Source: an uncultured Clostridia bacterium
Lineage (GTDB): Bacteria > Bacillota > Clostridia > Christensenellales > Aristaeellaceae
NCBI GenBank assembly: GCA_947167215.1
Contig: CAMVHE010000002.1
Span: forward strand, 37,820-101,819
Reading direction: 5' to 3'
Length of the DNA: 64,000 nt
In this document: positions 1-64,000 of the stretch, in pieces
Layout of the letters: each line of letters opens with the position of its first letter
Numbering within the stretch: position 1 is the stretch's first letter
Position numbers and translations under genes: made by a program
The notes under the pieces: model-generated
What the model was told of the DNA's origin: nothing
Databases searched by the model: none
Seen by the model: the letters and a program-made list of their open reading frames with translations, nothing else

Positions 1-468
1 GTGGGCAGAATGTGGCCTGCATTCCTGAACGGAGGGATGGACGGCTTTCTGTTTGATGTGGTGACCCTGGAATCCGAAAATGGAGAACCGATCAATGCAC
101 CGGGCATTACCGCTGTCAACTATGATCTCAGCATACTGCCGCGGGACGCGGGTTCCGGCAATTTTTACCTGGACAGTACGGGAGAAATTACCGAACATGA
201 GCACGGCGCGCTGGATGTTGAGTGTTACATTGAAAACCATGGAGAGGGTACTGCCTGGAGTCCTACCGTCACATGCTCTCTCTATACCAGCGGCGGTTCC
301 ATGATCTATGCGGATGCCATAACCCTGGATGATGTTGGGGTGCTGGCAGGAGAAGGCATGGGAGTTCGTTTTCACATCAGCAGCATTCTGAATGCTCAGT
401 GGCATGATTATGGCGCATATCCGGCAGAAGTCCGGATTCAGGCGACTTACCGGGATGAACAAGACTGA
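1..468 (+). CDS. C-terminal part of an unrecognised envelope-type protein (5' truncated)
   Basis: The reading frame is open from the first base, so the N-terminus lies outside the window and the GTG at base 1 need not be the start. The visible ~155 residues are acidic and beta-rich (alternating polar/hydrophobic, Gly-rich turns, no membrane segment), as in an extracytoplasmic domain of a larger surface protein. I do not recognise the family. It ends 16 bases before the XpaC-like gene and is probably the upstream member of that operon. Function not assigned. Confidence 0.6.
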   Translation: MGRMWPAFLNGGMDGFLFDVVTLESENGEPINAPGITAVNYDLSILPRDAGSGNFYLDSTGEITEHEHGALDVECYIENHGEGTAWSPTVTCSLYTSGGSMIYADAITLDDVGVLAGEGMGVRFHISSILNAQWHDYGAYPAEVRIQATYRDEQD

Positions 469-484
469 CAAGAGGAAGAAAACC

Positions 485-1204
485 ATGGAAAAGAAGACCA
501 TTTATTCGGGAATGCCTTTTATCTGCGGCGGAGTGGGTGTTTTGCTCTATGCGCTTGTTTTCGGCATCGGCTCGGTGCCAAGCTATCCCATCGCAGCAAT
601 TGTGGGGGTGGCAGCTTATTTCCTTGGGAAGCGCGTTTTTCCGGACCAGGTCATTGAAGTGGAAGCAGCACCGAAGTCAGGAAACGCGGAAGTGGATGCG
701 CTGATTATGGAAGCCAGGGATCAGCTCCTGAGAATCTCCGAGGCAAATGCAGCCATTGCGGATCCGCAGCTTTCTGCACAGATTGACGATATCAGTCTGA
801 CCTGTAAGGAGATTCTGCAGCGGCTTGAAGAACAGCCGAACCGCATGAATGAGCTGAGGACCTTCCTCCGCTATTATCTGCCGACGACGGAAAAACTCCT
901 TGCGGCGAGGGCAAAACTGGAATCGGATGCTGCATCCGGCCACAACGGGGAAGTTATTTCCCGCATCCATGAAGCAGTGAACCAGGTGCAGTCTGCGTTC
1001 CACAAGCAGCTGGAAGCCCTGAATGCATATCGTTTCCTTGATCTTGAGAGTGAAATGGATGTGCTGACCAGCATGCTGAAGAGCGACGGGCTTACCGGGG
1101 AAGCAGAGGATATCCCCGATGTTACCGAAGGACTCCAACAGGAAGCCGAAGAAAAGGTGGAAGATCCTTTTTCCGGTCTGTTTGCTAAGGGAGATAAAGG
1201 ATGA
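485..1204 (+). CDS. XpaC-like membrane protein
   Basis: A 239-residue protein. Two hydrophobic segments near residues 8-30 and 34-50 are followed by a long charged helical domain. This is the architecture of the XpaC family (named for 5-bromo-4-chloroindolyl phosphate hydrolysis), whose biochemical role is unsettled. The ATG at 485 follows an AGAGGAAG ribosome site; the same frame is open further upstream but lacks such a site. The end overlaps the start of the TelA-like gene by four bases (ATGA). XpaC and TelA commonly neighbour one another in Firmicutes, which supports the call. A role at the membrane in envelope or toxic-compound stress is inference. Confidence 0.7.
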   Translation: MEKKTIYSGMPFICGGVGVLLYALVFGIGSVPSYPIAAIVGVAAYFLGKRVFPDQVIEVEAAPKSGNAEVDALIMEARDQLLRISEANAAIADPQLSAQIDDISLTCKEILQRLEEQPNRMNELRTFLRYYLPTTEKLLAARAKLESDAASGHNGEVISRIHEAVNQVQSAFHKQLEALNAYRFLDLESEMDVLTSMLKSDGLTGEAEDIPDVTEGLQQEAEEKVEDPFSGLFAKGDKG

Positions 1205-2151
1205 GCGAGTTTTCACAGCTTGCGCTGGTGCCGGAGCAGGGCATTGAGCCGAAAAAGGAGCAGCTGGATCGGGAAATGCAGCAGCGCATCGAAGAGACAG
1301 CTGCCCGGCTGAACATCCGGGACAGCGGCAGTGTGCTGGCATTTGGGGCAAAAGCACAGAAGGAAATGGGACGTTTCTCCGATTTGGCACTGGCACAGAT
1401 GCTGAAAAGCGATATCAAGCCGCTGGACAGTGTGATGAAAACCCTGACGGATGCCATCCGTTCCTGTTCTTTCAGCAGTGTATCCAAGGGATTTCTCAAA
1501 AAACTATTTGGCAATGGAACCTCACTGGCAGATCTCCGGCTGACCTATGAAGCGGCAGAACCGCAGATTAACCGCTGTGCAGATGAACTGACGGACCGCA
1601 GGGTTGCCCTGCTCCGGGATTCAGCTCTGCTGGACCGGCTTTATGGGCGCAATGAGGAACTGTACCGGGAACTGTGCTCTCTGCTCGTGATCGGAGATGA
1701 GGCGCTCAGACAGGCCCGAACGTCGGGAGTGCCTGAGCATGCGCTTACCCAGATGGAACGGAGAATGCAGGATCTGAGGACGACACGGATGGCAAGTACT
1801 CAGCTTGCTGCACAGATCCGCATGATTCAGAGCAATGATCAGCTGACCTGTGAGCGGCTTCAGAGTACGCTGGAAGTGACGATACCGCTCTGGAAGGCAC
1901 AGATGGCGACTGCGCTGGGACTTGCCCGGGCAAACGAGTCTCTGCAGAGACAGAAACAGGCAAGCGGCATGGCGGCACGGGGCGTGCGCGATACCGCTGC
2001 GGACATGCGGCGGCAGACCGGAAAACTGGCGAAAAATGTACAGGAAAGCGATCAGGAACGGGCAGAGGAAATCGCAGAGACGCTCCTGAACGAGCTGGAT
2101 GAAATCGAGAAATCGCTGAAAGAGCAGGAGCAACTGCGTCAGGGAATGTAA
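1201..2151 (+). CDS. TelA-like toxic anion resistance family protein
   Basis: A 316-residue, soluble, almost wholly helical protein rich in Glu, Gln, Arg and Leu. The pattern of long amphipathic helices with conserved Leu-Trp-Lys-x-Gln near residue 230 (reading ...IPLWKAQMA...) matches the TelA/YceH family, first linked to tellurite resistance and later to envelope stress and antibiotic tolerance. It is slightly shorter than typical TelA (about 350-380 residues). It is translationally coupled to the XpaC-like gene upstream and followed 12 bases later by the LemA-like gene. The specific substrate or partner is unknown. Confidence 0.75.
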   Translation: MSEFSQLALVPEQGIEPKKEQLDREMQQRIEETAARLNIRDSGSVLAFGAKAQKEMGRFSDLALAQMLKSDIKPLDSVMKTLTDAIRSCSFSSVSKGFLKKLFGNGTSLADLRLTYEAAEPQINRCADELTDRRVALLRDSALLDRLYGRNEELYRELCSLLVIGDEALRQARTSGVPEHALTQMERRMQDLRTTRMASTQLAAQIRMIQSNDQLTCERLQSTLEVTIPLWKAQMATALGLARANESLQRQKQASGMAARGVRDTAADMRRQTGKLAKNVQESDQERAEEIAETLLNELDEIEKSLKEQEQLRQGM

Positions 2152-2163
2152 GGGGGAAACAGC

Positions 2164-2769
2164 ATGGCAGCAATGGCTCAGGAAAAACAGAAAAAGACAG
2201 AGTCTTACAGCGAAACGGCCACCGGGGCGGCAAATTCCAGTCAGCAGCCCAAAAAGACGGTTTCCCGTAAGGTGGGAATTGTCATCATGGCGGTGATGCT
2301 GGTTCTTTCCCTGTTCATAGGCAATTTCAGGGCATTGCAGAAGGCAACTCCCACCGCTTTCCTGCGGCAGGGAGATGTAAAGTCCATTGTGGAAGACCGG
2401 GCGAATGCGGCGACCAATGCAATGACCGTTGCAAAGCGTTCTTCCGCGGATACGCTGTATATCAATGCAGTGGAAAGTGCCAATAAGGCCTTCTCCTCCG
2501 CCAAAACGGCGAGGGAACTGAGCAGAGCCAACCAGGAACTGACGGCTGCAGTCAGCGAAGCGGTGGCAGAGGCACAGAAGACCCTGTCCGCAGACGATCA
2601 GAAGATGCTGACGCGGGCAATGGATACGTTTACGGAGCAGGGAAGTTTCCTGCGGCAGGAAGCCAGAGAGTACAACAGCCGGGCAGAAAAGGCAGTTAAA
2701 CTTTATGAGAGTCTTCCTACCCGCTTTCTGCTGAGTGAACCGGATTATTATGAGGGCATCTCTCAGTGA
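2164..2769 (+). CDS. LemA-like single-pass membrane protein
   Basis: A 201-residue protein: polar N-terminus of about 35 residues, one membrane segment near residues 38-55, then an extracytoplasmic helical domain. The C-terminal pattern (Glu-Tyr-Asn-Ser-Arg ... Leu-Pro-Thr-Arg-Phe-Leu ... Tyr-Tyr-Glu) resembles the end of LemA proteins, and LemA genes often sit next to TPM-domain genes as here. The ATG follows AGGGGGAAACAGC. Identity is below certainty because the N-terminal half is divergent. It overlaps the next small gene by four bases (GTGA). Confidence 0.55.
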   Translation: MAAMAQEKQKKTESYSETATGAANSSQQPKKTVSRKVGIVIMAVMLVLSLFIGNFRALQKATPTAFLRQGDVKSIVEDRANAATNAMTVAKRSSADTLYINAVESANKAFSSAKTARELSRANQELTAAVSEAVAEAQKTLSADDQKMLTRAMDTFTEQGSFLRQEAREYNSRAEKAVKLYESLPTRFLLSEPDYYEGISQ

Positions 2770-3032
2770 GAAGCATTTTTGACGGATGGGACAGGGAAAC
2801 CCTGACACAGCTTTACGGGATTGTGACAGGTTCCCCGACAGGACTGGTTGCCCTGGTGGCCCTCCTTCTCATTTTTGTTTTGCTGGTGGTGCTTATCGGC
2901 TTATATGTATCCCATCGGGTTTCCGGCTTCTATATCCGGATTCAGCAGGAAGAAGAAGATGCCAGACGGGAGGAAGAAGAACGGGAAGCAGAGGATTCCC
3001 GGGAGGACGCGGACAGGGGGGACGATGCATGA
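2766..3032 (+). CDS. Small membrane protein with acidic tail
   Basis: An 88-residue protein starting at GTG, overlapping the stop of the LemA-like gene by four bases. A single strong membrane segment lies near residues 25-48 and is followed by a highly charged Glu/Asp/Arg tail, probably helical. No family recognised. Its end overlaps the start of the TPM gene (ATGA), so it is translated as part of the same operon; the tight coupling on both sides argues it is real despite its size. Confidence 0.7.
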   Translation: MRSIFDGWDRETLTQLYGIVTGSPTGLVALVALLLIFVLLVVLIGLYVSHRVSGFYIRIQQEEEDARREEEEREAEDSREDADRGDDA

Positions 3033-4024
3033 AAAAGATTGCAACAGTAGTATTTGCCTTGCTGGTCATGCTGGCCCTGACAACAGGTGCCCTGGCCAAG
3101 GTGCCGGCAAAGCCCAGTACCTTTTCTTATATTGTAGACTATACGGATACGGTTTCCGCACGAAACCAGACAATCATCGGGGAATATGGCGAGGCTCTGA
3201 GAGAAGCAACGGGCTATTCCGTTGTGGGAGTGGTAGTCAATTTCCTGGATGGAATGGAAGCGGCGGATTATGCAACGGATATCATCAATCAGTGGGGCAT
3301 CGGCAGTGCAAGCGAGGATGACGGTGTGGTCGTTCTGCTGGCTGTCGGGGACCGGCAAATTCAGATCGGTACAGGCTCCGGCATTGACAGAGTGCTGACG
3401 GCTGCCCGATGCGGTGAACTGATTGATAATAATCTTGATTATTTTGCAGATAATAAGTTTGATCAGGGCATGGCTTCCCTCTATGTGGATGTCTGCAACT
3501 ATCTCGCCTCAGCCCGGGGCAAGACACTGAATGTTTCAGGAAGCAGTACAAATTACAGCGGAGCATCCGATCCGCAGACCAGCAGCGAAGGAGGCGATGG
3601 CGTGGGCATTTTTTCGACGATCATTACCCTTCTGATCATTTATTTTATTGTGAGCGCCGTTATCAATGGTCTTTCCCGGAATCGCGGCGGCGGTGGCTGC
3701 CTCAACTGGCTTTTCATGGGATGGCTGTTTAACCGCGGCAACCGCAGATCAAACCGGAATCCTCCAAGGCCGCCGATGGGCGGTTATCGCAATCCGCCGA
3801 GGCCCTCCAGCCGCGGAACACGGAATCCTCCGAGGCCAAGTGCCCCCAGGTCAAGGAATACCACATCCCGTCCCTCCAGCCGGAGTCCCTTTGGAGGAAG
3901 CGGCAGCTCCTTTGGCGGCAGCAGTTCGAGAAGCGGCAGTTCCTTTGGCGGCGGCAGTTCGAGGAGTGGCGGTTCCTTTGGCGGCGGCTCTTCACGGGGC
4001 GGCGGCGCAGGAAGAAAATTTTAA
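3029..4024 (+). CDS. TPM-domain secreted/membrane protein with Gly/Ser/Arg-rich tail
   Basis: A 331-residue protein. Signal peptide at residues 1-23 (Lys-Lys start, hydrophobic core, Ala-Leu-Ala). A TPM_phosphatase domain at about 28-155 has the typical ...VVGVVV...YA...W.IG...DDGVVVLLA... pattern. A membrane segment lies near 195-215, then a cytoplasmic-type Cys/Gly patch and a repetitive Asn-Pro-Pro-Arg-Pro and Ser-Gly-Ser-Ser-Phe-Gly-Gly tail. TPM proteins of this layout pair with LemA. ATG at 3029 overlaps the upstream stop. Last gene of the operon; its stop codon lies inside the terminator stem. Confidence 0.8.
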   Translation: MKKIATVVFALLVMLALTTGALAKVPAKPSTFSYIVDYTDTVSARNQTIIGEYGEALREATGYSVVGVVVNFLDGMEAADYATDIINQWGIGSASEDDGVVVLLAVGDRQIQIGTGSGIDRVLTAARCGELIDNNLDYFADNKFDQGMASLYVDVCNYLASARGKTLNVSGSSTNYSGASDPQTSSEGGDGVGIFSTIITLLIIYFIVSAVINGLSRNRGGGGCLNWLFMGWLFNRGNRRSNRNPPRPPMGGYRNPPRPSSRGTRNPPRPSAPRSRNTTSRPSSRSPFGGSGSSFGGSSSRSGSSFGGGSSRSGGSFGGGSSRGGGAGRKF

Positions 4025-4046
4025 GCGGCATTCAGCCGCTTTTTTT
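4023..4046 (+). terminator. Rho-independent terminator of the XpaC-TPM operon
   Basis: Stem AAGCGGC/GCCGCTT with loop ATTCA followed by a run of T. The 5' arm begins within the TPM stop codon. Confidence 0.85.
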
Positions 4047-4091
4047 CTGTACATGGGAAGAAATAAAAATGCTCATTCGTATTATTAGAGG

Positions 4092-4616
4092 ATGGGAGTG
4101 AGATCTTTGGAAAGTAGCGCACAGAATTCCGGCGTTAAGCCGGATTTTGAAACGCTGTATCAGCAATATGGTACGGAAGTATTGCGAACTGCCTATTTCT
4201 ATCTTGGAGATCGCGGACGTGCGGAAGATGTATGCCAGGAAGTATTTGTCAAGTACTGGGGACATGAGAAGGAAGTGCTTCCCGGAAAAGAAAAAGCCTG
4301 GCTGATGACCGTGACCATCAACCAGTGCCGGGATCTGTGGCGGAGTGCCTGGCTGAAGCGTGTGGTACTTGGACCGCCGACCATGGAACTCATTCCCAGT
4401 GAAAAAGACATCATTGAAGAACGACAGGAAAAAGAGGAACTGATGGGAGCCGTTCAGAAGCTGCCCCAGCAGTTTCGGGAAGTGGTTCTGCTGTTTTATT
4501 ATCAGGGATTTGGCATCAGTGAAGTAGCAAAGATTCTCGGGATATCGGAAGGAACGGTTGCGAGCCGGTTGTCCCGGGCACGCAGTAAGCTGGAGAAAGC
4601 GCTGAAGGAGGTGTGA
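4092..4616 (+). CDS. ECF-type RNA polymerase sigma factor
   Basis: A 174-residue sigma-70 family protein of ECF size. Region 2 (about residues 14-80) contains ...RAEDVCQEVFVKYW... and region 4 (about 115-170) the helix-turn-helix ...ISEVAKILGISEGTVASRL.... There is no region 1 or 3. The start is uncertain: ATG 4092 has no spaced ribosome site, while TTG at 4107 lies 6-8 bases after GGGAGTG, so the mature protein may be five residues shorter. It is followed three bases later by a single-pass protein that is probably its anti-sigma factor. Confidence 0.9.
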   Translation: MGVRSLESSAQNSGVKPDFETLYQQYGTEVLRTAYFYLGDRGRAEDVCQEVFVKYWGHEKEVLPGKEKAWLMTVTINQCRDLWRSAWLKRVVLGPPTMELIPSEKDIIEERQEKEELMGAVQKLPQQFREVVLLFYYQGFGISEVAKILGISEGTVASRLSRARSKLEKALKEV

Positions 4617-4619
4617 GAG

Positions 4620-5549
4620 ATGGAAAGCAAACTGGAAAATCTGCATGTGGTAACCGATGAAATGCTGGGCGGCATGAAGGCGGACGATGCAATGTACTGG
4701 CGTATCCGGCATCAGGCAGCTGAACGCCAGGCCGTAAACCGACGGCCTGTATACAGGAAGGGTGCCGTATATGCTCTTGCTGCTATGATCCTGGTCATGG
4801 TGGCGGTAGTTCCGCTGGTTCTGAACCGGAAGCCTTCGGTGACAAAAATCCCGGAGATTCAGACAATTGCAGCAGGCGGACCGGATGAGACCATTTCTCC
4901 GGAAGAAAATGGGGTTGTCTCCGAATTGACGGCGACCCTTATCACGAATATTTCGGAAGGAAATACACTGTTTGAGGAAATAGGAGAAGAGTATCCGGTT
5001 ATCGTCCGGGACGGACGGGTCTATCGTATGCTCAAAAAAACCGCCGGTTTTCCAACTGGCGGAAAAGGGAACGAACTGTATGAGATTTCCCTGTTTACCG
5101 AATACCCATCCATGGAGATTGCCATGGAGCAGACTGGCGCTTACAGCAACGTTGCATCCGTCGGTGCCAAGGTTTATGCGGCAGAAGGTCTCTCCGATCT
5201 GATGGTGGTTATTGCGGAAGTTAACGGGGAAGACCGTGCTTTCGAGAGAATCAGCTATTGCGGATTGGGACCGGGCGGACTGGGTCTGGAAGATGTGCTG
5301 GATATTCGGGACAAAGTGACCAGCATTTCCCTGGAAGGCCACAGGACGCTGGAAGGGGAAGAGGCGCAAAAAGCCATTCAGACGCTGCTGGATGAGGCCA
5401 TTCTTCAGGATGAAGACCCCGAACCCGGAAGCCAGGGACTGCGCATCACGCTGTCAGACGGCCTGACACTGCAGCTGACATGCTCGGGTACACAGATTAT
5501 CGGCTGCGGTGCCTGGTCCTGTTCACCTTTTTTTGCTCTGGTGCGTTAA
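4620..5549 (+). CDS. Putative anti-sigma factor (single-pass membrane protein)
   Basis: A 309-residue protein. The first ~45 residues are cytoplasmic-type and contain ...DDAMYWRIRHQA..., as in short sigma-binding segments. One membrane segment lies near 48-68, followed by a ~240-residue extracytoplasmic domain of unknown fold. Its position directly after an ECF sigma gene is the main support. There is no zinc-binding His-x3-Cys-x2-Cys motif, so it would be a non-ZAS anti-sigma. Its TAA stop overlaps the stop of the convergent transglutaminase gene. Confidence 0.65.
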   Translation: MESKLENLHVVTDEMLGGMKADDAMYWRIRHQAAERQAVNRRPVYRKGAVYALAAMILVMVAVVPLVLNRKPSVTKIPEIQTIAAGGPDETISPEENGVVSELTATLITNISEGNTLFEEIGEEYPVIVRDGRVYRMLKKTAGFPTGGKGNELYEISLFTEYPSMEIAMEQTGAYSNVASVGAKVYAAEGLSDLMVVIAEVNGEDRAFERISYCGLGPGGLGLEDVLDIRDKVTSISLEGHRTLEGEEAQKAIQTLLDEAILQDEDPEPGSQGLRITLSDGLTLQLTCSGTQIIGCGAWSCSPFFALVR

Positions 5550-6913
5550 AGGCGCTCCCAATTTAATAGTTTTCTTACGGAAGAAAAATCCGTACTGGCG
5601 AGGCGGCGAGTGGTTAGCTCGGCCTCGCCTTTTTGGTTGTCATAAGGGTCATGCCGCGCATACTGCATGGGAGGATCAAAGTGCTGCTGATAATCCGTTG
5701 CAAAAGGCAGGCGCCAGGGATCCAGATTGGCCGAGAAGAAATTCCAGGCAGTAAGATCGCCGCGGCGGTATGCAGATCCGCCCATGGAACAGTCACAGTA
5801 GAGCCAACCATAGGGTGCCACATAATACTGGGCCCAGTCATGGATGCCCACGTCTCCGGGCTCGGTATAGACTCCGGACTGCCACCTGGCGGGAATGCCG
5901 CAGATACGGCACAGGGTTATGAAGGTCAGGGCCTGAACGCCGCAGTCTCCCCGCAAATTCGAGGTGTAGTATTCGGGGATGCAGGGAAGAACCAGATAGG
6001 GGGGCATGAACCGGTAAGTGGCTTTTGTGGTAAGAAAATCATAAATTCTGCGTGCGATAATGAGGGGATTGGTTTCCGTACCTTTGATTTCAGCTGCAAG
6101 GGCACGCAGATATGGTGAAAAGACAATGTGCGGTTCCAGCTGTTCCAGGTCCTCACTGTGTTCGTCCAGGATCACTTTTTCAGGCTGCGGATCTGCATAG
6201 GGAGCCGTAACGGTCCAGGAAAATTCGGCAGAAACGGAAAGACCTTCGCGATAGGGGACTTCCACCAGCGCCGTCCGCTGCCCGGCATTATCCGGAGCAA
6301 TGTAGGTGGGTGCATCTGAAAAACTATTCAGGTTCACATCCGATACCTGAAAACCGGATACCGGCAGGGGAAGCCAGATCCGCACACGTTCCCCTTCGGA
6401 AATGGCATCGGAATGCACTTTGAAGGTTTCCTGAAGCGTAAAACGGATCTTTGCCTTGCCGTCTTTTTTCATGGCGGCAATCATTTTTGCCTGATTCTGG
6501 TGGCTCTCTGCGGGATCGACATGGTATTCGGGATCCGTGCATCGCGCAGCATAATCGGAACGGGTTTTGAGCAGTGTATCGACGGCACTGTCAATATAAC
6601 GGACTTCCCCGCCGATGAGCCGCCAGTCCAGCGTACGGTCATCGATGAGGGGCTGCAGTTCTTCCTCCGAAAAGTCGGGGATTTTTTCCCGGAGCTGTGA
6701 AAGCAGTGCATCCCGGGAGTCCGTATAGTTAAGGACATGCTCTTCAGCGCATAACAGCAGGTAATTCAGACGGCGCTTCAGAGCTTCCGGAGTTTTGGGA
6801 TCAGCTGTACGCAGGGAAATAAGGCGGCGCATCTCCTCAAAATGACCGGAGACATAGCAGGCTTCGATGTCGTTTGGCAGCGGATATGCCAGGTAGGAAA
6901 GATCAATATGCAT
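5546..6913 (-). CDS. Transglutaminase-like domain protein
   Basis: A 455-residue cytoplasmic-type protein without signal peptide. A transglutaminase-like core at about residues 290-400 shows the Cys in ...RGDCGVQALTF..., the His in ...IHDWAQYYV... and the Asp in ...LYCDCSMGG..., the expected Cys-His-Asp triad. The N-terminal ~250 residues hold a helical part and a beta-rich part as in bacterial transglutaminase-like peptidases. The ATG at 6913 is preceded by GGAGGTACTT. A TTG 12 bases upstream in the same frame overlaps that site and was rejected. Substrate unknown. Confidence 0.85.
   Translation of the reverse strand: MHIDLSYLAYPLPNDIEACYVSGHFEEMRRLISLRTADPKTPEALKRRLNYLLLCAEEHVLNYTDSRDALLSQLREKIPDFSEEELQPLIDDRTLDWRLIGGEVRYIDSAVDTLLKTRSDYAARCTDPEYHVDPAESHQNQAKMIAAMKKDGKAKIRFTLQETFKVHSDAISEGERVRIWLPLPVSGFQVSDVNLNSFSDAPTYIAPDNAGQRTALVEVPYREGLSVSAEFSWTVTAPYADPQPEKVILDEHSEDLEQLEPHIVFSPYLRALAAEIKGTETNPLIIARRIYDFLTTKATYRFMPPYLVLPCIPEYYTSNLRGDCGVQALTFITLCRICGIPARWQSGVYTEPGDVGIHDWAQYYVAPYGWLYCDCSMGGSAYRRGDLTAWNFFSANLDPWRLPFATDYQQHFDPPMQYARHDPYDNQKGEAELTTRRLASTDFSSVRKLLNWERL
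5597..5634 (+). terminator. Terminator of the sigma/anti-sigma operon, nested in the convergent gene
   Basis: Two-part stem GGCGAGG/CCTCGCC with inner CGAG/CTCG, followed by TTTTT. It lies about 50 bases beyond the anti-sigma stop and inside the 3' coding region of the oppositely oriented transglutaminase gene. Confidence 0.8.
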
Positions 6914-6923
6914 AAGTACCTCC

Positions 6924-6951
6924 AAAAAAAGCTGCCACAGTTTGTGGCAGC
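6924..6951 (-). terminator. Rho-independent terminator after queT-like gene
   Basis: On the minus strand a 9-bp stem GCTGCCACA/TGTGGCAGC with a 3-base loop is followed by TTTTTTT. It separates the QueT gene from the transglutaminase gene, whose ribosome site starts only a few bases later. Confidence 0.9.
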
Positions 6952-7029
6952 ATATGGCAATGGGACGTCAGGCAGACGGCGGGGCATCCTCATATGATAA
7001 AGCGGTCTGACCATGACGGGTATGCAGCG

Positions 7030-7530
7030 CTAGGACAACAGCTTTGGAGCGTATTTCTGGAGCGCTTTTACCAGTATGGTGCCAAAGAGATAGCAGGCGA
7101 TGGCCTCTCCCACAGCAACAGACAGCATGCAAAGAGTCAGGGGCATCGCGGGTGCATAACAGACGTGGACGACAATGCCGACCAGAATGCCGTTGGAAAT
7201 CACGGGCATGGAGGCGGCAAGCCAGTAACGCTTGCGCAGAACAGAAGTCAGAACGGCAGCAAGCAGGGTAGCACATGTCCCTACCACAATGTCGACCATC
7301 ATGGATCCGCCAAGAATATTGGCGAGCAGACAGCCAACGGTCACGCCCAGCACCGCCTCAGGCATCAGAATGGGAAGCAGAGTCAGCGCCTCGGAGACGC
7401 GGACCTGAATCTCTCCATAGCTGATAGGCGCCAGGAGCAGGGTAAGGACAGTGTACAGAGCGGCGATGATGGCTGCCCGTGTCAGAGAACGGGCATCTTG
7501 GGGGATATAACTGATTTTTTCCTTTTGCAT
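7030..7530 (-). CDS. queT: QueT-family transporter (predicted queuosine-precursor uptake)
   Basis: A 166-residue membrane protein with about five hydrophobic segments and the family pattern ...LTRAAIIAALYTVLT... at the N-terminus, followed by ...YGEIQVRVSEALTLLP.... QueT proteins are predicted substrate-binding components for uptake of queuosine precursors. ATG at 7530 is preceded by AAAGGTG. It ends in TAG, followed by the terminator at 6924-6951, so TAG is a genuine stop in this host. A 5-bp leader hairpin lies just upstream of the ribosome site, but I cannot match it to a preQ1 riboswitch. Confidence 0.85.
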   Translation of the reverse strand: MQKEKISYIPQDARSLTRAAIIAALYTVLTLLLAPISYGEIQVRVSEALTLLPILMPEAVLGVTVGCLLANILGGSMMVDIVVGTCATLLAAVLTSVLRKRYWLAASMPVISNGILVGIVVHVCYAPAMPLTLCMLSVAVGEAIACYLFGTILVKALQKYAPKLLS

Positions 7531-7577
7531 TGTTTACACCTTTCTGTACACTACAGGCAGTTATTCGACATTTCTGC

Positions 7578-7606
7578 GAATATGCCCCCCAGGAGAACAA
7601 TGTCAA
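7578..7606 (-). promoter_or_regulatory. Promoter of queT
   Basis: Minus strand TTGACA (7606-7601), 17-base spacer, ATATTC (7583-7578). The resulting leader would be about 45 nt. Confidence 0.7.
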
Positions 7607-7971
7607 GAGGAGACAGTTTTAGGCGCAGAAAAAGCGCCGGCCCGTAGTTTTGTTTATAGACTGGATGGTTTCGAACAGTCTTGGCGAGGATGCCGGGCCG
7701 TATTATAGCAAAAGGCCCCTTCCAATGCAAGCGGATCCTGCAGTGGAAAAAATTCCCGGAGGGGAAAGATGGTTCCGGAAAAGCTCCTTTCCGGACGGGG
7801 CATCCCGGAGAAGAGGACATTCAGAATGAAATGCAGTCGAAATTCCTTCTGCGGGCAAAAGAAAAAGGAATCTGTCATGGGCAGCAGCAGAGTGGGAATT
7901 GTGAAAGCACTGCAATTCTGGTAAAATGTACGGGTGTCAAAAGCAGCAGCGGAAAACAGGCGAGGAAATAG
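7607..7971. other. Intergenic stretch without recognised gene
   Basis: No convincing coding frame or structured RNA seen on either strand. A weak hairpin (GGCGC/GCGCC, 7622-7638) is present. Short open frames lack ribosome sites. Confidence 0.5.
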
Positions 7972-8142
7972 ACTTCTTTGCTGAAGCATGGACAGCGCTG
8001 CTTTTCGGAGATCGATTTGGAAGCATGGGCGGCAGATCATCTGCGGCAGGGAGATTTTGCGGACCGGTACGGTGCAATCAGCCTGCTGAGAGAGAACCTG
8101 GAATGCAAAAGATTTTATAAAAGGCTAGGATGTTATCCGTGA
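7972..8142 (+). pseudogene. Remnant resembling the C-terminus of a GNAT acetyltransferase
   Basis: In the frame ending TGA at 8140-8142 the last ~25 residues read ...ISLLRENLECKRFYKRLGCYP, which resembles the terminal '...N..A..FYEKLGF' segment of GNAT acetyltransferases. Upstream the frame closes at a TAG (7969-7971) without a full domain or a start with ribosome site. It overlaps the start of the GT-C gene. I read it as a decayed 3' fragment; a chance resemblance is possible. Confidence 0.35.
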
Positions 8143-11100
8143 ATAAGAAGAAAAGAATTGTAATCCTTGTTTTGGTGCTGTTATGCGCTGCAGTGGGAGT
8201 CTTTATGCTCCGCAGGCCGCATGCCTCGCAGGAGATGGCCGGAAATCTGGTCAGGAACGGAGATTTTTCCAGGGTGACCGAAGGAATGCCGGAAGACTGG
8301 GATACGGGCATGTGGGTGACCAGTTATGGTACTTCTTTCCTGGAAGCGACGAAGGAGGACGGCCGGGATGCTGTCCTCATCGAAAATGCTGCGGCCAATG
8401 ATGCCCGTTTCGAACAGACAATTCAGGTTGCTGAGAATGCGAATTACCTGCTGACTGCTCTGGTGAAGGCTGATTCATGCCGGGGCGGGGCGGGTGCCAA
8501 CCTGTCATTTCTGGGCGTTTATGGCAGCAGCGAAACGGTGTTTGATACGGAAGGAGAATGGAAAAGGCTCAGCGTTTATGCCCACACCGGAGAAGGACAG
8601 AAAGAAATAACCATTGCGGCCAGACTGGGAGGCTATGGTGCAGAGAGCATCGGACGGGCATGGTTTGCAGAGGTGTCTCTGACACAGGTCGAAGAAGTAC
8701 CGGTGGGAAGCACGGTTATAACGCTTCGGACGCCGGAGCCTGAGCAGAAAGCCGAAAACGAGGAAACGGGCGGGACAATTCTGCTTCTCTTTGCTTCTGC
8801 TGTTGCCTATGTCCTTATAGCTGCAATCATTCTGTATGCAGCCAGAGGAAGGGAAACAGGAACAGAGACTGCCGTTGTAGCGGTTTTGCTGGTACTGGCT
8901 ATGGCAATGCGCTTTGTACTGGCAGTACATGTACCCGGGTATGGGGTGGATATCAACTGCTTTACTGCCTGGGCGTTTAAAATGGCGGAAAACGGTCCCA
9001 TGGGCTTCTATAAGCCGGGATATTTCTGCGATTATCCCCCGGCCTATATGCTGGTATTGGGAATGATCGGCCTTGTAGCAAAGGGACTGTCTATCCCCTA
9101 TGACAGTGTTGCCATGCAGGTGCTGCTGAAGACGATTCCCATGCTTTGCGATCTTGCACTTGCCGTGATTCTTTACCTTGTGGCAGAGAAGCGGCAGGGC
9201 AGGAGGGCGGCTGCAGCATTGGCCATTCTGATCATTGTCAATCCGGCGCTTATTATCGCATCCTCCTGCTCGGGACAGATTGATGCCGTCGTTGCCGTGC
9301 AGATGGTGGCATTCCTGCTTGCAGCTTCTGCCGGTGACTGGCATGTTGCCATTCCGGTCTTTGCACTGGCGGTGCTGACCAAGCCACAGGCGGGTCTGCT
9401 GGCTCCGCTGGGCATTGCAGCACTCATCAAGGCAGTGAGAAAGTTACCGGAACAGCGAAAACATATCCTGCAGGGGCTTGGAGGCGGCGTACTGGTTACA
9501 CTGCTGATAGTCATCCCGTTCAGCATCCGCCAGGAATCTCCTTTCTGGTGGCTGGTGTACAAATACCGGGATACACTGAGCAGCTACCAGTATGCAACAC
9601 TGTCCACCGGAAATCTCATGTTTCTGCTGGGAGGAAACTGGAAGGAACTCGGGGAGGCCTTGGGCCCGGTGACCTTTGGGCAGATGGGCACCTTCCTGAT
9701 GGTACTCTGCTTCCTGTTCGGAATACTGGTTTACTGGAAATGCGAGGGGGAGCATGCTGTCTTCCTGGCGGCGTCGGTCACATTGCAGATGCTCTTCGCC
9801 TTTGGCGTAAAGATGCATGAGCGCTATGTGATTCCGGCACTTGTGCTGCTGTTTGCGGCTTATATCATGAGTGGAGACATCCGGCTGCTGATATCCGGCA
9901 TAGTGGCCAGCGCTGCTACATTCATCAATATCGGCATTGTTCTGGAGTATGACTATCTGATTGCCCCCAATCTGTGGGCGGGTTATCTCCTTGGCATTCT
10001 GCAGATCGGCTCCACCATACTGACCATGATGACAGCCGTAAGCCTGATGCGGGGGGAGGAACCGGTCCGGATCCTGTGGCGCAGACCGGAGGCCGCTGTC
10101 CGCCGGAAGGAAAGCGTTCCCCAAGAGGAGCAGCTGTTCCGGGATCTTTACCATCCAAAGGATGCCGGACTGCATATGAGCAGAAAAGATCTGGGGATAC
10201 TGGCAGCGGTCACCCTGATCTATTCGGCCGTTGCATTCTATGACCTTGGCGCAATGAAAGCCCCCCAGACGGGGTATACGTCCTCTGCGGCAGAGGAAAG
10301 TGTAACTCTGGACCTGGGATCCGTACAGAAGGACTTCAGGATCTACTACTACGGCGGAATCTCCGACACACAGTTTTCCTTTGCAGCGTCGGAGGATGGC
10401 GTTTCCTACTCAAAGGCGGTTCCTGCGTACTTTGACCGGGGCGAATGCTTCAAGTGGCAGGCCGTTCGGACGCCGTCGGTGGATGACCGGGGCGTGGTTA
10501 CCGGGGCAAGCGGCGGAATGCTGCTGTTCTCCGGACGATATGTACGCATTACCTTCAACGGGGCCGGCTCTGCCCTCTGGGAAGTGGCGGCGGTGGACGA
10601 AAACGGGAATGCACTGCCAGTGTCCGGAGCAGCTGCGGAAGGAGCGCTTTCAGGGCGGGAAGCAGATCCCAAGATGCTGGTGGATGAGCAGGACACGGTG
10701 CCGCTCAAACCAACATATCATAACAGCATGTATTTCGATGAGATATACCATGCAAGGACCGGATATGAACATGCCAACAGTCTTTCAACCTATGAAACTA
10801 CGCACCCGCCGCTGGGAAAGGTCTTCATGAGCCTGTGCATCCGTGCTCTGGGCATGACGCCTTTTGCGTGGCGTCTGGCAGGCACGGTTACCGGCATTCT
10901 CATGATTCCTGCAATTTACCTGCTGGCGCTGCAGCTCCTGCATGATAAGCGTGCGGCACTGCTGTGTGCGCTGCTCATGGCCTGTGACTGCATGCATTTT
11001 ACGCAGACCCGCATTGCGACTATTGACTCTTTCCCCGTATTGTTCATGATGCTCATGTTCTTTTTCATGGCCAGATGGATGCAGATGGATTTCTATGGGG

Positions 11101-12026
11101 ACAGTTTCCGGAAAACCCTGGTTCCGCTGGTTTTCTCCGGGATATTCATGGGACTGGCCATTGCATCCAAGTGGATCGGGTGCTATGGTGCCGTGGGGCT
11201 TGCCGTGCTATTCTTCATCCGCTACTTCCATCTTTACCGGCAGTATCTGGCGGCAGGAAAAGCGGCAAAGGATGCAAAAATGGAGACCGTAAGAAAGGTC
11301 TTCTGGCACCGTACGGGCGTGACAGCCGCCGTGTGCGTCGTTTCGTTTATTATCCTGCCCATCCTCATCTATGTTCTCAGCTATATTCCTTACCTTTCCT
11401 ACTTTGGAAAGGTGCAGTGGAATGCTAAGACCCTGGAGCGGATATGGGATGCCCAGGTGCTGATGTTTGATTATCACAGAAATCTGGTGGCAACCCATTA
11501 TTTCGCGTCACCCTGGTATGAATGGCCGCTGATCATCAAGCCGATGTGGTATTATTCGGGCTCCTTTAATGAACCGGGAATGGTATCCTCCATCATGGCC
11601 TTCGGAAATCCTGCAGTATGGTGGACGGGACTGGCAGCCATGATAGCCGTCTTGGGAATGAGCATCCGCTGCCGTCTGCTGCCGATGCTGGGAGTTCTGC
11701 CATACAGGGAAGAAGAAGAGGACAGCAGCTGCCTTACCGTGGTGGTGATCGGCTTCCTGTCTGCCTACCTTCCCTGGGTACTGGTTTCCAGACTTACCTT
11801 TATCTATCATTATTTTGCCAGTGTTCCCTTTATCATTCTTTCGACAGCCATCTGTCTGAAGGCCCTTTCCCGGCGCAGGCCGCGGATGGTCAGGGCAGCG
11901 GGGATTGTGCTGGTAATTCTCTCCATTATCCTCTTTATTGCTTTCTATCCGCTGGCTTCCGGCCACGAAGTACCCAGGGGATGGTGCGATGCAATGAACT
12001 GGTTTGACGGCTGGATGTGGTATTGA
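8130..12026 (+). CDS. Double GT-C glycosyltransferase with carbohydrate-binding-like and discoidin-like inserts
   Basis: A 1298-residue polytopic protein. Residues ~5-25 form a membrane anchor. Residues ~34-200 look like a beta-sandwich carbohydrate-binding module (...LVRNGDFSRVTEGMPEDW...). A first multi-pass GT-C module spans ~215-650, with an acidic loop motif ...GVDINCFTAWAF... near 273. A discoidin/F5-8C-like domain lies at ~720-830. A second GT-C module of protein-mannosyltransferase (PMT) type follows, with ...YFDEIYHARTGYE... near 867. Both modules keep an Asp/Glu loop motif, so both may be active with lipid-linked sugars. The start is ATG 8130 or GTG 8139; the latter has a better spaced AGGA. 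First gene of the polysaccharide locus. Confidence 0.85.
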   Translation: MLSVNKKKRIVILVLVLLCAAVGVFMLRRPHASQEMAGNLVRNGDFSRVTEGMPEDWDTGMWVTSYGTSFLEATKEDGRDAVLIENAAANDARFEQTIQVAENANYLLTALVKADSCRGGAGANLSFLGVYGSSETVFDTEGEWKRLSVYAHTGEGQKEITIAARLGGYGAESIGRAWFAEVSLTQVEEVPVGSTVITLRTPEPEQKAENEETGGTILLLFASAVAYVLIAAIILYAARGRETGTETAVVAVLLVLAMAMRFVLAVHVPGYGVDINCFTAWAFKMAENGPMGFYKPGYFCDYPPAYMLVLGMIGLVAKGLSIPYDSVAMQVLLKTIPMLCDLALAVILYLVAEKRQGRRAAAALAILIIVNPALIIASSCSGQIDAVVAVQMVAFLLAASAGDWHVAIPVFALAVLTKPQAGLLAPLGIAALIKAVRKLPEQRKHILQGLGGGVLVTLLIVIPFSIRQESPFWWLVYKYRDTLSSYQYATLSTGNLMFLLGGNWKELGEALGPVTFGQMGTFLMVLCFLFGILVYWKCEGEHAVFLAASVTLQMLFAFGVKMHERYVIPALVLLFAAYIMSGDIRLLISGIVASAATFINIGIVLEYDYLIAPNLWAGYLLGILQIGSTILTMMTAVSLMRGEEPVRILWRRPEAAVRRKESVPQEEQLFRDLYHPKDAGLHMSRKDLGILAAVTLIYSAVAFYDLGAMKAPQTGYTSSAAEESVTLDLGSVQKDFRIYYYGGISDTQFSFAASEDGVSYSKAVPAYFDRGECFKWQAVRTPSVDDRGVVTGASGGMLLFSGRYVRITFNGAGSALWEVAAVDENGNALPVSGAAAEGALSGREADPKMLVDEQDTVPLKPTYHNSMYFDEIYHARTGYEHANSLSTYETTHPPLGKVFMSLCIRALGMTPFAWRLAGTVTGILMIPAIYLLALQLLHDKRAALLCALLMACDCMHFTQTRIATIDSFPVLFMMLMFFFMARWMQMDFYGDSFRKTLVPLVFSGIFMGLAIASKWIGCYGAVGLAVLFFIRYFHLYRQYLAAGKAAKDAKMETVRKVFWHRTGVTAAVCVVSFIILPILIYVLSYIPYLSYFGKVQWNAKTLERIWDAQVLMFDYHRNLVATHYFASPWYEWPLIIKPMWYYSGSFNEPGMVSSIMAFGNPAVWWTGLAAMIAVLGMSIRCRLLPMLGVLPYREEEEDSSCLTVVVIGFLSAYLPWVLVSRLTFIYHYFASVPFIILSTAICLKALSRRRPRMVRAAGIVLVILSIILFIAFYPLASGHEVPRGWCDAMNWFDGWMWY

Positions 12027-12040
12027 TCCGGCATGCGTGC

Positions 12041-12046
12041 TATAAT
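12041..12046 (+). promoter_or_regulatory. Extended -10 element before the GT2/GT4 genes
   Basis: TATAAT preceded by TG one base earlier (TGCTATAAT), an extended -10. No good -35 is seen at 17 bases. It lies between the GT-C stop and the GT2 start, suggesting the glycosyltransferases have their own transcript. Confidence 0.55.
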
Positions 12047-12074
12047 TGACGAATAAATTTCGTGGGAGGAGCTT

Positions 12075-13112
12075 ATGATGCAGCTTCCGAATGTTTCTAT
12101 TGTTTTGCCGGTGCGCAACGAAGAGCGATATATTGAGGCTTGTGTAGCCTCAATTTTTGCCCAGGATTACCCGCAGGACAAGATGCAGGTGATTTTTGTG
12201 GATGGCCGCTCTGAAGACCGCACGGTGGAGCTGCTGAAGAAAGCGCAGACAGTACATCCGCAGATCAGCATATATGACAATCCCAACCGGACGGTGCCCT
12301 ATGCCATGAATATCGGCATTTCGCATTGCACGGCACCGGTCATGGTGCGGCTGGATGCCCACGCGGAGTATCCGCCGGACTATGTGCGGCTGTCGGTGGA
12401 AACCCTGCTGACCCGGGAATGCGAGAATGTGGGCGGTGTGTTTGATACGCGTGGCAGGGGTTTTGTCGGAGAGGCCGTGGCAGCCATGCTTCGGACGCCG
12501 CTGGGGGTGGGCAATACCGCCTACCGGCTCAGCGATAAGGAAGAGTATGTCGATACGGTATCCTTCGGCTGCTTTCATACAGACCTGTTTGCCCGCATTG
12601 GCGGTTTTGATGAGCGCCTGACCCGCAACCAGGATAATGAAATGAACTACCGCATCCGCAAAAACGGCGGAAAGGTGCTTTTCAATCCCCGGATCCGGGT
12701 TATCTATTACTGCCGGGATACCATGAAAGGTATTCTGAAAATGGGCTTCATGAACGGCAAGTGGAATGTCATTACCATGTATCTGGTTCCGGGATCCATG
12801 GGGGTACGGCACTTCGTGCCGCTTCTCTTTGTGCTTTCCACGATCTTCCTTGTACTGACAACCATCCTGTCCCATGGTTTCCTGCTTTTTTCCGGACTTC
12901 TTGGACTGGAATGGGGAGCGTACCTGCTTCTTGACTTTTTCTATTCCTTTGAGATTGCCAAGGAGAAAGGGCCGCGTTTCTTTCCTCTTGAGGTGATCCT
13001 TTATCCGCTGTTCCATTTTGCCTACGGATTCGGGTCCCTGCGGGGCATTACCGCTTTGCCGGCATTTATCCGGGATGAGCACCGAAAGAAGACGGAGGGA
13101 AAGCGGAAGTGA
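12075..13112 (+). CDS. GT2 family glycosyltransferase, ExoA-like
   Basis: A 345-residue protein. An N-terminal GT-A domain begins ...VSIVLPVRNEERYIEACVAS..., has ...FVDGRSEDRT..., an acidic ...VRLDAHAEYP... in place of DxD, and ...RNQDNEMNYRIRKNGG... as catalytic-base region. The C-terminal third has two to three membrane helices, as in ExoA-type succinoglycan transferases. ATG 12075 (or the next ATG) follows GGGAGGAGCTT. The end overlaps the next gene (GTGA). Likely adds a sugar to a lipid-linked intermediate on the cytoplasmic face. Confidence 0.85.
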   Translation: MMQLPNVSIVLPVRNEERYIEACVASIFAQDYPQDKMQVIFVDGRSEDRTVELLKKAQTVHPQISIYDNPNRTVPYAMNIGISHCTAPVMVRLDAHAEYPPDYVRLSVETLLTRECENVGGVFDTRGRGFVGEAVAAMLRTPLGVGNTAYRLSDKEEYVDTVSFGCFHTDLFARIGGFDERLTRNQDNEMNYRIRKNGGKVLFNPRIRVIYYCRDTMKGILKMGFMNGKWNVITMYLVPGSMGVRHFVPLLFVLSTIFLVLTTILSHGFLLFSGLLGLEWGAYLLLDFFYSFEIAKEKGPRFFPLEVILYPLFHFAYGFGSLRGITALPAFIRDEHRKKTEGKRK

Positions 13113-14209
13113 GAATACTGCATATCTGCCGCAATCTGGCAGGGTCCACGGTTTTCCCGCAGATGTTTGATGCCGTTGCGGAACTGGGGATTCCGCAGCT
13201 GATCTTTGCTCCCGAGGACAAACCGCAGAACCTGGGCAGGAATATTCCGGAACACGTGGAGACCCATTATGCCCTGACGCTGCGGAAAACAGACCCCATC
13301 TTCTTCTTCCGCAAATGGCAGCGCTCCCTGCCGGAAGTCCGTAAACTGGACCTGTCGGGAGTCACCATGATTCACGGGCATACGCTTTTTACCGACGGAT
13401 CCATTGCGATGCGGCTTGCCGGGGAACTGGGAGTTCCCTACATGGTCACTGTCCGCTATTCCGACCTGGCAGCAATATGGAAATATGAACCGCACCTGCG
13501 TCCGCTGGCCAGGCAGGTGCTTCGAGGCGCTTCCCGCGTGGTCTTTTTAAATGAAAAAGCCCGCCAGCAGGTGCTGAAAGGCTGGGTGAAAGGGGAGGAA
13601 GCTGCAAGAATTTCTCCCCGGACTGCCGTGATTCCCAACGGAATTTCCGATGTCTGGCTGGACGGACAGCCGCGCAGGAACCCGGGGGAGAAGGTTGTGG
13701 TAGGCTTTGCCGGCCTGATGAATGCCAGAAAGCGCCCGCTTGACGCGCTTTCGGCCGTGCATGCGGCAGGAGAAAAGTATGCCATGCTGGCCTGCGGAAC
13801 CGGTGCGCTTGCAGAGGAAATGCAGCGGCGCATGCGTCCGGGAGACCGGTATCTGGGACGGATCAGCGGAACGGAAGCCATGAAGGAATTCTACCGAAGC
13901 TGTGACATACTGCTTGTGCCTTCCGTAGCCGAGACTTTCGGAATGGTGTACCTTGAAGCCATGAGCCAGGGCCTTCCGGTTCTGTATACAAGAGATCAGG
14001 GCTTTGACGGCCAGTTCCCGGAAGGGGAGGTCGGCTATTCGGTGGAAAGCGGAAATATCGAAGAGCAGGCGTCCATGATCCGGAGGATTGCCGAAGGAGA
14101 TTATGCCCGCATGTCCCGGAACTGTGTGGAGCATGCTTCCTCTTTCCGCTGGGAGGTAATAGCGCAGCGGTGGCGGGAACTGTATCAGTCAGTGGAGGAT
14201 GAAAAATGA
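13109..14209 (+). CDS. GT4 family glycosyltransferase
   Basis: A 366-residue soluble GT-B enzyme. An N-terminal Rossmann half contains ...IHGHTLFTDG.... The C-terminal half contains ...VVGFAGLMNARKRPLDAL... and the E-x7-E retaining-transferase motif in ...VAETFGMVYLEAMSQG.... The GTG start overlaps the GT2 stop; the end overlaps the next GT4 start (ATGA). Its substrate cannot be read from sequence. Confidence 0.85.
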   Translation: MRILHICRNLAGSTVFPQMFDAVAELGIPQLIFAPEDKPQNLGRNIPEHVETHYALTLRKTDPIFFFRKWQRSLPEVRKLDLSGVTMIHGHTLFTDGSIAMRLAGELGVPYMVTVRYSDLAAIWKYEPHLRPLARQVLRGASRVVFLNEKARQQVLKGWVKGEEAARISPRTAVIPNGISDVWLDGQPRRNPGEKVVVGFAGLMNARKRPLDALSAVHAAGEKYAMLACGTGALAEEMQRRMRPGDRYLGRISGTEAMKEFYRSCDILLVPSVAETFGMVYLEAMSQGLPVLYTRDQGFDGQFPEGEVGYSVESGNIEEQASMIRRIAEGDYARMSRNCVEHASSFRWEVIAQRWRELYQSVEDEK

Positions 14210-15420
14210 GTACATATCGCATACTCATGATGATCCATCGGCTGGATGATGCCTCTCCTTACTGTTTTTTTGTTCATGAACAGGCGAAAGCTCTGCGGGA
14301 GATGGGACATGACGTAGTGGTGATTTCTCCCGTGTGCGAGATGCCTCTGGCGGGGCTTCTGGGAAGGCGTTCTCCGGTTTTTGAAAGGACGCCTGAAAAG
14401 GATGTGCTGGATGGCATTCCCATCTATTTCCCCCGCTGTCACACCTATGGAAACCGGGCGGAACGGATACTGGGCGGCAGCCTGATGGCCCGGGCGATTC
14501 TGCCGATTGCCAGAAGACTGCATGCAGAAAAGCCTTTTGACCTGATCCATGCACATATGCTGGACAGAGACGGGCATGCGGGGCTGCTGGTGGGAAAAAA
14601 GCTGCACCTGCCGGTTGCCCTGACCGTCCACGGGACGGATGTCCTTCACTATTTTGAACCGGGGAAAAAACCGCTTCCCCGCAATGCGGCAATTGCCGCG
14701 GAAGTAGATGCCCTGATGGCGGTTTCCTCCAGTCTGATGAAACGGGTGCAGCCCTACAGGGCCGCGGATGCGATCTCCGAAGTGGTGCCAAACGGTGTGG
14801 ACCTTTCCCTGGTACCCGATAAAACGAAGAACCGTCCGGGGGCCATTGTTTCCATCGGAACGCTGAAAGAGCGCAAATGCATGGACCGGACAATCGATGC
14901 ATTTGCACACCTGGCGCCGGATTATCCCTCTGCAACGCTCAAGATTGTCGGCGTTGGGGAGCTGGACGGCGTCCTGCGGGAACAGGTGGAAAGGCTGCAC
15001 ATGACGGACAGAATTACTTTTACCGGAGGCATTTCGCATCCGGCGGTGCTGTCGCTTCTGGCTGACAGTGACATGATGGTTCTTCCCAGCTGGGGAGAAG
15101 GATACGGCATCGTTTATATTGAGGCCATGGCTGCAGGATGCATTGCAGTGGGTGCACAGGGAGAAGGAATCGAGGACACCATTACGGACGGTGTCAACGG
15201 TTTTCTGATTCCTGCCGGAGATACGGCAGCAACGGAAGCTGTGATGCGGAAGGTGCTCGACAGCCCTCAGAAATATGCTGCATTGCGGGAACGCGGCAGG
15301 CAGGATGCAAGACACCTGACCTGGCGGCGCAATGCGCAGCAGGTAACGGAGATTTATCGCAGGATGCTTGCACACTCTGCGGTCAGGGAGGATGCATATG
15401 CAAAAGAAAAAAGGCATTGA
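14206..15420 (+). CDS. GT4 family glycosyltransferase
   Basis: A 404-residue GT-B retaining transferase: ...LIHAHMLDRDGHAGLL..., ...VPNGVDLSLV..., and the E-x7-E motif in ...WGEGYGIVYIEAMAAG.... It is more typical of the WcaL/EpsF kind than its upstream neighbour, with which it is translationally coupled. The 3' end contains the ribosome site and start of the polymerase-like gene, overlapping it by 23 bases. Confidence 0.88.
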   Translation: MSTYRILMMIHRLDDASPYCFFVHEQAKALREMGHDVVVISPVCEMPLAGLLGRRSPVFERTPEKDVLDGIPIYFPRCHTYGNRAERILGGSLMARAILPIARRLHAEKPFDLIHAHMLDRDGHAGLLVGKKLHLPVALTVHGTDVLHYFEPGKKPLPRNAAIAAEVDALMAVSSSLMKRVQPYRAADAISEVVPNGVDLSLVPDKTKNRPGAIVSIGTLKERKCMDRTIDAFAHLAPDYPSATLKIVGVGELDGVLREQVERLHMTDRITFTGGISHPAVLSLLADSDMMVLPSWGEGYGIVYIEAMAAGCIAVGAQGEGIEDTITDGVNGFLIPAGDTAATEAVMRKVLDSPQKYAALRERGRQDARHLTWRRNAQQVTEIYRRMLAHSAVREDAYAKEKRH

Positions 15421-16714
15421 TGGTACGCGGCTGCGGGATACTTATGACCGCGTCACGGGGATATTCAATGAAATTTTTGATGTCCGGCTGCTGACGGTGG
15501 CACTGTTTGCCCTGATCGGGTACTGTGCGCTGTTTACGCAGCGGAAGTTCCCGCTGCGGTGGATGATCTTTATCCTGTTCGGCATGATTCTGCAGGTCTT
15601 TGTGACGCTGACGGCCAGAACCGGAGACCGGCGTCCCGTGCATTTTCATAAGGGAATGGTGTTCCTGTGGTTTGCACTCCACATCATGATGGTGATTTCG
15701 GGACTGTTCTATCAGGACTGGCTGCCGGAGAGCGTGCCGCTCCTGCTCTGTTATCCCGTGATTTTCTCCGTGTTTGCTTCCCGGGATGATACGGAGACAT
15801 TCCGCGCCATCCTGCGGGGGGCATTCTTCGCGGTGCTTCCTTTTGTCGTCATCAGCTACATCCGGGTGCCGGTGAACATCGGGTATCCGGGCTATCGTGG
15901 CATCTTCTATGATGCCAATCCTTTCGCCATGTGCTGCATCGTTATGGCCACCAGCGGCTTCCTGCTTGCGTATGCCTTCTTTAAGGAGCAGCGGAAGAAA
16001 TCCTGTATTTTCTACCTGGCCGGCGGCCTGCTGGCTTCCGTGACGCTGGTGCTGACGCTTTCCCGCTCCGGCCTGCTGGCTTTTGCCGGTGTATGCGTTA
16101 TCCTGACCGGTGCAATTGTGGCAGGCACGGCAAAGAAGCCGGGAAGGTGGATTGCCCTGCTGTGCATACTGCTGGCGCTGGCCGTCGCCGGGGGCGGTTT
16201 CATGACGATGCACAAAATCCGGGAAGCCTATGAAGAGGATTACGCACTGGCGGTTTACAACCATGAAACCTATGGCAATCCTATCCTGGTGCCGAAGCCG
16301 GAAGAGCGCAGCCTGTCCATGGATGACCTGACCTCAGACCGCTGGGGCATCTGGACAACGATCCTGGAGAATCTTACCTGGAACGGGCATGAAACCTCCG
16401 TGGTGCAGGAATGGGTGGCCAAGGACGGGGCGGGGGACCGTCTGTTCAATGCGCATAATGCTTTCCTTGGCGTCACCTACAACAACGGCGTCATTGCCGG
16501 AGTACTGCTGGTGGCGTATACGCTCATGGCCTTTATCCGGGCCTTGGGGTATTACTGGAGGAACCGGACAGAGAGCGCGTTTGCGGCAACCCCGCTGGCC
16601 TTCTGCACGGTGTTTATCCTGGTCGGCCTCTTTGAATCGGTTTACGCTCCGTTTTCCATTATCGGATGCACATATCTTCTGGTTCAGGCTCCGCTGTGGC
16701 GCATCCGTGAATAA
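15398..16714 (+). CDS. O-antigen ligase/polymerase-like membrane protein
   Basis: A 438-residue polytopic protein with about ten membrane segments. It has a Wzy_C-like region with ...LTLSRSGLLAFAGV..., then a long extracytoplasmic loop, then ...FNAHNAFLGVTYNNGVIAG..., the conserved His-Asn loop of O-antigen ligase superfamily proteins. ATG 15398 was chosen because AGGGAGG lies 6 bases upstream; two earlier in-frame Met codons lie in or before that site. It probably polymerises or ligates the surface glycan made by the neighbouring transferases. Confidence 0.8.
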   Translation: MQKKKGIDGTRLRDTYDRVTGIFNEIFDVRLLTVALFALIGYCALFTQRKFPLRWMIFILFGMILQVFVTLTARTGDRRPVHFHKGMVFLWFALHIMMVISGLFYQDWLPESVPLLLCYPVIFSVFASRDDTETFRAILRGAFFAVLPFVVISYIRVPVNIGYPGYRGIFYDANPFAMCCIVMATSGFLLAYAFFKEQRKKSCIFYLAGGLLASVTLVLTLSRSGLLAFAGVCVILTGAIVAGTAKKPGRWIALLCILLALAVAGGGFMTMHKIREAYEEDYALAVYNHETYGNPILVPKPEERSLSMDDLTSDRWGIWTTILENLTWNGHETSVVQEWVAKDGAGDRLFNAHNAFLGVTYNNGVIAGVLLVAYTLMAFIRALGYYWRNRTESAFAATPLAFCTVFILVGLFESVYAPFSIIGCTYLLVQAPLWRIRE

Positions 16715-16726
16715 GAGGAAGAGCAT

Positions 16727-17755
16727 ATGGAAAAACCATTGGTTTCCATCATAATACCGGTTTATCATTCCCGCCCCTATCTGGAGGAATGCCTGTCTTC
16801 GCTCCGTTCGCAGACGCTTCGGGATATCGAGATGATCTTTGTGGACGATGCCGGCGGGGACGGATCCCTGGAATACCTGGAGGAGGCTTCCCGGGAAGAT
16901 TTCCGGATCCGGGTTATTTCCTTTCCGGAAAACCGGGGGGTTTCTGTAGCCCGCAATGCTGGTATTGAAGCGGCGGCGGGAGCATATATCGGTTTCTGTG
17001 ATGCAGACGACTGGGTGGAGCCGCAGATGTTCGAGAAGCTTCTGTCTGCGTGTCTGGAGAAGGATGCTGATATTTCCTTCTGCCGGGTATTCAAGGACCG
17101 GGGAGAACGATCGGAAAATGTGCCGCTGGGCTTTGACAATGGTACGGTTTTCGAAAGGGATGCCATCCGGGAAACGCTGATTCCGGCGATGCTTGCACTC
17201 CCCAGGGACGGAAATGAGATTCCGCTGTCCGGCTATACTCCGAGAAACCTTTTCAGGCGCGAGGTCCTGGGGGAGGAGCGCTTCCGCCCGGACATCCGGT
17301 ACGCCGAGGATCTGCTGTTCATTGTTTCCTGTCTTCTGCAGGCAGGGAAGGCCGTGGCGGTGGATGAGGCATATTACCATTACAGATTTCATGCGGGCTC
17401 AGTCACCAAGCGCTACAGTCCGTATGTACCGGAATCCTTTGACCGGTCCAATGAGGCGCTGGCCGGACTGCTGTCCTCCTATCCGGAATGCATGCGGCGC
17501 ATGAATATCCGGCGCAGAAAAATGGCGGTGGACGCGGTGCGCAACTACTGCATGCAGGGCAGTCCGTACGGCCCGCTGAAACGTCTTCATGTGGTCCGGG
17601 AATATATGAAAAGAGCAGATGTGAGGGATGCATTCAAAGGACTTGAACTCCGTAGCCTTTCCCTTCGCGCAGGGATTCGTCTTGGGCTGGTGAAGTACCG
17701 CCTTGCCATCCTGTCCTGTCTTCTTTTCTCAACAATTTTTCAAAGCCGAATGTGA
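16727..17755 (+). CDS. GT2 family glycosyltransferase
   Basis: A 342-residue GT-A enzyme with the textbook N-terminus ...VSIIIPVYHSRPYLEECLSS..., ...FVDDAGGDGS..., and the metal-binding ...FCDADDWVEP... motif near residue 85. The C-terminal ~150 residues are helical and variable, as in WfgS/EpsJ-type transferases. ATG follows AAGAGGAAGAGCAT. The last codons overlap an alternative start of the CHAP-like gene. Confidence 0.9.
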   Translation: MEKPLVSIIIPVYHSRPYLEECLSSLRSQTLRDIEMIFVDDAGGDGSLEYLEEASREDFRIRVISFPENRGVSVARNAGIEAAAGAYIGFCDADDWVEPQMFEKLLSACLEKDADISFCRVFKDRGERSENVPLGFDNGTVFERDAIRETLIPAMLALPRDGNEIPLSGYTPRNLFRREVLGEERFRPDIRYAEDLLFIVSCLLQAGKAVAVDEAYYHYRFHAGSVTKRYSPYVPESFDRSNEALAGLLSSYPECMRRMNIRRRKMAVDAVRNYCMQGSPYGPLKRLHVVREYMKRADVRDAFKGLELRSLSLRAGIRLGLVKYRLAILSCLLFSTIFQSRM

Positions 17756-17763
17756 GGAATAGC

Positions 17764-18519
17764 ATGAAAAAGACTCTGTTTTGCCTTCTGGCGGCGATGC
17801 TGGTTTTTCTGTCAGTATCCGCTCTGGGAGATACGGCACCGGTCAGCATGACGGAGGGCCCCAGTCAGGGATTTACCCAGGAAGAAGGGGAACTGGAAAC
17901 ATATGATCTGACTTTTCCGGAGGAGATGCCCCTGGTCAACCGGAACTTTGTGCTGCTGGCGAGGGCTCAGTTTGAGGCCCATCCTTTCGAGCGCCTGCCC
18001 AAAGCCAATGATTATACCAAGTGGTATTATCATGATAAACGGGAAATCGGCTGGTGCTCCGTTTTCCAGATCTGGTGCGCATATCACAGCGGACTCCCGC
18101 TTATCCGGCTCAAGCAGGATATCGATGTTTCCCAGGAACCATTTTCTGTGATGGAAGGGCGGGTCGGCAATGTCTATCTGGGATTTGAAGCACAGGGGAG
18201 ATGGCTGAGCGGCACGGAAGGCGCAGTTCCCAAACCGGGCTATCTGGTCATCTACGGGGTGCGCGGTTCTACTCCGTACACGCATGTAGCCATTGTGGAA
18301 AGCGTAACCCCGCGGGGAGATGACCGCTATGAACTGACGACCATCGAGGGAAATCTGGGCTCCACCATCAAACGCATAAACTACCTTTATGATGCCAACC
18401 CCAAAAAGAAATATGTCAACATGTTCACCATCCCGGAAAACGAAATAACACGTCAGAACTGCCAGTATACTCTGCAGAAGGACAACTGGTATATTACGGG
18501 CTTTGGTGCGACCTGGTAA
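17764..18519 (+). CDS. Secreted CHAP-like protein (putative peptidoglycan amidase)
   Basis: A 251-residue protein. Signal peptide residues 1-22. A CHAP-like fold carries Cys in ...IGWCSVFQIWCAY..., His in ...TPYTHVAIVES... and an acidic residue in ...TTIEGNLG..., the expected Cys-His-acid arrangement of NlpC/CHAP amidases. A GTG at 17752 in frame is possible, but ATG 17764 gives a clean signal peptide and has GAGGAA just upstream. It sits at the end of the glycosyltransferase run and probably trims the wall where the polymer is attached (inference). Confidence 0.75.
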   Translation: MKKTLFCLLAAMLVFLSVSALGDTAPVSMTEGPSQGFTQEEGELETYDLTFPEEMPLVNRNFVLLARAQFEAHPFERLPKANDYTKWYYHDKREIGWCSVFQIWCAYHSGLPLIRLKQDIDVSQEPFSVMEGRVGNVYLGFEAQGRWLSGTEGAVPKPGYLVIYGVRGSTPYTHVAIVESVTPRGDDRYELTTIEGNLGSTIKRINYLYDANPKKKYVNMFTIPENEITRQNCQYTLQKDNWYITGFGATW

Positions 18520-18562
18520 AACAGCGGCATGGAAGGATGCTGCTTTCAGGACACATGCAGAA

Positions 18563-18590
18563 GCGCCCCTTCTTTGAAGAGGCGCATTTT
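18563..18590. terminator. Weak bidirectional hairpin between convergent genes
   Basis: Stem GCGCC-CTTC / GAAG-GGCGC with one C/A mismatch, followed on the plus strand by ATTTT. It lies between the CHAP-like gene and the convergent acetyltransferase gene. Confidence 0.5.
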
Positions 18591-18595
18591 ACATG

Positions 18596-18922
18596 TCAGG
18601 AAAGGCTTCGGACCATATGGCAGACCTGCGGATTTCCGGAGGGGGTTTCCTGAAAGCCCAGGGAGTGATGCAGAGCGAGGGAAGCAGCATTATCGGGAAG
18701 GATGTCTACCTGAACCTGCCGGTAGCCGCGCTCCCGGAGCAGAGGAAAAAGAAGAGTCAGGGCAGCGGCGGCAATTCCGCGGCGCCGCATTGCAGGAGCA
18801 ATGGCAATGCCATAGGAGACTGCATCGCCGCAGGCGGAATGCAGGGTAATGCCGCCGGCATGCCGGCCGTCTGCACGGATGAAAAAACGGTCCGAATCAA
18901 TGGGGATGAGTTTGACGTTCAT
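18596..18922 (-). CDS. GNAT family N-acetyltransferase (short)
   Basis: A 108-residue protein covering the GNAT core: ...GIAIAPAMRRRGIAAAALTLL... (acetyl-CoA pyrophosphate-binding R/Q-x-x-G-x-G/A motif, here RRRGIA) and ...DILPDNAASLALHHSLGF.... It is shorter than most GNATs (about 150), missing most of the first strand pair, but has a good ribosome site (AGGAAAGGGACAATT) before ATG 18922. The acceptor substrate is unknown. Confidence 0.75.
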   Translation of the reverse strand: MNVKLIPIDSDRFFIRADGRHAGGITLHSACGDAVSYGIAIAPAMRRRGIAAAALTLLFPLLRERGYRQVQVDILPDNAASLALHHSLGFQETPSGNPQVCHMVRSLS

Positions 18923-18946
18923 AATTGTCCCTTTCCTGGTCGCGGA

Positions 18947-18975
18947 TTGACCCGACTATTTGGCAATGATATAAT
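18947..18975 (+). promoter_or_regulatory. Promoter of the gtrA-LCP-rpiB gene run
   Basis: TTGACC (18947-18952), 17-base spacer, TATAAT (18970-18975). It starts about 33 bases before the GtrA gene. Confidence 0.85.
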
Positions 18976-19014
18976 ACGCAAGGCCTCATGGGCTTATAAC
19001 AAAGGAGAAATAAC

Positions 19015-19515
19015 ATGGAAAAAATAGGAAAAACCCTATGGCACGGGATAGATGTGCTGGCCAGGGCAGTCATCGGCCTGATTTCGAAGATTGCCCCCGG
19101 CGTTGGGAAAAAGTGTCTGGAACTCTGGGAAAATGAGGAACTGGTAAGCTATCTTTTCGTTGGAGTGGCCACCACCGTGGTCAATTACGTGGTCTATGTT
19201 CTGGTGACCCGCCTGGGGCATATGACATACATGGCGGGAACATGGGTGGCATGGGTCTGCGCGGTGGCCTTCGGATACTGGGCCAACAAGACTTTCGTAT
19301 TCAAGACCCACTGCGACAGCGTTCCTGCACTGGTTAAGGAATGCGCCAGCTTCTTTGCTATGCGGCTGGTGTCGCTGGGCATGGAAACTTTCCTGATGTG
19401 GCTCACGGTGGGCGTGCTCCACTGGCCGGATCTGGTCATGAAGATTGTCATCAACTTTGTGGTGATTGTATTGAATTATCTGTTTTCCAAGCTGTTTATT
19501 TTCCGAAAGAAATAA
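19015..19515 (+). CDS. GtrA family membrane protein
   Basis: A 166-residue protein with an N-terminal amphipathic stretch and four membrane helices. Family pattern ...LVSYLFVGVATTVVNYVVYVLV..., ...FGYWANKTFVFK... and the C-terminal ...NYLFSKLFIFRKK. GtrA proteins are thought to help move lipid-linked sugars in glycan modification. Strong ribosome site AAAGGAG. Fits the surrounding polysaccharide locus. Confidence 0.9.
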   Translation: MEKIGKTLWHGIDVLARAVIGLISKIAPGVGKKCLELWENEELVSYLFVGVATTVVNYVVYVLVTRLGHMTYMAGTWVAWVCAVAFGYWANKTFVFKTHCDSVPALVKECASFFAMRLVSLGMETFLMWLTVGVLHWPDLVMKIVINFVVIVLNYLFSKLFIFRKK

Positions 19516-19525
19516 GGAGGCAAAA

Positions 19526-20306
19526 ATGAAAAAACGCATGCTGGCCGTTCTGCTCGTTCTTCTGGTCTGCACGGTAAGTGCTTTTGCAGACGGCATCCGT
19601 GTGAATCCACGGGAAACCATTGCCAACCGGAACCTGTCCGGAGATGTTACCAACATTCTGATTCTGCTCCAGGATGGAGATGCAACCAACCTCTGCGCGA
19701 TCGCCTCCATTAACGGAAAGAGCGGCAAGGGAGTCATAACACAGCTGGACCCGGACCTCATGGTTAATGTGCCGGAAGCGGGGGATGTGCGCCTAGGTGA
19801 TGTATACAGCCTGGGAGATGCGAAGAGCCGGGGATTCCTGACAGTTCGGACGGTCAACCAGCTTCTGGATCTCAACATTGCTACCTATGTAGCCCTTGAT
19901 ATGACCCAGATCCCTGCCCTGGTGGATGCTCTGGAAGGATTTATCTTTACCCCCAGCAAGGAAGAAGATGCTGCCCTGGGCTTTGATGAGGATACGTGGG
20001 CACTCGATGGCGAGCAGACCCTTGCTTATATGCGCCTGAAGCTTGACAGCGAATACCAGGGTTGCGATGGTTCGTCAGGCGATGTACGGGGATGTCCTCG
20101 GACTGATGGGAGTGGGTTCGGGACTGCTCAAGTCCATGGATACCAACCTGAATGCGATGAGTGCTATTGGCTTTGCCACCTCGATCCGGGGTGGAAGCGA
20201 ACACATTGAAATGTCTCTGCCCCGGCCGGAAGATGTGACAGGAACCGATCCGCTGACTGCAGACACGGAGTCCATGCGCGCCTTCTTTGCGGGTGTCGTA
20301 TACTGA
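19526..20306 (+). pseudogene. LytR-CpsA-Psr (LCP) family protein, frameshifted
   Basis: Signal peptide plus an LCP-like domain: ...VTNILILLQDGDATNLCAIASI..., ...FLTVRTVNQLLDLNIATYVALD..., ...WALDGEQTLAYMRLKLDSEYQ. After codon CAG at 20057-20059 the frame must move forward one base (extra G at 20060, or loss of two bases) to continue as ...VAMVRQAMYGDVLGLMGVG..., ending at 20306. Unshifted, translation runs into an unrelated tail ending at 20209 and loses the conserved Arg-Gln. The usual Pro-Arg-Asp substrate motif reads Leu-Asp-Pro-Asp, so even the repaired protein is a divergent LCP. LCP enzymes attach glycopolymers to peptidoglycan. Confidence 0.75.
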
Positions 20307-20319
20307 GGGAGGAAGAGAA

Positions 20320-20550
20320 ATGCGTTGCGGATGCCCGGAATGCGGCACTTACATGATACAGTCCGAAGGGGATGGCTTTGGCTGCGTCTGCCCGGATTGC
20401 CTGTACCGTTGCCGTGCATGTATGGGGACCAATACGGTGGTCAGCCGGGAGAATCTCCGTTTTTTACAGTTTACTGACAGAACCGTGGCAGAGGAGGAAC
20501 CGGCGGATGAGCCGGAGGGTCCTGTCCGCCCGGAGGACTATATTGACTAG
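20320..20550 (+). CDS. Small zinc-ribbon protein
   Basis: A 76-residue protein with Cys pairs at the N-terminus: MRCGCPECG... then ...CVCPDCLYRCRAC, enough for one or two zinc ribbons, followed by an acidic tail. The ATG at 20320 follows GAGGGAGGAAGAGAA. It ends in TAG directly followed by the ribosome site of rpiB, so TAG is a true stop here. Family not recognised; perhaps a nucleic-acid- or protein-binding accessory. Confidence 0.75.
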   Translation: MRCGCPECGTYMIQSEGDGFGCVCPDCLYRCRACMGTNTVVSRENLRFLQFTDRTVAEEEPADEPEGPVRPEDYID

Positions 20551-20562
20551 GAGGAAACAGAA

Positions 20563-21012
20563 ATGCTGGCTTTGGGAAGCGATCATGCGGGTTTGCCGCT
20601 CAAGCGGGAGATTATGGGCTTTCTGGATGAAAATGGCATAGAATACAAGGATTTCGGCACATATACGGAAGACAGCTGCGATTATGCGGTGTTTGCAGAA
20701 CGGGTCTGCCTGGCGATTCAGTCGGGCGAGTGTGAGCAGGGCGTGCTCTGCTGCGGCACCGGTGTGGGCATCAGCATGGCTGCCAATAAGATGCGCGGCA
20801 TCCGCTGCGTTGTCTGTACGGACTGCTATTCGGCAAAAATGTCCAGAGAACATAACAACGCCAATGTGCTTGCCATGGGTTCCCGGGTCGTCGGAGCGGA
20901 ACTTGCCAAGATGATCGTCGACACCTTCCTGAAAACCGGTTTCCTGGGAGGAAGGCATGAAAGACGGGTTCAGCAGATCATGGCGCTCGAGCGTGGAGAG
21001 ACGCTCCAGTAA
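20563..21012 (+). CDS. rpiB: Ribose-5-phosphate isomerase B
   Basis: A 149-residue RpiB/LacAB family protein: N-terminal ...LGSDHAGLPLKREIM..., active-site Cys in ...CCGTGVGISMAANK..., then ...VCTDCYSAKMSREHNNANVLAMGSR.... It interconverts ribose-5-phosphate and ribulose-5-phosphate in the pentose phosphate pathway. Length is typical. It lies 12 bases after the zinc-ribbon gene and 21 before tex. Confidence 0.95.
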   Translation: MLALGSDHAGLPLKREIMGFLDENGIEYKDFGTYTEDSCDYAVFAERVCLAIQSGECEQGVLCCGTGVGISMAANKMRGIRCVVCTDCYSAKMSREHNNANVLAMGSRVVGAELAKMIVDTFLKTGFLGGRHERRVQQIMALERGETLQ

Positions 21013-21033
21013 CGGAAATAGAGAGAGGTATAC

Positions 21034-23259
21034 ATGGATATCAATGCCTTTATCGCTGCAGAATTTGGAATCAGCGAGAAGATAGCATCACAGATTACAG
21101 AACTGATTGACGAAGGAAACACCATTCCGTTCATTGCCCGCTACCGCAAGGAACAGACGGGGGAGATGGATGACCAGGGCCTTCGTGCATTTGGAGAACG
21201 GCTGGAGTATCTGCGGGGGCTGAATAAGCGCCGGGACACCATCCTGGCTTCCATTGAGGAGCAGGGCAAGCTGACGCCGGAACTGCGCACGAAGATTGAA
21301 GAAGCGGCGACCCTGGCCACTCTGGAAGACCTTTATCTGCCTTACCGGCCGAAGCGCCGCACCCGGGCAAGCATTGCCAAGGAAAAGGGACTTGAGCCGC
21401 TGGCGGAGCAGCTGATGCTTCAGCAGCCCCAGGATGATCCGATGCAGCTTGCCGGGGCCTATGTGAATGCGGAACTGGGTGTGGAAACGGCGGAGGATGC
21501 CCTGCAGATGGCAAGGGACATCATCGCCGAAAATATCTCAGACAATGCAGATGCCCGCAGTGATCTGCGCGCGTTGATCCGGCGCACCGGAGAAATCAGC
21601 AGCAAGAAAACGGAAAAGAAGAGCACTGCAGACCGGAAAAAGAAGGGCAATGATGCGGAGGAAGAGGATATTGAAACCAATACCCGCCGCACTGCCGACA
21701 TTTATGCCCAATATGAGGATTATCACGAGCGTGTGGCTACGGTTGCCAATCACCGGATACTGGCGGTGAACCGCGGCGAAAAGGAAGGCTTTCTGAAGGT
21801 GTCCGTTCTCTGTGATGAAGAGGGTGCGGTTGCACTCCTCTGCAAGCGCTTTATGCGTGGGAACGGCGGATGTGCGCAGCAGGTCCGGGCTGCGGCAGAG
21901 GATGCATGGGAGCGCCTGATTTTCCCGTCACTGGAGCGGGAACTGCGTACCGAGCTGACGGACCGCGCCAATGACGGCGCTATCCGGGTATTTGGAGAGA
22001 ATCTGCATCAGCTGCTGATGCAGCCGCCCATTGCCGGCCATGTGACGCTGGGAATTGACCCGGGATACCAGCATGGATGTAAGCTTGCCGTCGTGGATGA
22101 AACCGGCAAGGTGCTGGATACGGGCATTGCCTACTTTACCCTGCCGGGAAATGAAAAAGGCAAGGAACGCGCGCGCCAGATGATCAGCGGTTTCATCCGC
22201 AGGTACCATGTGACCGCTATTTCCATCGGCAACGGTACGGCTTCCCGGGAGAGCGAGCAGTTTGTGGCAGATCTGCTGACCCAGTTCCCCGGTGTTGCTT
22301 ATATGATAGTCAATGAGGCAGGTGCCAGCGTATGGTCGGCATCGGAAGATGCTACCAAGGAGCTGCCCGATTATACCGTGCTGGAGCGCGGTGCCATTTC
22401 CATTGCAAGACGCATGCAGGATCCGCTTGCGGAACTGGTAAAGATTGATCCGAAGGCGATCGGCGTCGGACAGTATCAGCATGATCTCAAACAGGCAGAG
22501 CTGGAGAAGACGCTGGCTGGCGTGGTGGAAGACTGTGTGGCGTCTGTCGGCGTGGATATGTCGACGGCTTCTGCTGCACTGCTGACCCATGTGGCAGGAA
22601 TCGGAAGGACGCTGGCGGATAACATCGTCGCCTATCGTCAGGAAAACGGCCTCACTTCAAGAGCACAGCTTAAGAAGGTGCCGAAGCTGGGACCGAAAGC
22701 CTTTGAACAGTGTGCGGGCTTCCTGCGGGTACGGGGCTCCGAACCGCTGGATGCCACTGCGGTCCATCCGGAAAGCTATGCCACTGCCAGGGCGCTGCTG
22801 TCCAGGCTGAATATTCCGATGGAAGCTGTCATGGCAGGAGGAATCAAGGGCTTCAAGAGCAAGGTGGAAGACATGGGTGTGGAGCGGCTTGCAGAGGAAC
22901 TGGGAGTCGGCGTGCCGACCCTTCGGGATATTGCCAGTGAACTGGAGAAGCCGGGAAGGGATCCGCGTGAGGATCTGCCCCAGCCCATTCTCCGGCATGA
23001 CGTGCTGAGCATGGAAGACCTGACTCCGGGAATGAAACTGAAGGGCACGGTCCGCAATGTAACAGACTTTGGAGCGTTCGTGGACATCGGTGTACACCAG
23101 GACGGGCTTGTGCATATCTCCCGGCTGGCGGACCGCTTTGTGCGTAACCCAGGCGATGTGGTCAAGGTAGGCGATCTGGTGGACGTATGGGTTGTTTCGG
23201 TGGATGTCAAGCGCCATCGTATTGCACTTTCCATGGTGGAAAGCAAGATCAATAACTGA
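21034..23259 (+). CDS. tex: Tex family RNA-binding transcription accessory protein
   Basis: A 741-residue protein with Tex architecture: helical N-terminus (...EKIASQITELIDEGNTIPFI...), a YqgF-like RNase H fold domain near 335-460 (...TLGIDPGYQHGCKLAVVD...), helix-hairpin-helix segments near 500-560 (...YRQENGLTSRAQLKKVPKLG...), and a C-terminal S1 domain at about 665-735 (...GMKLKGTVRNVTDFGAFVDIG...). A charged Lys/Glu insert near 190-215 lengthens the N-terminal part. RBS GAGAGAGG. Confidence 0.95.
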   Translation: MDINAFIAAEFGISEKIASQITELIDEGNTIPFIARYRKEQTGEMDDQGLRAFGERLEYLRGLNKRRDTILASIEEQGKLTPELRTKIEEAATLATLEDLYLPYRPKRRTRASIAKEKGLEPLAEQLMLQQPQDDPMQLAGAYVNAELGVETAEDALQMARDIIAENISDNADARSDLRALIRRTGEISSKKTEKKSTADRKKKGNDAEEEDIETNTRRTADIYAQYEDYHERVATVANHRILAVNRGEKEGFLKVSVLCDEEGAVALLCKRFMRGNGGCAQQVRAAAEDAWERLIFPSLERELRTELTDRANDGAIRVFGENLHQLLMQPPIAGHVTLGIDPGYQHGCKLAVVDETGKVLDTGIAYFTLPGNEKGKERARQMISGFIRRYHVTAISIGNGTASRESEQFVADLLTQFPGVAYMIVNEAGASVWSASEDATKELPDYTVLERGAISIARRMQDPLAELVKIDPKAIGVGQYQHDLKQAELEKTLAGVVEDCVASVGVDMSTASAALLTHVAGIGRTLADNIVAYRQENGLTSRAQLKKVPKLGPKAFEQCAGFLRVRGSEPLDATAVHPESYATARALLSRLNIPMEAVMAGGIKGFKSKVEDMGVERLAEELGVGVPTLRDIASELEKPGRDPREDLPQPILRHDVLSMEDLTPGMKLKGTVRNVTDFGAFVDIGVHQDGLVHISRLADRFVRNPGDVVKVGDLVDVWVVSVDVKRHRIALSMVESKINN

Positions 23260-23275
23260 ACGAGAGAGGAATTGC

Positions 23276-24664
23276 ATGAAGACGGATGTCCTTATAATCG
23301 GTGCCGGTCCTGCCGGCATTTTTACAGCACTGGAAATGCTTCGCAAGGGAACCCGGAAGAGCATTGTGATGATTGAAAAGGGACAGCCGGTGGAAAAACG
23401 CCACTGCCCCAAGGCAGTGACGGGCAAGTGCCAGAACTGCCGGCCCTATTGTCATATTACCACCGGATTTTCCGGCGCCGGCGCTTTTTCGGATGGGAAA
23501 CTCTCTCTTTCCTGTGAAGTGGGAGGCGATTTCCCGACCCTGGTGGGTACGGAGTTTGCGCAGCAGATTATTGACTACACAGATGGCATTTACCTGGAAT
23601 ACGGGGCAGATGTTCATGTGGAAGGGATAGGCAATCCGGAAGAAGTACGGGAAATCCGCAAGCGGGCTATCCGGGCGGGTCTCAAACTGGTGGACTGCCC
23701 TATCCGGCATCTTGGTACAGAAAAGGCACAGCGGCTGTATCAGAACCTGGAAGAAGCCCTGTTACAAAAAGGGGTTGAGATCCGCTTCGGCACGGAATGC
23801 GAAACGCTCATCATGCGGGACGGGGTCTGTCTTGGCGCGGTGGTCCGTAAAGGCCAGCAGCAGGAAGAAATCTTTGCCGACCATGTCGTGGTGGCTACCG
23901 GCAGACGCGGAGCGGACTGGCTGGAAAAGCTCTGTGCCGCTTACGGCATTGCCCATCAGCCCGGTACGGTGGATATCGGTGTACGGGTGGAGTGCCGCAA
24001 TGAAGTCATGGAAGAGGTTAACCGGGTGCTCTATGAGAGCAAGCTTATCGGCTATCCGAAGCCCTTTAAGAATAAAGTGCGGACCTTCTGCCAGAATCCC
24101 GGCGGTTTTGTCAGTCAGGAAAACTATGACAATGACCTGGCGGTGGTTAATGGCCATTCCTATAAAGAGGTCAAGAGCGACAATACCAACGTGTCCATCC
24201 TCTGCTCCCACAACTTCTCCATCCCCTTTAACCAGCCGATTGCCTATGCGCAGAAGGTGGGCGAGCTGACCAATATGCTGGCAAACGGACATATTCTGGT
24301 GCAGCGCTTTGGCGACATTCTGGATGGAAAACGTACCTGGCAGCAGGAACTCAGCCAGTCCAACGTGAAGCCGACCCTGCCGGATGCCGTGGCGGGAGAT
24401 ATTACGGCGGCCATGCCGTACCGGGCGATGATCAACATCATTCACTTCATTGAGGCACTGGATATTGTAGTCCCCGGATTTGCTGCGGCGGAAACGCTGC
24501 TCTATTCTCCGGAACTCAAGTTCTATTCCAACCGCGTCAAAATGGATGCGGACCTTAATACCAATGTGCCGGGGCTTCATTGCCTGGGCGACTCTTCCGG
24601 CTGGACCCGCGGTTTGATGATGGCCTCCGCCATGGGCGTGCTGATGGGACGCAAACTTGCTTAA
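23276..24664 (+). CDS. FAD-dependent oxidoreductase (COG2509-type)
   Basis: A 462-residue flavoprotein. N-terminal dinucleotide-binding ...DVLIIGAGPAGIFTALEML..., a four-Cys region ...CPKAVTGKCQNCRPYC..., ...TGFSGAGAFSDGKLSL..., and a late FAD motif ...LHCLGDSSGWTRGLMMASAMG.... This matches the uncharacterised FAD-dependent dehydrogenase family; substrate unknown. ATG 23276 follows GAGAGAGGAATTGC. Its TAA stop overlaps the stop of the convergent pseudouridine synthase gene. Confidence 0.88.
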   Translation: MKTDVLIIGAGPAGIFTALEMLRKGTRKSIVMIEKGQPVEKRHCPKAVTGKCQNCRPYCHITTGFSGAGAFSDGKLSLSCEVGGDFPTLVGTEFAQQIIDYTDGIYLEYGADVHVEGIGNPEEVREIRKRAIRAGLKLVDCPIRHLGTEKAQRLYQNLEEALLQKGVEIRFGTECETLIMRDGVCLGAVVRKGQQQEEIFADHVVVATGRRGADWLEKLCAAYGIAHQPGTVDIGVRVECRNEVMEEVNRVLYESKLIGYPKPFKNKVRTFCQNPGGFVSQENYDNDLAVVNGHSYKEVKSDNTNVSILCSHNFSIPFNQPIAYAQKVGELTNMLANGHILVQRFGDILDGKRTWQQELSQSNVKPTLPDAVAGDITAAMPYRAMINIIHFIEALDIVVPGFAAAETLLYSPELKFYSNRVKMDADLNTNVPGLHCLGDSSGWTRGLMMASAMGVLMGRKLA

Positions 24665-25521
24665 AGCAGGGATGCAAGTTCAGGCGGAAGCGGCTCCGTG
24701 ATTTCCAGTGTCTTTCCCGTAATGGGCTGCATGCAGCACAGACGTGCGGAATGAAGGGCAAAACGGTCCTGCAGGGACGCAAGAGGGGTGCCGTAAAGGT
24801 AGTCTCCCACCAGCGGACAGCCGATGGAAGCCAGGTGGACCCGGATCTGGTGCGTCCGCCCGGTTTCCAGCCGCAGACGGACCAGGGCCCTGTGATGGTG
24901 CGCCTCAAGAACGGTATAATGCGTGATGGCAGGCTTTCCGTCAGGATCTACCATGCGTCTTGCTCCGGTGCCGGCTTTGGATATGGGTGCGGAGATGACA
25001 GCGGATTCCGGTTCGGGAATGCCTTCCGTTATGGCGAGATACTCCCGCAAAAAGGTATTTGAGTGCAGCTGTGTGCTGAGCAGCCGCTGTGCGTGTGCAT
25101 GCCGTGCAACGACAAGAAGGCCGGAGGTTCCCTTGTCCAGCCGGTTGACGGGATGAAAGACAAAGCTGCCCGGTTCCTGATGAAGTGCATCCGCCAGCAA
25201 TTCCCGCAGCGTGACCCCGTGATCTCTGCCCGGAAGGGTTGCCAGAGGGGCCGGCTTGCAGACGATGATCATGTCTTCGTCCAGGTAGCGGATGAGCGGG
25301 GAAGACTCGGAGGCGGTTTCCTGGGTTTCAAGACACAGGGTGATCTGATCTCCCGCATGCAGAAGAAACGAGGCATGGACAGGTTCACCGTTCACGAGAA
25401 TGCCCTGGTTTACTTTCAGACGGCGGAAAGCATGAGTACCCAGCTGAAAGATTCGCGGTACCAGCGTGCGAACGGGACGCCCCTCTTCTTCCGGACGGAC
25501 GACATGGGTAAGTGTGCGCAT
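24661..25521 (-). CDS. RluA-family pseudouridine synthase
   Basis: A 286-residue protein. An N-terminal S4-like segment (...AFRRLKVNQGILVNGEPV...) precedes the catalytic domain with the RluA signature ...HPVNRLDKGTSGLLVVAR... (catalytic Asp in RLD) and ...RTHQIRVHLASIGCPLVGD.... It modifies uridines in rRNA or tRNA; target not predictable. ATG 25521 has AAAGGAG five bases upstream; 15 further codons upstream in frame have no ribosome site. Confidence 0.93.
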   Translation of the reverse strand: MRTLTHVVRPEEEGRPVRTLVPRIFQLGTHAFRRLKVNQGILVNGEPVHASFLLHAGDQITLCLETQETASESSPLIRYLDEDMIIVCKPAPLATLPGRDHGVTLRELLADALHQEPGSFVFHPVNRLDKGTSGLLVVARHAHAQRLLSTQLHSNTFLREYLAITEGIPEPESAVISAPISKAGTGARRMVDPDGKPAITHYTVLEAHHHRALVRLRLETGRTHQIRVHLASIGCPLVGDYLYGTPLASLQDRFALHSARLCCMQPITGKTLEITEPLPPELASLL

Positions 25522-25643
25522 AGGCGCTCCTTTCTGTTTGTCAAAGCGGGAAACTGCTGAAACCAAATTGCGGGGAGCGGGATGAAAAACAAACGATAAT
25601 CCGTTTAGTTAGTGAAATGAGAAAAGATTGCGAGGGGATGAAC

Positions 25644-26924
25644 ATGAAGAAGCGCGGAATACTTCTTGGAATTCTGGCGGTAATACTGGCATGCCTGCCG
25701 ATGCTGGCATTTGCCTCTGAATATCAGGCACAGATGGCGGCAGGTTTTGCCATCGTGACGAACGGGCGGCTTAATCTGCGCTCGACAGCATCCTCTGCAA
25801 GTACAAGCCTTGGTGTCTATTCCGGCGGATCCTGGGTCCGGCTGATGGGCTATCCCTCCAATGGATGGTGGCCGGTTTCCACCACGGACGGCAAGAGCGG
25901 CTATATGTACGGTTCCTATCTGACCTTTGCTTCTGCGGAACAAAGCGGACAGGTACGTTACGCCAATGGCGGCTATGTGAATCTGCGCAGCGGCCCTTCG
26001 CTGGATTACAGCATTGTCGTACAGGTGACCTCCGGAACCAGCCTGACCATTCTGGATGCCTCTTCCGAATGGCTTTATGTGCGGGCAATCGTGTATGGAG
26101 TTTCCTATCAGGGCTATATGCATGAATCCCTTGTCAACAGAGGTTCCGGTTATGCCCAGGTAAGTACCCGCCACGGCGGAAAGGTGAATGTGCGAAGCGG
26201 ACCGTCCTTTACGTACGGAACCATCGGCTCCCTTCCGACCGGCACATCCGTGAGTGTTCTGCTGAAAGGCAATGGCTGGTCTCTTATCAGCGGCGGCGGT
26301 CTTACCGGCTTTATGTCAACGGTATATCTGTCCAGTACCAGCGTGGTGAGCGGCTACACCTATCAGTCTACGCCGACGGTGACAACGCCGGTTTCCTATA
26401 CGGTGGCCTATGTGAAAAACCCGCGGAGCACGCAGGTGCTTAATCTGCGGGAATCCGCGTCCCAGAGCAGCCGTTCCATCGGACAGTATCGCAACGGGAC
26501 ACAGGTGCGGGTTGTCAGCCGAGGCAGCGTATGGTGCGAGGTTTATGTCGGCACGAGGCACGGTTACATGATGACTCAGTATCTGAGCTTTTCCGGCAGT
26601 GTACCGGTGGCCCAGCAGACGGTCCAGCCATATGTGCCGTCACAGCCATACTATACCGCGATCCCCATCATGACAGCGATACCTACGGCAACACCTGCGC
26701 CGAGAATCACTGCGCAGCCTACCTCGGCGATCCGGGATATTGTTCTCGTTTCTACTACCGGAGGCAATGCGGTGAACGTCTTCAATGATGTTGGGCTCAC
26801 GTCCCTGAAATCGACGTACATGGAAGGAAAAACTGCGAAGCTTCTGTCCTACGGTGATAATGTCTGCCTGATTCTGGTGGACAATGGAGTGGGCTATGTA
26901 CCTACGGCGAATGTCCGTTACTGA
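25644..26924 (+). CDS. Secreted protein with repeated bacterial SH3 domains
   Basis: A 426-residue protein. Signal peptide residues ~1-24. Four clear SH3b repeats each contain the Leu-Asn/Val-Asn-Leu/Val-Arg motif (near residues 38, 115, 180, 265: ...GRLNLRSTAS..., ...GYVNLRSGPS..., ...GKVNVRSGPS..., ...QVLNLRESAS...). A Pro/Thr linker near 330-360 and a degenerate fifth module follow. Such proteins bind peptidoglycan or surface glycans. No enzymatic domain seen. ATG 25644 is six bases after GAGGGG. Confidence 0.88.
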   Translation: MKKRGILLGILAVILACLPMLAFASEYQAQMAAGFAIVTNGRLNLRSTASSASTSLGVYSGGSWVRLMGYPSNGWWPVSTTDGKSGYMYGSYLTFASAEQSGQVRYANGGYVNLRSGPSLDYSIVVQVTSGTSLTILDASSEWLYVRAIVYGVSYQGYMHESLVNRGSGYAQVSTRHGGKVNVRSGPSFTYGTIGSLPTGTSVSVLLKGNGWSLISGGGLTGFMSTVYLSSTSVVSGYTYQSTPTVTTPVSYTVAYVKNPRSTQVLNLRESASQSSRSIGQYRNGTQVRVVSRGSVWCEVYVGTRHGYMMTQYLSFSGSVPVAQQTVQPYVPSQPYYTAIPIMTAIPTATPAPRITAQPTSAIRDIVLVSTTGGNAVNVFNDVGLTSLKSTYMEGKTAKLLSYGDNVCLILVDNGVGYVPTANVRY

Positions 26925-26938
26925 TTGTTGGAAAACTG

Positions 26939-26967
26939 CGTGTTCTCTTCGGAGAACACGTTTTTTT
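26939..26967 (+). terminator. Terminator with UUCG tetraloop
   Basis: Stem CGTGTTCTC/GAGAACACG closed by TTCG and followed by seven T. Follows the SH3b gene stop by about 15 bases. Confidence 0.95.
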
Positions 26968-27314
26968 GATGGTGGGGAATCGGGCTGCACGGAGACAGAA
27001 AAACAGGGCGGCCTGAAACAGATACGCAGAAGGATACTACCGCAAACATCCGGCGCCGTCAACTGCCGAATCGGTCTGCTGCGGCAGGAAAGCAGGGAAA
27101 ACAGTCCGGACGGAAGAAGTTCGGAAATAAAGATATTCCAGGAAGGGCAGGAACTGCATCCCATCCTTTCTGGAGAAGGAGGAAACCGTCAGCCGGCACG
27201 ACTGTCCGGGCGGGCATGGAGGGACGTATTATTTCCGAAAAAAGCAGAAAAGAAAACACGTGCTCCATGAATTTTGCGGGGAAAATCTGTGCAGATGGAA
27301 ATGATGCCGTTCGC
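26968..27314. other. Intergenic stretch, nothing recognised
   Basis: No frame with a start, ribosome site and protein-like composition on either strand, and no tRNA or repeat that I can see. Confidence 0.5.
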
Positions 27315-27343
27315 TTGCTGTTTACTAAGTATTATGGTAAAAT
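27315..27343 (+). promoter_or_regulatory. Promoter of the lysine-riboswitch transcript
   Basis: TTGCTG (27315-27320), 17-base spacer, TAAAAT (27338-27343). It would give a leader of nearly 390 nt that holds the riboswitch. Confidence 0.7.
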
Positions 27344-27467
27344 CTCCAGACAACGGTTTTGAAGAACAGATGTAATATGCAAATGCAGACCGGGGAAGAA
27401 AAGGAAGGCAGAAAGCTGGCTGAAACCCGGGAAGCAGGGCAATAAACCGTTAACAACTGAATAAGCA

Positions 27468-27636
27468 TGATAGAGGCGCGAAGGACAAGAGTATGCATCC
27501 CGGAAAACAGGCAATGCGAGGGATGGGGAAAGGGGACTTCGCCGAGGAACCGGACAGGTCTGCCTGGACACATCCGGTATCCGGGGCGACGGAGAATATC
27601 CGTCACACTGTCGCCTGTCAGGGCGGAGAGCTGTCA
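27468..27636 (+). ncRNA. Lysine riboswitch (L box) aptamer
   Basis: The conserved L-box blocks occur in order and spacing: GATAGAGGCGCGAAGG near 27469, AAGAGTATGC near 27487, GGGGAAAGGGGA near 27525, TCGCCGAGGAACCGG near 27539, CATCCGGTATCCGGGG near 27571, then ACTGTC and a closing GGAGAGCTGTC ending at 27635. P1 pairs GATAG (27469-27473) with CTGTC (27631-27635). Length about 169 nt is typical. In Firmicutes this class controls lysine biosynthesis and transport genes; here it precedes an NhaC-type transporter by about 100 bases, a known association for lysine uptake. Confidence 0.9.
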
Positions 27637-27737
27637 GACAACATGAAAAGGGTTTCCTTTGCCATGGCGTCAGGACAGGATCATGACGCCATTCGGTTGA
27701 AATAAAGCAGAGCGATATGCTCGAAAGGAGAACCTCC
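27637..27737 (+). promoter_or_regulatory. Putative expression platform of the lysine riboswitch
   Basis: A 9-bp hairpin ATGGCGTCA/TGACGCCAT (27664-27692) follows the aptamer but has no U-tract, so it is not an obvious terminator. Its loop contains GACAG, complementary to the 3' strand of P1 (CTGTC). TCCTTT (27655-27660) could pair with the AAAGGA of the ribosome site (27724-27729). These features suggest translational control, which is inference. Confidence 0.45.
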
Positions 27738-29347
27738 ATGAAGACCCTAAGAAAATACAGGGTGATGCTGACAGTTTTTTTGTTATCGTTTTTGTTTCTG
27801 GGAATGACGGCACTTGCAGAAGGGACAGAAGCACCCGCTTCACCGTTCCATAAGACCGCCTGGTCCCTTCTTCCCCCAATTGTTGCCATAGCGCTGGCAT
27901 TGCTTACCAAGGAAGTTTATACTTCTTTGTTTGCCGGCATACTTGTGGGAGGAATGCTGTATTCGAACTTCAGTTTTGAAGGAACATTTACCCATATGAT
28001 GATTAAAGGCATTGTGGCATCGCTTTCCGATTCATACAATGTGGGTATTCTTGTGTTCCTGGTTATTCTCGGCATTCTTGTCATATTGATGAACAAGGCC
28101 GGCGGCTCGGCTGCCTTCGGCCGATGGTCGGCGAAACATATTAAAAGCCGTGCCGGCGCACAGCTCGCCACCATCGCACTCGGCGCACTCATCTTTATTG
28201 ATGATTATTTCAATTGCCTGACCGTTGGTTCGGTTATGCGCCCTGTGGCAGATAAGAGCAGGGTCAGCCGGGCAAAATGGCATATCTGATTGACGCAACT
28301 GCAGCACCGATCTGTATCATTGCCCCGGTTTCTTCCTGGGCAGCTGCAGTGTCTTCCTATGTGGAGGAGGGCAACGGACTTCAGCTATTCATTCAGGCCA
28401 TACCCTTCAACTTCTATGCCATTCTGACGCTGGTAATGATGATCTTCCTCGCAGTCAGCGAATTCGATTACGGACCGATGGCCGGTCACGAGAAGAATGC
28501 AAAGGAAAAGGGAGACGTCTTTTCCGGAATGAAGAACCTTGCAGAAACCGAGGAAGAAGAAGCGGGTGCCGGCGGCAAGGTCATGGATCTGATTTTCCCT
28601 ATTGCCGTACTCATTATCGCCTGCGTTATCGGCATGATTTATTCCGGTGGTTTTTTTGAGGGAGAAAGCTTCATAAATGCTTTTTCGAATTCGGATGCCT
28701 CGATCGGGCTTATGCTGGGTTCTTTTGCTACGCTAGTGATCACCTTTATCTATTACCTGCTCCGCCGCAGGATGTCTTTCACGGAAATGACGGCATGCAT
28801 TCCGGAAGGATTCAAGTCGATGGTGCCCGCCATTCTGATTTTGACATTTGCCTGGAGTCTTAAAGCGATGACAGACAGCCTGGGGGCAAAGCAGTTTGTG
28901 GAAGCCGTGGTTCAGCAGTCTGCAGGAGGATTCAAGACTTTCCTGCCGGCAATTATTTTCCTGATTGCCTGCTTATTGTCCTTCTCTACCGGCACCAGCT
29001 GGGGGACCTTTGGCATCCTGATCCCGATTACCCTGGGAGTTTTCCCGCTGACGGATCCGCTGGGGGTAGTTTGTGTGAGTGCATGCATGGCTGGTGCAGT
29101 CTGCGGCGACCATTGTTCTCCCATCTCGGATACTACCATTATGGCCAGTGCAGGCGCCCGGTGTGATCATGTAGTACACGTGTCCACACAGCTGCCGTAT
29201 GCACTGACAACTGCAGGCGTAAGCTTTGTGGCTTATGTTATTGCGGGATTTGTCCCGAAGGCTTATATTGCGCTGCCAGTAGCGGCGGTCCTGATGATTC
29301 TGGCACTTTTCTGCATGCGGAAGATTCTGGGCGTAAAAGAAGCATAA
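27738..29347 (+). pseudogene. NhaC-family antiporter/lysine transporter, one-base frameshift
   Basis: The product would be about 535 residues: signal-like N-terminus, then about 11 membrane segments. The first frame (from ATG 27738) runs through ...ALIFIDDYFNCLTVGSVMRP... to ...SRAK and stops at 28289. The continuation ...AYLIDATAAPICIIAPVSSW... is in the -1 frame from 28277 and ends at 29347. The break falls in a run of four A (28274-28277); one more A restores the frame, so a real indel or a homopolymer sequencing error are both likely. Family members exchange Na+/H+; riboswitch-linked ones are predicted lysine transporters. Strong ribosome site AAAGGAG. Confidence 0.85.
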
Positions 29348-29380
29348 CCGGGCGATTATGCTGTAAGAAAAAGAACAAGA

Positions 29381-29412
29381 AAGGCTCTGATCGAAAAGAC
29401 GATCAGAGCCTT
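29381..29412. terminator. Bidirectional terminator
   Basis: Perfect 13-bp stem AAGGCTCTGATCG/CGATCAGAGCCTT with 6-base loop. On the minus strand it is followed by a T-rich tract (TCTTGTTCTTTTT), serving the SH3b gene at 29566; on the plus strand it ends the NhaC transcript with a weaker T tract. Confidence 0.85.
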
Positions 29413-29565
29413 GATTTCTGTGCGGCGGGAAAAGAGATGCGGAAGAACCTGCAGGAGGAAGAAGACATCCGGCTGAGAAATGGATCCTGCAGAGCCGTGA
29501 AGGAGAACCGGCGAATCACAAGGATGCCGGAAGAAAGAGGACGTCCCGTTCTGCAGGGCGCGATA

Positions 29566-30681
29566 TCATTCGGTTTTCTGAAGGTATTCCGACAGAATGT
29601 ACCCTTCCTGATCATGATAGACGCAGGAGATAAAGCCGTTTTCGTCTCCTGCTTCCGGGAAGGCAAGCACAAGTGCTCCAAGCGGAACCTTTGCAAGGCG
29701 TTTGGAGGAGACGGATCTTGTTTCCCGAAGAGAAACAAAGCTTTTGCAGTTAACCACCCGCATATTGGGACCCTGCTTTTTGCACAGGCTTGCACTGTTA
29801 TCTCCCCAGGTCTCTTCAAAAGGAGAAACTCCGCTGCAGCTGATGGGAGGGTTGAGGATCAGGAAGGTGACCAGCGTGTCGTCTTCCACCCAGGATTCCG
29901 TATAAGCAGCATAGACGCATTCCACGCTGTAGGCGCTTCCTGCCTTCAGGGGATTATCCGTTGATGTGAAATGCAGTGTCAGCTGGCCGGTGTAGCCCGG
30001 GACGGGGTCATAGGACCAGATGCCATTGCAGGAATAAGCGGAGCCGCGTTCTGTATTTCTGCAGAAAAGAGACATGCTGCCATTTTCGCCCAGTGTGAGG
30101 GAAAACTCGGCACCATCGGATTCCTCCGTCCATGTTCCGGGGAGTTCCCGCAGAAACTGCAGATCATATTCGGAGATCAGGGTGACGCTGTCCATGACAC
30201 GCTGAAAGTATTTGGCGGTTCCTTCTTCAGCTTCCGCATAGTATTCGCCGGATGCCAGAAGGTAACTGCCCTTGTCTGCAATCAGGGCCTGAAAATGGAC
30301 CTTCCCGTTTAAAGGTTTCCGGGATACATCCAGATGCAGGGGGGAAGCTTCAGACTGTTCCGCAATGTCCGGATGAAGTTCTCCGGCATATTCCAGTGCT
30401 TCATCCTCGGAGATTCTGGAAAGAAGCATATAATCATCCGAATAAAGTGAAGCAATGATGTCGCCATCCGTGTTTTCCATTTCGCCGTGATATGCCCTGA
30501 AATCATCCGATACATACCAGAAGGAGAAACCATCCTGGCTTTGATACAGTGTTTCCGTGATGGGGTTTTCCATACCTTCAAGGAGAATCACGCCCTGGCG
30601 TGTTTCGGCTGAGCTGGTGGACAGGAACAGCAGAAGGAAGCTGATTACGAATAGAAACGGAAGGGCTGCTTTCTTTTTCAT
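29566..30681 (-). CDS. Secreted protein with C-terminal SH3b domain
   Basis: A 371-residue protein. Signal peptide 1-25 (Lys-rich start, hydrophobic core, Ser-Ser-Ala). The central ~270 residues form two beta-rich segments of unknown family, the second resembling a lipocalin-like fold (...LPGTWTEESDGAEFSLTLG...). The C-terminal ~60 residues carry an SH3b motif (...SFVSLRETRSVSSKRLAKVP...). Probably cell-wall associated. RBS AAGGAGTG before ATG 30681. Monocistronic. Confidence 0.8.
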   Translation of the reverse strand: MKKKAALPFLFVISFLLLFLSTSSAETRQGVILLEGMENPITETLYQSQDGFSFWYVSDDFRAYHGEMENTDGDIIASLYSDDYMLLSRISEDEALEYAGELHPDIAEQSEASPLHLDVSRKPLNGKVHFQALIADKGSYLLASGEYYAEAEEGTAKYFQRVMDSVTLISEYDLQFLRELPGTWTEESDGAEFSLTLGENGSMSLFCRNTERGSAYSCNGIWSYDPVPGYTGQLTLHFTSTDNPLKAGSAYSVECVYAAYTESWVEDDTLVTFLILNPPISCSGVSPFEETWGDNSASLCKKQGPNMRVVNCKSFVSLRETRSVSSKRLAKVPLGALVLAFPEAGDENGFISCVYHDQEGYILSEYLQKTE

Positions 30682-30986
30682 GGTAAAACACTCCTTACCT
30701 GATTTGAGCGATTTCGTTCATGCGTGCGGTTTCCATAGGGATGCTATTCCACTGCAGTCAGAGGGACCGGGGGGGCAGCAGATACCCCGATGCAGCTCCT
30801 GCCTGCGGTTCCATTATAGCATTTCCGTGGTGGAAAGAGAATGCAGTGGAAAGGGAAAAACGGTTTCCGGCAATCCCTTCTTTATTCCGGGGGAAAGGAC
30901 GGGAAGGCCTGCACCCGGTGAAGGAATATCGGATCCGGCGGCAGGAAGTGCCTGTGCAGAACGGGACGAAGCTTCCGAAAGAAAGC
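30682..30986. other. Intergenic stretch between the SH3b gene and tRNA-Ala
   Basis: No protein-like frame with ribosome site and no repeat recognised; it should contain the promoter of the minus-strand SH3b gene, which I cannot place with confidence. Confidence 0.45.
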
Positions 30987-31021
30987 AAAAAAAATACGCT
31001 GATATGATTTCATATCAGCGT
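30987..31021 (-). terminator. Terminator of tRNA-Ala
   Basis: Minus strand 11-bp stem ACGCTGATATG/CATATCAGCGT with loop AAAT, followed by ATTTTTTTT. Confidence 0.93.
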
Positions 31022-31028
31022 CATCAAA

Positions 31029-31104
31029 TGGTGGAGCATAGCGGATTCGAACCGCTGACCCCAACACTGCCAGTGTTGTGCGCTACCAACTGCGCTAATG
31101 CCCC
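31029..31104 (-). tRNA. tRNA-Ala (GGC)
   Basis: Complete cloverleaf with encoded CCA: acceptor GGGGCAT/ATGCTCC, D-arm TAGCGCAGTTGGTAGCGC, anticodon stem CAACA/TGTTG with loop CTGGCAG (anticodon GGC), T-loop GGTTCGAATCC. Discriminator A. Confidence 0.97.
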
Positions 31105-31117
31105 GACAACGACGAGA

Positions 31118-31146
31118 ATTATACTCCCAGCGGGGCGAGCTGTCAA
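31118..31146 (-). promoter_or_regulatory. Consensus promoter of tRNA-Ala
   Basis: Minus strand TTGACA, 17-base spacer, TATAAT, a perfect sigma-A promoter about 14 bases before the tRNA 5' end. Confidence 0.93.
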
Positions 31147-31212
31147 TCCCTTTTTTTGAATTTTTTAAAATTGATACAAACTTTAAAAAATGTATAAATA
31201 ACTTTCCGGCAA

Positions 31213-32142
31213 TCAAAGCGCCTGGAGAAAACGCGGCGGAATGACGAAGTCATCATGCCGGATGAGGGACCAGTCAAAAGAGGAAATCAGCGAATCCATG
31301 GTAGTTTCCCGGTATTCCGGCAGAAGACCCGCACAGTATGCGAGGAATCCCAGAAGCTGAGGCTGTGTATAACGGTGCGACAGTTCCCGGAGCGAGATGG
31401 CCTGATTGCGCTTTGACATTTTTTTCCCGCTTCCGTCAGAGAGGAGGGGAACGTGGTAATAGGCAGGAGTAGGCAGATGGAGAAGCTCCTGGAGATAAAT
31501 CTGTCGCGGGGTAGAGGAGAGAATATCCCGGCCGCGCACGATTTCGGTCATCCCGCTCATGGCATCATCAACGACAACCGCCAGCTGGTATCCGTAAACG
31601 CCGTCGGAACGGCGGACGATGAAGTCGCCGACTTCCTCCTGAAGAGACTGGGATACCAACCCCTGAAGCCGGTCCGTAAAAGAGAAAACGCGATCCGGCA
31701 CGCGGAGCCGCATGGCAGGCTTTCGGATGGCAGAGAGGGATTGTACCTGTTCCGGTGTAAGATGGGAACATTTTCCCGAGTAGATGAAAGTGGTATCCCC
31801 GGGATGAGGTGCAAGGGCGGCATGCAGTTCATTGCGGGTACAGAAACAGGGATAGATAACGCCGGAATCCCGGAGCATCTGGAAAGCATGCTCGTAAATG
31901 GAAGTACGGGAACTTTGATACAGCGGAGGCTCATCCCACCGGATCGAGAGATAGGTGAGGTCGGACAGGGTATCCTGAATGAGGTGGTCCGGACACCGGG
32001 GCTTATCAAGATCTTCAATGCGCAAAAGAAAGCGTCCGCCGGCATGACGAACGGAAAGATAGGCGATAAGAGCGCACATCAGGTTGCCGGGATGCAGATA
32101 GCCGCTGGGAGTAGGGGCAAAACGCCCGACAGGCAGGCTCAT
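31213..32142 (-). CDS. gluQ: Glutamyl-Q tRNA(Asp) synthetase
   Basis: A 309-residue truncated GluRS paralogue: ...GRFAPTPSGYLHPGNLMCAL... (HIGH-type motif HPGN), zinc-type Cys cluster ...YPCFCTRNEL... and ...YSGKC..., ...GVYGYQLAVVVDDAMSGMTEIVRG..., and KMSKR in ...SGKKMSKRNQAI.... There is no anticodon-binding domain, as expected for GluQ-RS, which glutamylates queuosine in tRNA-Asp. This fits the presence of a QueT transporter in the same window. ATG overlaps the stop of the upstream small gene (ATGA). Confidence 0.93.
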   Translation of the reverse strand: MSLPVGRFAPTPSGYLHPGNLMCALIAYLSVRHAGGRFLLRIEDLDKPRCPDHLIQDTLSDLTYLSIRWDEPPLYQSSRTSIYEHAFQMLRDSGVIYPCFCTRNELHAALAPHPGDTTFIYSGKCSHLTPEQVQSLSAIRKPAMRLRVPDRVFSFTDRLQGLVSQSLQEEVGDFIVRRSDGVYGYQLAVVVDDAMSGMTEIVRGRDILSSTPRQIYLQELLHLPTPAYYHVPLLSDGSGKKMSKRNQAISLRELSHRYTQPQLLGFLAYCAGLLPEYRETTMDSLISSFDWSLIRHDDFVIPPRFLQAL

Positions 32143-32444
32143 ACGTCTTCAATCGGCCTGCGGGTCCGGCCGGGGTTCTTTGCCTGGGTATCAGGAAGCA
32201 GCAGTTCAATCTCAAAACGGTCAAAGGAAATGGGCTCCGTAAAGTGGTCTGCACTGTAGAAGGTATGCCCATATTCTTCCATCTCCCGGTCGTGCTTGGG
32301 AAGCTGCAGAGGCCGCTGGATATCAAACTGATGGCAGATATCGAGAATGGCGGATTCAATATCGCCATCCGGGACATTCACCGTCACATTTTTAATAATC
32401 TTATGTCTGGAAACCATACGGCCCCATAAACGAAGTTGCTCCAT
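32139..32444 (-). CDS. Conserved-type hypothetical protein upstream of gluQ
   Basis: A 101-residue soluble protein with mixed alpha/beta pattern (...KNVTVNVPDGDIESAILDICHQFDIQRP...), no membrane segment and no recognised family. ATG 32444 is preceded by AGAGAGGTATCC. It is translationally coupled to gluQ, so the two are co-expressed. Confidence 0.75.
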   Translation of the reverse strand: MEQLRLWGRMVSRHKIIKNVTVNVPDGDIESAILDICHQFDIQRPLQLPKHDREMEEYGHTFYSADHFTEPISFDRFEIELLLPDTQAKNPGRTRRPIEDV

Positions 32445-32458
32445 GATGGATACCTCTC

Positions 32459-32487
32459 TTGTGAAAAAAAGAAAAATCGCGTATAAT
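32459..32487 (+). promoter_or_regulatory. Promoter of walJ
   Basis: TTGTGA (32459-32464), 17-base A-rich spacer, TATAAT (32482-32487), about 50 bases before the start codon. Confidence 0.7.
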
Positions 32488-32536
32488 CAGACGTTACGAG
32501 CATTATTGTAAGGGAGAGAGAGGATTTTGTAAAGCC

Positions 32537-33343
32537 ATGCGACTGCTCATGTGTCCCATTGCTTCCGGTTCATCCGGCAATTGTACTTATATTGTTCTGA
32601 ACGGTACCCGGTTACTGGTGGATGCCGGTATTTCGTGTGCCCGAATCTGCAGCGGTCTCGCACAGATCGGCACAACTCCGGAGGAACTTCATGGCATTCT
32701 CATCACGCATGAGCATGTGGATCATATCAAAGGGCTCGCCGTTTTCTGCCGCAGGCATGAAATCCCGATTTATGCAAATGCAGGGACCTGGGAAGGAATG
32801 GAAGAGAAGAGGGTGGAAGTTCCGGATAAACTGAAACGGGTTTTTGAGACAGATGAAGAGTTTTTTCTTGACAAGGTATCCGTCCGGCCTTTCGCAATTC
32901 CCCATGACGCCAGGGAACCCGTGGGATTTGTCATTTCTGCGTCACCACTTTCCTGTGCGGTGGCCACAGACATCGGGCACATCAGTGACCGCTGGATTGA
33001 TCCGATTCTTGGCAGCCAGGCAGTGCTGCTGGAGAGCAATCATGATGTGAATATGGTAAAAAGCGGCAGCTATCCCGCCTCCCTGAAGCGGAGAATCCTT
33101 TCCAATAAGGGCCATCTCAATAATCTGGATGCCGGGGCGGTACTGGCAAGGCTGGTGCGCAACGGTACCCAGGCAGCATTCCTCGGCCACCTTTCCGGAG
33201 AGAACAACCTGCCGGAACTGGCGTACAATCAGGTGACGGAAGTATTGTCCCAGGAGAGCATCCGGGTGGACAGGGATGTCCGGATCATGGTGGCAAGGCG
33301 GGAACGGATTTCCGATATGATTGTTTTTTCAACAGATGGCTGA
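32537..33343 (+). CDS. walJ: MBL-fold hydrolase, WalJ/YycJ-like
   Basis: A 268-residue metallo-beta-lactamase fold protein. The N-terminus ...MCPIASGSSGNCTYI... is characteristic of YycJ/WalJ; metal ligands H58-x-H60-x-D62-H63, then His/Asp in ...SCAVATDIGHISD... and ...ESNHDVNMV..., ...LGHLSGENN.... WalJ is usually next to the WalRK two-component system; here walRK is absent and cdaA follows 111 bases later. Role inferred as DNA/RNA processing linked to cell-wall homeostasis. RBS GGGAGAGAGAGGA. Confidence 0.88.
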   Translation: MRLLMCPIASGSSGNCTYIVLNGTRLLVDAGISCARICSGLAQIGTTPEELHGILITHEHVDHIKGLAVFCRRHEIPIYANAGTWEGMEEKRVEVPDKLKRVFETDEEFFLDKVSVRPFAIPHDAREPVGFVISASPLSCAVATDIGHISDRWIDPILGSQAVLLESNHDVNMVKSGSYPASLKRRILSNKGHLNNLDAGAVLARLVRNGTQAAFLGHLSGENNLPELAYNQVTEVLSQESIRVDRDVRIMVARRERISDMIVFSTDG

Positions 33344-33392
33344 TCCAGGGAGGATTTACAGCGAAGCAAAGCAGATGCCGTCATTTACCCCC

Positions 33393-33421
33393 TGTTCTGC
33401 CTTCATAAATTGGTGTATAAT
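33393..33421 (+). promoter_or_regulatory. Candidate promoter of the cdaA operon
   Basis: TATAAT at 33416-33421 with a poor -35 (TGTTCT, 17-base spacer), about 34 bases before cdaA. Confidence 0.5.
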
Positions 33422-33454
33422 CGTTTCTGATAAACAAATGGGGAGAAGAGCGCA

Positions 33455-34345
33455 GTGCAAACACTCATGAGTCAGATATCTGCCATATTCTGGAATATAT
33501 GGAATCGACCGGATATCATGGACTTTCTTGATATCGCGATTTTGGCATTCATTATTTTTCAGCTTTTTATTCATGTCCGGCAGACACGGGTTTCTCAGAC
33601 CCTCAAAGGAATTATCGTGCTTCTGGTGGCAACCTGGCTGACCGGCATCCTTGAGATGCGCAGCCTGCATGCATTGCTTTCCTGGATGGTAAATGCAGGC
33701 CCCGTCTTCCTGGTGGTCCTCTTCCAGCCGGAAATCCGAAGAATTCTGGAGGAAATCGGCAACGGTTCCCTCTTTGATTCTTCTGTTCTGCAGGAGGAAG
33801 AAATCAGCACGGAAAATATTATTGACGAGATGGTTCTGGCAATCTGCCATATGTCCCGCAGACGGATAGGCGCGCTTATCGTCATGGAAAGCGGTATCCG
33901 CCTCAACGATGTGATTGCGACAGGCACCAGGGTGGACGGCATCATCTCTCAGCCGCTGATTGAGAATATTTTTGAACCCAAAACCCCCCTGCATGATGGT
34001 GCCATGGTGGTACGGGGAGACCGGGTGGTTGCAGCGGCCTGTCTCCTGCGCCTGTCAGATACGACCGGCGTTGGACGGGACCTGGGCACCCGTCACCGGG
34101 CAGGCATCGGCGTCAGCGAGATTTCAGATGCAACGGTGTTCATTGTTTCAGAGGAGACCGGTGTGATTTCCATGGCCAAAGGAGGCCAGCTGGTGCGCAA
34201 CCTGGACGAAATCTCCCTGCGCCAGATTCTGCATGGCATCTACGACAGCGACGAAAAGAAGTCATCATGGCATCTGCCGCTGTTCCATCTTGGACAAAGG
34301 AGGCGGAAGGACTATGATGACCGGTCGTCCGACCCGGAAACCTGA
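33455..34345 (+). CDS. cdaA: Diadenylate cyclase CdaA
   Basis: A 296-residue protein with three N-terminal membrane helices (about 20-90) and a DisA_N cyclase domain. The catalytic motifs are intact: Asp-Gly-Ala in ...PLHDGAMVVRGDRV... and Arg-His-Arg in ...GTRHRAGIGVSE.... It makes c-di-AMP, which controls turgor, potassium and wall synthesis. The GTG start at 33455 is nine bases after GGGGAG. It overlaps cdaR by 32 bases. The usual third gene glmM is not next here. Confidence 0.95.
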   Translation: MQTLMSQISAIFWNIWNRPDIMDFLDIAILAFIIFQLFIHVRQTRVSQTLKGIIVLLVATWLTGILEMRSLHALLSWMVNAGPVFLVVLFQPEIRRILEEIGNGSLFDSSVLQEEEISTENIIDEMVLAICHMSRRRIGALIVMESGIRLNDVIATGTRVDGIISQPLIENIFEPKTPLHDGAMVVRGDRVVAAACLLRLSDTTGVGRDLGTRHRAGIGVSEISDATVFIVSEETGVISMAKGGQLVRNLDEISLRQILHGIYDSDEKKSSWHLPLFHLGQRRRKDYDDRSSDPET

Positions 34346-35642
34346 TCACCGGCCGCTGGGAAAACTGCGGGAAAGGCTTTCCAAAGTCTTTCAGAACCGT
34401 ATTTTCCTGGGCATTGTTTCCCTGATTGTTGCCTTCATCATCTGGGCAGTGCTGGTGGCGTCCGACGGTACACTGACAAGACGCAAGAGCTTTGTAGATG
34501 CACCGGTCAGTGTAACCGGAGAAACCACGCTGATCAGCCGGGGATATATTGTAACCGATAATATTCTTGAGATGGTTCCCAACGTAGACATGACGGTGGA
34601 AATCACGCAGGCCAACTATGACCGCGTGACCGCATCTTCCTACAATCCTCACTTTGAACTTTCCCAGATAACGGGAGAGGGCGAAAATACGCTCAGCATC
34701 GTTTATTCCTCCCAGCTTTACGGTCCGGTGATCAGCTGCGAGCCCAATACCGTCACGGTGCATGCAGAGCGGTATATTACCAGGCGCGTGCCGGTGGTTG
34801 TTCAGCTGGATAATACGCTGCCGGAAGGACTTTATCTGGACAGCTACCGGACGGATCCCACGACACTGTCCGTATCCGGCCCCCAGAGCGTTGTTTCCAC
34901 CGTTTCCAGGGTGCTTCTGCACCTGGATCAGTCGGCACTTTCCGAGGAGCGAATGACAGACCGGCTGTCGCTGGATATTGAGCTGCAGACAGCAGACGGA
35001 ACGCCGGTTACCAACAGCAAGCTGAATGTCACCAATCAGTCGGTTATTACCCGTTCCGTGATTGTTGAAACCGAACTGGTTCATGTGAAACAGGTGCCGT
35101 TGGTGGCTTCTGCCTTTGTTACAGGGGAACCTGCAGAGGGCTTTGCGGTATCCGGTGTGGAACTTGCCAGCGAGACCCTGCCGGTGGCTGCCAGCGATGC
35201 AATTCTCGAAGCCATTACCGGTATCACCACGGATGCTCCGCTGGATATCACCGGAGCGCATGAAGATGTGACGGGATATGTGCGCGTTCGCCGGATTACC
35301 GGCATTGACAATACATTGCCCACGGAAATAGGGGTGACGGTTCATATCACAGAGGAAAGTGCGACAAAGACTTTCCGGAACGTGCCGGTGACGGTGACGG
35401 GTATGAATGAGGCCTACCGGACAGCGGTACGCCCCGAACGCGTGAATGTGACGCTTACAGGACCGTACACCGTGATAAACAGCCTCGAATCGTCAGGCCT
35501 TACCGTTACAGTTTCTGCATCGGGACTGACGGCAGGCACCCATGAAATTCCTTTGACTTTGCAGATGGATAACGCGGATGCACTGGAGGCAGAATACTCG
35601 ACGGAAACAGCAGTTCTTACAATAACGGAAAACCAGCCCTGA
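34314..35642 (+). CDS. cdaR: YbbR-domain regulator of CdaA
   Basis: A 442-residue protein: cytoplasmic N-terminus, one membrane helix near residues 25-45, and four YbbR-like repeats outside (about 50-130, 135-225, 230-325, 330-430). This is the CdaR architecture, and its place directly after cdaA is diagnostic; CdaR modulates CdaA. Start ATG 34314 or 34317, after AAAGGAGG and GGAAGG. Confidence 0.92.
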   Translation: MMTGRPTRKPDHRPLGKLRERLSKVFQNRIFLGIVSLIVAFIIWAVLVASDGTLTRRKSFVDAPVSVTGETTLISRGYIVTDNILEMVPNVDMTVEITQANYDRVTASSYNPHFELSQITGEGENTLSIVYSSQLYGPVISCEPNTVTVHAERYITRRVPVVVQLDNTLPEGLYLDSYRTDPTTLSVSGPQSVVSTVSRVLLHLDQSALSEERMTDRLSLDIELQTADGTPVTNSKLNVTNQSVITRSVIVETELVHVKQVPLVASAFVTGEPAEGFAVSGVELASETLPVAASDAILEAITGITTDAPLDITGAHEDVTGYVRVRRITGIDNTLPTEIGVTVHITEESATKTFRNVPVTVTGMNEAYRTAVRPERVNVTLTGPYTVINSLESSGLTVTVSASGLTAGTHEIPLTLQMDNADALEAEYSTETAVLTITENQP

Positions 35643-35666
35643 GGGGCAGGCTGGAGGTGAGATTCC

Positions 35667-36467
35667 ATGGGCGTATTGGCGAATTCTCTGTTTGCCATCC
35701 TGCTGGGATGGACGCGTATGCTTTTCCAGGCGCTGTGGGATCTCCTGGATACAGACCGGACAACATTGCTGGAACTGCTTGGTCATTACTGGCTGCCCAT
35801 TTCGCTGGTTATTCTGGTGATCGGGTTGGTGGGCGACTGGGTCGTCTGGCTGATTCGCTGGCGTCCTTACCATATCTGGGCGGTTCGGATCAGCCGTTTC
35901 CTGCATATTTCGGATGATGTGGTTCCTGATGCGTCAGATTTTCAGGAAACAGAGCAGGAAGAACCCGCAGATGAACCCGAGGAAGATTCCTGGCTTCCGC
36001 TTGAAAAGCCCGTGATGACGAAGGCAGACATAGCGGCAGCCGAGGCCAGGGCGGAAGCAATCCCGGACGAAGAACTTGGCGACTATCCCGGAAAGCGTTT
36101 TGTGGAAACCAGACGCTATGAAGGTGCCAGCGGACTCCGGAAATCGGAAGAGGATGCCCGGGTGCTGAACATGGCGGATTATGCAGCGAACAAGGCTGAG
36201 GAAGAAAAGGATGAGGATACTAGGAAGGTAGAGAAACCGGTGGAAGAGGCAGAGCGGGAGTATCAGGAAAAACTCAGCCAGTATGAGGAAGAAATGCAGA
36301 CATACCGCAGGAAAAAAGCGGAATATGATGCATATATGGCACAGAAGGCTGCCGAGGAGGAATATCAGCGGAAAATGGCAGAGTACGAAAAGGAAATGGC
36401 GGAGTATCAGCTGAAAAAAGCCGCCTATGATGAAGCTATGAGGCAGCGGGAAGAAAAACATGAATGA
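35667..36467 (+). CDS. Membrane protein with long Tyr-spaced coiled coil
   Basis: A 266-residue protein. Two membrane helices near residues 5-25 and 42-66, an acidic linker, then a C-terminal ~85-residue highly charged coiled coil in which Tyr recurs about every seven residues (...EYQEKLSQYEEEMQTY..., ...EYQRKMAEYEKEMAEY...). No family recognised. It overlaps the next GT-C gene by eight bases and follows cdaR by 24, so it belongs to the same operon. A scaffolding role is only a guess. Confidence 0.8.
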   Translation: MGVLANSLFAILLGWTRMLFQALWDLLDTDRTTLLELLGHYWLPISLVILVIGLVGDWVVWLIRWRPYHIWAVRISRFLHISDDVVPDASDFQETEQEEPADEPEEDSWLPLEKPVMTKADIAAAEARAEAIPDEELGDYPGKRFVETRRYEGASGLRKSEEDARVLNMADYAANKAEEEKDEDTRKVEKPVEEAEREYQEKLSQYEEEMQTYRRKKAEYDAYMAQKAAEEEYQRKMAEYEKEMAEYQLKKAAYDEAMRQREEKHE

Positions 36468-37725
36468 CTTCTTTCAGCTGAGCATAACCAGGGAAGTGCT
36501 GGAACGGCTGGTGGCGGCAGGGACGATTGTCCTGATGGGATATGTGGGTATCCGGCTGCTGATCCGGCTGCTGCATCTGAGCACCGAACCGGAAAAAAAG
36601 GATTTCTTCCGGCCGTCTGCCGCTGTGCTGGCCCAGATAGCCGTGCTGGCAGTTCTTACCAGAATAGCAGTGATGCTTGCGGCCTATCTTTTTTACCGGA
36701 TTCAGGGCGGTACGCTTTCCTTCCTGTCATCTCACCGGATGCTATGGGAGCACTGGGACACTCGGCAATATCTGTGGATTGCAGAAAATGGTTATACGGC
36801 AGTGGGGGATGACCGGCTGAGGCTGGTTTTTTTCCCGCTGTATCCGTATCTGGTGGGTGTTTTCGCAAGGCTTTTTCATATTGATCCCTACCTGGCGGGA
36901 ACAGGCTTGTCTTTCGCGACAGTGCCTCTGTCCGCCATCTTTTTATATTGCTTTGCAGGAGAACGGCTGGGAGAAGAGAATGCCTTCCTGGCGGTCTGCT
37001 ATTTCCTTTTTAACCCGCTGAGCGTTTTTCTTACGGCAGTCTACGCGGAAGGCTTGTTTCTGTGCCTTACGCTGGGATGTCTTGCAACGTTTCGCCGGCA
37101 CCCTTTCCTTTCCTGTGTATTGGGAATGGCTGGAAGTTTTACCCGTATGCCGGGTGTTATCGTAGCGGGCTTTATACTGATAGAGGCTCTGACTCAGTGG
37201 AGCAGGGGAAAACTGCAGCTCCGGGATGCTCTTTCAGCACTGCTGAGGATGGGGATAGTTTTCTGCGGATTATTCGCTTACTGGCTGGTTAATTATGTAG
37301 TAACCGGAGATCCTTTTGCTTACATGACCTATCAGAAGGAAAACTGGTTCCAGGAACCGGGATGGTTTTTTGAAACCGCATCGCGAACGCTGCGCTATCT
37401 CTTTTTGACGGAAGGTGCGTCGGATCAGTGGTGGACATTTGGTGCGCAGCTGGCGGCAATCCTTTATGCGATGGTGCTGCTTGCGGTCAGCGAACGCGGG
37501 ACATCCTATGATGTGGTGGCTTACAGTTTTGTGTATCTAATGGTCGTGTTTTCACCGACCTGGCTGCTTTCCGGACCGCGATATCTGTTTGGTATGGCGA
37601 CACTGCCGCTGCTGCAGACGAATGCTTTCCGGAAGAAAGGAATTCATATCTTTCTACTGCTGGTTTCAGCGGGGCTTCTCCTGCTGTTTACTTATGGATA
37701 CTGTATTGTCGGGGAGGTGCTGTGA
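36460..37725 (+). CDS. GT-C mannosyltransferase, PIG-V-like
   Basis: A 421-residue polytopic protein with about ten membrane helices. The first luminal-type loop carries ...WEHWDTRQYLWIAENGY..., the Trp-Asp-x3-Tyr...Ala-x2-Gly-Tyr signature of PIG-V/GPI mannosyltransferase-2-like enzymes, then ...LVFFPLYPYLVGVFARL.... Bacterial members use polyprenyl-phosphate sugars to glycosylate surface lipids or polymers. First of four GT-C genes in a row. Confidence 0.8.
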   Translation: MNDFFQLSITREVLERLVAAGTIVLMGYVGIRLLIRLLHLSTEPEKKDFFRPSAAVLAQIAVLAVLTRIAVMLAAYLFYRIQGGTLSFLSSHRMLWEHWDTRQYLWIAENGYTAVGDDRLRLVFFPLYPYLVGVFARLFHIDPYLAGTGLSFATVPLSAIFLYCFAGERLGEENAFLAVCYFLFNPLSVFLTAVYAEGLFLCLTLGCLATFRRHPFLSCVLGMAGSFTRMPGVIVAGFILIEALTQWSRGKLQLRDALSALLRMGIVFCGLFAYWLVNYVVTGDPFAYMTYQKENWFQEPGWFFETASRTLRYLFLTEGASDQWWTFGAQLAAILYAMVLLAVSERGTSYDVVAYSFVYLMVVFSPTWLLSGPRYLFGMATLPLLQTNAFRKKGIHIFLLLVSAGLLLLFTYGYCIVGEVL

Positions 37726-38352
37726 TTGGGGGTCTTTTCCTCTCTGGAAGGCATGAAGGCACTTCTGGCTTCCTATGGACCGCTGTCAGGACTGGTGTTT
37801 TTCGCCATCCAGATGCTGTCGGTGATTTTCGCGCCGATTCCCAGCAACGTCACGATGCTTGCAGGAGCTTTGGTTATTGGCTTCTGGCCGGCCGTGCTTC
37901 TGGGAGTTGGGGCAGTTGCGCTTGGGTCTGTCATCGTGTTTTGTGTGGTTCGAAAACTGGGACATGACTTTGTTGCCCGGCACGTTTCCGGAAGCGTCAT
38001 GGAAAAGTATCTGCCGGTGATTCGGGAAAAACAGGGAATGTTCCTTTTCCTGACCATGCTTTTTCCATTTTTTCCGGATGATGCGGTCTGCATGCTGGCA
38101 GGACTGACCGATATGCCGTTTTCCCGCTTTCTGCTGTGCGTTCTCCTGGGCCGGCCATGGGGGCTGATTTTTGCCGCGGCACTTGGCAGCAATACGCTTC
38201 AGCTTCCGGTCTGGTGCTATGTATGCGGGGCAGTGGTTCTGATTCTGATCTTCTTTTTCTCCATGAAATACGCGGAGGAGATTGAGAAGCGGCTCTTTAC
38301 GATGGTAATGAAAATTCTCCGGCATTTCCGCCGGAACCAATCGCGGGAATGA
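37726..38352 (+). CDS. TVP38/TMEM64 (VTT-domain, DedA-like) membrane protein
   Basis: A 208-residue membrane protein with VTT-domain pattern ...FAPIPSNVTMLAGALVIGFWPAVLLGVGAVALGSVIVF..., ...LTMLFPFFPDDAVCMLAGLTDM..., ...LLGRPWGLIFAAALGSN.... These proteins are lipid scramblases or polyprenyl-phosphate flippases, fitting the neighbouring GT-C enzymes that need lipid carriers outside. TTG start immediately after the upstream TGA, with GGGGAGG 7-8 bases upstream. Confidence 0.85.
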   Translation: MGVFSSLEGMKALLASYGPLSGLVFFAIQMLSVIFAPIPSNVTMLAGALVIGFWPAVLLGVGAVALGSVIVFCVVRKLGHDFVARHVSGSVMEKYLPVIREKQGMFLFLTMLFPFFPDDAVCMLAGLTDMPFSRFLLCVLLGRPWGLIFAAALGSNTLQLPVWCYVCGAVVLILIFFFSMKYAEEIEKRLFTMVMKILRHFRRNQSRE

Positions 38353-39749
38353 CCCGCAGAGGAGGGGTATTTACGAAAACGAGGGAAGAACGCATTGGCG
38401 GCAGAAAGCTGGCATTTCTGACGGTACTGTTTGTCGGTGCAACGCTGATCTTCTATTATTTTGCGCTGCATGCCCGCTATGCCGCCATTGATGACTTTGT
38501 GGACCGGAAGCAGCCCATGCTGATTATGATTACCGCGGTTGCTTTTACCGTGGTGTATGCAGCCACCCTGCTGATTCTGCTGCGTATCGTCCGCAGGCTT
38601 TCCCTGCCGGTGATCATCGGGTTCAGCCTGGCGGCAGGGATGATTCTGCTGGGAAAGATATCACTGCTGGATTTCCGGAGCGATGATTATGACATCTTCC
38701 TCGGAAACTGGATTGTATCTTATACGCCAATGACCATCTGGCAGGGATTTGGTACGTATATTGCCAGTGACTACACGCCGCCGTATCTTTATATTCTGGT
38801 GCTGATATCAAGGGTTCAGGAATATCCATCGGAATACCTGATCAAGGCGGTATCCGTGCTCTTTGACGCAATTCTGGCGTATGGCCTGACGAGGCTTTTT
38901 GCCCTGAAGGTTCGCCGTGAACTCTGGCAGGGTATCTTTTTCTGCCTGGCCATGATTCTTCCTCCGGTGGTCTTCAACGGTGCATATTGGGCGCAGTGCG
39001 ATGTCATCTATGTGTCTTTCTGCATCCTGGCACTGGCAGAGATCCTTTCCGGGCATCCGGTGCGTGGCATGAGCTGTTTCGGCGTGGCGCTTTCCTTTAA
39101 GCTGCAGACCGTTTTTTTCCTGCCGGTACTGCTGCCGCTATGGCAGCGGAAGGATATCAAACTGTGGCATGTGGGGATGATTCCGCTGTTCTATATGGTC
39201 ATGATGACTCCCGCACTGCTTGCAGGAAAATCGCTGCATCACGTTCTGACGGTTTACATCAGTCAGGCTGGAACCTATAATTTCATCACCATTAACGGAC
39301 CTACGCTGTATGAGCTGCTGCCAGGAGACAAGGGCAATGCTGCATATTTCCAGATGCTGAGCGGCATGGCGATGATGCTGGCTTTTGCCTTTATGGTAGC
39401 CGTCTGTGCCGCGCTGGTCATGCATCCTGAACGGGTAAATGCGGAGACGGTTCTCTGCGCCTGTGTGCTCTTTACTGCGGGCATTCCGTTTTTCCTGCCA
39501 AAGATGCATGAGCGCTACACCTTTGGCGCAGATGTACTGTCTTTTGCCATGGTTGCCTTTGGTCCCCAGTACCTTCCTGCAGCCTGCTGCCTTATGCTGA
39601 GTTCCTACCTCTGCTATACGGCGGGACTGTATCGTACGGGAGTCCTTGACCTGTCCGTTTCCACCCTGTTTGCCGCTGCAGGTCTGGTCATAATGGCAAT
39701 CATCTTCTGGAGAAAACTGTCTGTGAAGGAATTGGAGGTGAAGGCATGA
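38349..39749 (+). CDS. GT-C type membrane glycosyltransferase (paralogue 1)
   Basis: A 466-residue protein with about twelve membrane helices. An acidic first-loop motif ...DFRSDDYDIFLGNWI... and ...ASDYTPPYLYILVL... is followed by ...PPVVFNGAYWAQCDVIYVSF..., a pattern shared with the next two genes (conserved Gln-Cys/Asn-Asp). Typical of bacterial GT-C enzymes using polyprenyl-phospho-sugars. ATG overlaps the VTT gene (ATGA). Confidence 0.8.
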   Translation: MTRRGGVFTKTREERIGGRKLAFLTVLFVGATLIFYYFALHARYAAIDDFVDRKQPMLIMITAVAFTVVYAATLLILLRIVRRLSLPVIIGFSLAAGMILLGKISLLDFRSDDYDIFLGNWIVSYTPMTIWQGFGTYIASDYTPPYLYILVLISRVQEYPSEYLIKAVSVLFDAILAYGLTRLFALKVRRELWQGIFFCLAMILPPVVFNGAYWAQCDVIYVSFCILALAEILSGHPVRGMSCFGVALSFKLQTVFFLPVLLPLWQRKDIKLWHVGMIPLFYMVMMTPALLAGKSLHHVLTVYISQAGTYNFITINGPTLYELLPGDKGNAAYFQMLSGMAMMLAFAFMVAVCAALVMHPERVNAETVLCACVLFTAGIPFFLPKMHERYTFGADVLSFAMVAFGPQYLPAACCLMLSSYLCYTAGLYRTGVLDLSVSTLFAAAGLVIMAIIFWRKLSVKELEVKA

Positions 39750-41095
39750 TGAAACGGGATCCGTTCCGCAGCTTTATGATGCTGCAGCCTGGAGATGCTG
39801 TACGCCGCATACTGGCGTGTATTCTGTCTCTTGCCTTCTTTTTTGTGGTATTTTTCATGCAGTCTGCCAGAGCGGAAAAAACGGTTGTTGCGCTGGTTTC
39901 CGCTCTGTGCCTGCTGCTGCTCATGGTTCGCGTGCTGGAAGCCACAAGAGACCAGCCGATGATTGTGATTCTTTTTGTTTCGCTGCTTGTCATGATTGGC
40001 ATTCTGGCATCCCTGGCGATGCTGGATATCTCCCCGGGACGGGTGAGGAAAGTTTTAGCCCCCATGCTTTCGGATATGTGGAATTATAATCTGCTGCCGG
40101 CATTGGCATGGGAAGAAGGATACTGGTCCGGAGGCTACCTGCTGATCATGGGATTATTTTCCCGGCTGGAGAACTTTTCTCAGCTGACGGCGCTCAAACT
40201 GGTCAATCTGGTTTTTACCAGCCTGGCGGCATATTCGCTCTTTGGCCTGGCCAGGGAAGTGACAGGAAAACCCAATGGGCTTCTTCCCATGATGGCCGCC
40301 CTGATTGCACCCACCATGCTGCTTTGCAGCGGCTGCTGGATGCAGAATGATGTAATCTATGTTTCCCTGCTGCTCTGCGGCCTGCTTCTGCTGCTCAGAA
40401 AGCAGGGCATCTGGGGCGCCCTCCTGTGGGGCATTGCCCTGGGCTTTAAACTCCAGAGTGTTTTTCTGATGCCGCTGCTGATTCCCATGATCCGGCACCG
40501 CCACATTCGACCCTGGCAGGTTCTTCTGCTTCCGGCGGGCTATATTCTTACCAATCTGGCCATTCTGGTGGATACCCACGATTTTACACAGCTGTGGGTA
40601 CGCTATCAGCAGCAGATTACCAGCATGATGTATGAGGGAGCCGGACTTATCGATAATGCGCCGGGTGTATTTGGACTGATGAGTGTGGCCTCCGTGCGTG
40701 AATTCAGCGGAATGGGCATGTACTTTGGCATGGCGGCCGCGATGCTTTTTGCAATAGCACTCTGCGAAGTGCCGGAAACACGGTTTACCGCAAAGACCTG
40801 GATGCTGGCGGCTGCAGTTCTGGCTTTGGGACTGCCTCAGATCCTGCCGCAGATGAACGTCCGCAGTCTGATGCTGGCGGAACTGCTGCTCTTCGCCTGC
40901 ATGGATACCAGGCGGGCCGTGATGGGGATAACCGTCGGGGCGGTCTCGCTGTGCGGGTACATCGCTTCTATCTTTGGCGGTGACGTGATTTCCCTGCCGG
41001 TGCGCAGCATCATTACACTGTTTGTGCTCATCTTCTGCATTCTTTCCCTGACATCTTCCCTGAAAAAGCCGGAGGTTCGCCATGAAGCGGCTTGA
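39746..41095 (+). CDS. GT-C type membrane glycosyltransferase (paralogue 2)
   Basis: A 449-residue polytopic protein homologous in layout to its neighbours: ...PTMLLCSGCWMQNDVIYVSLLLCGLLLLL..., ...GIALGFKLQSVFLMPLLI.... In place of the acidic first-loop motif there is ...LSDMWNYNLLPALAWEEGYW.... The catalytic acid is therefore less clear and the substrate unknown. ATG overlaps the previous stop (ATGA); it overlaps the next gene by 14 bases. Confidence 0.75.
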   Translation: MMKRDPFRSFMMLQPGDAVRRILACILSLAFFFVVFFMQSARAEKTVVALVSALCLLLLMVRVLEATRDQPMIVILFVSLLVMIGILASLAMLDISPGRVRKVLAPMLSDMWNYNLLPALAWEEGYWSGGYLLIMGLFSRLENFSQLTALKLVNLVFTSLAAYSLFGLAREVTGKPNGLLPMMAALIAPTMLLCSGCWMQNDVIYVSLLLCGLLLLLRKQGIWGALLWGIALGFKLQSVFLMPLLIPMIRHRHIRPWQVLLLPAGYILTNLAILVDTHDFTQLWVRYQQQITSMMYEGAGLIDNAPGVFGLMSVASVREFSGMGMYFGMAAAMLFAIALCEVPETRFTAKTWMLAAAVLALGLPQILPQMNVRSLMLAELLLFACMDTRRAVMGITVGAVSLCGYIASIFGGDVISLPVRSIITLFVLIFCILSLTSSLKKPEVRHEAA

Positions 41096-42398
41096 CGGAA
41101 TGCTGAGGGAAGCGCTGACGGCTCCCTGCGGTGTTCTGGGAGTACTGGTGCTTACCCTGATGCTGCTGGCAGGAGAGCTGGTACTGACAAGCCTGTTTCA
41201 GTTTTCTGAAGCAGCGGATGCCTTTTCCCGGATGATGACCATGGTTCTGATGCTCATTCCCTTTGCAATCATGATCGCTTTTGCGTTGTCTTCCGCTGTG
41301 CGGACAGGGGCAGGCATCCTGCAGATGACCATGATGGGCGTTATCTGCATGGCATCCATGGTTATGCGTCTTTCCTTCCTGGATCGGACAGGGGGAGATT
41401 TTACCTATTATCTGTCTGACTGGATGAAATTTTTTGCCTATCGCAGCTTTGGTGCCAGCATGCGGGAGAACATCGGAGAATATAATGTGCTGTATCAGTA
41501 TATTCTGTTCTTCCTGACCCGCCTGCCGATTCCGCACGTGTACGGCGTCAAGTGGGTATCCTTCATCGGGGATGCGATGCTGGCCGGTGCGGCCCTTTCC
41601 CTGTGCGGAGACGAAAAGCGCGGACAGGCAGCATTTGCCGCTGTACTGCTGGTGCCGACTTTTGCACTTAACGGAGGAATGTTTGCGCAGTGCGACAGCC
41701 TCTATGCCGCCTGTGCACTCTGGGGGCTGGCACTGGCACTGAATCACCGGGGAACAGGCGCCGCAGCCTGCTTTGCACTGTCGATTGCCTTCAAGCTGCA
41801 GGCAGTGTTTTTCCTTCCGATTGTGCTGGTCCTCTTTCTGGATGAAGAACTTCATCTTCAGGATGCCCTGGTGTTTCTTCTTACTCTGGCAGCAGTGGCT
41901 TTGCCAGCTGTTCTCTTTGGCAAGAATCCCCTGGAACTGATTTCAATTTATACCAGTCAGACGGGCCTTTACACCGGTCTGAACTATAATGCCCCGGGAT
42001 TCTACGGCCTGATGGAAACGGCGGGACTGGATGCCTATGCATATGGTAAGTTTTCGATTGCGCTTGCACTCGGTGCATGTCTTCTGCTGATCCTGTGCTT
42101 TCTGGCAGAAAAGCGGGACCGGATTCAGTATCTGCGGCTGGCGGTGCTGCTTCCGCTGGTCATCGTCTTTTTCCTGCCCAGAATGCATGAGCGTTATTTC
42201 TATCTGGCGGAGGCCGCAGCCATGGTGCTGGCAGCAGAGGAGCGCAGGATGATACCGCCCGCAATGATGATTGCGGTTGCTTCGCTGTCAGTCTATTGGG
42301 AGACAAACATCCCTCTGGTGGCCGCTTCCTTCCTGATGCTGGTCAGCATGGGTTACATTCTGTCATACGTGAGAAAAAAGGAAAAAAGAGATGATTAA
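41082..42398 (+). CDS. GT-C type membrane glycosyltransferase (paralogue 3)
   Basis: A 438-residue polytopic protein: ...LDRTGGDFTYYLSDWMKFF... (acidic loop), ...PTFALNGGMFAQCDSLYAACALWGLALAL..., ...SIAFKLQAVFFLPIVLVLF..., and a late ...FFLPRMHERYFYLAEAAAM... also found in paralogue 1 and in the 1298-residue enzyme (...MHERYVIPALVL...). It arose by duplication with its neighbours. The end overlaps the exonuclease gene by eight bases. Confidence 0.8.
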   Translation: MKRLDGMLREALTAPCGVLGVLVLTLMLLAGELVLTSLFQFSEAADAFSRMMTMVLMLIPFAIMIAFALSSAVRTGAGILQMTMMGVICMASMVMRLSFLDRTGGDFTYYLSDWMKFFAYRSFGASMRENIGEYNVLYQYILFFLTRLPIPHVYGVKWVSFIGDAMLAGAALSLCGDEKRGQAAFAAVLLVPTFALNGGMFAQCDSLYAACALWGLALALNHRGTGAAACFALSIAFKLQAVFFLPIVLVLFLDEELHLQDALVFLLTLAAVALPAVLFGKNPLELISIYTSQTGLYTGLNYNAPGFYGLMETAGLDAYAYGKFSIALALGACLLLILCFLAEKRDRIQYLRLAVLLPLVIVFFLPRMHERYFYLAEAAAMVLAAEERRMIPPAMMIAVASLSVYWETNIPLVAASFLMLVSMGYILSYVRKKEKRDD

Positions 42399-43434
42399 AG
42401 CTTACAAACTAGGCCTGGATAGGATGACCCTTCATGCTCTCGAAGAATGCTATATTGCCTTTGACGTGGAGACGACGGGTCTTGACCGCTATTTTGACCG
42501 TATTGTGGAGCTGGGTGCCGTGCGCTATGAAAAAGGCGTGGCAGTTGCCTCTTTCAACACCCTGGTCAATCCCGGCAGGTTCATTCCCTATGAAGCCACT
42601 GCCGTCAACCATATTACCAACGCCATGCTGGCGACAGCCCCAAGGGAGCAGGAAGCCTATGCAGAACTGACCGCGTTCCTGGGCGATGCGCTGGAGGGAA
42701 AGACTCTTTTCTGCGCGCACAATGCCAAATTTGATATGGACTTTCTGGGGAATGCCCTGGACAGACTGGGCTATTCCGCGGAACTCAACTATGTGGACAC
42801 GCTGGGGCTTTCCCGCAAACTGATTCCCGGCCTCATGGATTACCGCCAGGATACGGTGGCGCATTCGATGGGGATCTATAACCGGCAGGCCCACCGGGCC
42901 ACAACCGATGCGGAAGTCTGCGGACAGATTCTCTGGCGGCTGATTCAGATCCGGAAAAAAGAGATGGAGACCGTTCCGGGGGAATTGCCGGAGATGAATC
43001 AGGAAGAAAAGGCTTTCTGTGCGATGATCCGGCAGATTATAGTGAGTCATGGCGGAGCAGATACCTGGCTTACCTACAAGAAGAGCGCTTCCACGCTGCA
43101 GGCAGTATGTCATCACCCGTTTATGAGCATTAAGTGTACCAGAAAAGGACGCTATGTAGTGCTCCCCGCGGAAACGGCAGAATGCCTCTGCCTGCCAACC
43201 GGTGCCTGCAGTGCCGGTGAAGATAAGGAAAAAAACCTCCGGGTATATCTAGAACATCCCCGGGATCTTGAACTGCTTTCAGATTATATCTGCACCGCTT
43301 TTACTGCAAGTTTGGAAGAACTGCAGAAATACATTGGAACCGTGGAAGGCGGCAAGATGCGGGTTCTTGCTGCAATGGACAAACAGCTCCATATTACAGA
43401 GGACGAAATGGAAAGCTGGCTCAGAGTGCTCTGA
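42391..43434 (+). CDS. DnaQ-like 3'-5' exonuclease (DEDDh)
   Basis: A 347-residue protein. Exonuclease domain at about 18-190: ExoI ...YIAFDVETTGLDRYFDRIVELGAV..., ExoII ...LFCAHNAKFDMDFLGNAL..., ExoIII ...HRATTDAEVCGQIL... with the DEDDh His. This is the PolC/DinG-type epsilon fold. The C-terminal ~150 residues are not recognised and contain three Cys in ...AECLCLPTGACSAG.... ATG 42391 overlaps the last GT-C gene. Its task (repair, RNA trimming) cannot be told. Confidence 0.88.
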   Translation: MIKAYKLGLDRMTLHALEECYIAFDVETTGLDRYFDRIVELGAVRYEKGVAVASFNTLVNPGRFIPYEATAVNHITNAMLATAPREQEAYAELTAFLGDALEGKTLFCAHNAKFDMDFLGNALDRLGYSAELNYVDTLGLSRKLIPGLMDYRQDTVAHSMGIYNRQAHRATTDAEVCGQILWRLIQIRKKEMETVPGELPEMNQEEKAFCAMIRQIIVSHGGADTWLTYKKSASTLQAVCHHPFMSIKCTRKGRYVVLPAETAECLCLPTGACSAGEDKEKNLRVYLEHPRDLELLSDYICTAFTASLEELQKYIGTVEGGKMRVLAAMDKQLHITEDEMESWLRVL

Positions 43435-43569
43435 ACCGGGATGGAGGTATTCCTGCAGCGGAAACCGTTTCTGCATCTCTGGGCGTTCCTGCGTAAGCCA
43501 ACAGATTTCCGGGAATGCAAGCAGCGCTGTTATCCTCTGACGGAGTTTCAACGCATCACAAGCCCAAAG

Positions 43570-43603
43570 CTCTGAGAACGTTCAACGTTTTCAGAGTTTT
43601 TTT
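43570..43603 (+). terminator. Terminator of the cdaA-to-exonuclease operon
   Basis: Stem CTCTGAGAACG/CGTTTTCAGAG (one G-U pair) with loop TTCAA and seven T. Confidence 0.92.
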
Positions 43604-44191
43604 GTGCAGTGCCCAGCCATTTGTATTGTGAGTAAGCTTCATTCGGTTTACGTACGATGCATGGCAATCCCGGCTGTCCTTCATCCATGTTTTCTAGCAC
43701 TTTCGCAGGAGCAATACCGATAAGACAGCCCCCCATGAACCTGGTTTTAAGACCAATCCGGTGAAACAGCAACTGCTGCATTCCAAACCGAAAACAATGG
43801 GATTCCTGCTGAATCGCTTGTACGCACCGATCCAAACAGTGGATTCCATTGGTGCACGGCTCTTCATATTAAGGCTCCAGGTAACCGGTAAGAGGAAAAT
43901 AACATGCGGACAGGCGGTAATCCACATCGAAAACTATTGAGAAAAGAGGACTTCTGTGATATACTCCATATTCACGTTGGACTCTTTTTTTGCGTGACGG
44001 GAAAGGAGTTCATTCTGGACAGGTATCTTAACTGATGATTCGATGCTGAAAAGCCGTCCATCAGTTTGAAACAGCTTACGCCCAAAGGTCAGGTTCAAAC
44101 GGTAAAATGGGTGTAAAAGGGCGTGAGCCATTTTCGGGCAAGCCCGGAAAGTATTGAAAACACTGGACTTTTGAAGGAGATGTAGAGATAT
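43604..44191. other. Intergenic stretch, no gene recognised
   Basis: Two overlapping minus-strand frames (43548-43835, 43694-43927) lack ribosome sites and resemble no family. I see no inverted repeats of an insertion sequence. It must hold the ychF promoter, which I cannot place. Confidence 0.45.
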
Positions 44192-45289
44192 ATGAAATTA
44201 GGAATCGTGGGACTGCCCAATGTCGGCAAATCTACACTGTTTAATGCAATTACGAAGGCGGGGGCAGAAGCTGCCAATTACCCCTTCTGTACCATAGAGC
44301 CCAATACCGGAATGGTGACCGTGCCGGATGCGCGGCTGGATAAGCTGGCGGAGATGTATTCGCCAAAGAAGAAAACACCGGCGGTAATAGAGTTTGTTGA
44401 TATCGCAGGCCTGGTTAAGGGCGCAAGCCATGGAGAGGGTCTGGGAAATAAATTCCTGTCCCATATCCGTGAGTGTGAGGCAATTGTGCAGGTGGTACGT
44501 TGCTTTGAAGATCCGGATATCATCCGTCATGCTGACAGCCATGATCCGCAGAATGATATTGAGACCATCAATCTGGAGCTCATGGCGGCAGACCGGGAAA
44601 CCGTTGAAAAACGCTATGAAAAAGCTTCCAAACTGATCAAGAGCGGAGAAAAGAAGGCAGCAGAGGAAGCAGCACTTGGAAAGAAGCTGCTGGCTCATCT
44701 GGACGAACTGCAGCCGGTCCGTACCTGCGAGATGACAGACCGGGAGAAGGAGATTGTCCGGGAGTGGTTCCTGCTGACCACGAAACCCGTGATCTATGCC
44801 TGTAATATTAAGGAAGACGATCTGGGCAAGGATGAAGACAGCCTGCCCGGCGTAGCTGCCGTCAAGGCACTGGCCAGGGAGGAAAATGCCAAGGTACTGG
44901 TCATTTCGGCAAAGATTGAAGAGGACATTGCCGCCATGGATGAAGAAGAACGTGCAATGTTCCTGGAAGAACTGGGGATCGGTAAAAGCGGCCTCGACCG
45001 TCTGATCTCTGAGTGTTATGACCTGCTGGGACTGATTTCTTTCCTGACGGCAGGTGCAGATGAGTGTCGTGCATGGACGATTCGCAAGGGTACCAAGGCA
45101 CCTCAGGCTGCCGGAAAGATTCATACGGACTTTGAGCGCGGATTTATCCGGGCAGAGGTTGTTTCCTTCGAGGATCTGGCCAGAGAAGGCAGCATGACTG
45201 CCTGCAAGGAAAAGGGGCTGGTCCGCAGCGAGGGCAAGGAATATGTGATGCAGGACGGAGACGTTGTGCTTTTCCGCTTTAATGTATAA
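44192..45289 (+). CDS. ychF: YchF family P-loop ATPase/GTPase
   Basis: A 365-residue Obg-like ATPase: G1 ...[14 protein letters not shown]..., G3 ...[12 protein letters not shown]..., a coiled-coil insertion near 130-200, and a C-terminal TGS domain with ...[34 protein letters not shown].... It binds ribosomes and ATP. RBS GAAGGAG. Length is typical. Confidence 0.97.
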
Positions 45290-45312
45290 GGTACAGGGAT
45301 GAGGAAATGAAG

Positions 45313-46788
45313 ATGATGAAAAAACCGGCGGTGATTGTGGCCGTGGCGATCTTCGTCGTCAGCCTCATCCCGTTTTTTATCGGCTGTTTTGCAGCACATC
45401 CGGCAACCGATGATTTTACTTTTGCCTATTATACGCATGCAACCTGGATAAAGACCGGGAACGTACTTAAAGTGGTGAAGGACGCCCTGTCCTATGCGCT
45501 GCGTACCTGGAGGGACTGGCAGGGAACGCTTTTCGGCGTGCTGATCATGGCGCTGAATCCTGCGGTTTTTGATATGTCCTGCTATGGAGTCCATGCAGTT
45601 ATCCTGATTCTTTTCCATGTTGCTGCCTGGTATGCGTTTCTCTTTCATTTTCTGAAGAAGCGTCTGCATCTGCCGCATGACTTGGTGCTTCTGATGTTTC
45701 TCTGTCAGTGCGGCATTTCGCTGATCTTCCTGCCGGATATCGTAGAGGGCATTTACTGGTTCAACGGAGCCTGGTTTTATACCGGAGCGCAGGCGCTGTC
45801 GCTTTTTGCCATGGTTTGCTGTGATAAGGCGGCAACAGACTGTGGAAAAGGAAAAATACCGCTCATGGTCCTTTCTGCTGTTCTGCTGGGAGCACTTGCA
45901 CTGGATAACTTTATTACGGCAATGATGACGCTGTGTCTGCTGGTGGTAATGCTTGCAGGAAGGATATGGATTGCATGTACGTCCGGAGAGAAGGCGGGAC
46001 TGGCTGAGAATGCATTTTTCCTTGTTCCCATGATTGGCGGTCTCCTTCTTGCCATACTGGCGCCGGGAAATCAGGTGCGCATGGCAACGGACGGCGCCCA
46101 TGAAAGCGGAGTGATGTACCTGTTATGGTCGTTCTTCGCTACCCTGCGGGCGGCAGGCTTTTATATTCTGCGATTTTTCTTCAAGACTCCGGTGGCGGCA
46201 CTGCTTTTCTTTCTGATTCCAGTACTGCAGACCAGGGTACATGGCGTGACGGAAAAAACCGCAGAGCGCATTCCGCCGATACCCGCCCTGATTGCCGCCT
46301 GGTACCTGATTCTGGCCGGCATGATTTTTCCGCATATGTATTCCTCTGGTTATGCAGGTTCCGGCCGGGTGATCAATATGTATCATGATTATGTAGTGCT
46401 GACAGCGCCTGTGCTGCTGGTTCTGGCAGCGGTCCGGCTGCGTCATTCGCCGAAAATGCAGGAGCACAGGGAACAGCGCTACATCTGGTTCCTGCTGGGC
46501 GGGCTGTGCCTGTCGCTCTGTCTTGCAATGGGACAGCAGAATAACTATGGGAAACTTATATCCGACCAGTTGAACGGGACACAGAAAGCCTATCGGGAAC
46601 AGTTCCAGAGGGAATATCAGCTGTGCGAGACGGCAGACAGGGAAGAGGATGTTCTGCTGCCTGCCTGGACAGTACAGACCGTGACGGGAAAGCCTACCGT
46701 CTATCCGGATCCGACAGTCTGGACCAACGAAGCCATGGCATCCTACTTTGGCGTTCGTTCGGTACGATCGGAAGAGACGGCGGAGTAA
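45313..46788 (+). CDS. Polytopic membrane protein, DUF6056/GT-C-like
   Basis: A 491-residue protein with about eleven membrane helices. A first-loop ...PATDDFTFAYYTHATWI... (Asp-Asp-Phe) and ...WRDWQGTLFGVLIMALNP... match the DUF6056 family of predicted GT-C-like proteins in surface glycan loci. ATG 45313 is preferred: GAGG at 45301 is too close to ATG 45307. It lies 23 bases after ychF and may be cotranscribed. Confidence 0.7.
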   Translation: MMKKPAVIVAVAIFVVSLIPFFIGCFAAHPATDDFTFAYYTHATWIKTGNVLKVVKDALSYALRTWRDWQGTLFGVLIMALNPAVFDMSCYGVHAVILILFHVAAWYAFLFHFLKKRLHLPHDLVLLMFLCQCGISLIFLPDIVEGIYWFNGAWFYTGAQALSLFAMVCCDKAATDCGKGKIPLMVLSAVLLGALALDNFITAMMTLCLLVVMLAGRIWIACTSGEKAGLAENAFFLVPMIGGLLLAILAPGNQVRMATDGAHESGVMYLLWSFFATLRAAGFYILRFFFKTPVAALLFFLIPVLQTRVHGVTEKTAERIPPIPALIAAWYLILAGMIFPHMYSSGYAGSGRVINMYHDYVVLTAPVLLVLAAVRLRHSPKMQEHREQRYIWFLLGGLCLSLCLAMGQQNNYGKLISDQLNGTQKAYREQFQREYQLCETADREEDVLLPAWTVQTVTGKPTVYPDPTVWTNEAMASYFGVRSVRSEETAE

Positions 46789-46797
46789 AGATAGATT

Positions 46798-46838
46798 AAA
46801 AAGCCCATTCTGTTTTTCGTGAACAGAATGGGCTTTTT
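46798..46838. terminator. Bidirectional terminator between convergent transcripts
   Basis: Perfect 12-bp stem GCCCATTCTGTT/AACAGAATGGGC flanked by A5 and T5, with a 7-base loop; works on both strands for the plus-strand DUF6056 gene and the minus-strand Ugp operon. Confidence 0.95.
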
Positions 46839-46884
46839 CAGCGTGAAGAACAGAGGGGACAGCGTTGACAAGTGCCTCGGCTGA

Positions 46885-47610
46885 TTATTCAAGGATGTTT
46901 GTGGTGATGTAATCAACACCATAGTCAATAACTCGCTGTGCATCTTCCAGCGTATTGACAGTCCAGGTATTGACCTGGATACCGCATTCATGAAGCTGCC
47001 GGACACGTTCGCCGGTCAGGGCGGTGTGCTTGATATCAAGGTCCAGGTGGTATTTCCCGAGTGTATCCGGGAGCCAGTCCGGAAACTCCTTGATCAGAAA
47101 CTGCGCAGGCTGTTCGGGAAGACGTTCCCGGATACAGATCATGTTGGGCAGATCAAAGGAAATGAAGATCACATGATCGAGATATTCCGCTTCCTGAAGG
47201 ATGGCAATGACGCGGTCAATATCACGCGGGGCAAAGTGATTTTTGAATTCCAGCACCGCATATTTCTCATATTTCCTGCAGATGCCGATGTACTCCGAAA
47301 GGTTCGGCATGAGAAGGTCACGCCGGCCTTTTTTTCCGTCCGTGTCGTTCAGACGGATGGCCCTCAGCGTTTCGTACCAGGTGTTTTCGACAATCATCTC
47401 ATCACCGGCGACGCGTTTGGTATTGTCATCATGAATGAGGATAAACTGCCCGTCTGCAGTGACATGCACATCCGTTTCAATGCCGTAATAGGACCGCTGT
47501 CCGGCTGCTACGAAGGCCGAAGCGGTGTTCTCCATTTCGAGACCGCTCAGACCGCGATGGGCGATGATGCGCGGTTTGTGTGCCTGGGGAAGGTGGATGG
47601 TATCATTCAT
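46885..47610 (-). CDS. ugpQ: Glycerophosphodiester phosphodiesterase
   Basis: A 241-residue cytoplasmic GDPD: ...IIAHRGLSGLEMENTASAF... (catalytic His-Arg and Glu-Asn), ...GIETDVHVTADGQFILIHDD... (metal Glu-Asp and second His), ...VLEFKNHF..., ...NTWTVNTLEDAQRVIDYGVDYITTN.... It splits glycerophosphodiesters to glycerol-3-phosphate and an alcohol. Last gene of the Ugp-like transporter operon, which identifies the likely transported substrate. Confidence 0.93.
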   Translation of the reverse strand: MNDTIHLPQAHKPRIIAHRGLSGLEMENTASAFVAAGQRSYYGIETDVHVTADGQFILIHDDNTKRVAGDEMIVENTWYETLRAIRLNDTDGKKGRRDLLMPNLSEYIGICRKYEKYAVLEFKNHFAPRDIDRVIAILQEAEYLDHVIFISFDLPNMICIRERLPEQPAQFLIKEFPDWLPDTLGKYHLDLDIKHTALTGERVRQLHECGIQVNTWTVNTLEDAQRVIDYGVDYITTNILE

Positions 47611-47629
47611 AGCTGTCTTCTTTCTGCCG

Positions 47630-49009
47630 TCATTTCATGGCGGCCTTGCTCATACCGGTCATGATGTATTTCTGCAGAATCAGGAACAGAAATACAATGG
47701 GGATGATGGCCATAACGGCCCCCGCCATGATCTCGTTGAAATTTGAAACATACTGTCCGGCATAAGTTTCCTTGAGCCGCTGAACACCGACGGCAATGGT
47801 TCGGCTGGCCTCCGACTGGGTGACCATCTTGGGCCAGAAATAGCTGTTCCATCCGTTGATGAAGCTGATGATGCTGACGGTAATCAGAGTGGGTTTGCAC
47901 ATGGGGCACAGAACATGCACGATGGTGCCGAACCGGCCCATGCCGTCAATACGGCCTGCTTCAATATAGCTGTTATCGACAGCCATAAAGTTCTGACGAA
48001 GCATGAAGATAAAGTAGGCGCTGACCATGTTGGGAAGAAACACACCGGTCCAGGTATCGATGGCATTCAGCCGGGAAATGGTAACATAAATCGGGACGAA
48101 GGTGACCTGAATCGGAACCATGAGGGCACCCAGCACCAGCATGAAGAGCACGTTTTTCCCTTTGAACTGTCCCTTGGAAAAGCCGTAGGCGGCCATGACG
48201 CCAATGGTCAGTTCGCCGGCCATCATGACGAGCGTGGTGACAAGGGTGTTAAGCAGATAACGGTCAAATGGTGCTTTCTGGAGGACGTTTGGATAGTTCT
48301 CCCAGACAAATTTGTTCGGCCAAAGGGTTGGCACGACCCGGAGAAGTTCGTCGGAAGTCTTGAGGGAGGAGATAACCATCCAGTAAATAGGAAACAGGGA
48401 AATGACAACTACAAGAATGGCGGCAGCATACTGGGCAACCACTCGGTAGATGCCGTGAGCAATCTGCAGGTGTTCATCTGCCTGTACAATGGGCGAGATA
48501 AAACGCATGTAGAGACCGCAGACCAGGACAACGGCGGAGATGATCAGGGCGATCCATCCGAATGCGGGGTAGTTTTTGGCGATCAGGTTGAGGTCATGCT
48601 TGAAATTGTACTCAATGAAATTCGGGTCCAGCCTGGCAGCTTCCAGCGTTGCAGCACCGGGAGCATGCCTGTGGAGAGTAGCATGATAGGTCAGGTTTCC
48701 AAAGCACCAGCAGGCGAACAGAACAAGCGCAATTGCCGTAAAAAGCGTCAGGAGATCAAAGAATCCGCTTTGACGCATGCGGTGCCAGTGAGAAAAATGC
48801 TGAGGTTTCTGCTTCATTTGCCGCAGACCGTCTTTCCACATGACCGGGATAGGAAGAAGGACGAGGAGCAGGGCAGGGAGCAGCAGGTAGAACTTGAAAG
48901 GAGGTGCCACACGCAGGGGAATCAGCACCAGTGTGATGCAGAGGAGTGCAAAGCCTAGCAGCTCACAGACCACGCCGATTTTCTTTCCGGTATCAAGTTT
49001 GTTAAACAT
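47630..49009 (-). CDS. ABC transporter permease, UgpE/MalG-like, with N-terminal extension
   Basis: A 459-residue protein. The C-terminal ~280 residues are a canonical carbohydrate-type permease with the EAA loop ...YIEAGRIDGMGRFGTIVHVLCPM.... The first ~180 residues are an extension with about four more membrane helices (near 12-55, 85-105, 140-165), absent from Escherichia coli UgpE (281 residues). ATG 49009 follows GGAAAGGAGGCAGATCCC. It probably imports glycerol-3-phosphate or glycerophosphodiesters with the neighbouring subunits. Confidence 0.85.
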   Translation of the reverse strand: MFNKLDTGKKIGVVCELLGFALLCITLVLIPLRVAPPFKFYLLLPALLLVLLPIPVMWKDGLRQMKQKPQHFSHWHRMRQSGFFDLLTLFTAIALVLFACWCFGNLTYHATLHRHAPGAATLEAARLDPNFIEYNFKHDLNLIAKNYPAFGWIALIISAVVLVCGLYMRFISPIVQADEHLQIAHGIYRVVAQYAAAILVVVISLFPIYWMVISSLKTSDELLRVVPTLWPNKFVWENYPNVLQKAPFDRYLLNTLVTTLVMMAGELTIGVMAAYGFSKGQFKGKNVLFMLVLGALMVPIQVTFVPIYVTISRLNAIDTWTGVFLPNMVSAYFIFMLRQNFMAVDNSYIEAGRIDGMGRFGTIVHVLCPMCKPTLITVSIISFINGWNSYFWPKMVTQSEASRTIAVGVQRLKETYAGQYVSNFNEIMAGAVMAIIPIVFLFLILQKYIMTGMSKAAMK

Positions 49010-49026
49010 GGGATCTGCCTCCTTTC

Positions 49027-50727
49027 CTAAGCATCATAGCTGACGTTCTGGTTGCTGAAACGCATGGTGGCAGCCGTGCAGACCAGCAGAATCACGAAGA
49101 AGACCAGAGATACTGCGGCGCCGCGGGCGGTATGGAAATCCCGGAAGGTCAGGTTATAAATCCATTGCACCATAACGTTGGTGGATGTTCCGGGGCCGCC
49201 GCCGGTCATGACATCCACAGACTGGAAAACCTTCATGCTGGCGATAAAAGTGGTCACGAACAGGAACAGCGTTGTGGGACGGAGAAGAGGGATGGTGATG
49301 TAGCGGAAACGCTGTACACCGTCGGCTCCGTCAATGGCAGCTGCTTCATAATAATCCTGGCTGATGCCTTTCATGGCAGACAGATAGATCATCATGGCGT
49401 ATCCTACAACACGCCATGCTGTCAGAATCAGTACGCCTGCAAGGGCTGTGTTGGCATCAATCAGCCAGTGCGGGCCCTGAATGCCGAACAGGCTGAGTGC
49501 GTAGTTCAAAATGCCTTCCGACTGACCAATACCGGTGGCAATCGTGCTGTACAGGATCCATTGGAATACAACGGCACTGGTGGAAACGGCAATGTACTTG
49601 GGCATGAATACGATGGAGCGCATTGCATTAAAGGAAGGTGTCATGCGGTTGAAGAGAAGAGCCAGAAGCATGCCGCCAACCAGGGTGATGAACACTTCCC
49701 AGAACATATAGACGCCGGTGATCCGGAGACTTTCCCAGAAATAGCTCTTTCCGGCACCGTTGAACATCCAGTCGAAGTTGGCAAATCCGACAAATTCCTG
49801 CTTGCCGGTCGTGAGTACCGCCATGTTGGTAAAGGAAATGCGGATCAGATCAATGACGGGATAATAGACGAACAACAGGAACAGCAGGAGAGCAGGTTCC
49901 ACGAAGAACAGGTCCTTCATCCGTTCCAGACGCTGAATCCGCATCATGATGCCGTTGAGCAGAAGCACCAGACCAAGCAGCAGAATCATGACTGCATAGT
50001 TCATGATGGCACTGACGGGAGCGATGGGATAGTCCCCGCGGACGGAAAGGAAATAGGTTCCGGCAGATGGTATTTCCAGTGTCAGTGGGGCAAGCGTCTG
50101 TGTCAGGGTAAAGGCGGGAGCTACGGCTGAAGCCACCTGTGCACCGGAAAGGCTGTTGTACAGAACAACCCGCCGTTCCTGGGAGGACAGGGAAGACAGC
50201 GCATACACCTGCAGTTTGCAGGCACCTTCGACCGTCATTTTCAGACTTCGGTATTTGCTGGTGCCTGCACCTGGGAATTTGACAGCCTTGGATACAGTTA
50301 CTCCGTTTGCGAGTGTCAGCGGTGATTCCTCTGCAATGACCTGTGTATTGCGGTCCTTGGTTGCAGGAAACTGAAGAACGCCGCCTTTCAATGCCTTCTT
50401 TGTTTCACCGACCTCAAAGTCTTCCACGTTAATCACGGCAGTATCCGAACCGGTCAGCTCTGCATAAAAGATATGTACGCCGCTTTCTTCTCCGTTTACA
50501 TCAAATGCACCGGATACCTGGGTTCCGGAACTGGTGGCATTTTCTCTGGCAATGAACACTTGGTCGGTCAGCCAGGCAAGCGGAGCGATCTGCCAGTCGC
50601 CGGCCAGATAGCCAAACAGGCCGACAAGCATGATCAGTACGCCAAGAATAATCAGGACAAGCCCGATACCACGTTGGACAGGGGAAATCATTTTTCTTTC
50701 CCGTGCCTTCAGATCAATGGATTTCAC
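49027..50727 (-). CDS. ABC transporter permease, UgpA/MalF-like, with extracytoplasmic domain
   Basis: A 566-residue protein. First membrane helix near 18-40, then a ~180-residue beta-rich extracytoplasmic domain (about 45-228), then two helices around 235-300, and the permease core with the EAA loop ...YYEAAAIDGADGVQRFRYITIP.... It is about twice the size of classical UgpA, recalling the large MalF periplasmic loop. Start GTG 50727 after AAAGAGG. It ends in TAG 17 bases before the next start, another genuine host TAG stop. Confidence 0.85.
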   Translation of the reverse strand: MKSIDLKARERKMISPVQRGIGLVLIILGVLIMLVGLFGYLAGDWQIAPLAWLTDQVFIARENATSSGTQVSGAFDVNGEESGVHIFYAELTGSDTAVINVEDFEVGETKKALKGGVLQFPATKDRNTQVIAEESPLTLANGVTVSKAVKFPGAGTSKYRSLKMTVEGACKLQVYALSSLSSQERRVVLYNSLSGAQVASAVAPAFTLTQTLAPLTLEIPSAGTYFLSVRGDYPIAPVSAIMNYAVMILLLGLVLLLNGIMMRIQRLERMKDLFFVEPALLLFLLFVYYPVIDLIRISFTNMAVLTTGKQEFVGFANFDWMFNGAGKSYFWESLRITGVYMFWEVFITLVGGMLLALLFNRMTPSFNAMRSIVFMPKYIAVSTSAVVFQWILYSTIATGIGQSEGILNYALSLFGIQGPHWLIDANTALAGVLILTAWRVVGYAMMIYLSAMKGISQDYYEAAAIDGADGVQRFRYITIPLLRPTTLFLFVTTFIASMKVFQSVDVMTGGGPGTSTNVMVQWIYNLTFRDFHTARGAAVSLVFFVILLVCTAATMRFSNQNVSYDA

Positions 50728-50750
50728 AGCAAAAACCTCTTTAACAAAGT

Positions 50751-50783
50751 AAGGAGGAGGAGAAAAAGCTTCCTCCCCCTCCT
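50751..50783 (-). promoter_or_regulatory. Intercistronic stem-loop between the binding protein and permease genes
   Basis: Minus strand purine-rich arm AGGAGGGGGAGGA pairs with TCCTCCTCCT across a short loop; no U-tract follows. Such hairpins usually stabilise the binding-protein mRNA or damp permease expression (inference). Confidence 0.6.
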
Positions 50784-50808
50784 GAATTATTGGAGAAACT
50801 GATGGGAA

Positions 50809-52119
50809 TTATTTCACGGCATCCAGTTCGGCCTGGATTTCGACTGCCAACTTATTAAGGGTCTCTTCGATAGGAGCGTCATTGTTATAGATTTCGCCCA
50901 GCGCTTCACGCCACAGATTGCCGCAGTTGTTGTAAGCGGGGTTCTGGTTGCGGGGGTTGATCCAGCTGGCCATCTTGATGATAGGATCCATGGCCGGCTT
51001 CTTTGCCAGATACTCCTGATATTCGGGCAGATCGACAACGCTGGCGCGGGTAGGCAGATAGCCGGTGTTGTCAGACCAGTACAGGTTGATTTCCGGGCTG
51101 GCCATGAACATCATGAACTGCCAGGCAGCATTCTTCTGTGCCTGAGGAGCCTTCGCAGGGATGAAGATGGCAGCGCCGCCGACTTCGCTCTTGAAAGACT
51201 CGCCATCGCTGCCGCCAGGCAGCCATGCCATACCGACTTCAAAACGGGCAGATTCATCTTCGAGGGCATTTACACGATTGACATAGGTGGTATACAGGGA
51301 AGAGGTATGGAACACGGAGAATGCGCCGCCGTTGATGAACAGATCGCGCATGTTGGAGGAAGCACCGCTGCCGATGGCATAGTATGCATATCCTTTGTCG
51401 ATCCATTCTTTGATCTTGGTGTTCAGCTCAATGCTCTTTTCGCTGTTGACATCGGTGGTGCCTTCATCGGTTACGATCTGGACGCCGTTGTTCTTGAAGA
51501 GCATCTCATGATACCAGTAGTCCCAGCCGCCGAATACGGTGCCGTAACGCTTGGTGGTGCCGTCTTCGTTGAAGAGGGTGGCCTTCTCGAGGAAAGCGTC
51601 CATCTCATCAAAGGTCTTGGGCATTTCAATGCCTTCTGCTTCCGCAGCAGTCTTGTTGTAATACATACACTGCGTGGAAATCAGGTAAGGCAGACAGATC
51701 TGCTCACCATCGTAGCTAGTGGAAGCCAGCAGGCCTTCGCCGAAGTCTTCCACATCGTAATCGAAAGCATCAATGTAAGGATCCAGCACTTCGCACAGGC
51801 CAGTAGCGCCGTATGCAGCAGGATAGGAAGTATTGCAGCATACCAGCGCGGGTACGGTGCCGGCAGCATCTGCGGAACGGAAGGCCGTGTCAATGTCGGC
51901 ATAAGCGCCGATGTACTTGGGAACTACGGTGATCCCCATGCCGTTTTCAGCATTGAACTTGTCGACCATATAGGTAATCTGCTCATCGAACTGGCTTTCG
52001 TGGGCGTGCCACCATTCGATGGTGATGGGTTCAGTCACATCATACTCGGTTGCAGCCAGGGCGGAAACCAGAGGCAGCAGGAGTGCGGTGACCAACAGGA
52101 GAGCAAAAAGTTTTTTCAT
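50809..52119 (-). CDS. Extracellular solute-binding protein, UgpB-like
   Basis: A 436-residue family 1 binding protein: signal peptide 1-23, then ...ITIEWWHAHESQFDEQITYMVDKFN..., ...VPALVCCNTSYPAAYGATGL..., ...GGAAIFIPAKAPQAQKNAAWQFMMFMASPE.... The Trp-Trp-His N-terminus and permease/UgpQ neighbours favour sn-glycerol-3-phosphate or glycerophosphodiesters. Odd: no lipobox Cys, so it would be a released or otherwise retained protein, unlike most Gram-positive binding proteins. ATG 52119 has AAAGGAAG seven bases upstream. Confidence 0.87.
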   Translation of the reverse strand: MKKLFALLLVTALLLPLVSALAATEYDVTEPITIEWWHAHESQFDEQITYMVDKFNAENGMGITVVPKYIGAYADIDTAFRSADAAGTVPALVCCNTSYPAAYGATGLCEVLDPYIDAFDYDVEDFGEGLLASTSYDGEQICLPYLISTQCMYYNKTAAEAEGIEMPKTFDEMDAFLEKATLFNEDGTTKRYGTVFGGWDYWYHEMLFKNNGVQIVTDEGTTDVNSEKSIELNTKIKEWIDKGYAYYAIGSGASSNMRDLFINGGAFSVFHTSSLYTTYVNRVNALEDESARFEVGMAWLPGGSDGESFKSEVGGAAIFIPAKAPQAQKNAAWQFMMFMASPEINLYWSDNTGYLPTRASVVDLPEYQEYLAKKPAMDPIIKMASWINPRNQNPAYNNCGNLWREALGEIYNNDAPIEETLNKLAVEIQAELDAVK

Positions 52120-52195
52120 ACAGATACTTCCTTTCTTTATCATGACAGTTAAACGCCAGATTCCTGCTCGTTCTATCTGTCTTTGATTCTATGAA

Positions 52196-52225
52196 ATTAT
52201 ACCAAAATTCATGTCAACATGTCAA
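52196..52225 (-). promoter_or_regulatory. Promoter of the Ugp-like operon
   Basis: Minus strand TTGACA (52225-52220), 18-base spacer, extended -10 TGGTATAAT (TATAAT 52201-52196). Leader of about 70 nt. Confidence 0.88.
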
Positions 52226-52237
52226 TCGGAATTGACA
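52220..52237. promoter_or_regulatory. Palindromic operator overlapping the -35
   Basis: TGTCAAT-CGGA-ATTGACA, a perfect 7-bp inverted repeat whose one arm is the -35 hexamer. A second TTGACA lies just downstream. Its place suggests a repressor or activator site; the regulator is unknown. Confidence 0.6.
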
Positions 52238-52335
52238 AAAATGAAAGCCTATAAAAATGTATGATTACAATGAAAAAATAACGCCAGGCCCGGAATGGAG
52301 CCGTACTGGTTCCCGGATTACGGAAAAGCTCCCGG

Positions 52336-52383
52336 ATAAAAAGCAGCGCTTTAAGGGGCCGGAAAGGGCTCCTTAAAGCGCTG
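52336..52383 (-). terminator. Terminator of the 52430-53434 gene
   Basis: Minus strand stem CAGCGCTTTAAGG/CCTTAAAGCGCTG followed by CTTTTTAT. Confidence 0.88.
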
Positions 52384-52429
52384 AAAAAAGCGTAACAGGG
52401 TCAGAATCGCTGGCAGTTCGGGAGTGCTC

Positions 52430-53434
52430 TCAGAAATCCCTCAGCAGGAAAACACGGTCCATGGGATTGACGGAGGGCTTCTGCGGATTCATGTAGGTTT
52501 CGGCGGCTGATTCAAACAGTACGAGAATATCTTCGCCGAGGGTACAGAGGCATTCGGTCATAGGGGGGCAGAGGAGCGCGTCTTCCCGGACACTGCTGTC
52601 GAGAATCCATAAGGGCACATCCTTGCCGGAAATCTTTACGGTGGCGTCCGGTTTGCTTTTCAGCACATTGCGATATCGGTACAGTACGGAGTCCACACGT
52701 CTCCCGTAGGACTGACTGAGGTAGATGCTGTCTTTTGCCGAGGTAATCCCCTGAATGCGCTCTGTCATGGAAAGAACATAATCCGGTGAGGAGAAGTCCT
52801 GGCTGTCGTGCATTACATAGCCGCAGGTCCAGGCGCGCTGCAGACCATCTGCTGTTTTGACCCGGTGACTGGTGTCTGTGGGATAATCTCCTTTATACTG
52901 GAATTCGCCCACCCACAGGATGCCCTCTGAATAACAGCAGTAGGAGGAGTTGACCGGTACCGGGATTACCTCTGTAAATACGCAGTCTGAAGAAGCTGGC
53001 AGCGTCAGAAAATCATCCAAGGCAATTCGATAGAGTTTATGGTCATTGGACAGATAGATATCTGTTTCCGTGGCGCAGACACCGCCGGCGTGACCGTTAT
53101 ATATGCTGCCATCCTGATTGTACAGGAATGCTTCTCTGACGACGCTGCCTGTATTGCGGTCAACCGCAATGAGGGCGCTGTTTGTTTTATCGGTGCGGTA
53201 TCCGGCAAAGAGTACCCAGTCCTTTTCTGGCAGGAGACAGATTCCCTGAGGGACAAAGCCCTCCGTCAGACCGGGGATAGGAGTATCCAGTGCTCCGCTT
53301 TCATAGAACCGGTCATAGGAGGCACTTGTTTTTGCACAGTCTGTTACCGAAGCTGTGGAATAGAAAAAGCTTTCTGCCTTTGCAGCAGAAAAGATCAGCA
53401 CAGCGGAAACCATCAGCCAAAGAAAACGTTTCAT
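52430..53434 (-). CDS. Secreted protein, probable beta-propeller
   Basis: A 334-residue protein. Signal peptide 1-20. The rest has repeated ~45-residue blocks with Gly/Asp turns and Tyr/Val strands (...GFVPQGICLLPEKDWVLFAGYRT..., ...GGVCATETDIYLSNDHKLYRI..., ...CYSEGILWVGEFQYKG...), as in a propeller of bacterial 'quinoprotein-like' or strictosidine-synthase-like kind. No catalytic motif recognised. ATG 53434 follows GAGGAGG. Confidence 0.7.
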   Translation of the reverse strand: MKRFLWLMVSAVLIFSAAKAESFFYSTASVTDCAKTSASYDRFYESGALDTPIPGLTEGFVPQGICLLPEKDWVLFAGYRTDKTNSALIAVDRNTGSVVREAFLYNQDGSIYNGHAGGVCATETDIYLSNDHKLYRIALDDFLTLPASSDCVFTEVIPVPVNSSYCCYSEGILWVGEFQYKGDYPTDTSHRVKTADGLQRAWTCGYVMHDSQDFSSPDYVLSMTERIQGITSAKDSIYLSQSYGRRVDSVLYRYRNVLKSKPDATVKISGKDVPLWILDSSVREDALLCPPMTECLCTLGEDILVLFESAAETYMNPQKPSVNPMDRVFLLRDF

Positions 53435-53493
53435 TTTTCCTCCTCATCTGCTTCCTGTCGGATGCTTTCTGAATCAAATAATGAGAATCATAT

Positions 53494-53530
53494 AAAAAAG
53501 GGTAACTGCTTTATAAGAAAAACAGTTACC
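53494..53530 (-). terminator. Original terminator of the interrupted tRNA-Arg gene
   Basis: Minus strand stem GGTAACTG/CAGTTACC followed by CTTTTTTAT, three bases beyond the CCA of the displaced tRNA 3' half. It shows that this side is the ancestral downstream flank of the tRNA gene. Confidence 0.85.
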
Positions 53531-53532
53531 GG

Positions 53533-53580
53533 TGGTGCACCCAGAGGGGCTCGAACCCGCGGCCCTTTGATTCGAAGTCA
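53533..53580 (-). pseudogene. Displaced 3' half of tRNA-Arg (attachment site remnant)
   Basis: Minus strand sequence from the anticodon loop through T-arm and acceptor to CCA, without any 5' half. The acceptor TGGGTGC-A-CCA would pair with the GCACCCA of the intact tRNA at 58164. It has a C-U mismatch in the T-stem and a different discriminator (A, versus G in the intact copy), so the element carries its own version of the 3' half. Confidence 0.9.
53563..53580 (-). repeat. Attachment core, left copy
   Basis: 18-bp sequence identical to 58118-58135, covering the anticodon stem-loop region of tRNA-Arg. Confidence 0.92.
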
Positions 53581-53624
53581 GGAGCACCAAAGGAAACTAA
53601 ATTTACATATAAATATAAGGAATT

Positions 53625-53689
53625 CCATTTGATTATTTACGAAATTGACACTTTGATTTTATGCATTGATTAATGCAGGAATCAAATGG
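53625..53689. repeat. Left arm-type repeats (TTTGATT)
   Basis: CCATTTGATT (53625-53634), CTTTGATT (53651-53658) and inverted AATCAAATGG (53680-53689), all related to the TTTGATT of the core. Likely integrase arm-binding sites; matching copies lie at the right end. Confidence 0.6.
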
Positions 53690-53714
53690 AGTATATCATA
53701 TCATATCAGTTAAG

Positions 53715-54173
53715 TCAATCTGTTAATTTTATGATTTTGACCTCATATAGAAGAGACATTACATCAATGTTCAATAATGCCCCTTGCGAAACTTTGCGTT
53801 TTTCATTGTGATATTTAATCTTATACGGATAATTTGTAAGATAATCTCTAACATCTTTAAGAGATATAACATAACAGGTCGAATCTACTGAATCAACATA
53901 ATACAAATAATCTGCCTTGCAATAGTCAATCCAACCGCATTTATTCTAATGTACATCGCTTAATAACTCTATAAATAAGTTGCGTGTGGAATGAATCCAC
54001 GAATCATATTTAACTTCAATACTTATAGTTGCTAATCCTTTAATCACAATGAAGTCGATATCCTAACTCCAATAATGCGAATTTTTTGATACATCAATAA
54101 CACAATAACCTTCTTTTTCTAAATAATGCTTTACTAACTATTCGCCTTTATTCGGCTTTTCACAATCCAACAT
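53715..54173 (-). CDS. TAG-recoded PD-(D/E)XK-like nuclease
   Basis: A 152-codon frame from ATG 54173 to TGA 53715-53717, preceded by AAGGGGGAG seven bases upstream. It is open only if TAG is read: codons 12 (54140-54138), 37 (54065-54063) and 76 (53948-53946). With Gln there the protein reads ...KGEQLVKHYLEKEGY..., ...WSQDIDFIVIKG..., ...ISIEVKYDSW..., ...NLFIELLSDV..., i.e. Glu, Asp-Ile-Asp and Glu-x-Lys arranged as in PD-(D/E)XK nuclease-fold phage proteins, with TAG falling in the Gln of Gln-Asp-Ile-Asp. No internal TAA or TGA. TAG=Gln is inferred, not proven. Confidence 0.82.
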
Positions 54174-54226
54174 TAATAATCTCCCCCTTATTATATGTTA
54201 TTTATATATGTATTTATATATTATGG

Positions 54227-54265
54227 CTGAAATGGTTGCTTGAATGAATCCAACAATCATTTCAG
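54227..54265 (-). promoter_or_regulatory. Hairpin between the two recoded genes
   Basis: CTGAAATG/CATTTCAG with inner GTTG/CAAC, just after the stop of the winged-helix gene. No U-tract; possibly an RNA processing or operator element. Confidence 0.5.
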
Positions 54266-54269
54266 GTAA

Positions 54270-54614
54270 TTAACCTGAATCTGTTTCAGGTTTTACACTA
54301 TTTAATATAGCATCAAAATTTACTGTGATGCTATGATAGGGAATATGGCTTAACCAACCGCGCTCAATAAGACTATTTCTTGCAGAAATATATGACCTTT
54401 CGCATAATCCCGTTCTATTTAAAATCCACTATTGACTAACACCAAAATCAGGCTTTGTGCCAATCAATACAATCATAATCCTTAATTGTGCGGACGCATT
54501 GCCGAGTTCTCTAAATATAATATCCATTAACTATTGAGATAATGCATAATACTAAATTCCAATCTATTTACTTCCATTGTGTTTAAGTATTGGTGCTTTT
54601 AATAATGAATTCAT
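54270..54614 (-). CDS. TAG-recoded winged-helix protein
   Basis: A 114-codon frame from ATG 54614 to TAA 54270-54272. In-frame TAG at codons 17, 21, 28 and 62 and no other internal stop. With Gln: ...SAQLRIMIVLIGTKPDFGVSQ(Q)WILNRTGL..., ...SYISARNSLIERGWLSH..., a helix-turn-helix followed by a wing, as in phage/plasmid replication or regulatory proteins. Two TAGs directly follow CAA codons. Ribosome site AAGGCGG six bases upstream. DNA binding is inferred from the fold pattern. Confidence 0.82.
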
Positions 54615-54703
54615 AACATACCGCCTTTTCCGTAATAACCGTTAATCCTGAAAATTATAGTATTCTTTGCTATTTAAGAGCAAAATATAAATTACATATA
54701 AAT

Positions 54704-55003
54704 TTATGCACCAATACTTTTTATTGCTGAACTGATGCCACTATATATAGCGTTGCTTAATTGGGAAGAATCAATCTATATATTTTTTGAAATATCATTA
54801 ATCACTCTGCGATATACTTCGTCTTGAATGCCTTTAATTATTAAAGATTCTTGTTGCTATAATTCTTTGTTATATGCAGATTGCATTGCATCGTTTCTTG
54901 ATAGATTCAGTAAAACGGATAAACTGTCAGATGCATAACCCGAATAAATCAAATGACGGTTATGTGCCAATGCTCCATAATACTATTTATTAATCCTATT
55001 CAC
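54704..55003 (-). CDS. TAG-recoded helical protein of unknown function
   Basis: A 99-codon frame from GTG 55003 to TAA 54704-54706, with GAGGAG about ten bases upstream. In-frame TAG at codons 7, 49 and 76, none else. The protein is polar and helical (...SLSVLLNLSRNDAMQSAYNKEL(Q)QQ..., ...IKGIQDEVYRRVINDISKN...). No family recognised. It overlaps the ribbon-helix-helix gene by 14 bases, the tight packing of a real operon. Confidence 0.78.
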
Positions 55004-55163
55004 TGCTATCAAACTCCTCTTCAAATACATCACGGTCTTTTCTTATCATTTGCCTTATAATATATGAAATAGGCAATCCTTCGTGTGAGGATTTACATGT
55101 TAAATAATTATAATCCTAATCACATAATCTAACAGTTATTCTTTTTGTTTTAGTTGTATTCAA
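54990..55163 (-). CDS. TAG-recoded ribbon-helix-helix protein
   Basis: A 57-codon frame from TTG 55163 to TAA 54990-54992. In-frame TAG at codons 16 (55118-55116) and 56 (54998-54996); the second may be the real stop, as only one codon separates it from TAA. It reads ...TKTKRITVRLCD(Q)DYNYLTCKSS..., ...GLPISYIIRQMIRKD..., a short strand plus two helices as in Arc/CopG repressors. TTG is chosen because GAAAGGA lies eight bases upstream and overlaps the ATG at 55172. Probably the element's autoregulator. Confidence 0.8.
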
Positions 55164-55329
55164 AACAATCATCCTTTCAAACAATAAATTATTTATCTGT
55201 CAATATAATATAAAAAATAGTAAAGTGTAATTGTCATAAAATGCCCGACACAATAGCAAAAAAATTATACCGTCTTTTCGAATGCAAACCACTTTTAGAA
55301 AGAGTAGAGACCACATCATACGCATAAAA

Positions 55330-55373
55330 GAGGGAGGAAAAATTATTTTCACAAAAGTCCCGCCCCCCTATTA
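55330..55373 (-). terminator. Imperfect terminator after the resolvase
   Basis: Minus strand GGGCGGGA pairs imperfectly with TCCTCCC across an A/T-rich loop, followed by TCTTTTAT. Confidence 0.35.
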
Positions 55374-55495
55374 TATATAACATAGAAAGTTTATTAAAAG
55401 AGATTACAACCTTTTATAAACACATAATGTATTATTTCCTCGTATATTTCAGAAGACAATTATTTCATCATTCTTTCAAACCCTCCATTAAAATA

Positions 55496-55518
55496 GTGGT
55501 AAGTGTTAAACTTACCAC
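55496..55518. repeat. Palindrome in the element control region
   Basis: Perfect 9-bp inverted repeat GTGGTAAGT-GTTAA-ACTTACCAC. It shares the GTAAGT/ACTTAC half with the palindrome at 56474-56490; either a hairpin or an operator. Confidence 0.6.
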
Positions 55519-55616
55519 CTTATTATAGTCAGTTGTGTTTATGACCTTCGTTAAAATTAAACATTATGAATGGAATATAGTGGGGACAATTTATACACAT
55601 ACTTTATAATACATCA

Positions 55617-56177
55617 TCATAATCCCATTTCTTGAACTCTGCGATAGAATGTATTTGGTTTTAGGTTGAGATGCTTCATTGTTTCTGTTGCAGTTTGAAG
55701 ACCTTCACGCCAACGCTTACACTCACGCTTCATAGCAGATTCATCTATTGCTAACTTGGGCTTGCCTTTATACTTACCTTGCTCTTTTGCGAGGGCAATA
55801 CCTTCTGCTTGTCTTCCTAATATGTATTCTCTTTCGAGTTCAGCCATTGCACCAAAGACAGTAAGCATAAACTTGCCTGTTGGTGTTCTTGTATCCAAAG
55901 ATTCTTTCTTGCTGATAAATTCTGCGCCTTTCCCATTTATGGTTTCTACGATAGTTAGTAAATCTTTTGTATTTCTTGCTATACGACTAATAGACTCGAC
56001 TACAATAATATCTCCTTGACGAATAAAAGAAAGCATCTCTTTTAACTGAGGTCTATCAGCATTCTTTCCACTTTGCTTATCTAAAAAGACCTTTTCAATG
56101 CCTTCATCCTCAAAAGCGCGTATTTGGCGTGCTTCGTTTTGCTCCTTGGTGCTAACCCTCGCATAACCTACCTTCAT
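55617..56177 (-). CDS. Serine recombinase (resolvase/invertase type)
   Basis: A 186-residue resolvase: catalytic Ser10 in ...VGYARVSTKEQNEARQ..., ...DIIVVESISRIARNTKDLL..., ...GKFMLTVFGAMAELEREYI..., and a C-terminal helix-turn-helix ...TETMKHLNLKPNTFYRRVQ.... Full length for the family. No in-frame TAG; ends in TGA. RBS GGAGGAGGG. A resolvase beside a tyrosine integrase may resolve dimers or invert a segment of the element. Confidence 0.93.
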   Translation of the reverse strand: MKVGYARVSTKEQNEARQIRAFEDEGIEKVFLDKQSGKNADRPQLKEMLSFIRQGDIIVVESISRIARNTKDLLTIVETINGKGAEFISKKESLDTRTPTGKFMLTVFGAMAELEREYILGRQAEGIALAKEQGKYKGKPKLAIDESAMKRECKRWREGLQTATETMKHLNLKPNTFYRRVQEMGL

Positions 56178-56207
56178 TGTTAAACCCTCCTCCGCTGTGT
56201 TGCAATA

Positions 56208-56236
56208 AGTATAATACCATTATTGAAATATGTCAA
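56208..56236 (-). promoter_or_regulatory. Promoter of the resolvase gene
   Basis: Minus strand TTGACA (56236-56231), 17-base spacer, TATACT (56213-56208). Confidence 0.85.
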
Positions 56237-56434
56237 TATCATAAATCCAACTTAAATGAAATAGTTTTTTCATATGTCAATGAAGTATAGTCAAATGACA
56301 TACTATTGATACATCTTATCTAATAGTGGTATGCGATTGGTAAGTTGAAAGATTAAAAAATTTTTATTATAATCTATTATGCACATAAGAAAAAACATCA
56401 AAGAGATAATGATTATTATCAAAACTTATCTATA

Positions 56435-56463
56435 TTGACATATACTATATACTTTATTATAAT
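56435..56463 (+). promoter_or_regulatory. Promoter of the small plus-strand gene
   Basis: TTGACA (56435-56440), 17-base spacer, TATAAT (56458-56463): full consensus, the strongest promoter in the element. Confidence 0.9.
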
Positions 56464-56473
56464 TACATACAAA

Positions 56474-56490
56474 AGTGTAAGTCTTACACT
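56474..56490 (+). promoter_or_regulatory. Operator palindrome over the transcription start
   Basis: AGTGTAAG-T-CTTACACT, a perfect 8-bp inverted repeat ten bases after the -10, where a bound repressor would block initiation. The ribbon-helix-helix protein of the element is a candidate ligand (inference). Confidence 0.65.
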
Positions 56491-56515
56491 GAATTATGAA
56501 AGGAGTATATTAATT

Positions 56516-56857
56516 ATGGCAGAATTCAAACCACTCGACCCTTATAGTGAAGAATATAAAAAGGCAACTCTCGAAATGTTAGTTAATGATGCTGTTTCAC
56601 GCAAGAATATTGAGGCACTCAAATGGCTACAAACTGAAAGTGCAAAGAAAAGCGAACGAACTCGAAATGGTGTAAAGATTGAAGTTTCACAGAATATAAA
56701 TGCCATTCGTGCAAACTATGCAAAAAAGTTTTTAGGTTATAAACCAATGAGCAAGCAATCTGCGGAAGCATTGAGAAAGCGTAAGCAAGAAAAAGCAGAA
56801 CAAGCGCGTAAAGCACTGTTTGATAGAGCATTTGAACAGTTAAAGAGCAAGAAATAA
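56516..56857 (+). CDS. Small charged helical protein of the element
   Basis: A 113-residue protein starting at ATG 56516, ten bases after AAAGGAG. It is Lys/Ala/Glu-rich and helical (...PYSEEYKKATLEMLVNDAVSRKN..., ...KKFLGYKPMSKQSAEALRKRKQE...). No family recognised. Uses CAA and CAG for Gln with no TAG, ends in TAA. It is driven by the element's best promoter and an operator, so it is likely an early or maintenance function such as a directionality factor. Confidence 0.75.
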   Translation: MAEFKPLDPYSEEYKKATLEMLVNDAVSRKNIEALKWLQTESAKKSERTRNGVKIEVSQNINAIRANYAKKFLGYKPMSKQSAEALRKRKQEKAEQARKALFDRAFEQLKSKK

Positions 56858-56894
56858 CCACTACCATATAACTAAAATATATAAGAAATTAAAA

Positions 56895-56944
56895 CATATA
56901 AGAAATGCGTCTAAATCATGCGATTTAGACGCATTTCTTATATG
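56895..56944. terminator. 22-bp perfect hairpin between convergent element genes
   Basis: Arms 56895-56916 and 56923-56944 are perfect complements with a six-base loop (an inner C-G pair is possible). One arm abuts the integrase TAG stop. On the minus strand it is followed by TTTTAATTT. Acts as bidirectional terminator. Confidence 0.85.
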
Positions 56945-57919
56945 CTACATATCGTTTCTTTTAACACTTTGTGTTCGAGATTGAGACTTTTTTAGTCTAT
57001 CAAGAGGATTATAATCTTCAAATCCTTCCTTTAAATCTTCTGCAAACATATTTACATAGTTTCTCGTCATATCGAGTGAGGTATGACCTAATAACTTTTG
57101 AAGTCTAAATACATCACCTGTATTTCTAATCCAATCTTTTGCAAAAGTATGTCTTAATGCATGAACACTGGTCTTATCTACACCACGACTTCTGTTGTAA
57201 TGGTTGATGCTATGCTTCAATGCATTAACCGTTAATTTTTCTTCACCTATATTACAGAATAGATAATCATCATCGGTTGCATCACTCCTCCACATTCGAA
57301 CATATTCTTTAAGAACAATAGATAAAGCCTTTGATAATGGAGTGATATATGCTTTATTGGTTTTTGTTTGCCTAACGGTGATTTCTTCTTTTCGATAATT
57401 TACATCACCTAATTTGATTTCTATAACTGTTCCTGCTCTATGTCCTGTTGCAAGAATCCAATTTATAATAGCCCAACTCCGCCACTCTACGAAATTAGCG
57501 TATTTTGATGGTTTGGCTATCAACTTTAACTTTTCTTCATCTGTATAGGTTTCAACGATAGTTTGTTGCTGTGTTATCTGCTTAATCTTAAATCCCTTTG
57601 TGATATATCCACGCTCGATACACCAATACACGAATACTCTAATATCTCTAACATAATGGTTAAGAGTAGTGGCTTTCATATCTTCTCTTAAATAGTGATT
57701 TTGAAAAGAGTAAAGATAACTTTGCTCTACATCATCACAATTTAAAGAAAGATGCGAATCTTCGAGATACTTAATCCATTTATTGACGCTAAACTCCATA
57801 CCTTTGACGGTTGCAGGAGATTTATTCATTGATTTTTTTTCTTCAATGAATTCTTCAAGTGCATCATTAAGAGTCAGTTTCTGCATTGATGCTCTTGTGA
57901 TTTTTCGCTTAACGCCCAT
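56945..57919 (-). CDS. int: Tyrosine recombinase (integrase) of the element
   Basis: A 324-residue phage-type integrase. SAM-like N-terminal domain (about 10-120), catalytic domain with Arg in ...ILATGHRAGTVIEIKL..., His-x-x-Arg in ...VHALRHTFAKDWI..., ...LQKLLGHTSLDMTRNYV... and the Tyr nucleophile in NYV. RBS AGGAGG before ATG 57919. It ends in TAG directly followed by a long hairpin; if TAG were read through, about 26 codons to another TAG and a few more to TAA would be added. It has no in-frame TAG, unlike the cargo genes. Confidence 0.95.
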   Translation of the reverse strand: MGVKRKITRASMQKLTLNDALEEFIEEKKSMNKSPATVKGMEFSVNKWIKYLEDSHLSLNCDDVEQSYLYSFQNHYLREDMKATTLNHYVRDIRVFVYWCIERGYITKGFKIKQITQQQTIVETYTDEEKLKLIAKPSKYANFVEWRSWAIINWILATGHRAGTVIEIKLGDVNYRKEEITVRQTKTNKAYITPLSKALSIVLKEYVRMWRSDATDDDYLFCNIGEEKLTVNALKHSINHYNRSRGVDKTSVHALRHTFAKDWIRNTGDVFRLQKLLGHTSLDMTRNYVNMFAEDLKEGFEDYNPLDRLKKSQSRTQSVKRNDM

Positions 57920-57973
57920 CTTAAAACCTCCTAATCTTATACATCTTTGGATTTTGTAGGGGTCAAATCGTCA

Positions 57974-58031
57974 AATCAAATGGACTAAATCAGGCCTTTT
58001 GATTAGGCTAAAATGTGGGCTAATCAAAATG
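57974..58031. repeat. Right arm-type repeats (TTTGATT)
   Basis: AATCAAATGG (57974-57983), CTTTTGATT (57996-58004) and TAATCAAAATG (58021-58031), matching the left-end set and the core. Likely integrase arm sites. Confidence 0.6.
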
Positions 58032-58040
58032 AAAAATGAA

Positions 58041-58084
58041 TTGAAAGAAAAAGGATAGATACCTTGATTTATATGGTATCTATC
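58041..58084 (-). terminator. Element-borne terminator for tRNA-Arg
   Basis: Minus strand perfect 10-bp stem GATAGATACC/GGTATCTATC followed by CTTTTTCTTTC, just after the tRNA CCA. The element supplies both a new tRNA 3' half and a new terminator. Confidence 0.88.
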
Positions 58085-58087
58085 ACA

Positions 58088-58164
58088 TATGGCGCACCCA
58101 ACAGGGCTCGAACCTGTGACCCTTTGATTCGAAGTCAAATACTCTATCCAACTGAGCTATGGGT
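58088..58164 (-). tRNA. tRNA-Arg (TCG), integration target
   Basis: Complete cloverleaf with encoded CCA: acceptor GCACCCA/TGGGTGC, D-arm TAGCTCAGTTGGATAGAG, anticodon stem TTTGA/TCAAA with loop CTTCGAA (anticodon TCG), T-arm ACAGG-TTCGAGC-CCTGT. The 3' part from the anticodon on is the copy carried by the integrated element. Confidence 0.96.
58118..58135 (-). repeat. Attachment core, right copy
   Basis: 18-bp sequence identical to 53563-53580, inside the intact tRNA-Arg. Confidence 0.92.
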
Positions 58165-58224
58165 GCGGATGTCTGAAAAACAGATAATCTGTTTGCAACC
58201 TGTAATTATTCTAATCAGACATCC
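58165..58224. repeat. Inverted repeat upstream of tRNA-Arg
   Basis: GGATGTCTGA at 58165-58174 is the exact complement of TCAGACATCC at 58215-58224. It immediately precedes the tRNA 5' end; role unknown. Confidence 0.5.
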
Positions 58225-58245
58225 GGGAAAAGTCAATAAGAGAAT

Positions 58246-58278
58246 CAAAGAAAAAGAAGCCTGCAGAGGCAGGCTTCT
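58246..58278 (-). terminator. Terminator of the uracil permease gene
   Basis: Minus strand stem AGAAGCCTGC/GCAGGCTTCT with a four-base loop, followed by TTTTTCTTTG. Confidence 0.92.
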
Positions 58279-58284
58279 GAAGCA

Positions 58285-59604
58285 TCAGACCTTGAAGTTT
58301 ACGGAAGTGTCGCCCTGATGGTCAACACCAAACTCATAATCATTTCCAGGCAGGAAAGCATTGAGCAGGATGCCGATGAGAGCAGCAACAGCAAGACCGG
58401 ACAGGCTGATGGTCACGGAACCGACATTAAAGACGACAGCGCCGGAGGCAGAGAAGGCAATGCCCATGGCGAGGGACATGATAAGGGCGGCAATAATGAC
58501 ATTGCGGCTCTTGGTGAAATCGACGTGATTCTCAACCACATTGCGAACGCCTACTGCGGAAATCATTCCATAGAGAATGAGGCTGACGCCGCCGATGGTA
58601 GCGGTGGGCATGCAGTGGACCAGTGCAGCAAATTTCGGGGAGAAGGAAAGAATAACAGCAATGATGGCAGCCAGACGAACCACAGAAGGATCATAGACAC
58701 CGGTCAGAGCAAGCACACCGGTATTTTCACCGTAAGTGGTATTGGCAGGAGCACCAAATGCAGCAGCTACAGAGGTTGCAATGCCATCACCCAGAAGGGA
58801 GCGATGCAGACCCGGATCAGCAATGAAATTCTTGCCGACGGTGGAAGAAATTGCACACATGTCGCCGATGTGTTCCACGATGGTTGCAAGAGAAATCGGA
58901 ACCATGGCAACCAGAGCGGAAATCAGCAGAGCACCGTCCGCTTTGCCGGCCAGAGAGAAGACCGTATCGCCGAGCTTGAAGGGGAGGCCGATCCAGGCAG
59001 CTTCTTTGACTTCCGTAAAGTCCACCTGACCAACCAGTGCTGCGACGATGTAGGAGACCAGTACGCCCATCAGGATGGGGATGATCTTGAACATGCCCTT
59101 GCCCCAGATGTTGAAGATGACTACAACAGCTACGGCAAGAATTGCGATGGGCCAGGATGCGGCACAGTTATTAACTGCACTGGACGCCAGCGTGATGCCG
59201 ATGCAGATGATGATCGGACCGGTGACGACCGGCGGGAAATACCGCATGACCTTGCTTGGGCCGAAGGCTCTGAAAAGCTGCGAAATCACGACATATACAA
59301 GACCCGCAAAGATGACGCCGAATCCGGCGTAGGGAATCCAGTTGATGTCTGCACCCTGGGCTTCCACCAGCGTACGTACAGCAGCATATCCACCCAGAAA
59401 TGCGAAAGAAGAACCCAGAAATGCGGGGATTTTCCGCTTGGTGATCAGGTGGAACAGCAGGGTTCCGAGACCTGCAAAGAGCAGGGTGGTAGAAACACTG
59501 AGACCGGTGAGCGTGGGAACCAGGACGGTGGCGCCAAACATGGCAAAGACATGCTGGAAACCGAGGATAAGTTTGTTCCCGGGGCCGATTGACTTTTGTG
59601 ACAT
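58285..59604 (-). CDS. uraA: Uracil permease, NCS2 family
   Basis: A 439-residue membrane protein with about 12-14 helices: ...LILGFQHVFAMFGATVLVP... (start of NCS2/UraA), ...GPIIICIGITLASSA..., ...ALVAMVPISLATIVEHIGDM... (substrate/proton Glu in EHIGD), and ...AAAFGAPANTTYGENTGVLALT.... UraA/PyrP imports uracil with protons. ATG 59604 follows AAAGGAACGGAATATT. No PyrR or purine riboswitch seen in the short leader. Confidence 0.94.
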   Translation of the reverse strand: MSQKSIGPGNKLILGFQHVFAMFGATVLVPTLTGLSVSTTLLFAGLGTLLFHLITKRKIPAFLGSSFAFLGGYAAVRTLVEAQGADINWIPYAGFGVIFAGLVYVVISQLFRAFGPSKVMRYFPPVVTGPIIICIGITLASSAVNNCAASWPIAILAVAVVVIFNIWGKGMFKIIPILMGVLVSYIVAALVGQVDFTEVKEAAWIGLPFKLGDTVFSLAGKADGALLISALVAMVPISLATIVEHIGDMCAISSTVGKNFIADPGLHRSLLGDGIATSVAAAFGAPANTTYGENTGVLALTGVYDPSVVRLAAIIAVILSFSPKFAALVHCMPTATIGGVSLILYGMISAVGVRNVVENHVDFTKSRNVIIAALIMSLAMGIAFSASGAVVFNVGSVTISLSGLAVAALIGILLNAFLPGNDYEFGVDHQGDTSVNFKV

Positions 59605-59675
59605 AATATTCCGTTCCTTTCCGTTTGACAGTTGTTCGGTACGGGTATGCACGTAAAAGGGCTTACCGGGGCTAA

Positions 59676-59704
59676 ATCATACTTTATCCCGAAGAAAAAT
59701 GCAA
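59676..59704 (-). promoter_or_regulatory. Promoter of the uracil permease gene
   Basis: Minus strand TTGCAT (59704-59699), 17-base spacer, TATGAT (59681-59676). Confidence 0.75.
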
Positions 59705-59903
59705 GGGGATTGTAAAAAACGTAATAATTCTGCAGAAAGGATGAAAGAAGCAAATGACGGTATCCTGACCGGAAAGGCAAAATACAAAGGAAGACAGTGC
59801 CTGGAAATTGTTCACAATTATATCGTTATTTTCTCATTCGAAATGTGTAAAGTGTATCTTTTTGGAGCATTTTTGGAGGGCAGCAGACAGGAGATCGATC
59901 TGC

Positions 59904-59938
59904 AGAAAGAAGGCCGGAAGACGCGCGCTTCCGGCCTT
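59904..59938 (-). terminator. Terminator of the GH4 gene
   Basis: Minus strand 11-bp stem AAGGCCGGAAG/CTTCCGGCCTT, then CTTTCTG. It follows the stop by seven bases. Confidence 0.85.
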
Positions 59939-59944
59939 AATGAA

Positions 59945-61342
59945 TTATTCAAACCATTTTTTCGGCAGATAGGACCTCTGATTTTCGAGCATATCGTCAA
60001 AAAGCTTCTGCCCGTCAGAGACGGGGACGCCGGACATCTGGGGATCATTCATGAAAGTGGTGAAGCCGAGACGGCGGTCACAATGCAATGCTGCCTGCAG
60101 AGTATTCTCCTGATTGTAAATATGACGGGCAACCAGGGGAAGAATATTGGACGGAAGAGCCCCGGCGAAAACAGGCTCGATGCGATTCTGGCCGAAAAGC
60201 GCATTGGTTTCAACCACGCTGCCTATGGGAAGATTGGGGATCTGTCCACGGTTGGGAATGTTCACATTGGAAACCAGATCTCCGAGCCCCAGGATTGCCT
60301 TCAGCAGAAGGTGGCCTTCTTCGCCCGAGGGTTTGAGCTTCAGTTCTTCGGCACCGCTGATGAGGTTGTCAGAACGCTTCAGGCGGTTATGGAGATCTTG
60401 AATGCGCCAGTCGACAGAAGTAAGGCTGAATTTCCATCCGCGTACTTCTTCAGGATTACGGGTATACCAGGGAGCTGTGAATTCTGCAAGGTGCCGGTCA
60501 CCGGCGGCTGCGATGGCCCCATAGCGACGGAAGAGGTCAAATTTGACGCGATGGGCACAGTTGAAATGAGAGTTCATCCAGTTGCGGTCGGGCCCCTCAT
60601 CATAGCCGGTTTCATAGTACTTGTCGGCAAATTCTGCGTACATCGGCATCAGGTCCAGGCCTTTATAGCTTGCACGGGTCAGCCAGGTGAAATGGTTAAT
60701 ACCGGTTACGGTAGTGTAGAGATCCTGCCGGGTAACACCGTCGATGCCGGCCTCGGTTTTGAGCATGGCACAGAGCAGACGTTGGGTTCCGAATACTTCA
60801 TGGCAGCAGCCAAAGGCCTTGATCTGCGGGAAAACCTCGTAAAGTGTACGAACACACAGAGACATGGGATTGGTGTAGTTGATTACCCATGCATCCGGGG
60901 AATAGGCTTTGATGGCTTCCGCGATTTCAACAAACATGGGAATGGTACGCATGGCGCGCATAAAGCCGCCGGCACCAACTGTATCTCCAACCGGCTGGTA
61001 GATGCCAAGACGCTCGGGCAGATGAACATCGGAGCGCATCTCCTCAAAAGTGGCGGGAAGAATGGAAATAACGACAAAATCAGCGCCGCTCAGGGCATCC
61101 TGCAGGGAATTGCTGACTTCATAGTGCCATCTGGAAACGGCATCCGGATGAGCGCTGATCTTATTGCCGATAATTTCATTGCGTTCTGCGGCAGAGCGGT
61201 CAATATCGTATAGCCGGACAGTACCGCACATGTCGGCATCCATGGCCAGGTCCATCATAAATCCCCAGGCCCATCCCCGGGAACCGCCCCCGATATAAGC
61301 GATATTTAATTCCTGCGCATGTTTGCGGAATGCTGTTTCCAT
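59945..61342 (-). CDS. GH4 family glycosidase (alpha-galacturonidase/alpha-galactosidase type)
   Basis: A 465-residue GH4 enzyme: NAD-binding ...NIAYIGGGSRGWAWGFM..., ...ADFVVISILPATFEEMRSD..., Asn in ...WVINYTNPMSLCVRTLY..., metal Cys and His in ...GCCHEVFGTQ... and ...TGINHFTWL.... GH4 enzymes cut glycosidic bonds by an NAD+/Mn2+ redox-elimination path. The Cys-His-Glu motif fits the MelA/LplD branch rather than 6-phospho-glucosidases. GGAGG ribosome site before ATG 61342. Monocistronic; sugar not certain. Confidence 0.88.
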   Translation of the reverse strand: METAFRKHAQELNIAYIGGGSRGWAWGFMMDLAMDADMCGTVRLYDIDRSAAERNEIIGNKISAHPDAVSRWHYEVSNSLQDALSGADFVVISILPATFEEMRSDVHLPERLGIYQPVGDTVGAGGFMRAMRTIPMFVEIAEAIKAYSPDAWVINYTNPMSLCVRTLYEVFPQIKAFGCCHEVFGTQRLLCAMLKTEAGIDGVTRQDLYTTVTGINHFTWLTRASYKGLDLMPMYAEFADKYYETGYDEGPDRNWMNSHFNCAHRVKFDLFRRYGAIAAAGDRHLAEFTAPWYTRNPEEVRGWKFSLTSVDWRIQDLHNRLKRSDNLISGAEELKLKPSGEEGHLLLKAILGLGDLVSNVNIPNRGQIPNLPIGSVVETNALFGQNRIEPVFAGALPSNILPLVARHIYNQENTLQAALHCDRRLGFTTFMNDPQMSGVPVSDGQKLFDDMLENQRSYLPKKWFE

Positions 61343-61578
61343 GAATAAAAACCTCCTTACCAGGTATTGGCTGATGAAAAAAATCCGGAAGATAGGATAT
61401 TTCAGAAAATAAAACCTTCCAAGAGAAAAAGAGAAAGAAAATAGCGGTATCCTCTGGAAGAAACGCTGAACATATGAACGGAATATGAAGGGGATTTGCC
61501 GGTATATTCTGAGTTCAGCTTATCATAAAAAAACACTGTGCTTATGCATTTTCATGATGCTGCCAGTGGAATGGAGAT

Positions 61579-61607
61579 ATTGTAAAACGATGGGAAAAGG
61601 TTGTCAA
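61579..61607 (-). promoter_or_regulatory. Promoter of the GH4 gene
   Basis: Minus strand TTGACA (61607-61602), 17-base spacer, TACAAT (61584-61579), giving a leader of about 230 nt. Confidence 0.8.
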
Positions 61608-62251
61608 TTTTAAGTAGAACCGCTTTTTTCGCTTTGACTGAAATACGGAATCTGAAAAAACTGCATATACTGCCGCAGAGCAGACAAAGCGAATAACGAC
61701 GCAAGGAAAGGCATTCCTTCTATCTGAGACAAATCCAGCGTTTCAGAGAAGCCAAGCCACACAGAGCTTCTGGCAGCGTATTCAAAAAGCCGATCTCTCT
61801 GCAGCAGAAAGGCAATCGGCCTGACCGGAGCAGTTCAGATGGATAAATCATTCCGGAAAGATATAAAAAAAGCCGCATGCGGCTTTTCGGGGCTTTATAT
61901 TGACATCTCACACATTATTCAGGTTGACAAAAGTTGCATATTTATTTCTGTCTTTTGATATCCAAATAGTTATCAACAGGAGAAGACATGGATAGGCTGT
62001 TATTGGACAACGCTGTTTGGCAGTCCTGGAAGAGGCTGTATTTCCAGTTCTCGGGATATTGGAAATAAGACGGATGCACAGAAAGTGCACATTATTCCCG
62101 AATAGAAGAACCATTCAGCTGGCAAGAAGGGACTGTTCATACTCCTGCAACTGTTGGAATGGCATCAAATGGCCACATTTTCGCTGGTGACACCGGTGTA
62201 GCCCTTCAAGGAGGAGTCACGTACTCTTTCTCCAGAATTTGACACATTATT
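61608..62251. other. Intergenic stretch with possible decayed gene pieces
   Basis: No intact gene. A minus-strand frame (61720-61911) contains a leucine-rich-repeat-like phrase (...IGFLNTLPEALCGLASLKR...) but has no ribosome site; it may be a relic of a surface protein. Nothing else recognised. Confidence 0.4.
61868..61887. terminator. Orphan bidirectional terminator
   Basis: AAAAGCCGC-AT-GCGGCTTTT, a compact hairpin with A and T tails but no intact gene ending at it on either strand; consistent with a decayed neighbour. Confidence 0.7.
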
Positions 62252-62286
62252 TCTCGCTAAGCGTGTTTAAAAATATGTTAGCGAGA
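62252..62286. repeat. 35-bp palindrome, distal copy
   Basis: TCTCGCTAA (62252-62260) and TTAGCGAGA (62278-62286) with an AT-rich 17-base centre; related in sequence and length to the copy at 62347-62381. Confidence 0.75.
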
Positions 62287-62318
62287 TTTTATAAGCAAGA
62301 AAACTCATTAAACAGTGC

Positions 62319-62347
62319 TTGATTTTTATAAAAACCAACGATATAAT
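62319..62347 (+). promoter_or_regulatory. Promoter of the AAA ATPase-DUF234 gene
   Basis: TTGATT (62319-62324), 17-base spacer, TATAAT (62342-62347). The last base of the -10 is the first base of the downstream palindrome. Confidence 0.85.
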
Positions 62348-62381
62348 CTCGGTAAGCATATTTTTAAATGACTTACCGAGA
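62347..62381. repeat. 35-bp palindrome, proximal copy
   Basis: TCTCGGTAAG (62347-62356) and CTTACCGAGA (62372-62381), a perfect 10-bp inverted repeat covering the transcription start. Probable operator or leader hairpin. Confidence 0.75.
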
Positions 62382-62401
62382 ACTTATCACGGAGGACTGA
62401 C

Positions 62402-63835
62402 ATGATCATTTCGAGAATGAAAGAGCTGGAAGCGCTCAGAAGTGCAAAAGAAGCCGATGAATCCAGGTTTATTGCCGTTTATGGCCGTCGCCGTGTGGGA
62501 AAGACCTTTCTTGTCCGGGAGGCTTATGAGTATCATTTTGTGTTTCAACATACAGGGCTTTCTCCTCAGGATGGAGGGAAAACGAAGAAAGCGCAACTGG
62601 AAGCCTTTGCTTTGTCCTTGAAAAAATCGGGTCTGAGAAACTTCAAAAAGCCAGAAAGTTGGCTGGAAGCGTTCAGCCTGCTGGAGGATTTGATCGATCT
62701 TTCTGACGAACCAAAAAAGGTCATTTTCATTGATGAGCTGTCCTGGATGGATACAAGGAAGTCAGAATTTATCCCGGCCCTCGAATATTTCTGGAACGCA
62801 AGGATGACAGCCAGAAAAGATATTGTGCTGGTTGTATGCGCTTCAGCAACAAGCTGGATGATAAAAAAAATCATCCATAACAGAGGAGGTTTATATAACC
62901 GGCTGCAATTGAAAATCAATTTGCAGCCATTTACGCTTTCCGAATGTGAAGCATTTAGCGCGGCAAAGGGAATTCGGATGAACAGATATCAGCTGCTCGA
63001 GTGCTACATGATTCTTGGCGGAATTCCCTATTACTGGGATCAGTTGAGCAAAAGTCTTGGGTTGTCTCAAAATATCGACGCAATGTTTTTTGCAAAGCAT
63101 CCGATTCTTGAAGATGAGTTCAAGTACCTGTACGCCTCTATCTTCAATACACCGGATCCGTATATCCGGATTGTGACTGCTCTGGGAAAGAAGAAAGTCG
63201 GGATGACCCGGGATGAACTTTTGATAGAAACCAGAATTCCTGATTCTGGCACATTTTCTGAGTTGTTGAGCAACCTGGAAAGCTGTGGATTTATTCGCCA
63301 TTACGATGAGTTTGGTAAGAAAAAAAGAAACAAACGTTATCAGCTGATCGATAATTTCACATTGTTTTATTTCAAGTTCCTTGATCAAAAGCCCAACGAT
63401 CCTCATTATTGGACGAATCAGTTGAATTCGCCGGTCAGAAATACCTGGTGCGGGCTGGCCTTTGAGCGGGTATGTCTGGAACACATCAGTGCGATTAAAC
63501 ATAAGATTGGAATTGAGGGAGTTCTTACAGAAGCGGTATCCTGGTCTTGCACTGGAAATCCGGAAAAGGGATTATTTGGTTCTCAGATTGACTTGCTGAT
63601 TGTCAGAAAAGACCAGGTAATCAATCTGTGTGAAATGAAGTATGCTTCTGCACCGTATATCATCACGAAGAAAACGGATGAAAACATCCGTAAAAAAATC
63701 AGCGATCTGATCACTGAAACCGGCACAACCTATGCAATTCATACAACACTCATCACACCGTATGGCCTTGCAAAAAATGAATATGAGGGAAACGTACAGG
63801 TACAAATTGTCGCAGAAGATCTTTTTTATGATTGA
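62402..63835 (+). CDS. AAA ATPase with C-terminal DUF234 nuclease-like domain
   Basis: A 477-residue protein. Walker A ...VYGRRRVGKTFLVREAY... near residue 30, Walker B ...KKVIFIDELSWMD..., then a winged-helix segment (about 270-330) and a C-terminal domain with ...GSQIDLLIVRKDQVINLCEMKYA..., the Asp and Glu-x-Lys pattern of PD-(D/E)XK folds. This is the 'archaeal ATPase'-DUF234 family, thought to be toxin-like or defence/mobile-element associated in bacteria. RBS GGAGG. Monocistronic with paired palindromes upstream. Confidence 0.9.
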   Translation: MIISRMKELEALRSAKEADESRFIAVYGRRRVGKTFLVREAYEYHFVFQHTGLSPQDGGKTKKAQLEAFALSLKKSGLRNFKKPESWLEAFSLLEDLIDLSDEPKKVIFIDELSWMDTRKSEFIPALEYFWNARMTARKDIVLVVCASATSWMIKKIIHNRGGLYNRLQLKINLQPFTLSECEAFSAAKGIRMNRYQLLECYMILGGIPYYWDQLSKSLGLSQNIDAMFFAKHPILEDEFKYLYASIFNTPDPYIRIVTALGKKKVGMTRDELLIETRIPDSGTFSELLSNLESCGFIRHYDEFGKKKRNKRYQLIDNFTLFYFKFLDQKPNDPHYWTNQLNSPVRNTWCGLAFERVCLEHISAIKHKIGIEGVLTEAVSWSCTGNPEKGLFGSQIDLLIVRKDQVINLCEMKYASAPYIITKKTDENIRKKISDLITETGTTYAIHTTLITPYGLAKNEYEGNVQVQIVAEDLFYD

Positions 63836-64000
63836 ATAAGTTGCAGGATATGGTGGAATGGTTCTGGTAATCTGAAAAAGATATGGCTTTGCGAGCCCAA
63901 ATACAACCCAAACTCGCAACATTTTGTACTAGCATAATAGGTACGCCACAACCAATGGCTTCTTGTTAAACCCTCACCTTTTCGATAGCATCATGCGCAT

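What the first reader, a model, noticed from the sequence alone, without database searches (positions are those of the whole stretch)
53715..55163. Four adjacent genes open only if TAG is a sense codon (amber recoding)
On the minus strand of a region that looks noncoding, four consecutive frames (55163-54990, 55003-54704, 54614-54270, 54173-53715) each have a start with a ribosome site, protein-like sequence and a TAA or TGA end. Inside them lie 12 TAG codons (11 if the one two codons before a TAA is a real stop) and no internal TAA or TGA in about 420 codons. Decay would produce all three stops and frameshifts. Gln in these genes is otherwise encoded by about ten CAA and no CAG, and several TAGs fall where Gln fits. 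This is the pattern of TAG-to-Gln recoding known from crAss-like and Lak phages, here in a ~4.6 kb integrated element of a host that uses TAG as stop.
Basis: partly seen in the sequence, partly recalled or inferred. Interest (0 to 1): 0.95.

Follow-up and report, generated by a model that had tools for sequence, protein, structure and literature searches.

The report
Amber-locked mobile element in gut bacteria
A small DNA element inserted in a bacterial chromosome carries four genes full of the stop word TAG, which is likely read there as the amino acid glutamine and would be readable only when a virus that rewrites the genetic code infects the cell, so the element is predicted to be a hitchhiker that wakes up only with such viruses.

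Summary
Four adjacent minus-strand genes (53715-55163) hold 12 in-frame TAG and no TAA or TGA in 418 codons. They lie in a 4.56-kb element between a tRNA-Arg gene and its displaced 3' half. The element's integrase, resolvase and third open gene have no TAG (0 of 26 Gln codons; cassette 12 of 22). Three other genomes of the family carry TAG-bearing versions (8, 3 and 2 TAG, no TAA/TGA); another has a TAG-free sibling. At DNA level 12 of 26 TAG columns face CAA/CAG in a relative (two on weak alignments), and a substitution calculation gives Gln 0.97. The genes are under purifying selection. The host has release factor 1, ends some genes in TAG and shows no CUA-anticodon tRNA. The replication-type gene and the integrase have relatives in code-15 phages. 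Best reading: a mobile element, probably a satellite of code-15 phages, whose replication and nuclease genes can be made only while such a phage makes the cell read UAG as Gln. Recoding is strong; helper and gate are inferred. No report of recoded satellites or plasmids appeared in my paper searches.

The parts
53563..58137 (.). integrated mobile element, 4,557 bp from repeat to repeat; 31.9% GC against 53.3% in the left flank
   Evidence: direct repeat, GC
53533..53580 (.). displaced host 3' half of tRNA-Arg (att copy); the identical core at 53563-53580 and 58120-58137 lies in the anticodon arm
   Evidence: anticodon arm by reading the sequence
58090..58166 (-). tRNA-Arg(TCG), integration site
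   Evidence: ARAGORN, Infernal
56945..57919 (-). tyrosine integrase, 324 aa, 11 Gln codons and no TAG; 37% identical over 294 aa to the integrase of code-15 phage record L008 (L102)
   Evidence: Pfam PF00589 1.1e-29
56516..56857 (+). 113-aa protein of unknown function, no TAG; consensus promoter TTGACA-17-TATAAT at 56435-56463
55617..56177 (-). serine resolvase/invertase, 186 aa, no TAG; relatives at 79-89% identity in G185, G057 and G130
   Evidence: Pfam PF00239 1.5e-42
54990..55163 (-). recoded gene 1: ribbon-helix-helix DNA-binding protein; TAG at 55116-55118 and 54996-54998
   Evidence: weak Pfam/PHROG repressor matches; BLAST relatives in G185 and G130, profile match in G288 at 7e-4
54704..55003 (-). 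recoded gene 2: 99-aa protein of unknown function; TAG at 54983-54985, 54857-54859, 54776-54778
   Evidence: relative in G185 (E 7e-15), which in turn matches G288 (E 3e-9) and G288 matches G057 (E 1e-12)
54270..54614 (-). recoded gene 3: helix-turn-helix, replication-initiator-like protein; TAG at 54564-54566, 54552-54554, 54531-54533, 54429-54431
   Evidence: weak HTH_36 and phrog_270 matches here, better in the G185 copy; 49 homologues
53715..54173 (-). recoded gene 4: nuclease-like protein (UPF0102/NERD-like; PD-(D/E)XK type is recalled); TAG at 54138-54140, 54063-54065, 53946-53948
   Evidence: UPF0102 7.3e-5 and NERD 2.3e-4, at or 0.1 bit under cut-off; 32 homologues
55495..55519 (-). 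terminator-like hairpin GGTGGTAAG...CTTACCACT between resolvase and cassette; a similar hairpin precedes the cassette in G185
54261..54279 (.). TTCAGGT-TAATT-ACCTGAA palindrome at the end of gene 3 (possible initiator binding site, untested)

Best explanation
This is a 4.56-kb mobile element integrated in a tRNA-Arg gene whose integrase and resolvase are TAG-free while its four other genes carry 12 in-frame TAG and no TAA or TGA, likely read as glutamine, so that these genes would be translated only while a code-15 phage in the same cell supplies UAG decoding, and the element is predicted to be a satellite or passenger of such phages. Shown by sequence: the boundaries, the two classes of genes, the TAG-only pattern in four copies from four genomes, the turnover of TAG against CAA/CAG, purifying selection, host RF1, and no CUA tRNA found. 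Inferred: in an uninfected cell RF1 stops all four genes early (first TAG at codons 16, 7, 17 and 12), and the element stays quiet in the chromosome; when a TAG-recoding phage enters, the repressor-like RHH protein, the HTH initiator and the nuclease become translatable, the element excises and replicates, and may be packaged by the phage.
For: TAG-only stops: 12/0/0 here, and 8/0/0, 3/0/0 and 2/0/0 in G185, G288 and G130. Two gene classes inside one element: TAG 12 of 22 Gln codons in the cassette against 0 of 26 in integrase, resolvase and ORF113, Fisher p 9e-6; the three genes tested in code-15 phage record L008 show the same split (terminase 11 TAG of 19, portal 6 of 13, integrase 0 of 13). 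TAG faces CAA/CAG in 5 of 18 window-G185 columns against 14 of 784 for other codons, p 3e-5; calculated identity Gln 0.97, Glu 0.03 with TAG masked during alignment. pN/pS 0.32 (nuclease), 0.33 (HTH), 0.43 (RHH), 0.65 (gene 2) over the read-through length. Few TAG positions are shared: one nuclease column with G185, RHH column 16 with G130 and 49 between G130 and G185, so TAG came and went while TAA/TGA did not appear. Host: prfA above cut-off, 4 of 41 long window ORFs outside the element end in TAG, 47 tRNAs and none CUA. HTH relatives with 1, 2 and 1 TAG sit in phage records L006, L007 and L008, which open under code 15 (L006 in part), and the integrase is 37% identical to that of L008. Proteins 98 and 99% identical to HTH and nuclease have 4,610 bp as their longest contig, about the element's size.
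Against: No peptide, RNA or particle evidence. No suppressor tRNA was found in the element, in three hosts or in the phage records searched (three cut-off tRNA matches of G288 were not read), so the source of decoding is unknown; a published survey found matching tRNAs in only 13% of 285 TAG-recoded phage genomes (PMC9610469, passages). The element has no recognised packaging, capsid-remodelling or helper-interference gene. Of 26 TAG columns 14 have no CAA/CAG partner, two of the other 12 rest on weak alignments, and one G288 TAG faces Tyr in three relatives. The G288 RHH has no BLAST match to that of the window. Four of the seven viral HTH loci (L009-L012) show little gain under code 15, and three of five further 20-kb stretches of the L006 phage gain only 6-9 points. 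Initiator and nuclease assignments rest on weak profile matches. The protein collection may itself read TAG as Gln, so Gln in its entries was not counted.
Confidence: 0.6

Rival explanations
1. Relic: the cassette was captured from a code-15 phage and is no longer expressed; it stays open only because decay is recent.
For: The HTH gene and integrase family occur in code-15 phage records; the G130 copy is decayed.
Against: Resolvase and cassette come in the same order in G000 and G185 (two extra genes between in G185) with synonymous sites at or near saturation (dS 1.4 or more), pN/pS near 0.3 for HTH and nuclease and still no TAA/TGA; most TAG sites differ between copies.
Confidence: 0.12
2. 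Host-based suppression: the hosts themselves read UAG as Gln at a useful rate (for example an unassembled CUA tRNA, or tRNA-Gln(CUG) misreading), so the element uses a low constant level of read-through and no phage gate exists.
For: Neither the element nor the phage records examined show a CUA tRNA; the MAGs are 77-96% complete.
Against: RF1 is present and some host genes end in TAG; no CUA tRNA among 47 matches of G000, or among 80 read of 83 matches of G185 and G288; element genes outside the cassette have no TAG, which constant read-through would not require.
Confidence: 0.15
3. Alarm: the cassette is a defence module, translated only when a recoding phage takes over translation; the nuclease then attacks phage or host DNA.
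For: Nuclease-like fourth gene; the gate would sense exactly these phages.
Against: No PADLOC match for 7 element proteins; initiator-like HTH and RHH genes point to element replication; HTH relatives occur in phage records.
Confidence: 0.1
4. Chance or assembly artefact in a noncoding stretch.
For: Single MAG, AT-rich region.
Against: Simulations, protein homologues and domain matches across the TAGs, copies in other MAGs.
Confidence: 0.01

Closest known systems
TAG-recoded (genetic code 15) phages of gut bacteria; code 15 validated by peptides in two crAss-like phages (PMC9523058, passages read)
   Same: TAG inside genes with no TAA/TGA; in record L008 also no CAG and a TAG-free integrase beside recoded terminase and portal genes.
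   Different: Here a 4.56-kb element with no recognised structural genes, living in the chromosome of an RF1+ host.
Phage satellites, in particular PICMIs (PMC10803314, abstract and outline read)
   Same: Reduced gene content, genes for excision and replication, none for capsid remodelling.
   Different: The proposed gate is the genetic code; other host group and integration site; no helper shown.
Phage records L007/L008 (IMG/VR, 25-26 kb) and L006 (156 kb)
   Same: Carry the HTH initiator-like gene with TAG; L008 has a related integrase.
   Different: Phages with terminase and portal genes (L007, L008); the genes read next to their HTH are others.
Engineered suppressor-tRNA feedforward loop against leaky expression (PMC7969014, search listing only)
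   Same: Amber codons make expression depend on a suppressor tRNA.
   Different: Synthetic; here the arrangement is natural and no tRNA was found.

Membership tests
Code-15 (TAG=Gln) recoded genes | frames closed under table 11 and open with TAG sense; no internal TAA/TGA | tested here: met
Code-15 (TAG=Gln) recoded genes | TAG columns correspond to Gln in relatives | tested here: met
   12 of 26 columns face CAA/CAG, two on weak alignments; 14 do not; Gln 0.97
Code-15 (TAG=Gln) recoded genes | CUA suppressor tRNA in the same genome or cell (usual, not universal) | tested here: not met
   none in element, host or phage records; MAGs and viral records may be incomplete, and a survey found such a tRNA in only 13% of 285 TAG-recoded phage genomes
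Code-15 (TAG=Gln) recoded genes | peptides spanning TAG | not testable with these tools
   needs mass spectrometry
Phage satellite | integrated element with integrase and att sites | tested here: met
Phage satellite | own replication module | tested here: inconclusive
   HTH matches phage initiators weakly here (0.017), better in the G185 copy (2.2e-5)
Phage satellite | lacks structural genes, has packaging or capsid-interference functions | tested here: inconclusive
   no structural gene and no interference gene recognised among 7 proteins
Phage satellite | depends on a helper phage for induction and transfer | not testable with these tools
   needs infection experiment
Mobilizable element or plasmid | relaxase | tested here: not met
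   no relaxase match among 7 element proteins; NikA-like matches to RHH proteins only below cut-off

The most novel reading that the evidence does not exclude
A family of code-locked satellites: mobile elements that store their replication genes in the phage's genetic code, so the host cannot translate them and only infection by a code-15 phage unlocks excision, replication and spread. The genetic code itself is the induction signal.
Probability: 0.5. Interest if true: 0.94.

Novelty: new variant of a known kind. Interest (0 to 1): 0.86.

Why it matters
Stop-codon recoding is known in phages but did not turn up in satellites or plasmids in the papers I could search. If right, recoded phages have their own recoded parasites, the genetic code acts as a switch sensed by a third party, and standard gene callers miss these elements inside bacterial genomes. 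The element is also a small test bed for how UAG becomes Gln when no suppressor tRNA can be found, an open question for many TAG-recoded phages.

Tried and rejected
Random decay or C-to-T damage: would turn CAA into TAA and CGA into TGA too; none seen in the four TAG-bearing copies. Another residue: Gln favoured over Glu 0.97 to 0.03; but when the Gln partners are dropped (hand lists of the unmasked alignment) Glu, Asn, Ser and Lys come before Gln, so this calculation rests on the five or six Gln columns of that pair. A host that has reassigned TAG: RF1 present, TAG stops used. A suppressor tRNA hidden in the element: none at a permissive Infernal threshold. Gln at TAG columns in the protein collection: not used as evidence, because a phage terminase with 11 TAG had 5,976 relatives there at 1e-60, the 120 listed all 411-413 aa long, so entries may be code-15 translations. 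Fragments P0010 and P0077-P0079 end where a relative has Gln, which suggests stops there.

No relatives of the HTH (phages, plasmids) or the nuclease (phages) in the annotated collections. Gene 2 and the window integrase found no viral relatives. A TAG-recoded prophage with an L008-like terminase in this family: matches in 128 of 308 genomes, none with a TAG inside the matched stretch, one with a TGA. HTH profile in the class: own genome and two weak matches of 391; nuclease profile in the order: own genome and three weak matches of 396. The nuclease was not found in phage record G1044, a search without positive control. No PDB sequence relatives of HTH or nuclease. Promoter-like sites are no more frequent than in shuffles (25 against 26.0). 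Structure models could not be made.

Full report
The observation. Reading the minus strand of 53715-55163 with TAG as sense opens four consecutive genes of 57, 99, 114 and 152 aa. They contain 12 TAG, no TAA and no TGA in 418 codons; positional composition predicts 16.7 TAA and 6.8 TGA. In 20,000 order-2 Markov simulations no sequence gave three such frames of 95 aa or more. The fourth frame matches UPF0102, NERD and UPF0180 at 7e-5 to 3e-4 over residues 8-66, which span two TAGs (at, 0.1 bit under and 4 bits under the cut-offs).

The element. A 48-nt direct repeat, 85% identical, lies 4,557 bp apart; the right copy is inside tRNA-Arg(TCG) and the identical core is its anticodon arm. The inside is 31.9% GC against 53.3% in the left flank. 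From the tRNA inwards come a tyrosine integrase, a 113-aa gene on the plus strand with a consensus promoter, a serine resolvase with a near-consensus promoter (promoter-like sites overall are no more frequent than in shuffles), a terminator-like hairpin, and the cassette. Integrase, resolvase and the 113-aa gene use 26 Gln codons and no TAG; the cassette uses 10 CAA, no CAG and 12 TAG (Fisher p 9e-6).

The host. The window is part of a 3.83-Mb MAG with 96% completeness and 7% contamination. It has prfA above the curated cut-off. Of 41 long non-overlapping ORFs of the window outside the element 4 end in TAG, 13 in TAA and 24 in TGA. Infernal finds 47 tRNAs. ARAGORN of them (42 distinct sequences), none with CUA; the two that it skipped read as Ile(UAU) and Lys(UUU) by my reading of the alignments. 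In the permissive search of the element no tRNA but tRNA-Arg was listed.

Other copies. The HTH profile matched 3 of 308 genomes of the family. G185 (contig CACWUV010000008.1, titled uncultured Clostridiales bacterium RUG10934) has resolvase, two further TAG-free genes, then RHH, gene 2, HTH and nuclease with 2, 2, 1 and 3 TAG; its contig begins inside the element. G288, same genus, has RHH (2 TAG), gene 2 (1 TAG) and HTH (none) at 57% GC on a contig whose first and last 141 bases are identical, so apparently a circle of 15,040 bp. A resolvase search over the 308 genomes (20 with a match at 1e-40) led to G130, a decayed copy with an RHH of 2 TAG near tRNA-Arg(ACG), and G057, a TAG-free sibling with RHH and gene 2. 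Of the 20, I read the neighbourhoods of G057 and G130 besides those of G000 and G185. An RHH profile matched 6 of 280 genomes: the four TAG-bearing ones with 2 TAG each and two weak ones without. In all, 25 TAG and no TAA or TGA in 1,222 codons of the TAG-bearing copies. Similarity is clear between window, G185 and G130; for gene 2 it runs window-G185 (7e-15), G185-G288 (3e-9), G288-G057 (1e-12); the RHH of G288 and G057 have no BLAST match to that of the window.

What TAG encodes. I aligned only sequences whose DNA I could read. Of 26 distinct TAG columns over the four genes, 12 face CAA or CAG in at least one relative: RHH 22; gene 2 33, 58, 90; HTH 39, 84, 85, 95, 96, 174; nuclease 16, 47 (alignment columns; two columns beyond the apparent stop of L015/L016 were left out). 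RHH 22 and gene 2 58 rest on weak alignments. The last RHH TAG faces CAG but not in the masked alignment and is not counted. Fourteen have no such partner, and RHH column 34 of G288 faces Tyr in three relatives. Between window and G185 with TAG masked, TAG faces CAA/CAG in 5 of 18 columns and other codons do so in 14 of 784 (p 3e-5). A BLOSUM62 calculation on those 18 partners gives Gln 0.97, Glu 0.03. Using Gln as the reading, pN/pS between the two copies is 0.32 for the nuclease and 0.33 for the HTH, with synonymous sites near saturation.

Link to code-15 phages. The HTH alignment gave 7 viral loci from 50 stretches that matched its patterns. L007 and L008 rise from 59% and 64% to 91% and 97% coding coverage under code 15; the other four besides L006 rise little (85-93% to 92-97%). 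L008 has 11 TAG in its terminase and 6 in its portal, and the HTH genes of L007 and L008 hold 2 and 1 TAG. In the 156-kb record of L006 two of five further 20-kb stretches read rise from 48% to 92% and from 62% to 98%, the other three by 6 to 9 points; its HTH gene holds 1 TAG and ends in four copies of a repeat of about 21 bp, as in initiator genes that carry their own origin (the comparison with lambda O is recalled). L008 has a TAG-free integrase, 37% identical to that of the window. None of the three phage records showed a CUA tRNA; L007 and L008 showed no tRNA at all.

How it likely works. In the uninfected host RF1 ends all four genes within 7 to 17 codons. The TAG-free integrase and resolvase can be made at any time. 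When a code-15 phage makes UAG mean Gln, the RHH protein, the initiator-like HTH protein and the nuclease can be made, and the element would excise, replicate and perhaps be packaged. The two-class layout resembles that of L008. Steps shown: element, recoding pattern, conservation, host background. Steps inferred: translation as Gln in vivo, helper identity, replication function, packaging.

What is known. Code 15 has been shown with peptides in two crAss-like phages (PMC9523058, passages). A survey of 285 TAG-recoded gut phage genomes found a matching tRNA in 13% (PMC9610469, passages), and a jumbo phage study infers that some borrow suppressor tRNAs from hosts or competing phages (PMC13037316, passages). 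PICMIs show how few genes a satellite needs (PMC10803314, abstract and outline). Searches for recoding together with satellites, mobile elements, prophages or plasmids showed no report of such elements among the listed titles and abstract starts (three of them listed only part of their hits: 15 of 19, 10 of 40, 10 of 5,263). Most subscription papers are not in the library, among them a main survey of recoded phages that I recall from 2022.

Verdict. The recoding is close to certain on sequence grounds. The satellite and gating mechanism is the best account of it but untested.

Noticed in passing
L013 (G288:C103), 1-15181: Apparently circular 15,040-bp element with a fused Toprim-DnaB primase-helicase (11892-13943), a 548-aa protein and a large serine recombinase, carrying the TAG-bearing RHH and gene 2.
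   Followed up: partly
L102 5552-6490, L008, L104: 25-26 kb phage records with code-15 structural genes and no tRNA match; L008 has a TAG-free integrase. Its terminase has 5,976 relatives at 1e-60 in the protein collection.
   Followed up: partly
L094 1501-1645: Phage tRNA with a long insertion in its anticodon loop that by eye could itself fold as a tRNA (nested tRNA).
   Followed up: no
L006 5290-5430: Four copies of a repeat AGGTAATACCACATTACCTA inside the 3' end of the HTH gene of a phage that is code 15 in part, an origin-like iteron array.
   Followed up: partly
window 56895-56944: Perfect 23-bp inverted repeat between the integrase and the 113-aa gene, a strong bidirectional terminator candidate.
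   Followed up: no
L053 8271-8501 and L054 3811-3966: Clusters of low-scoring tRNAs (Ile UAU, Arg CCU, Lys) in the host, possibly from prophages.
   Followed up: partly
protein collection, P0077-P0079 and P0010: Nuclease and HTH fragments that end where a relative has Gln, suggesting further relatives with stops at Gln columns.
   Followed up: no
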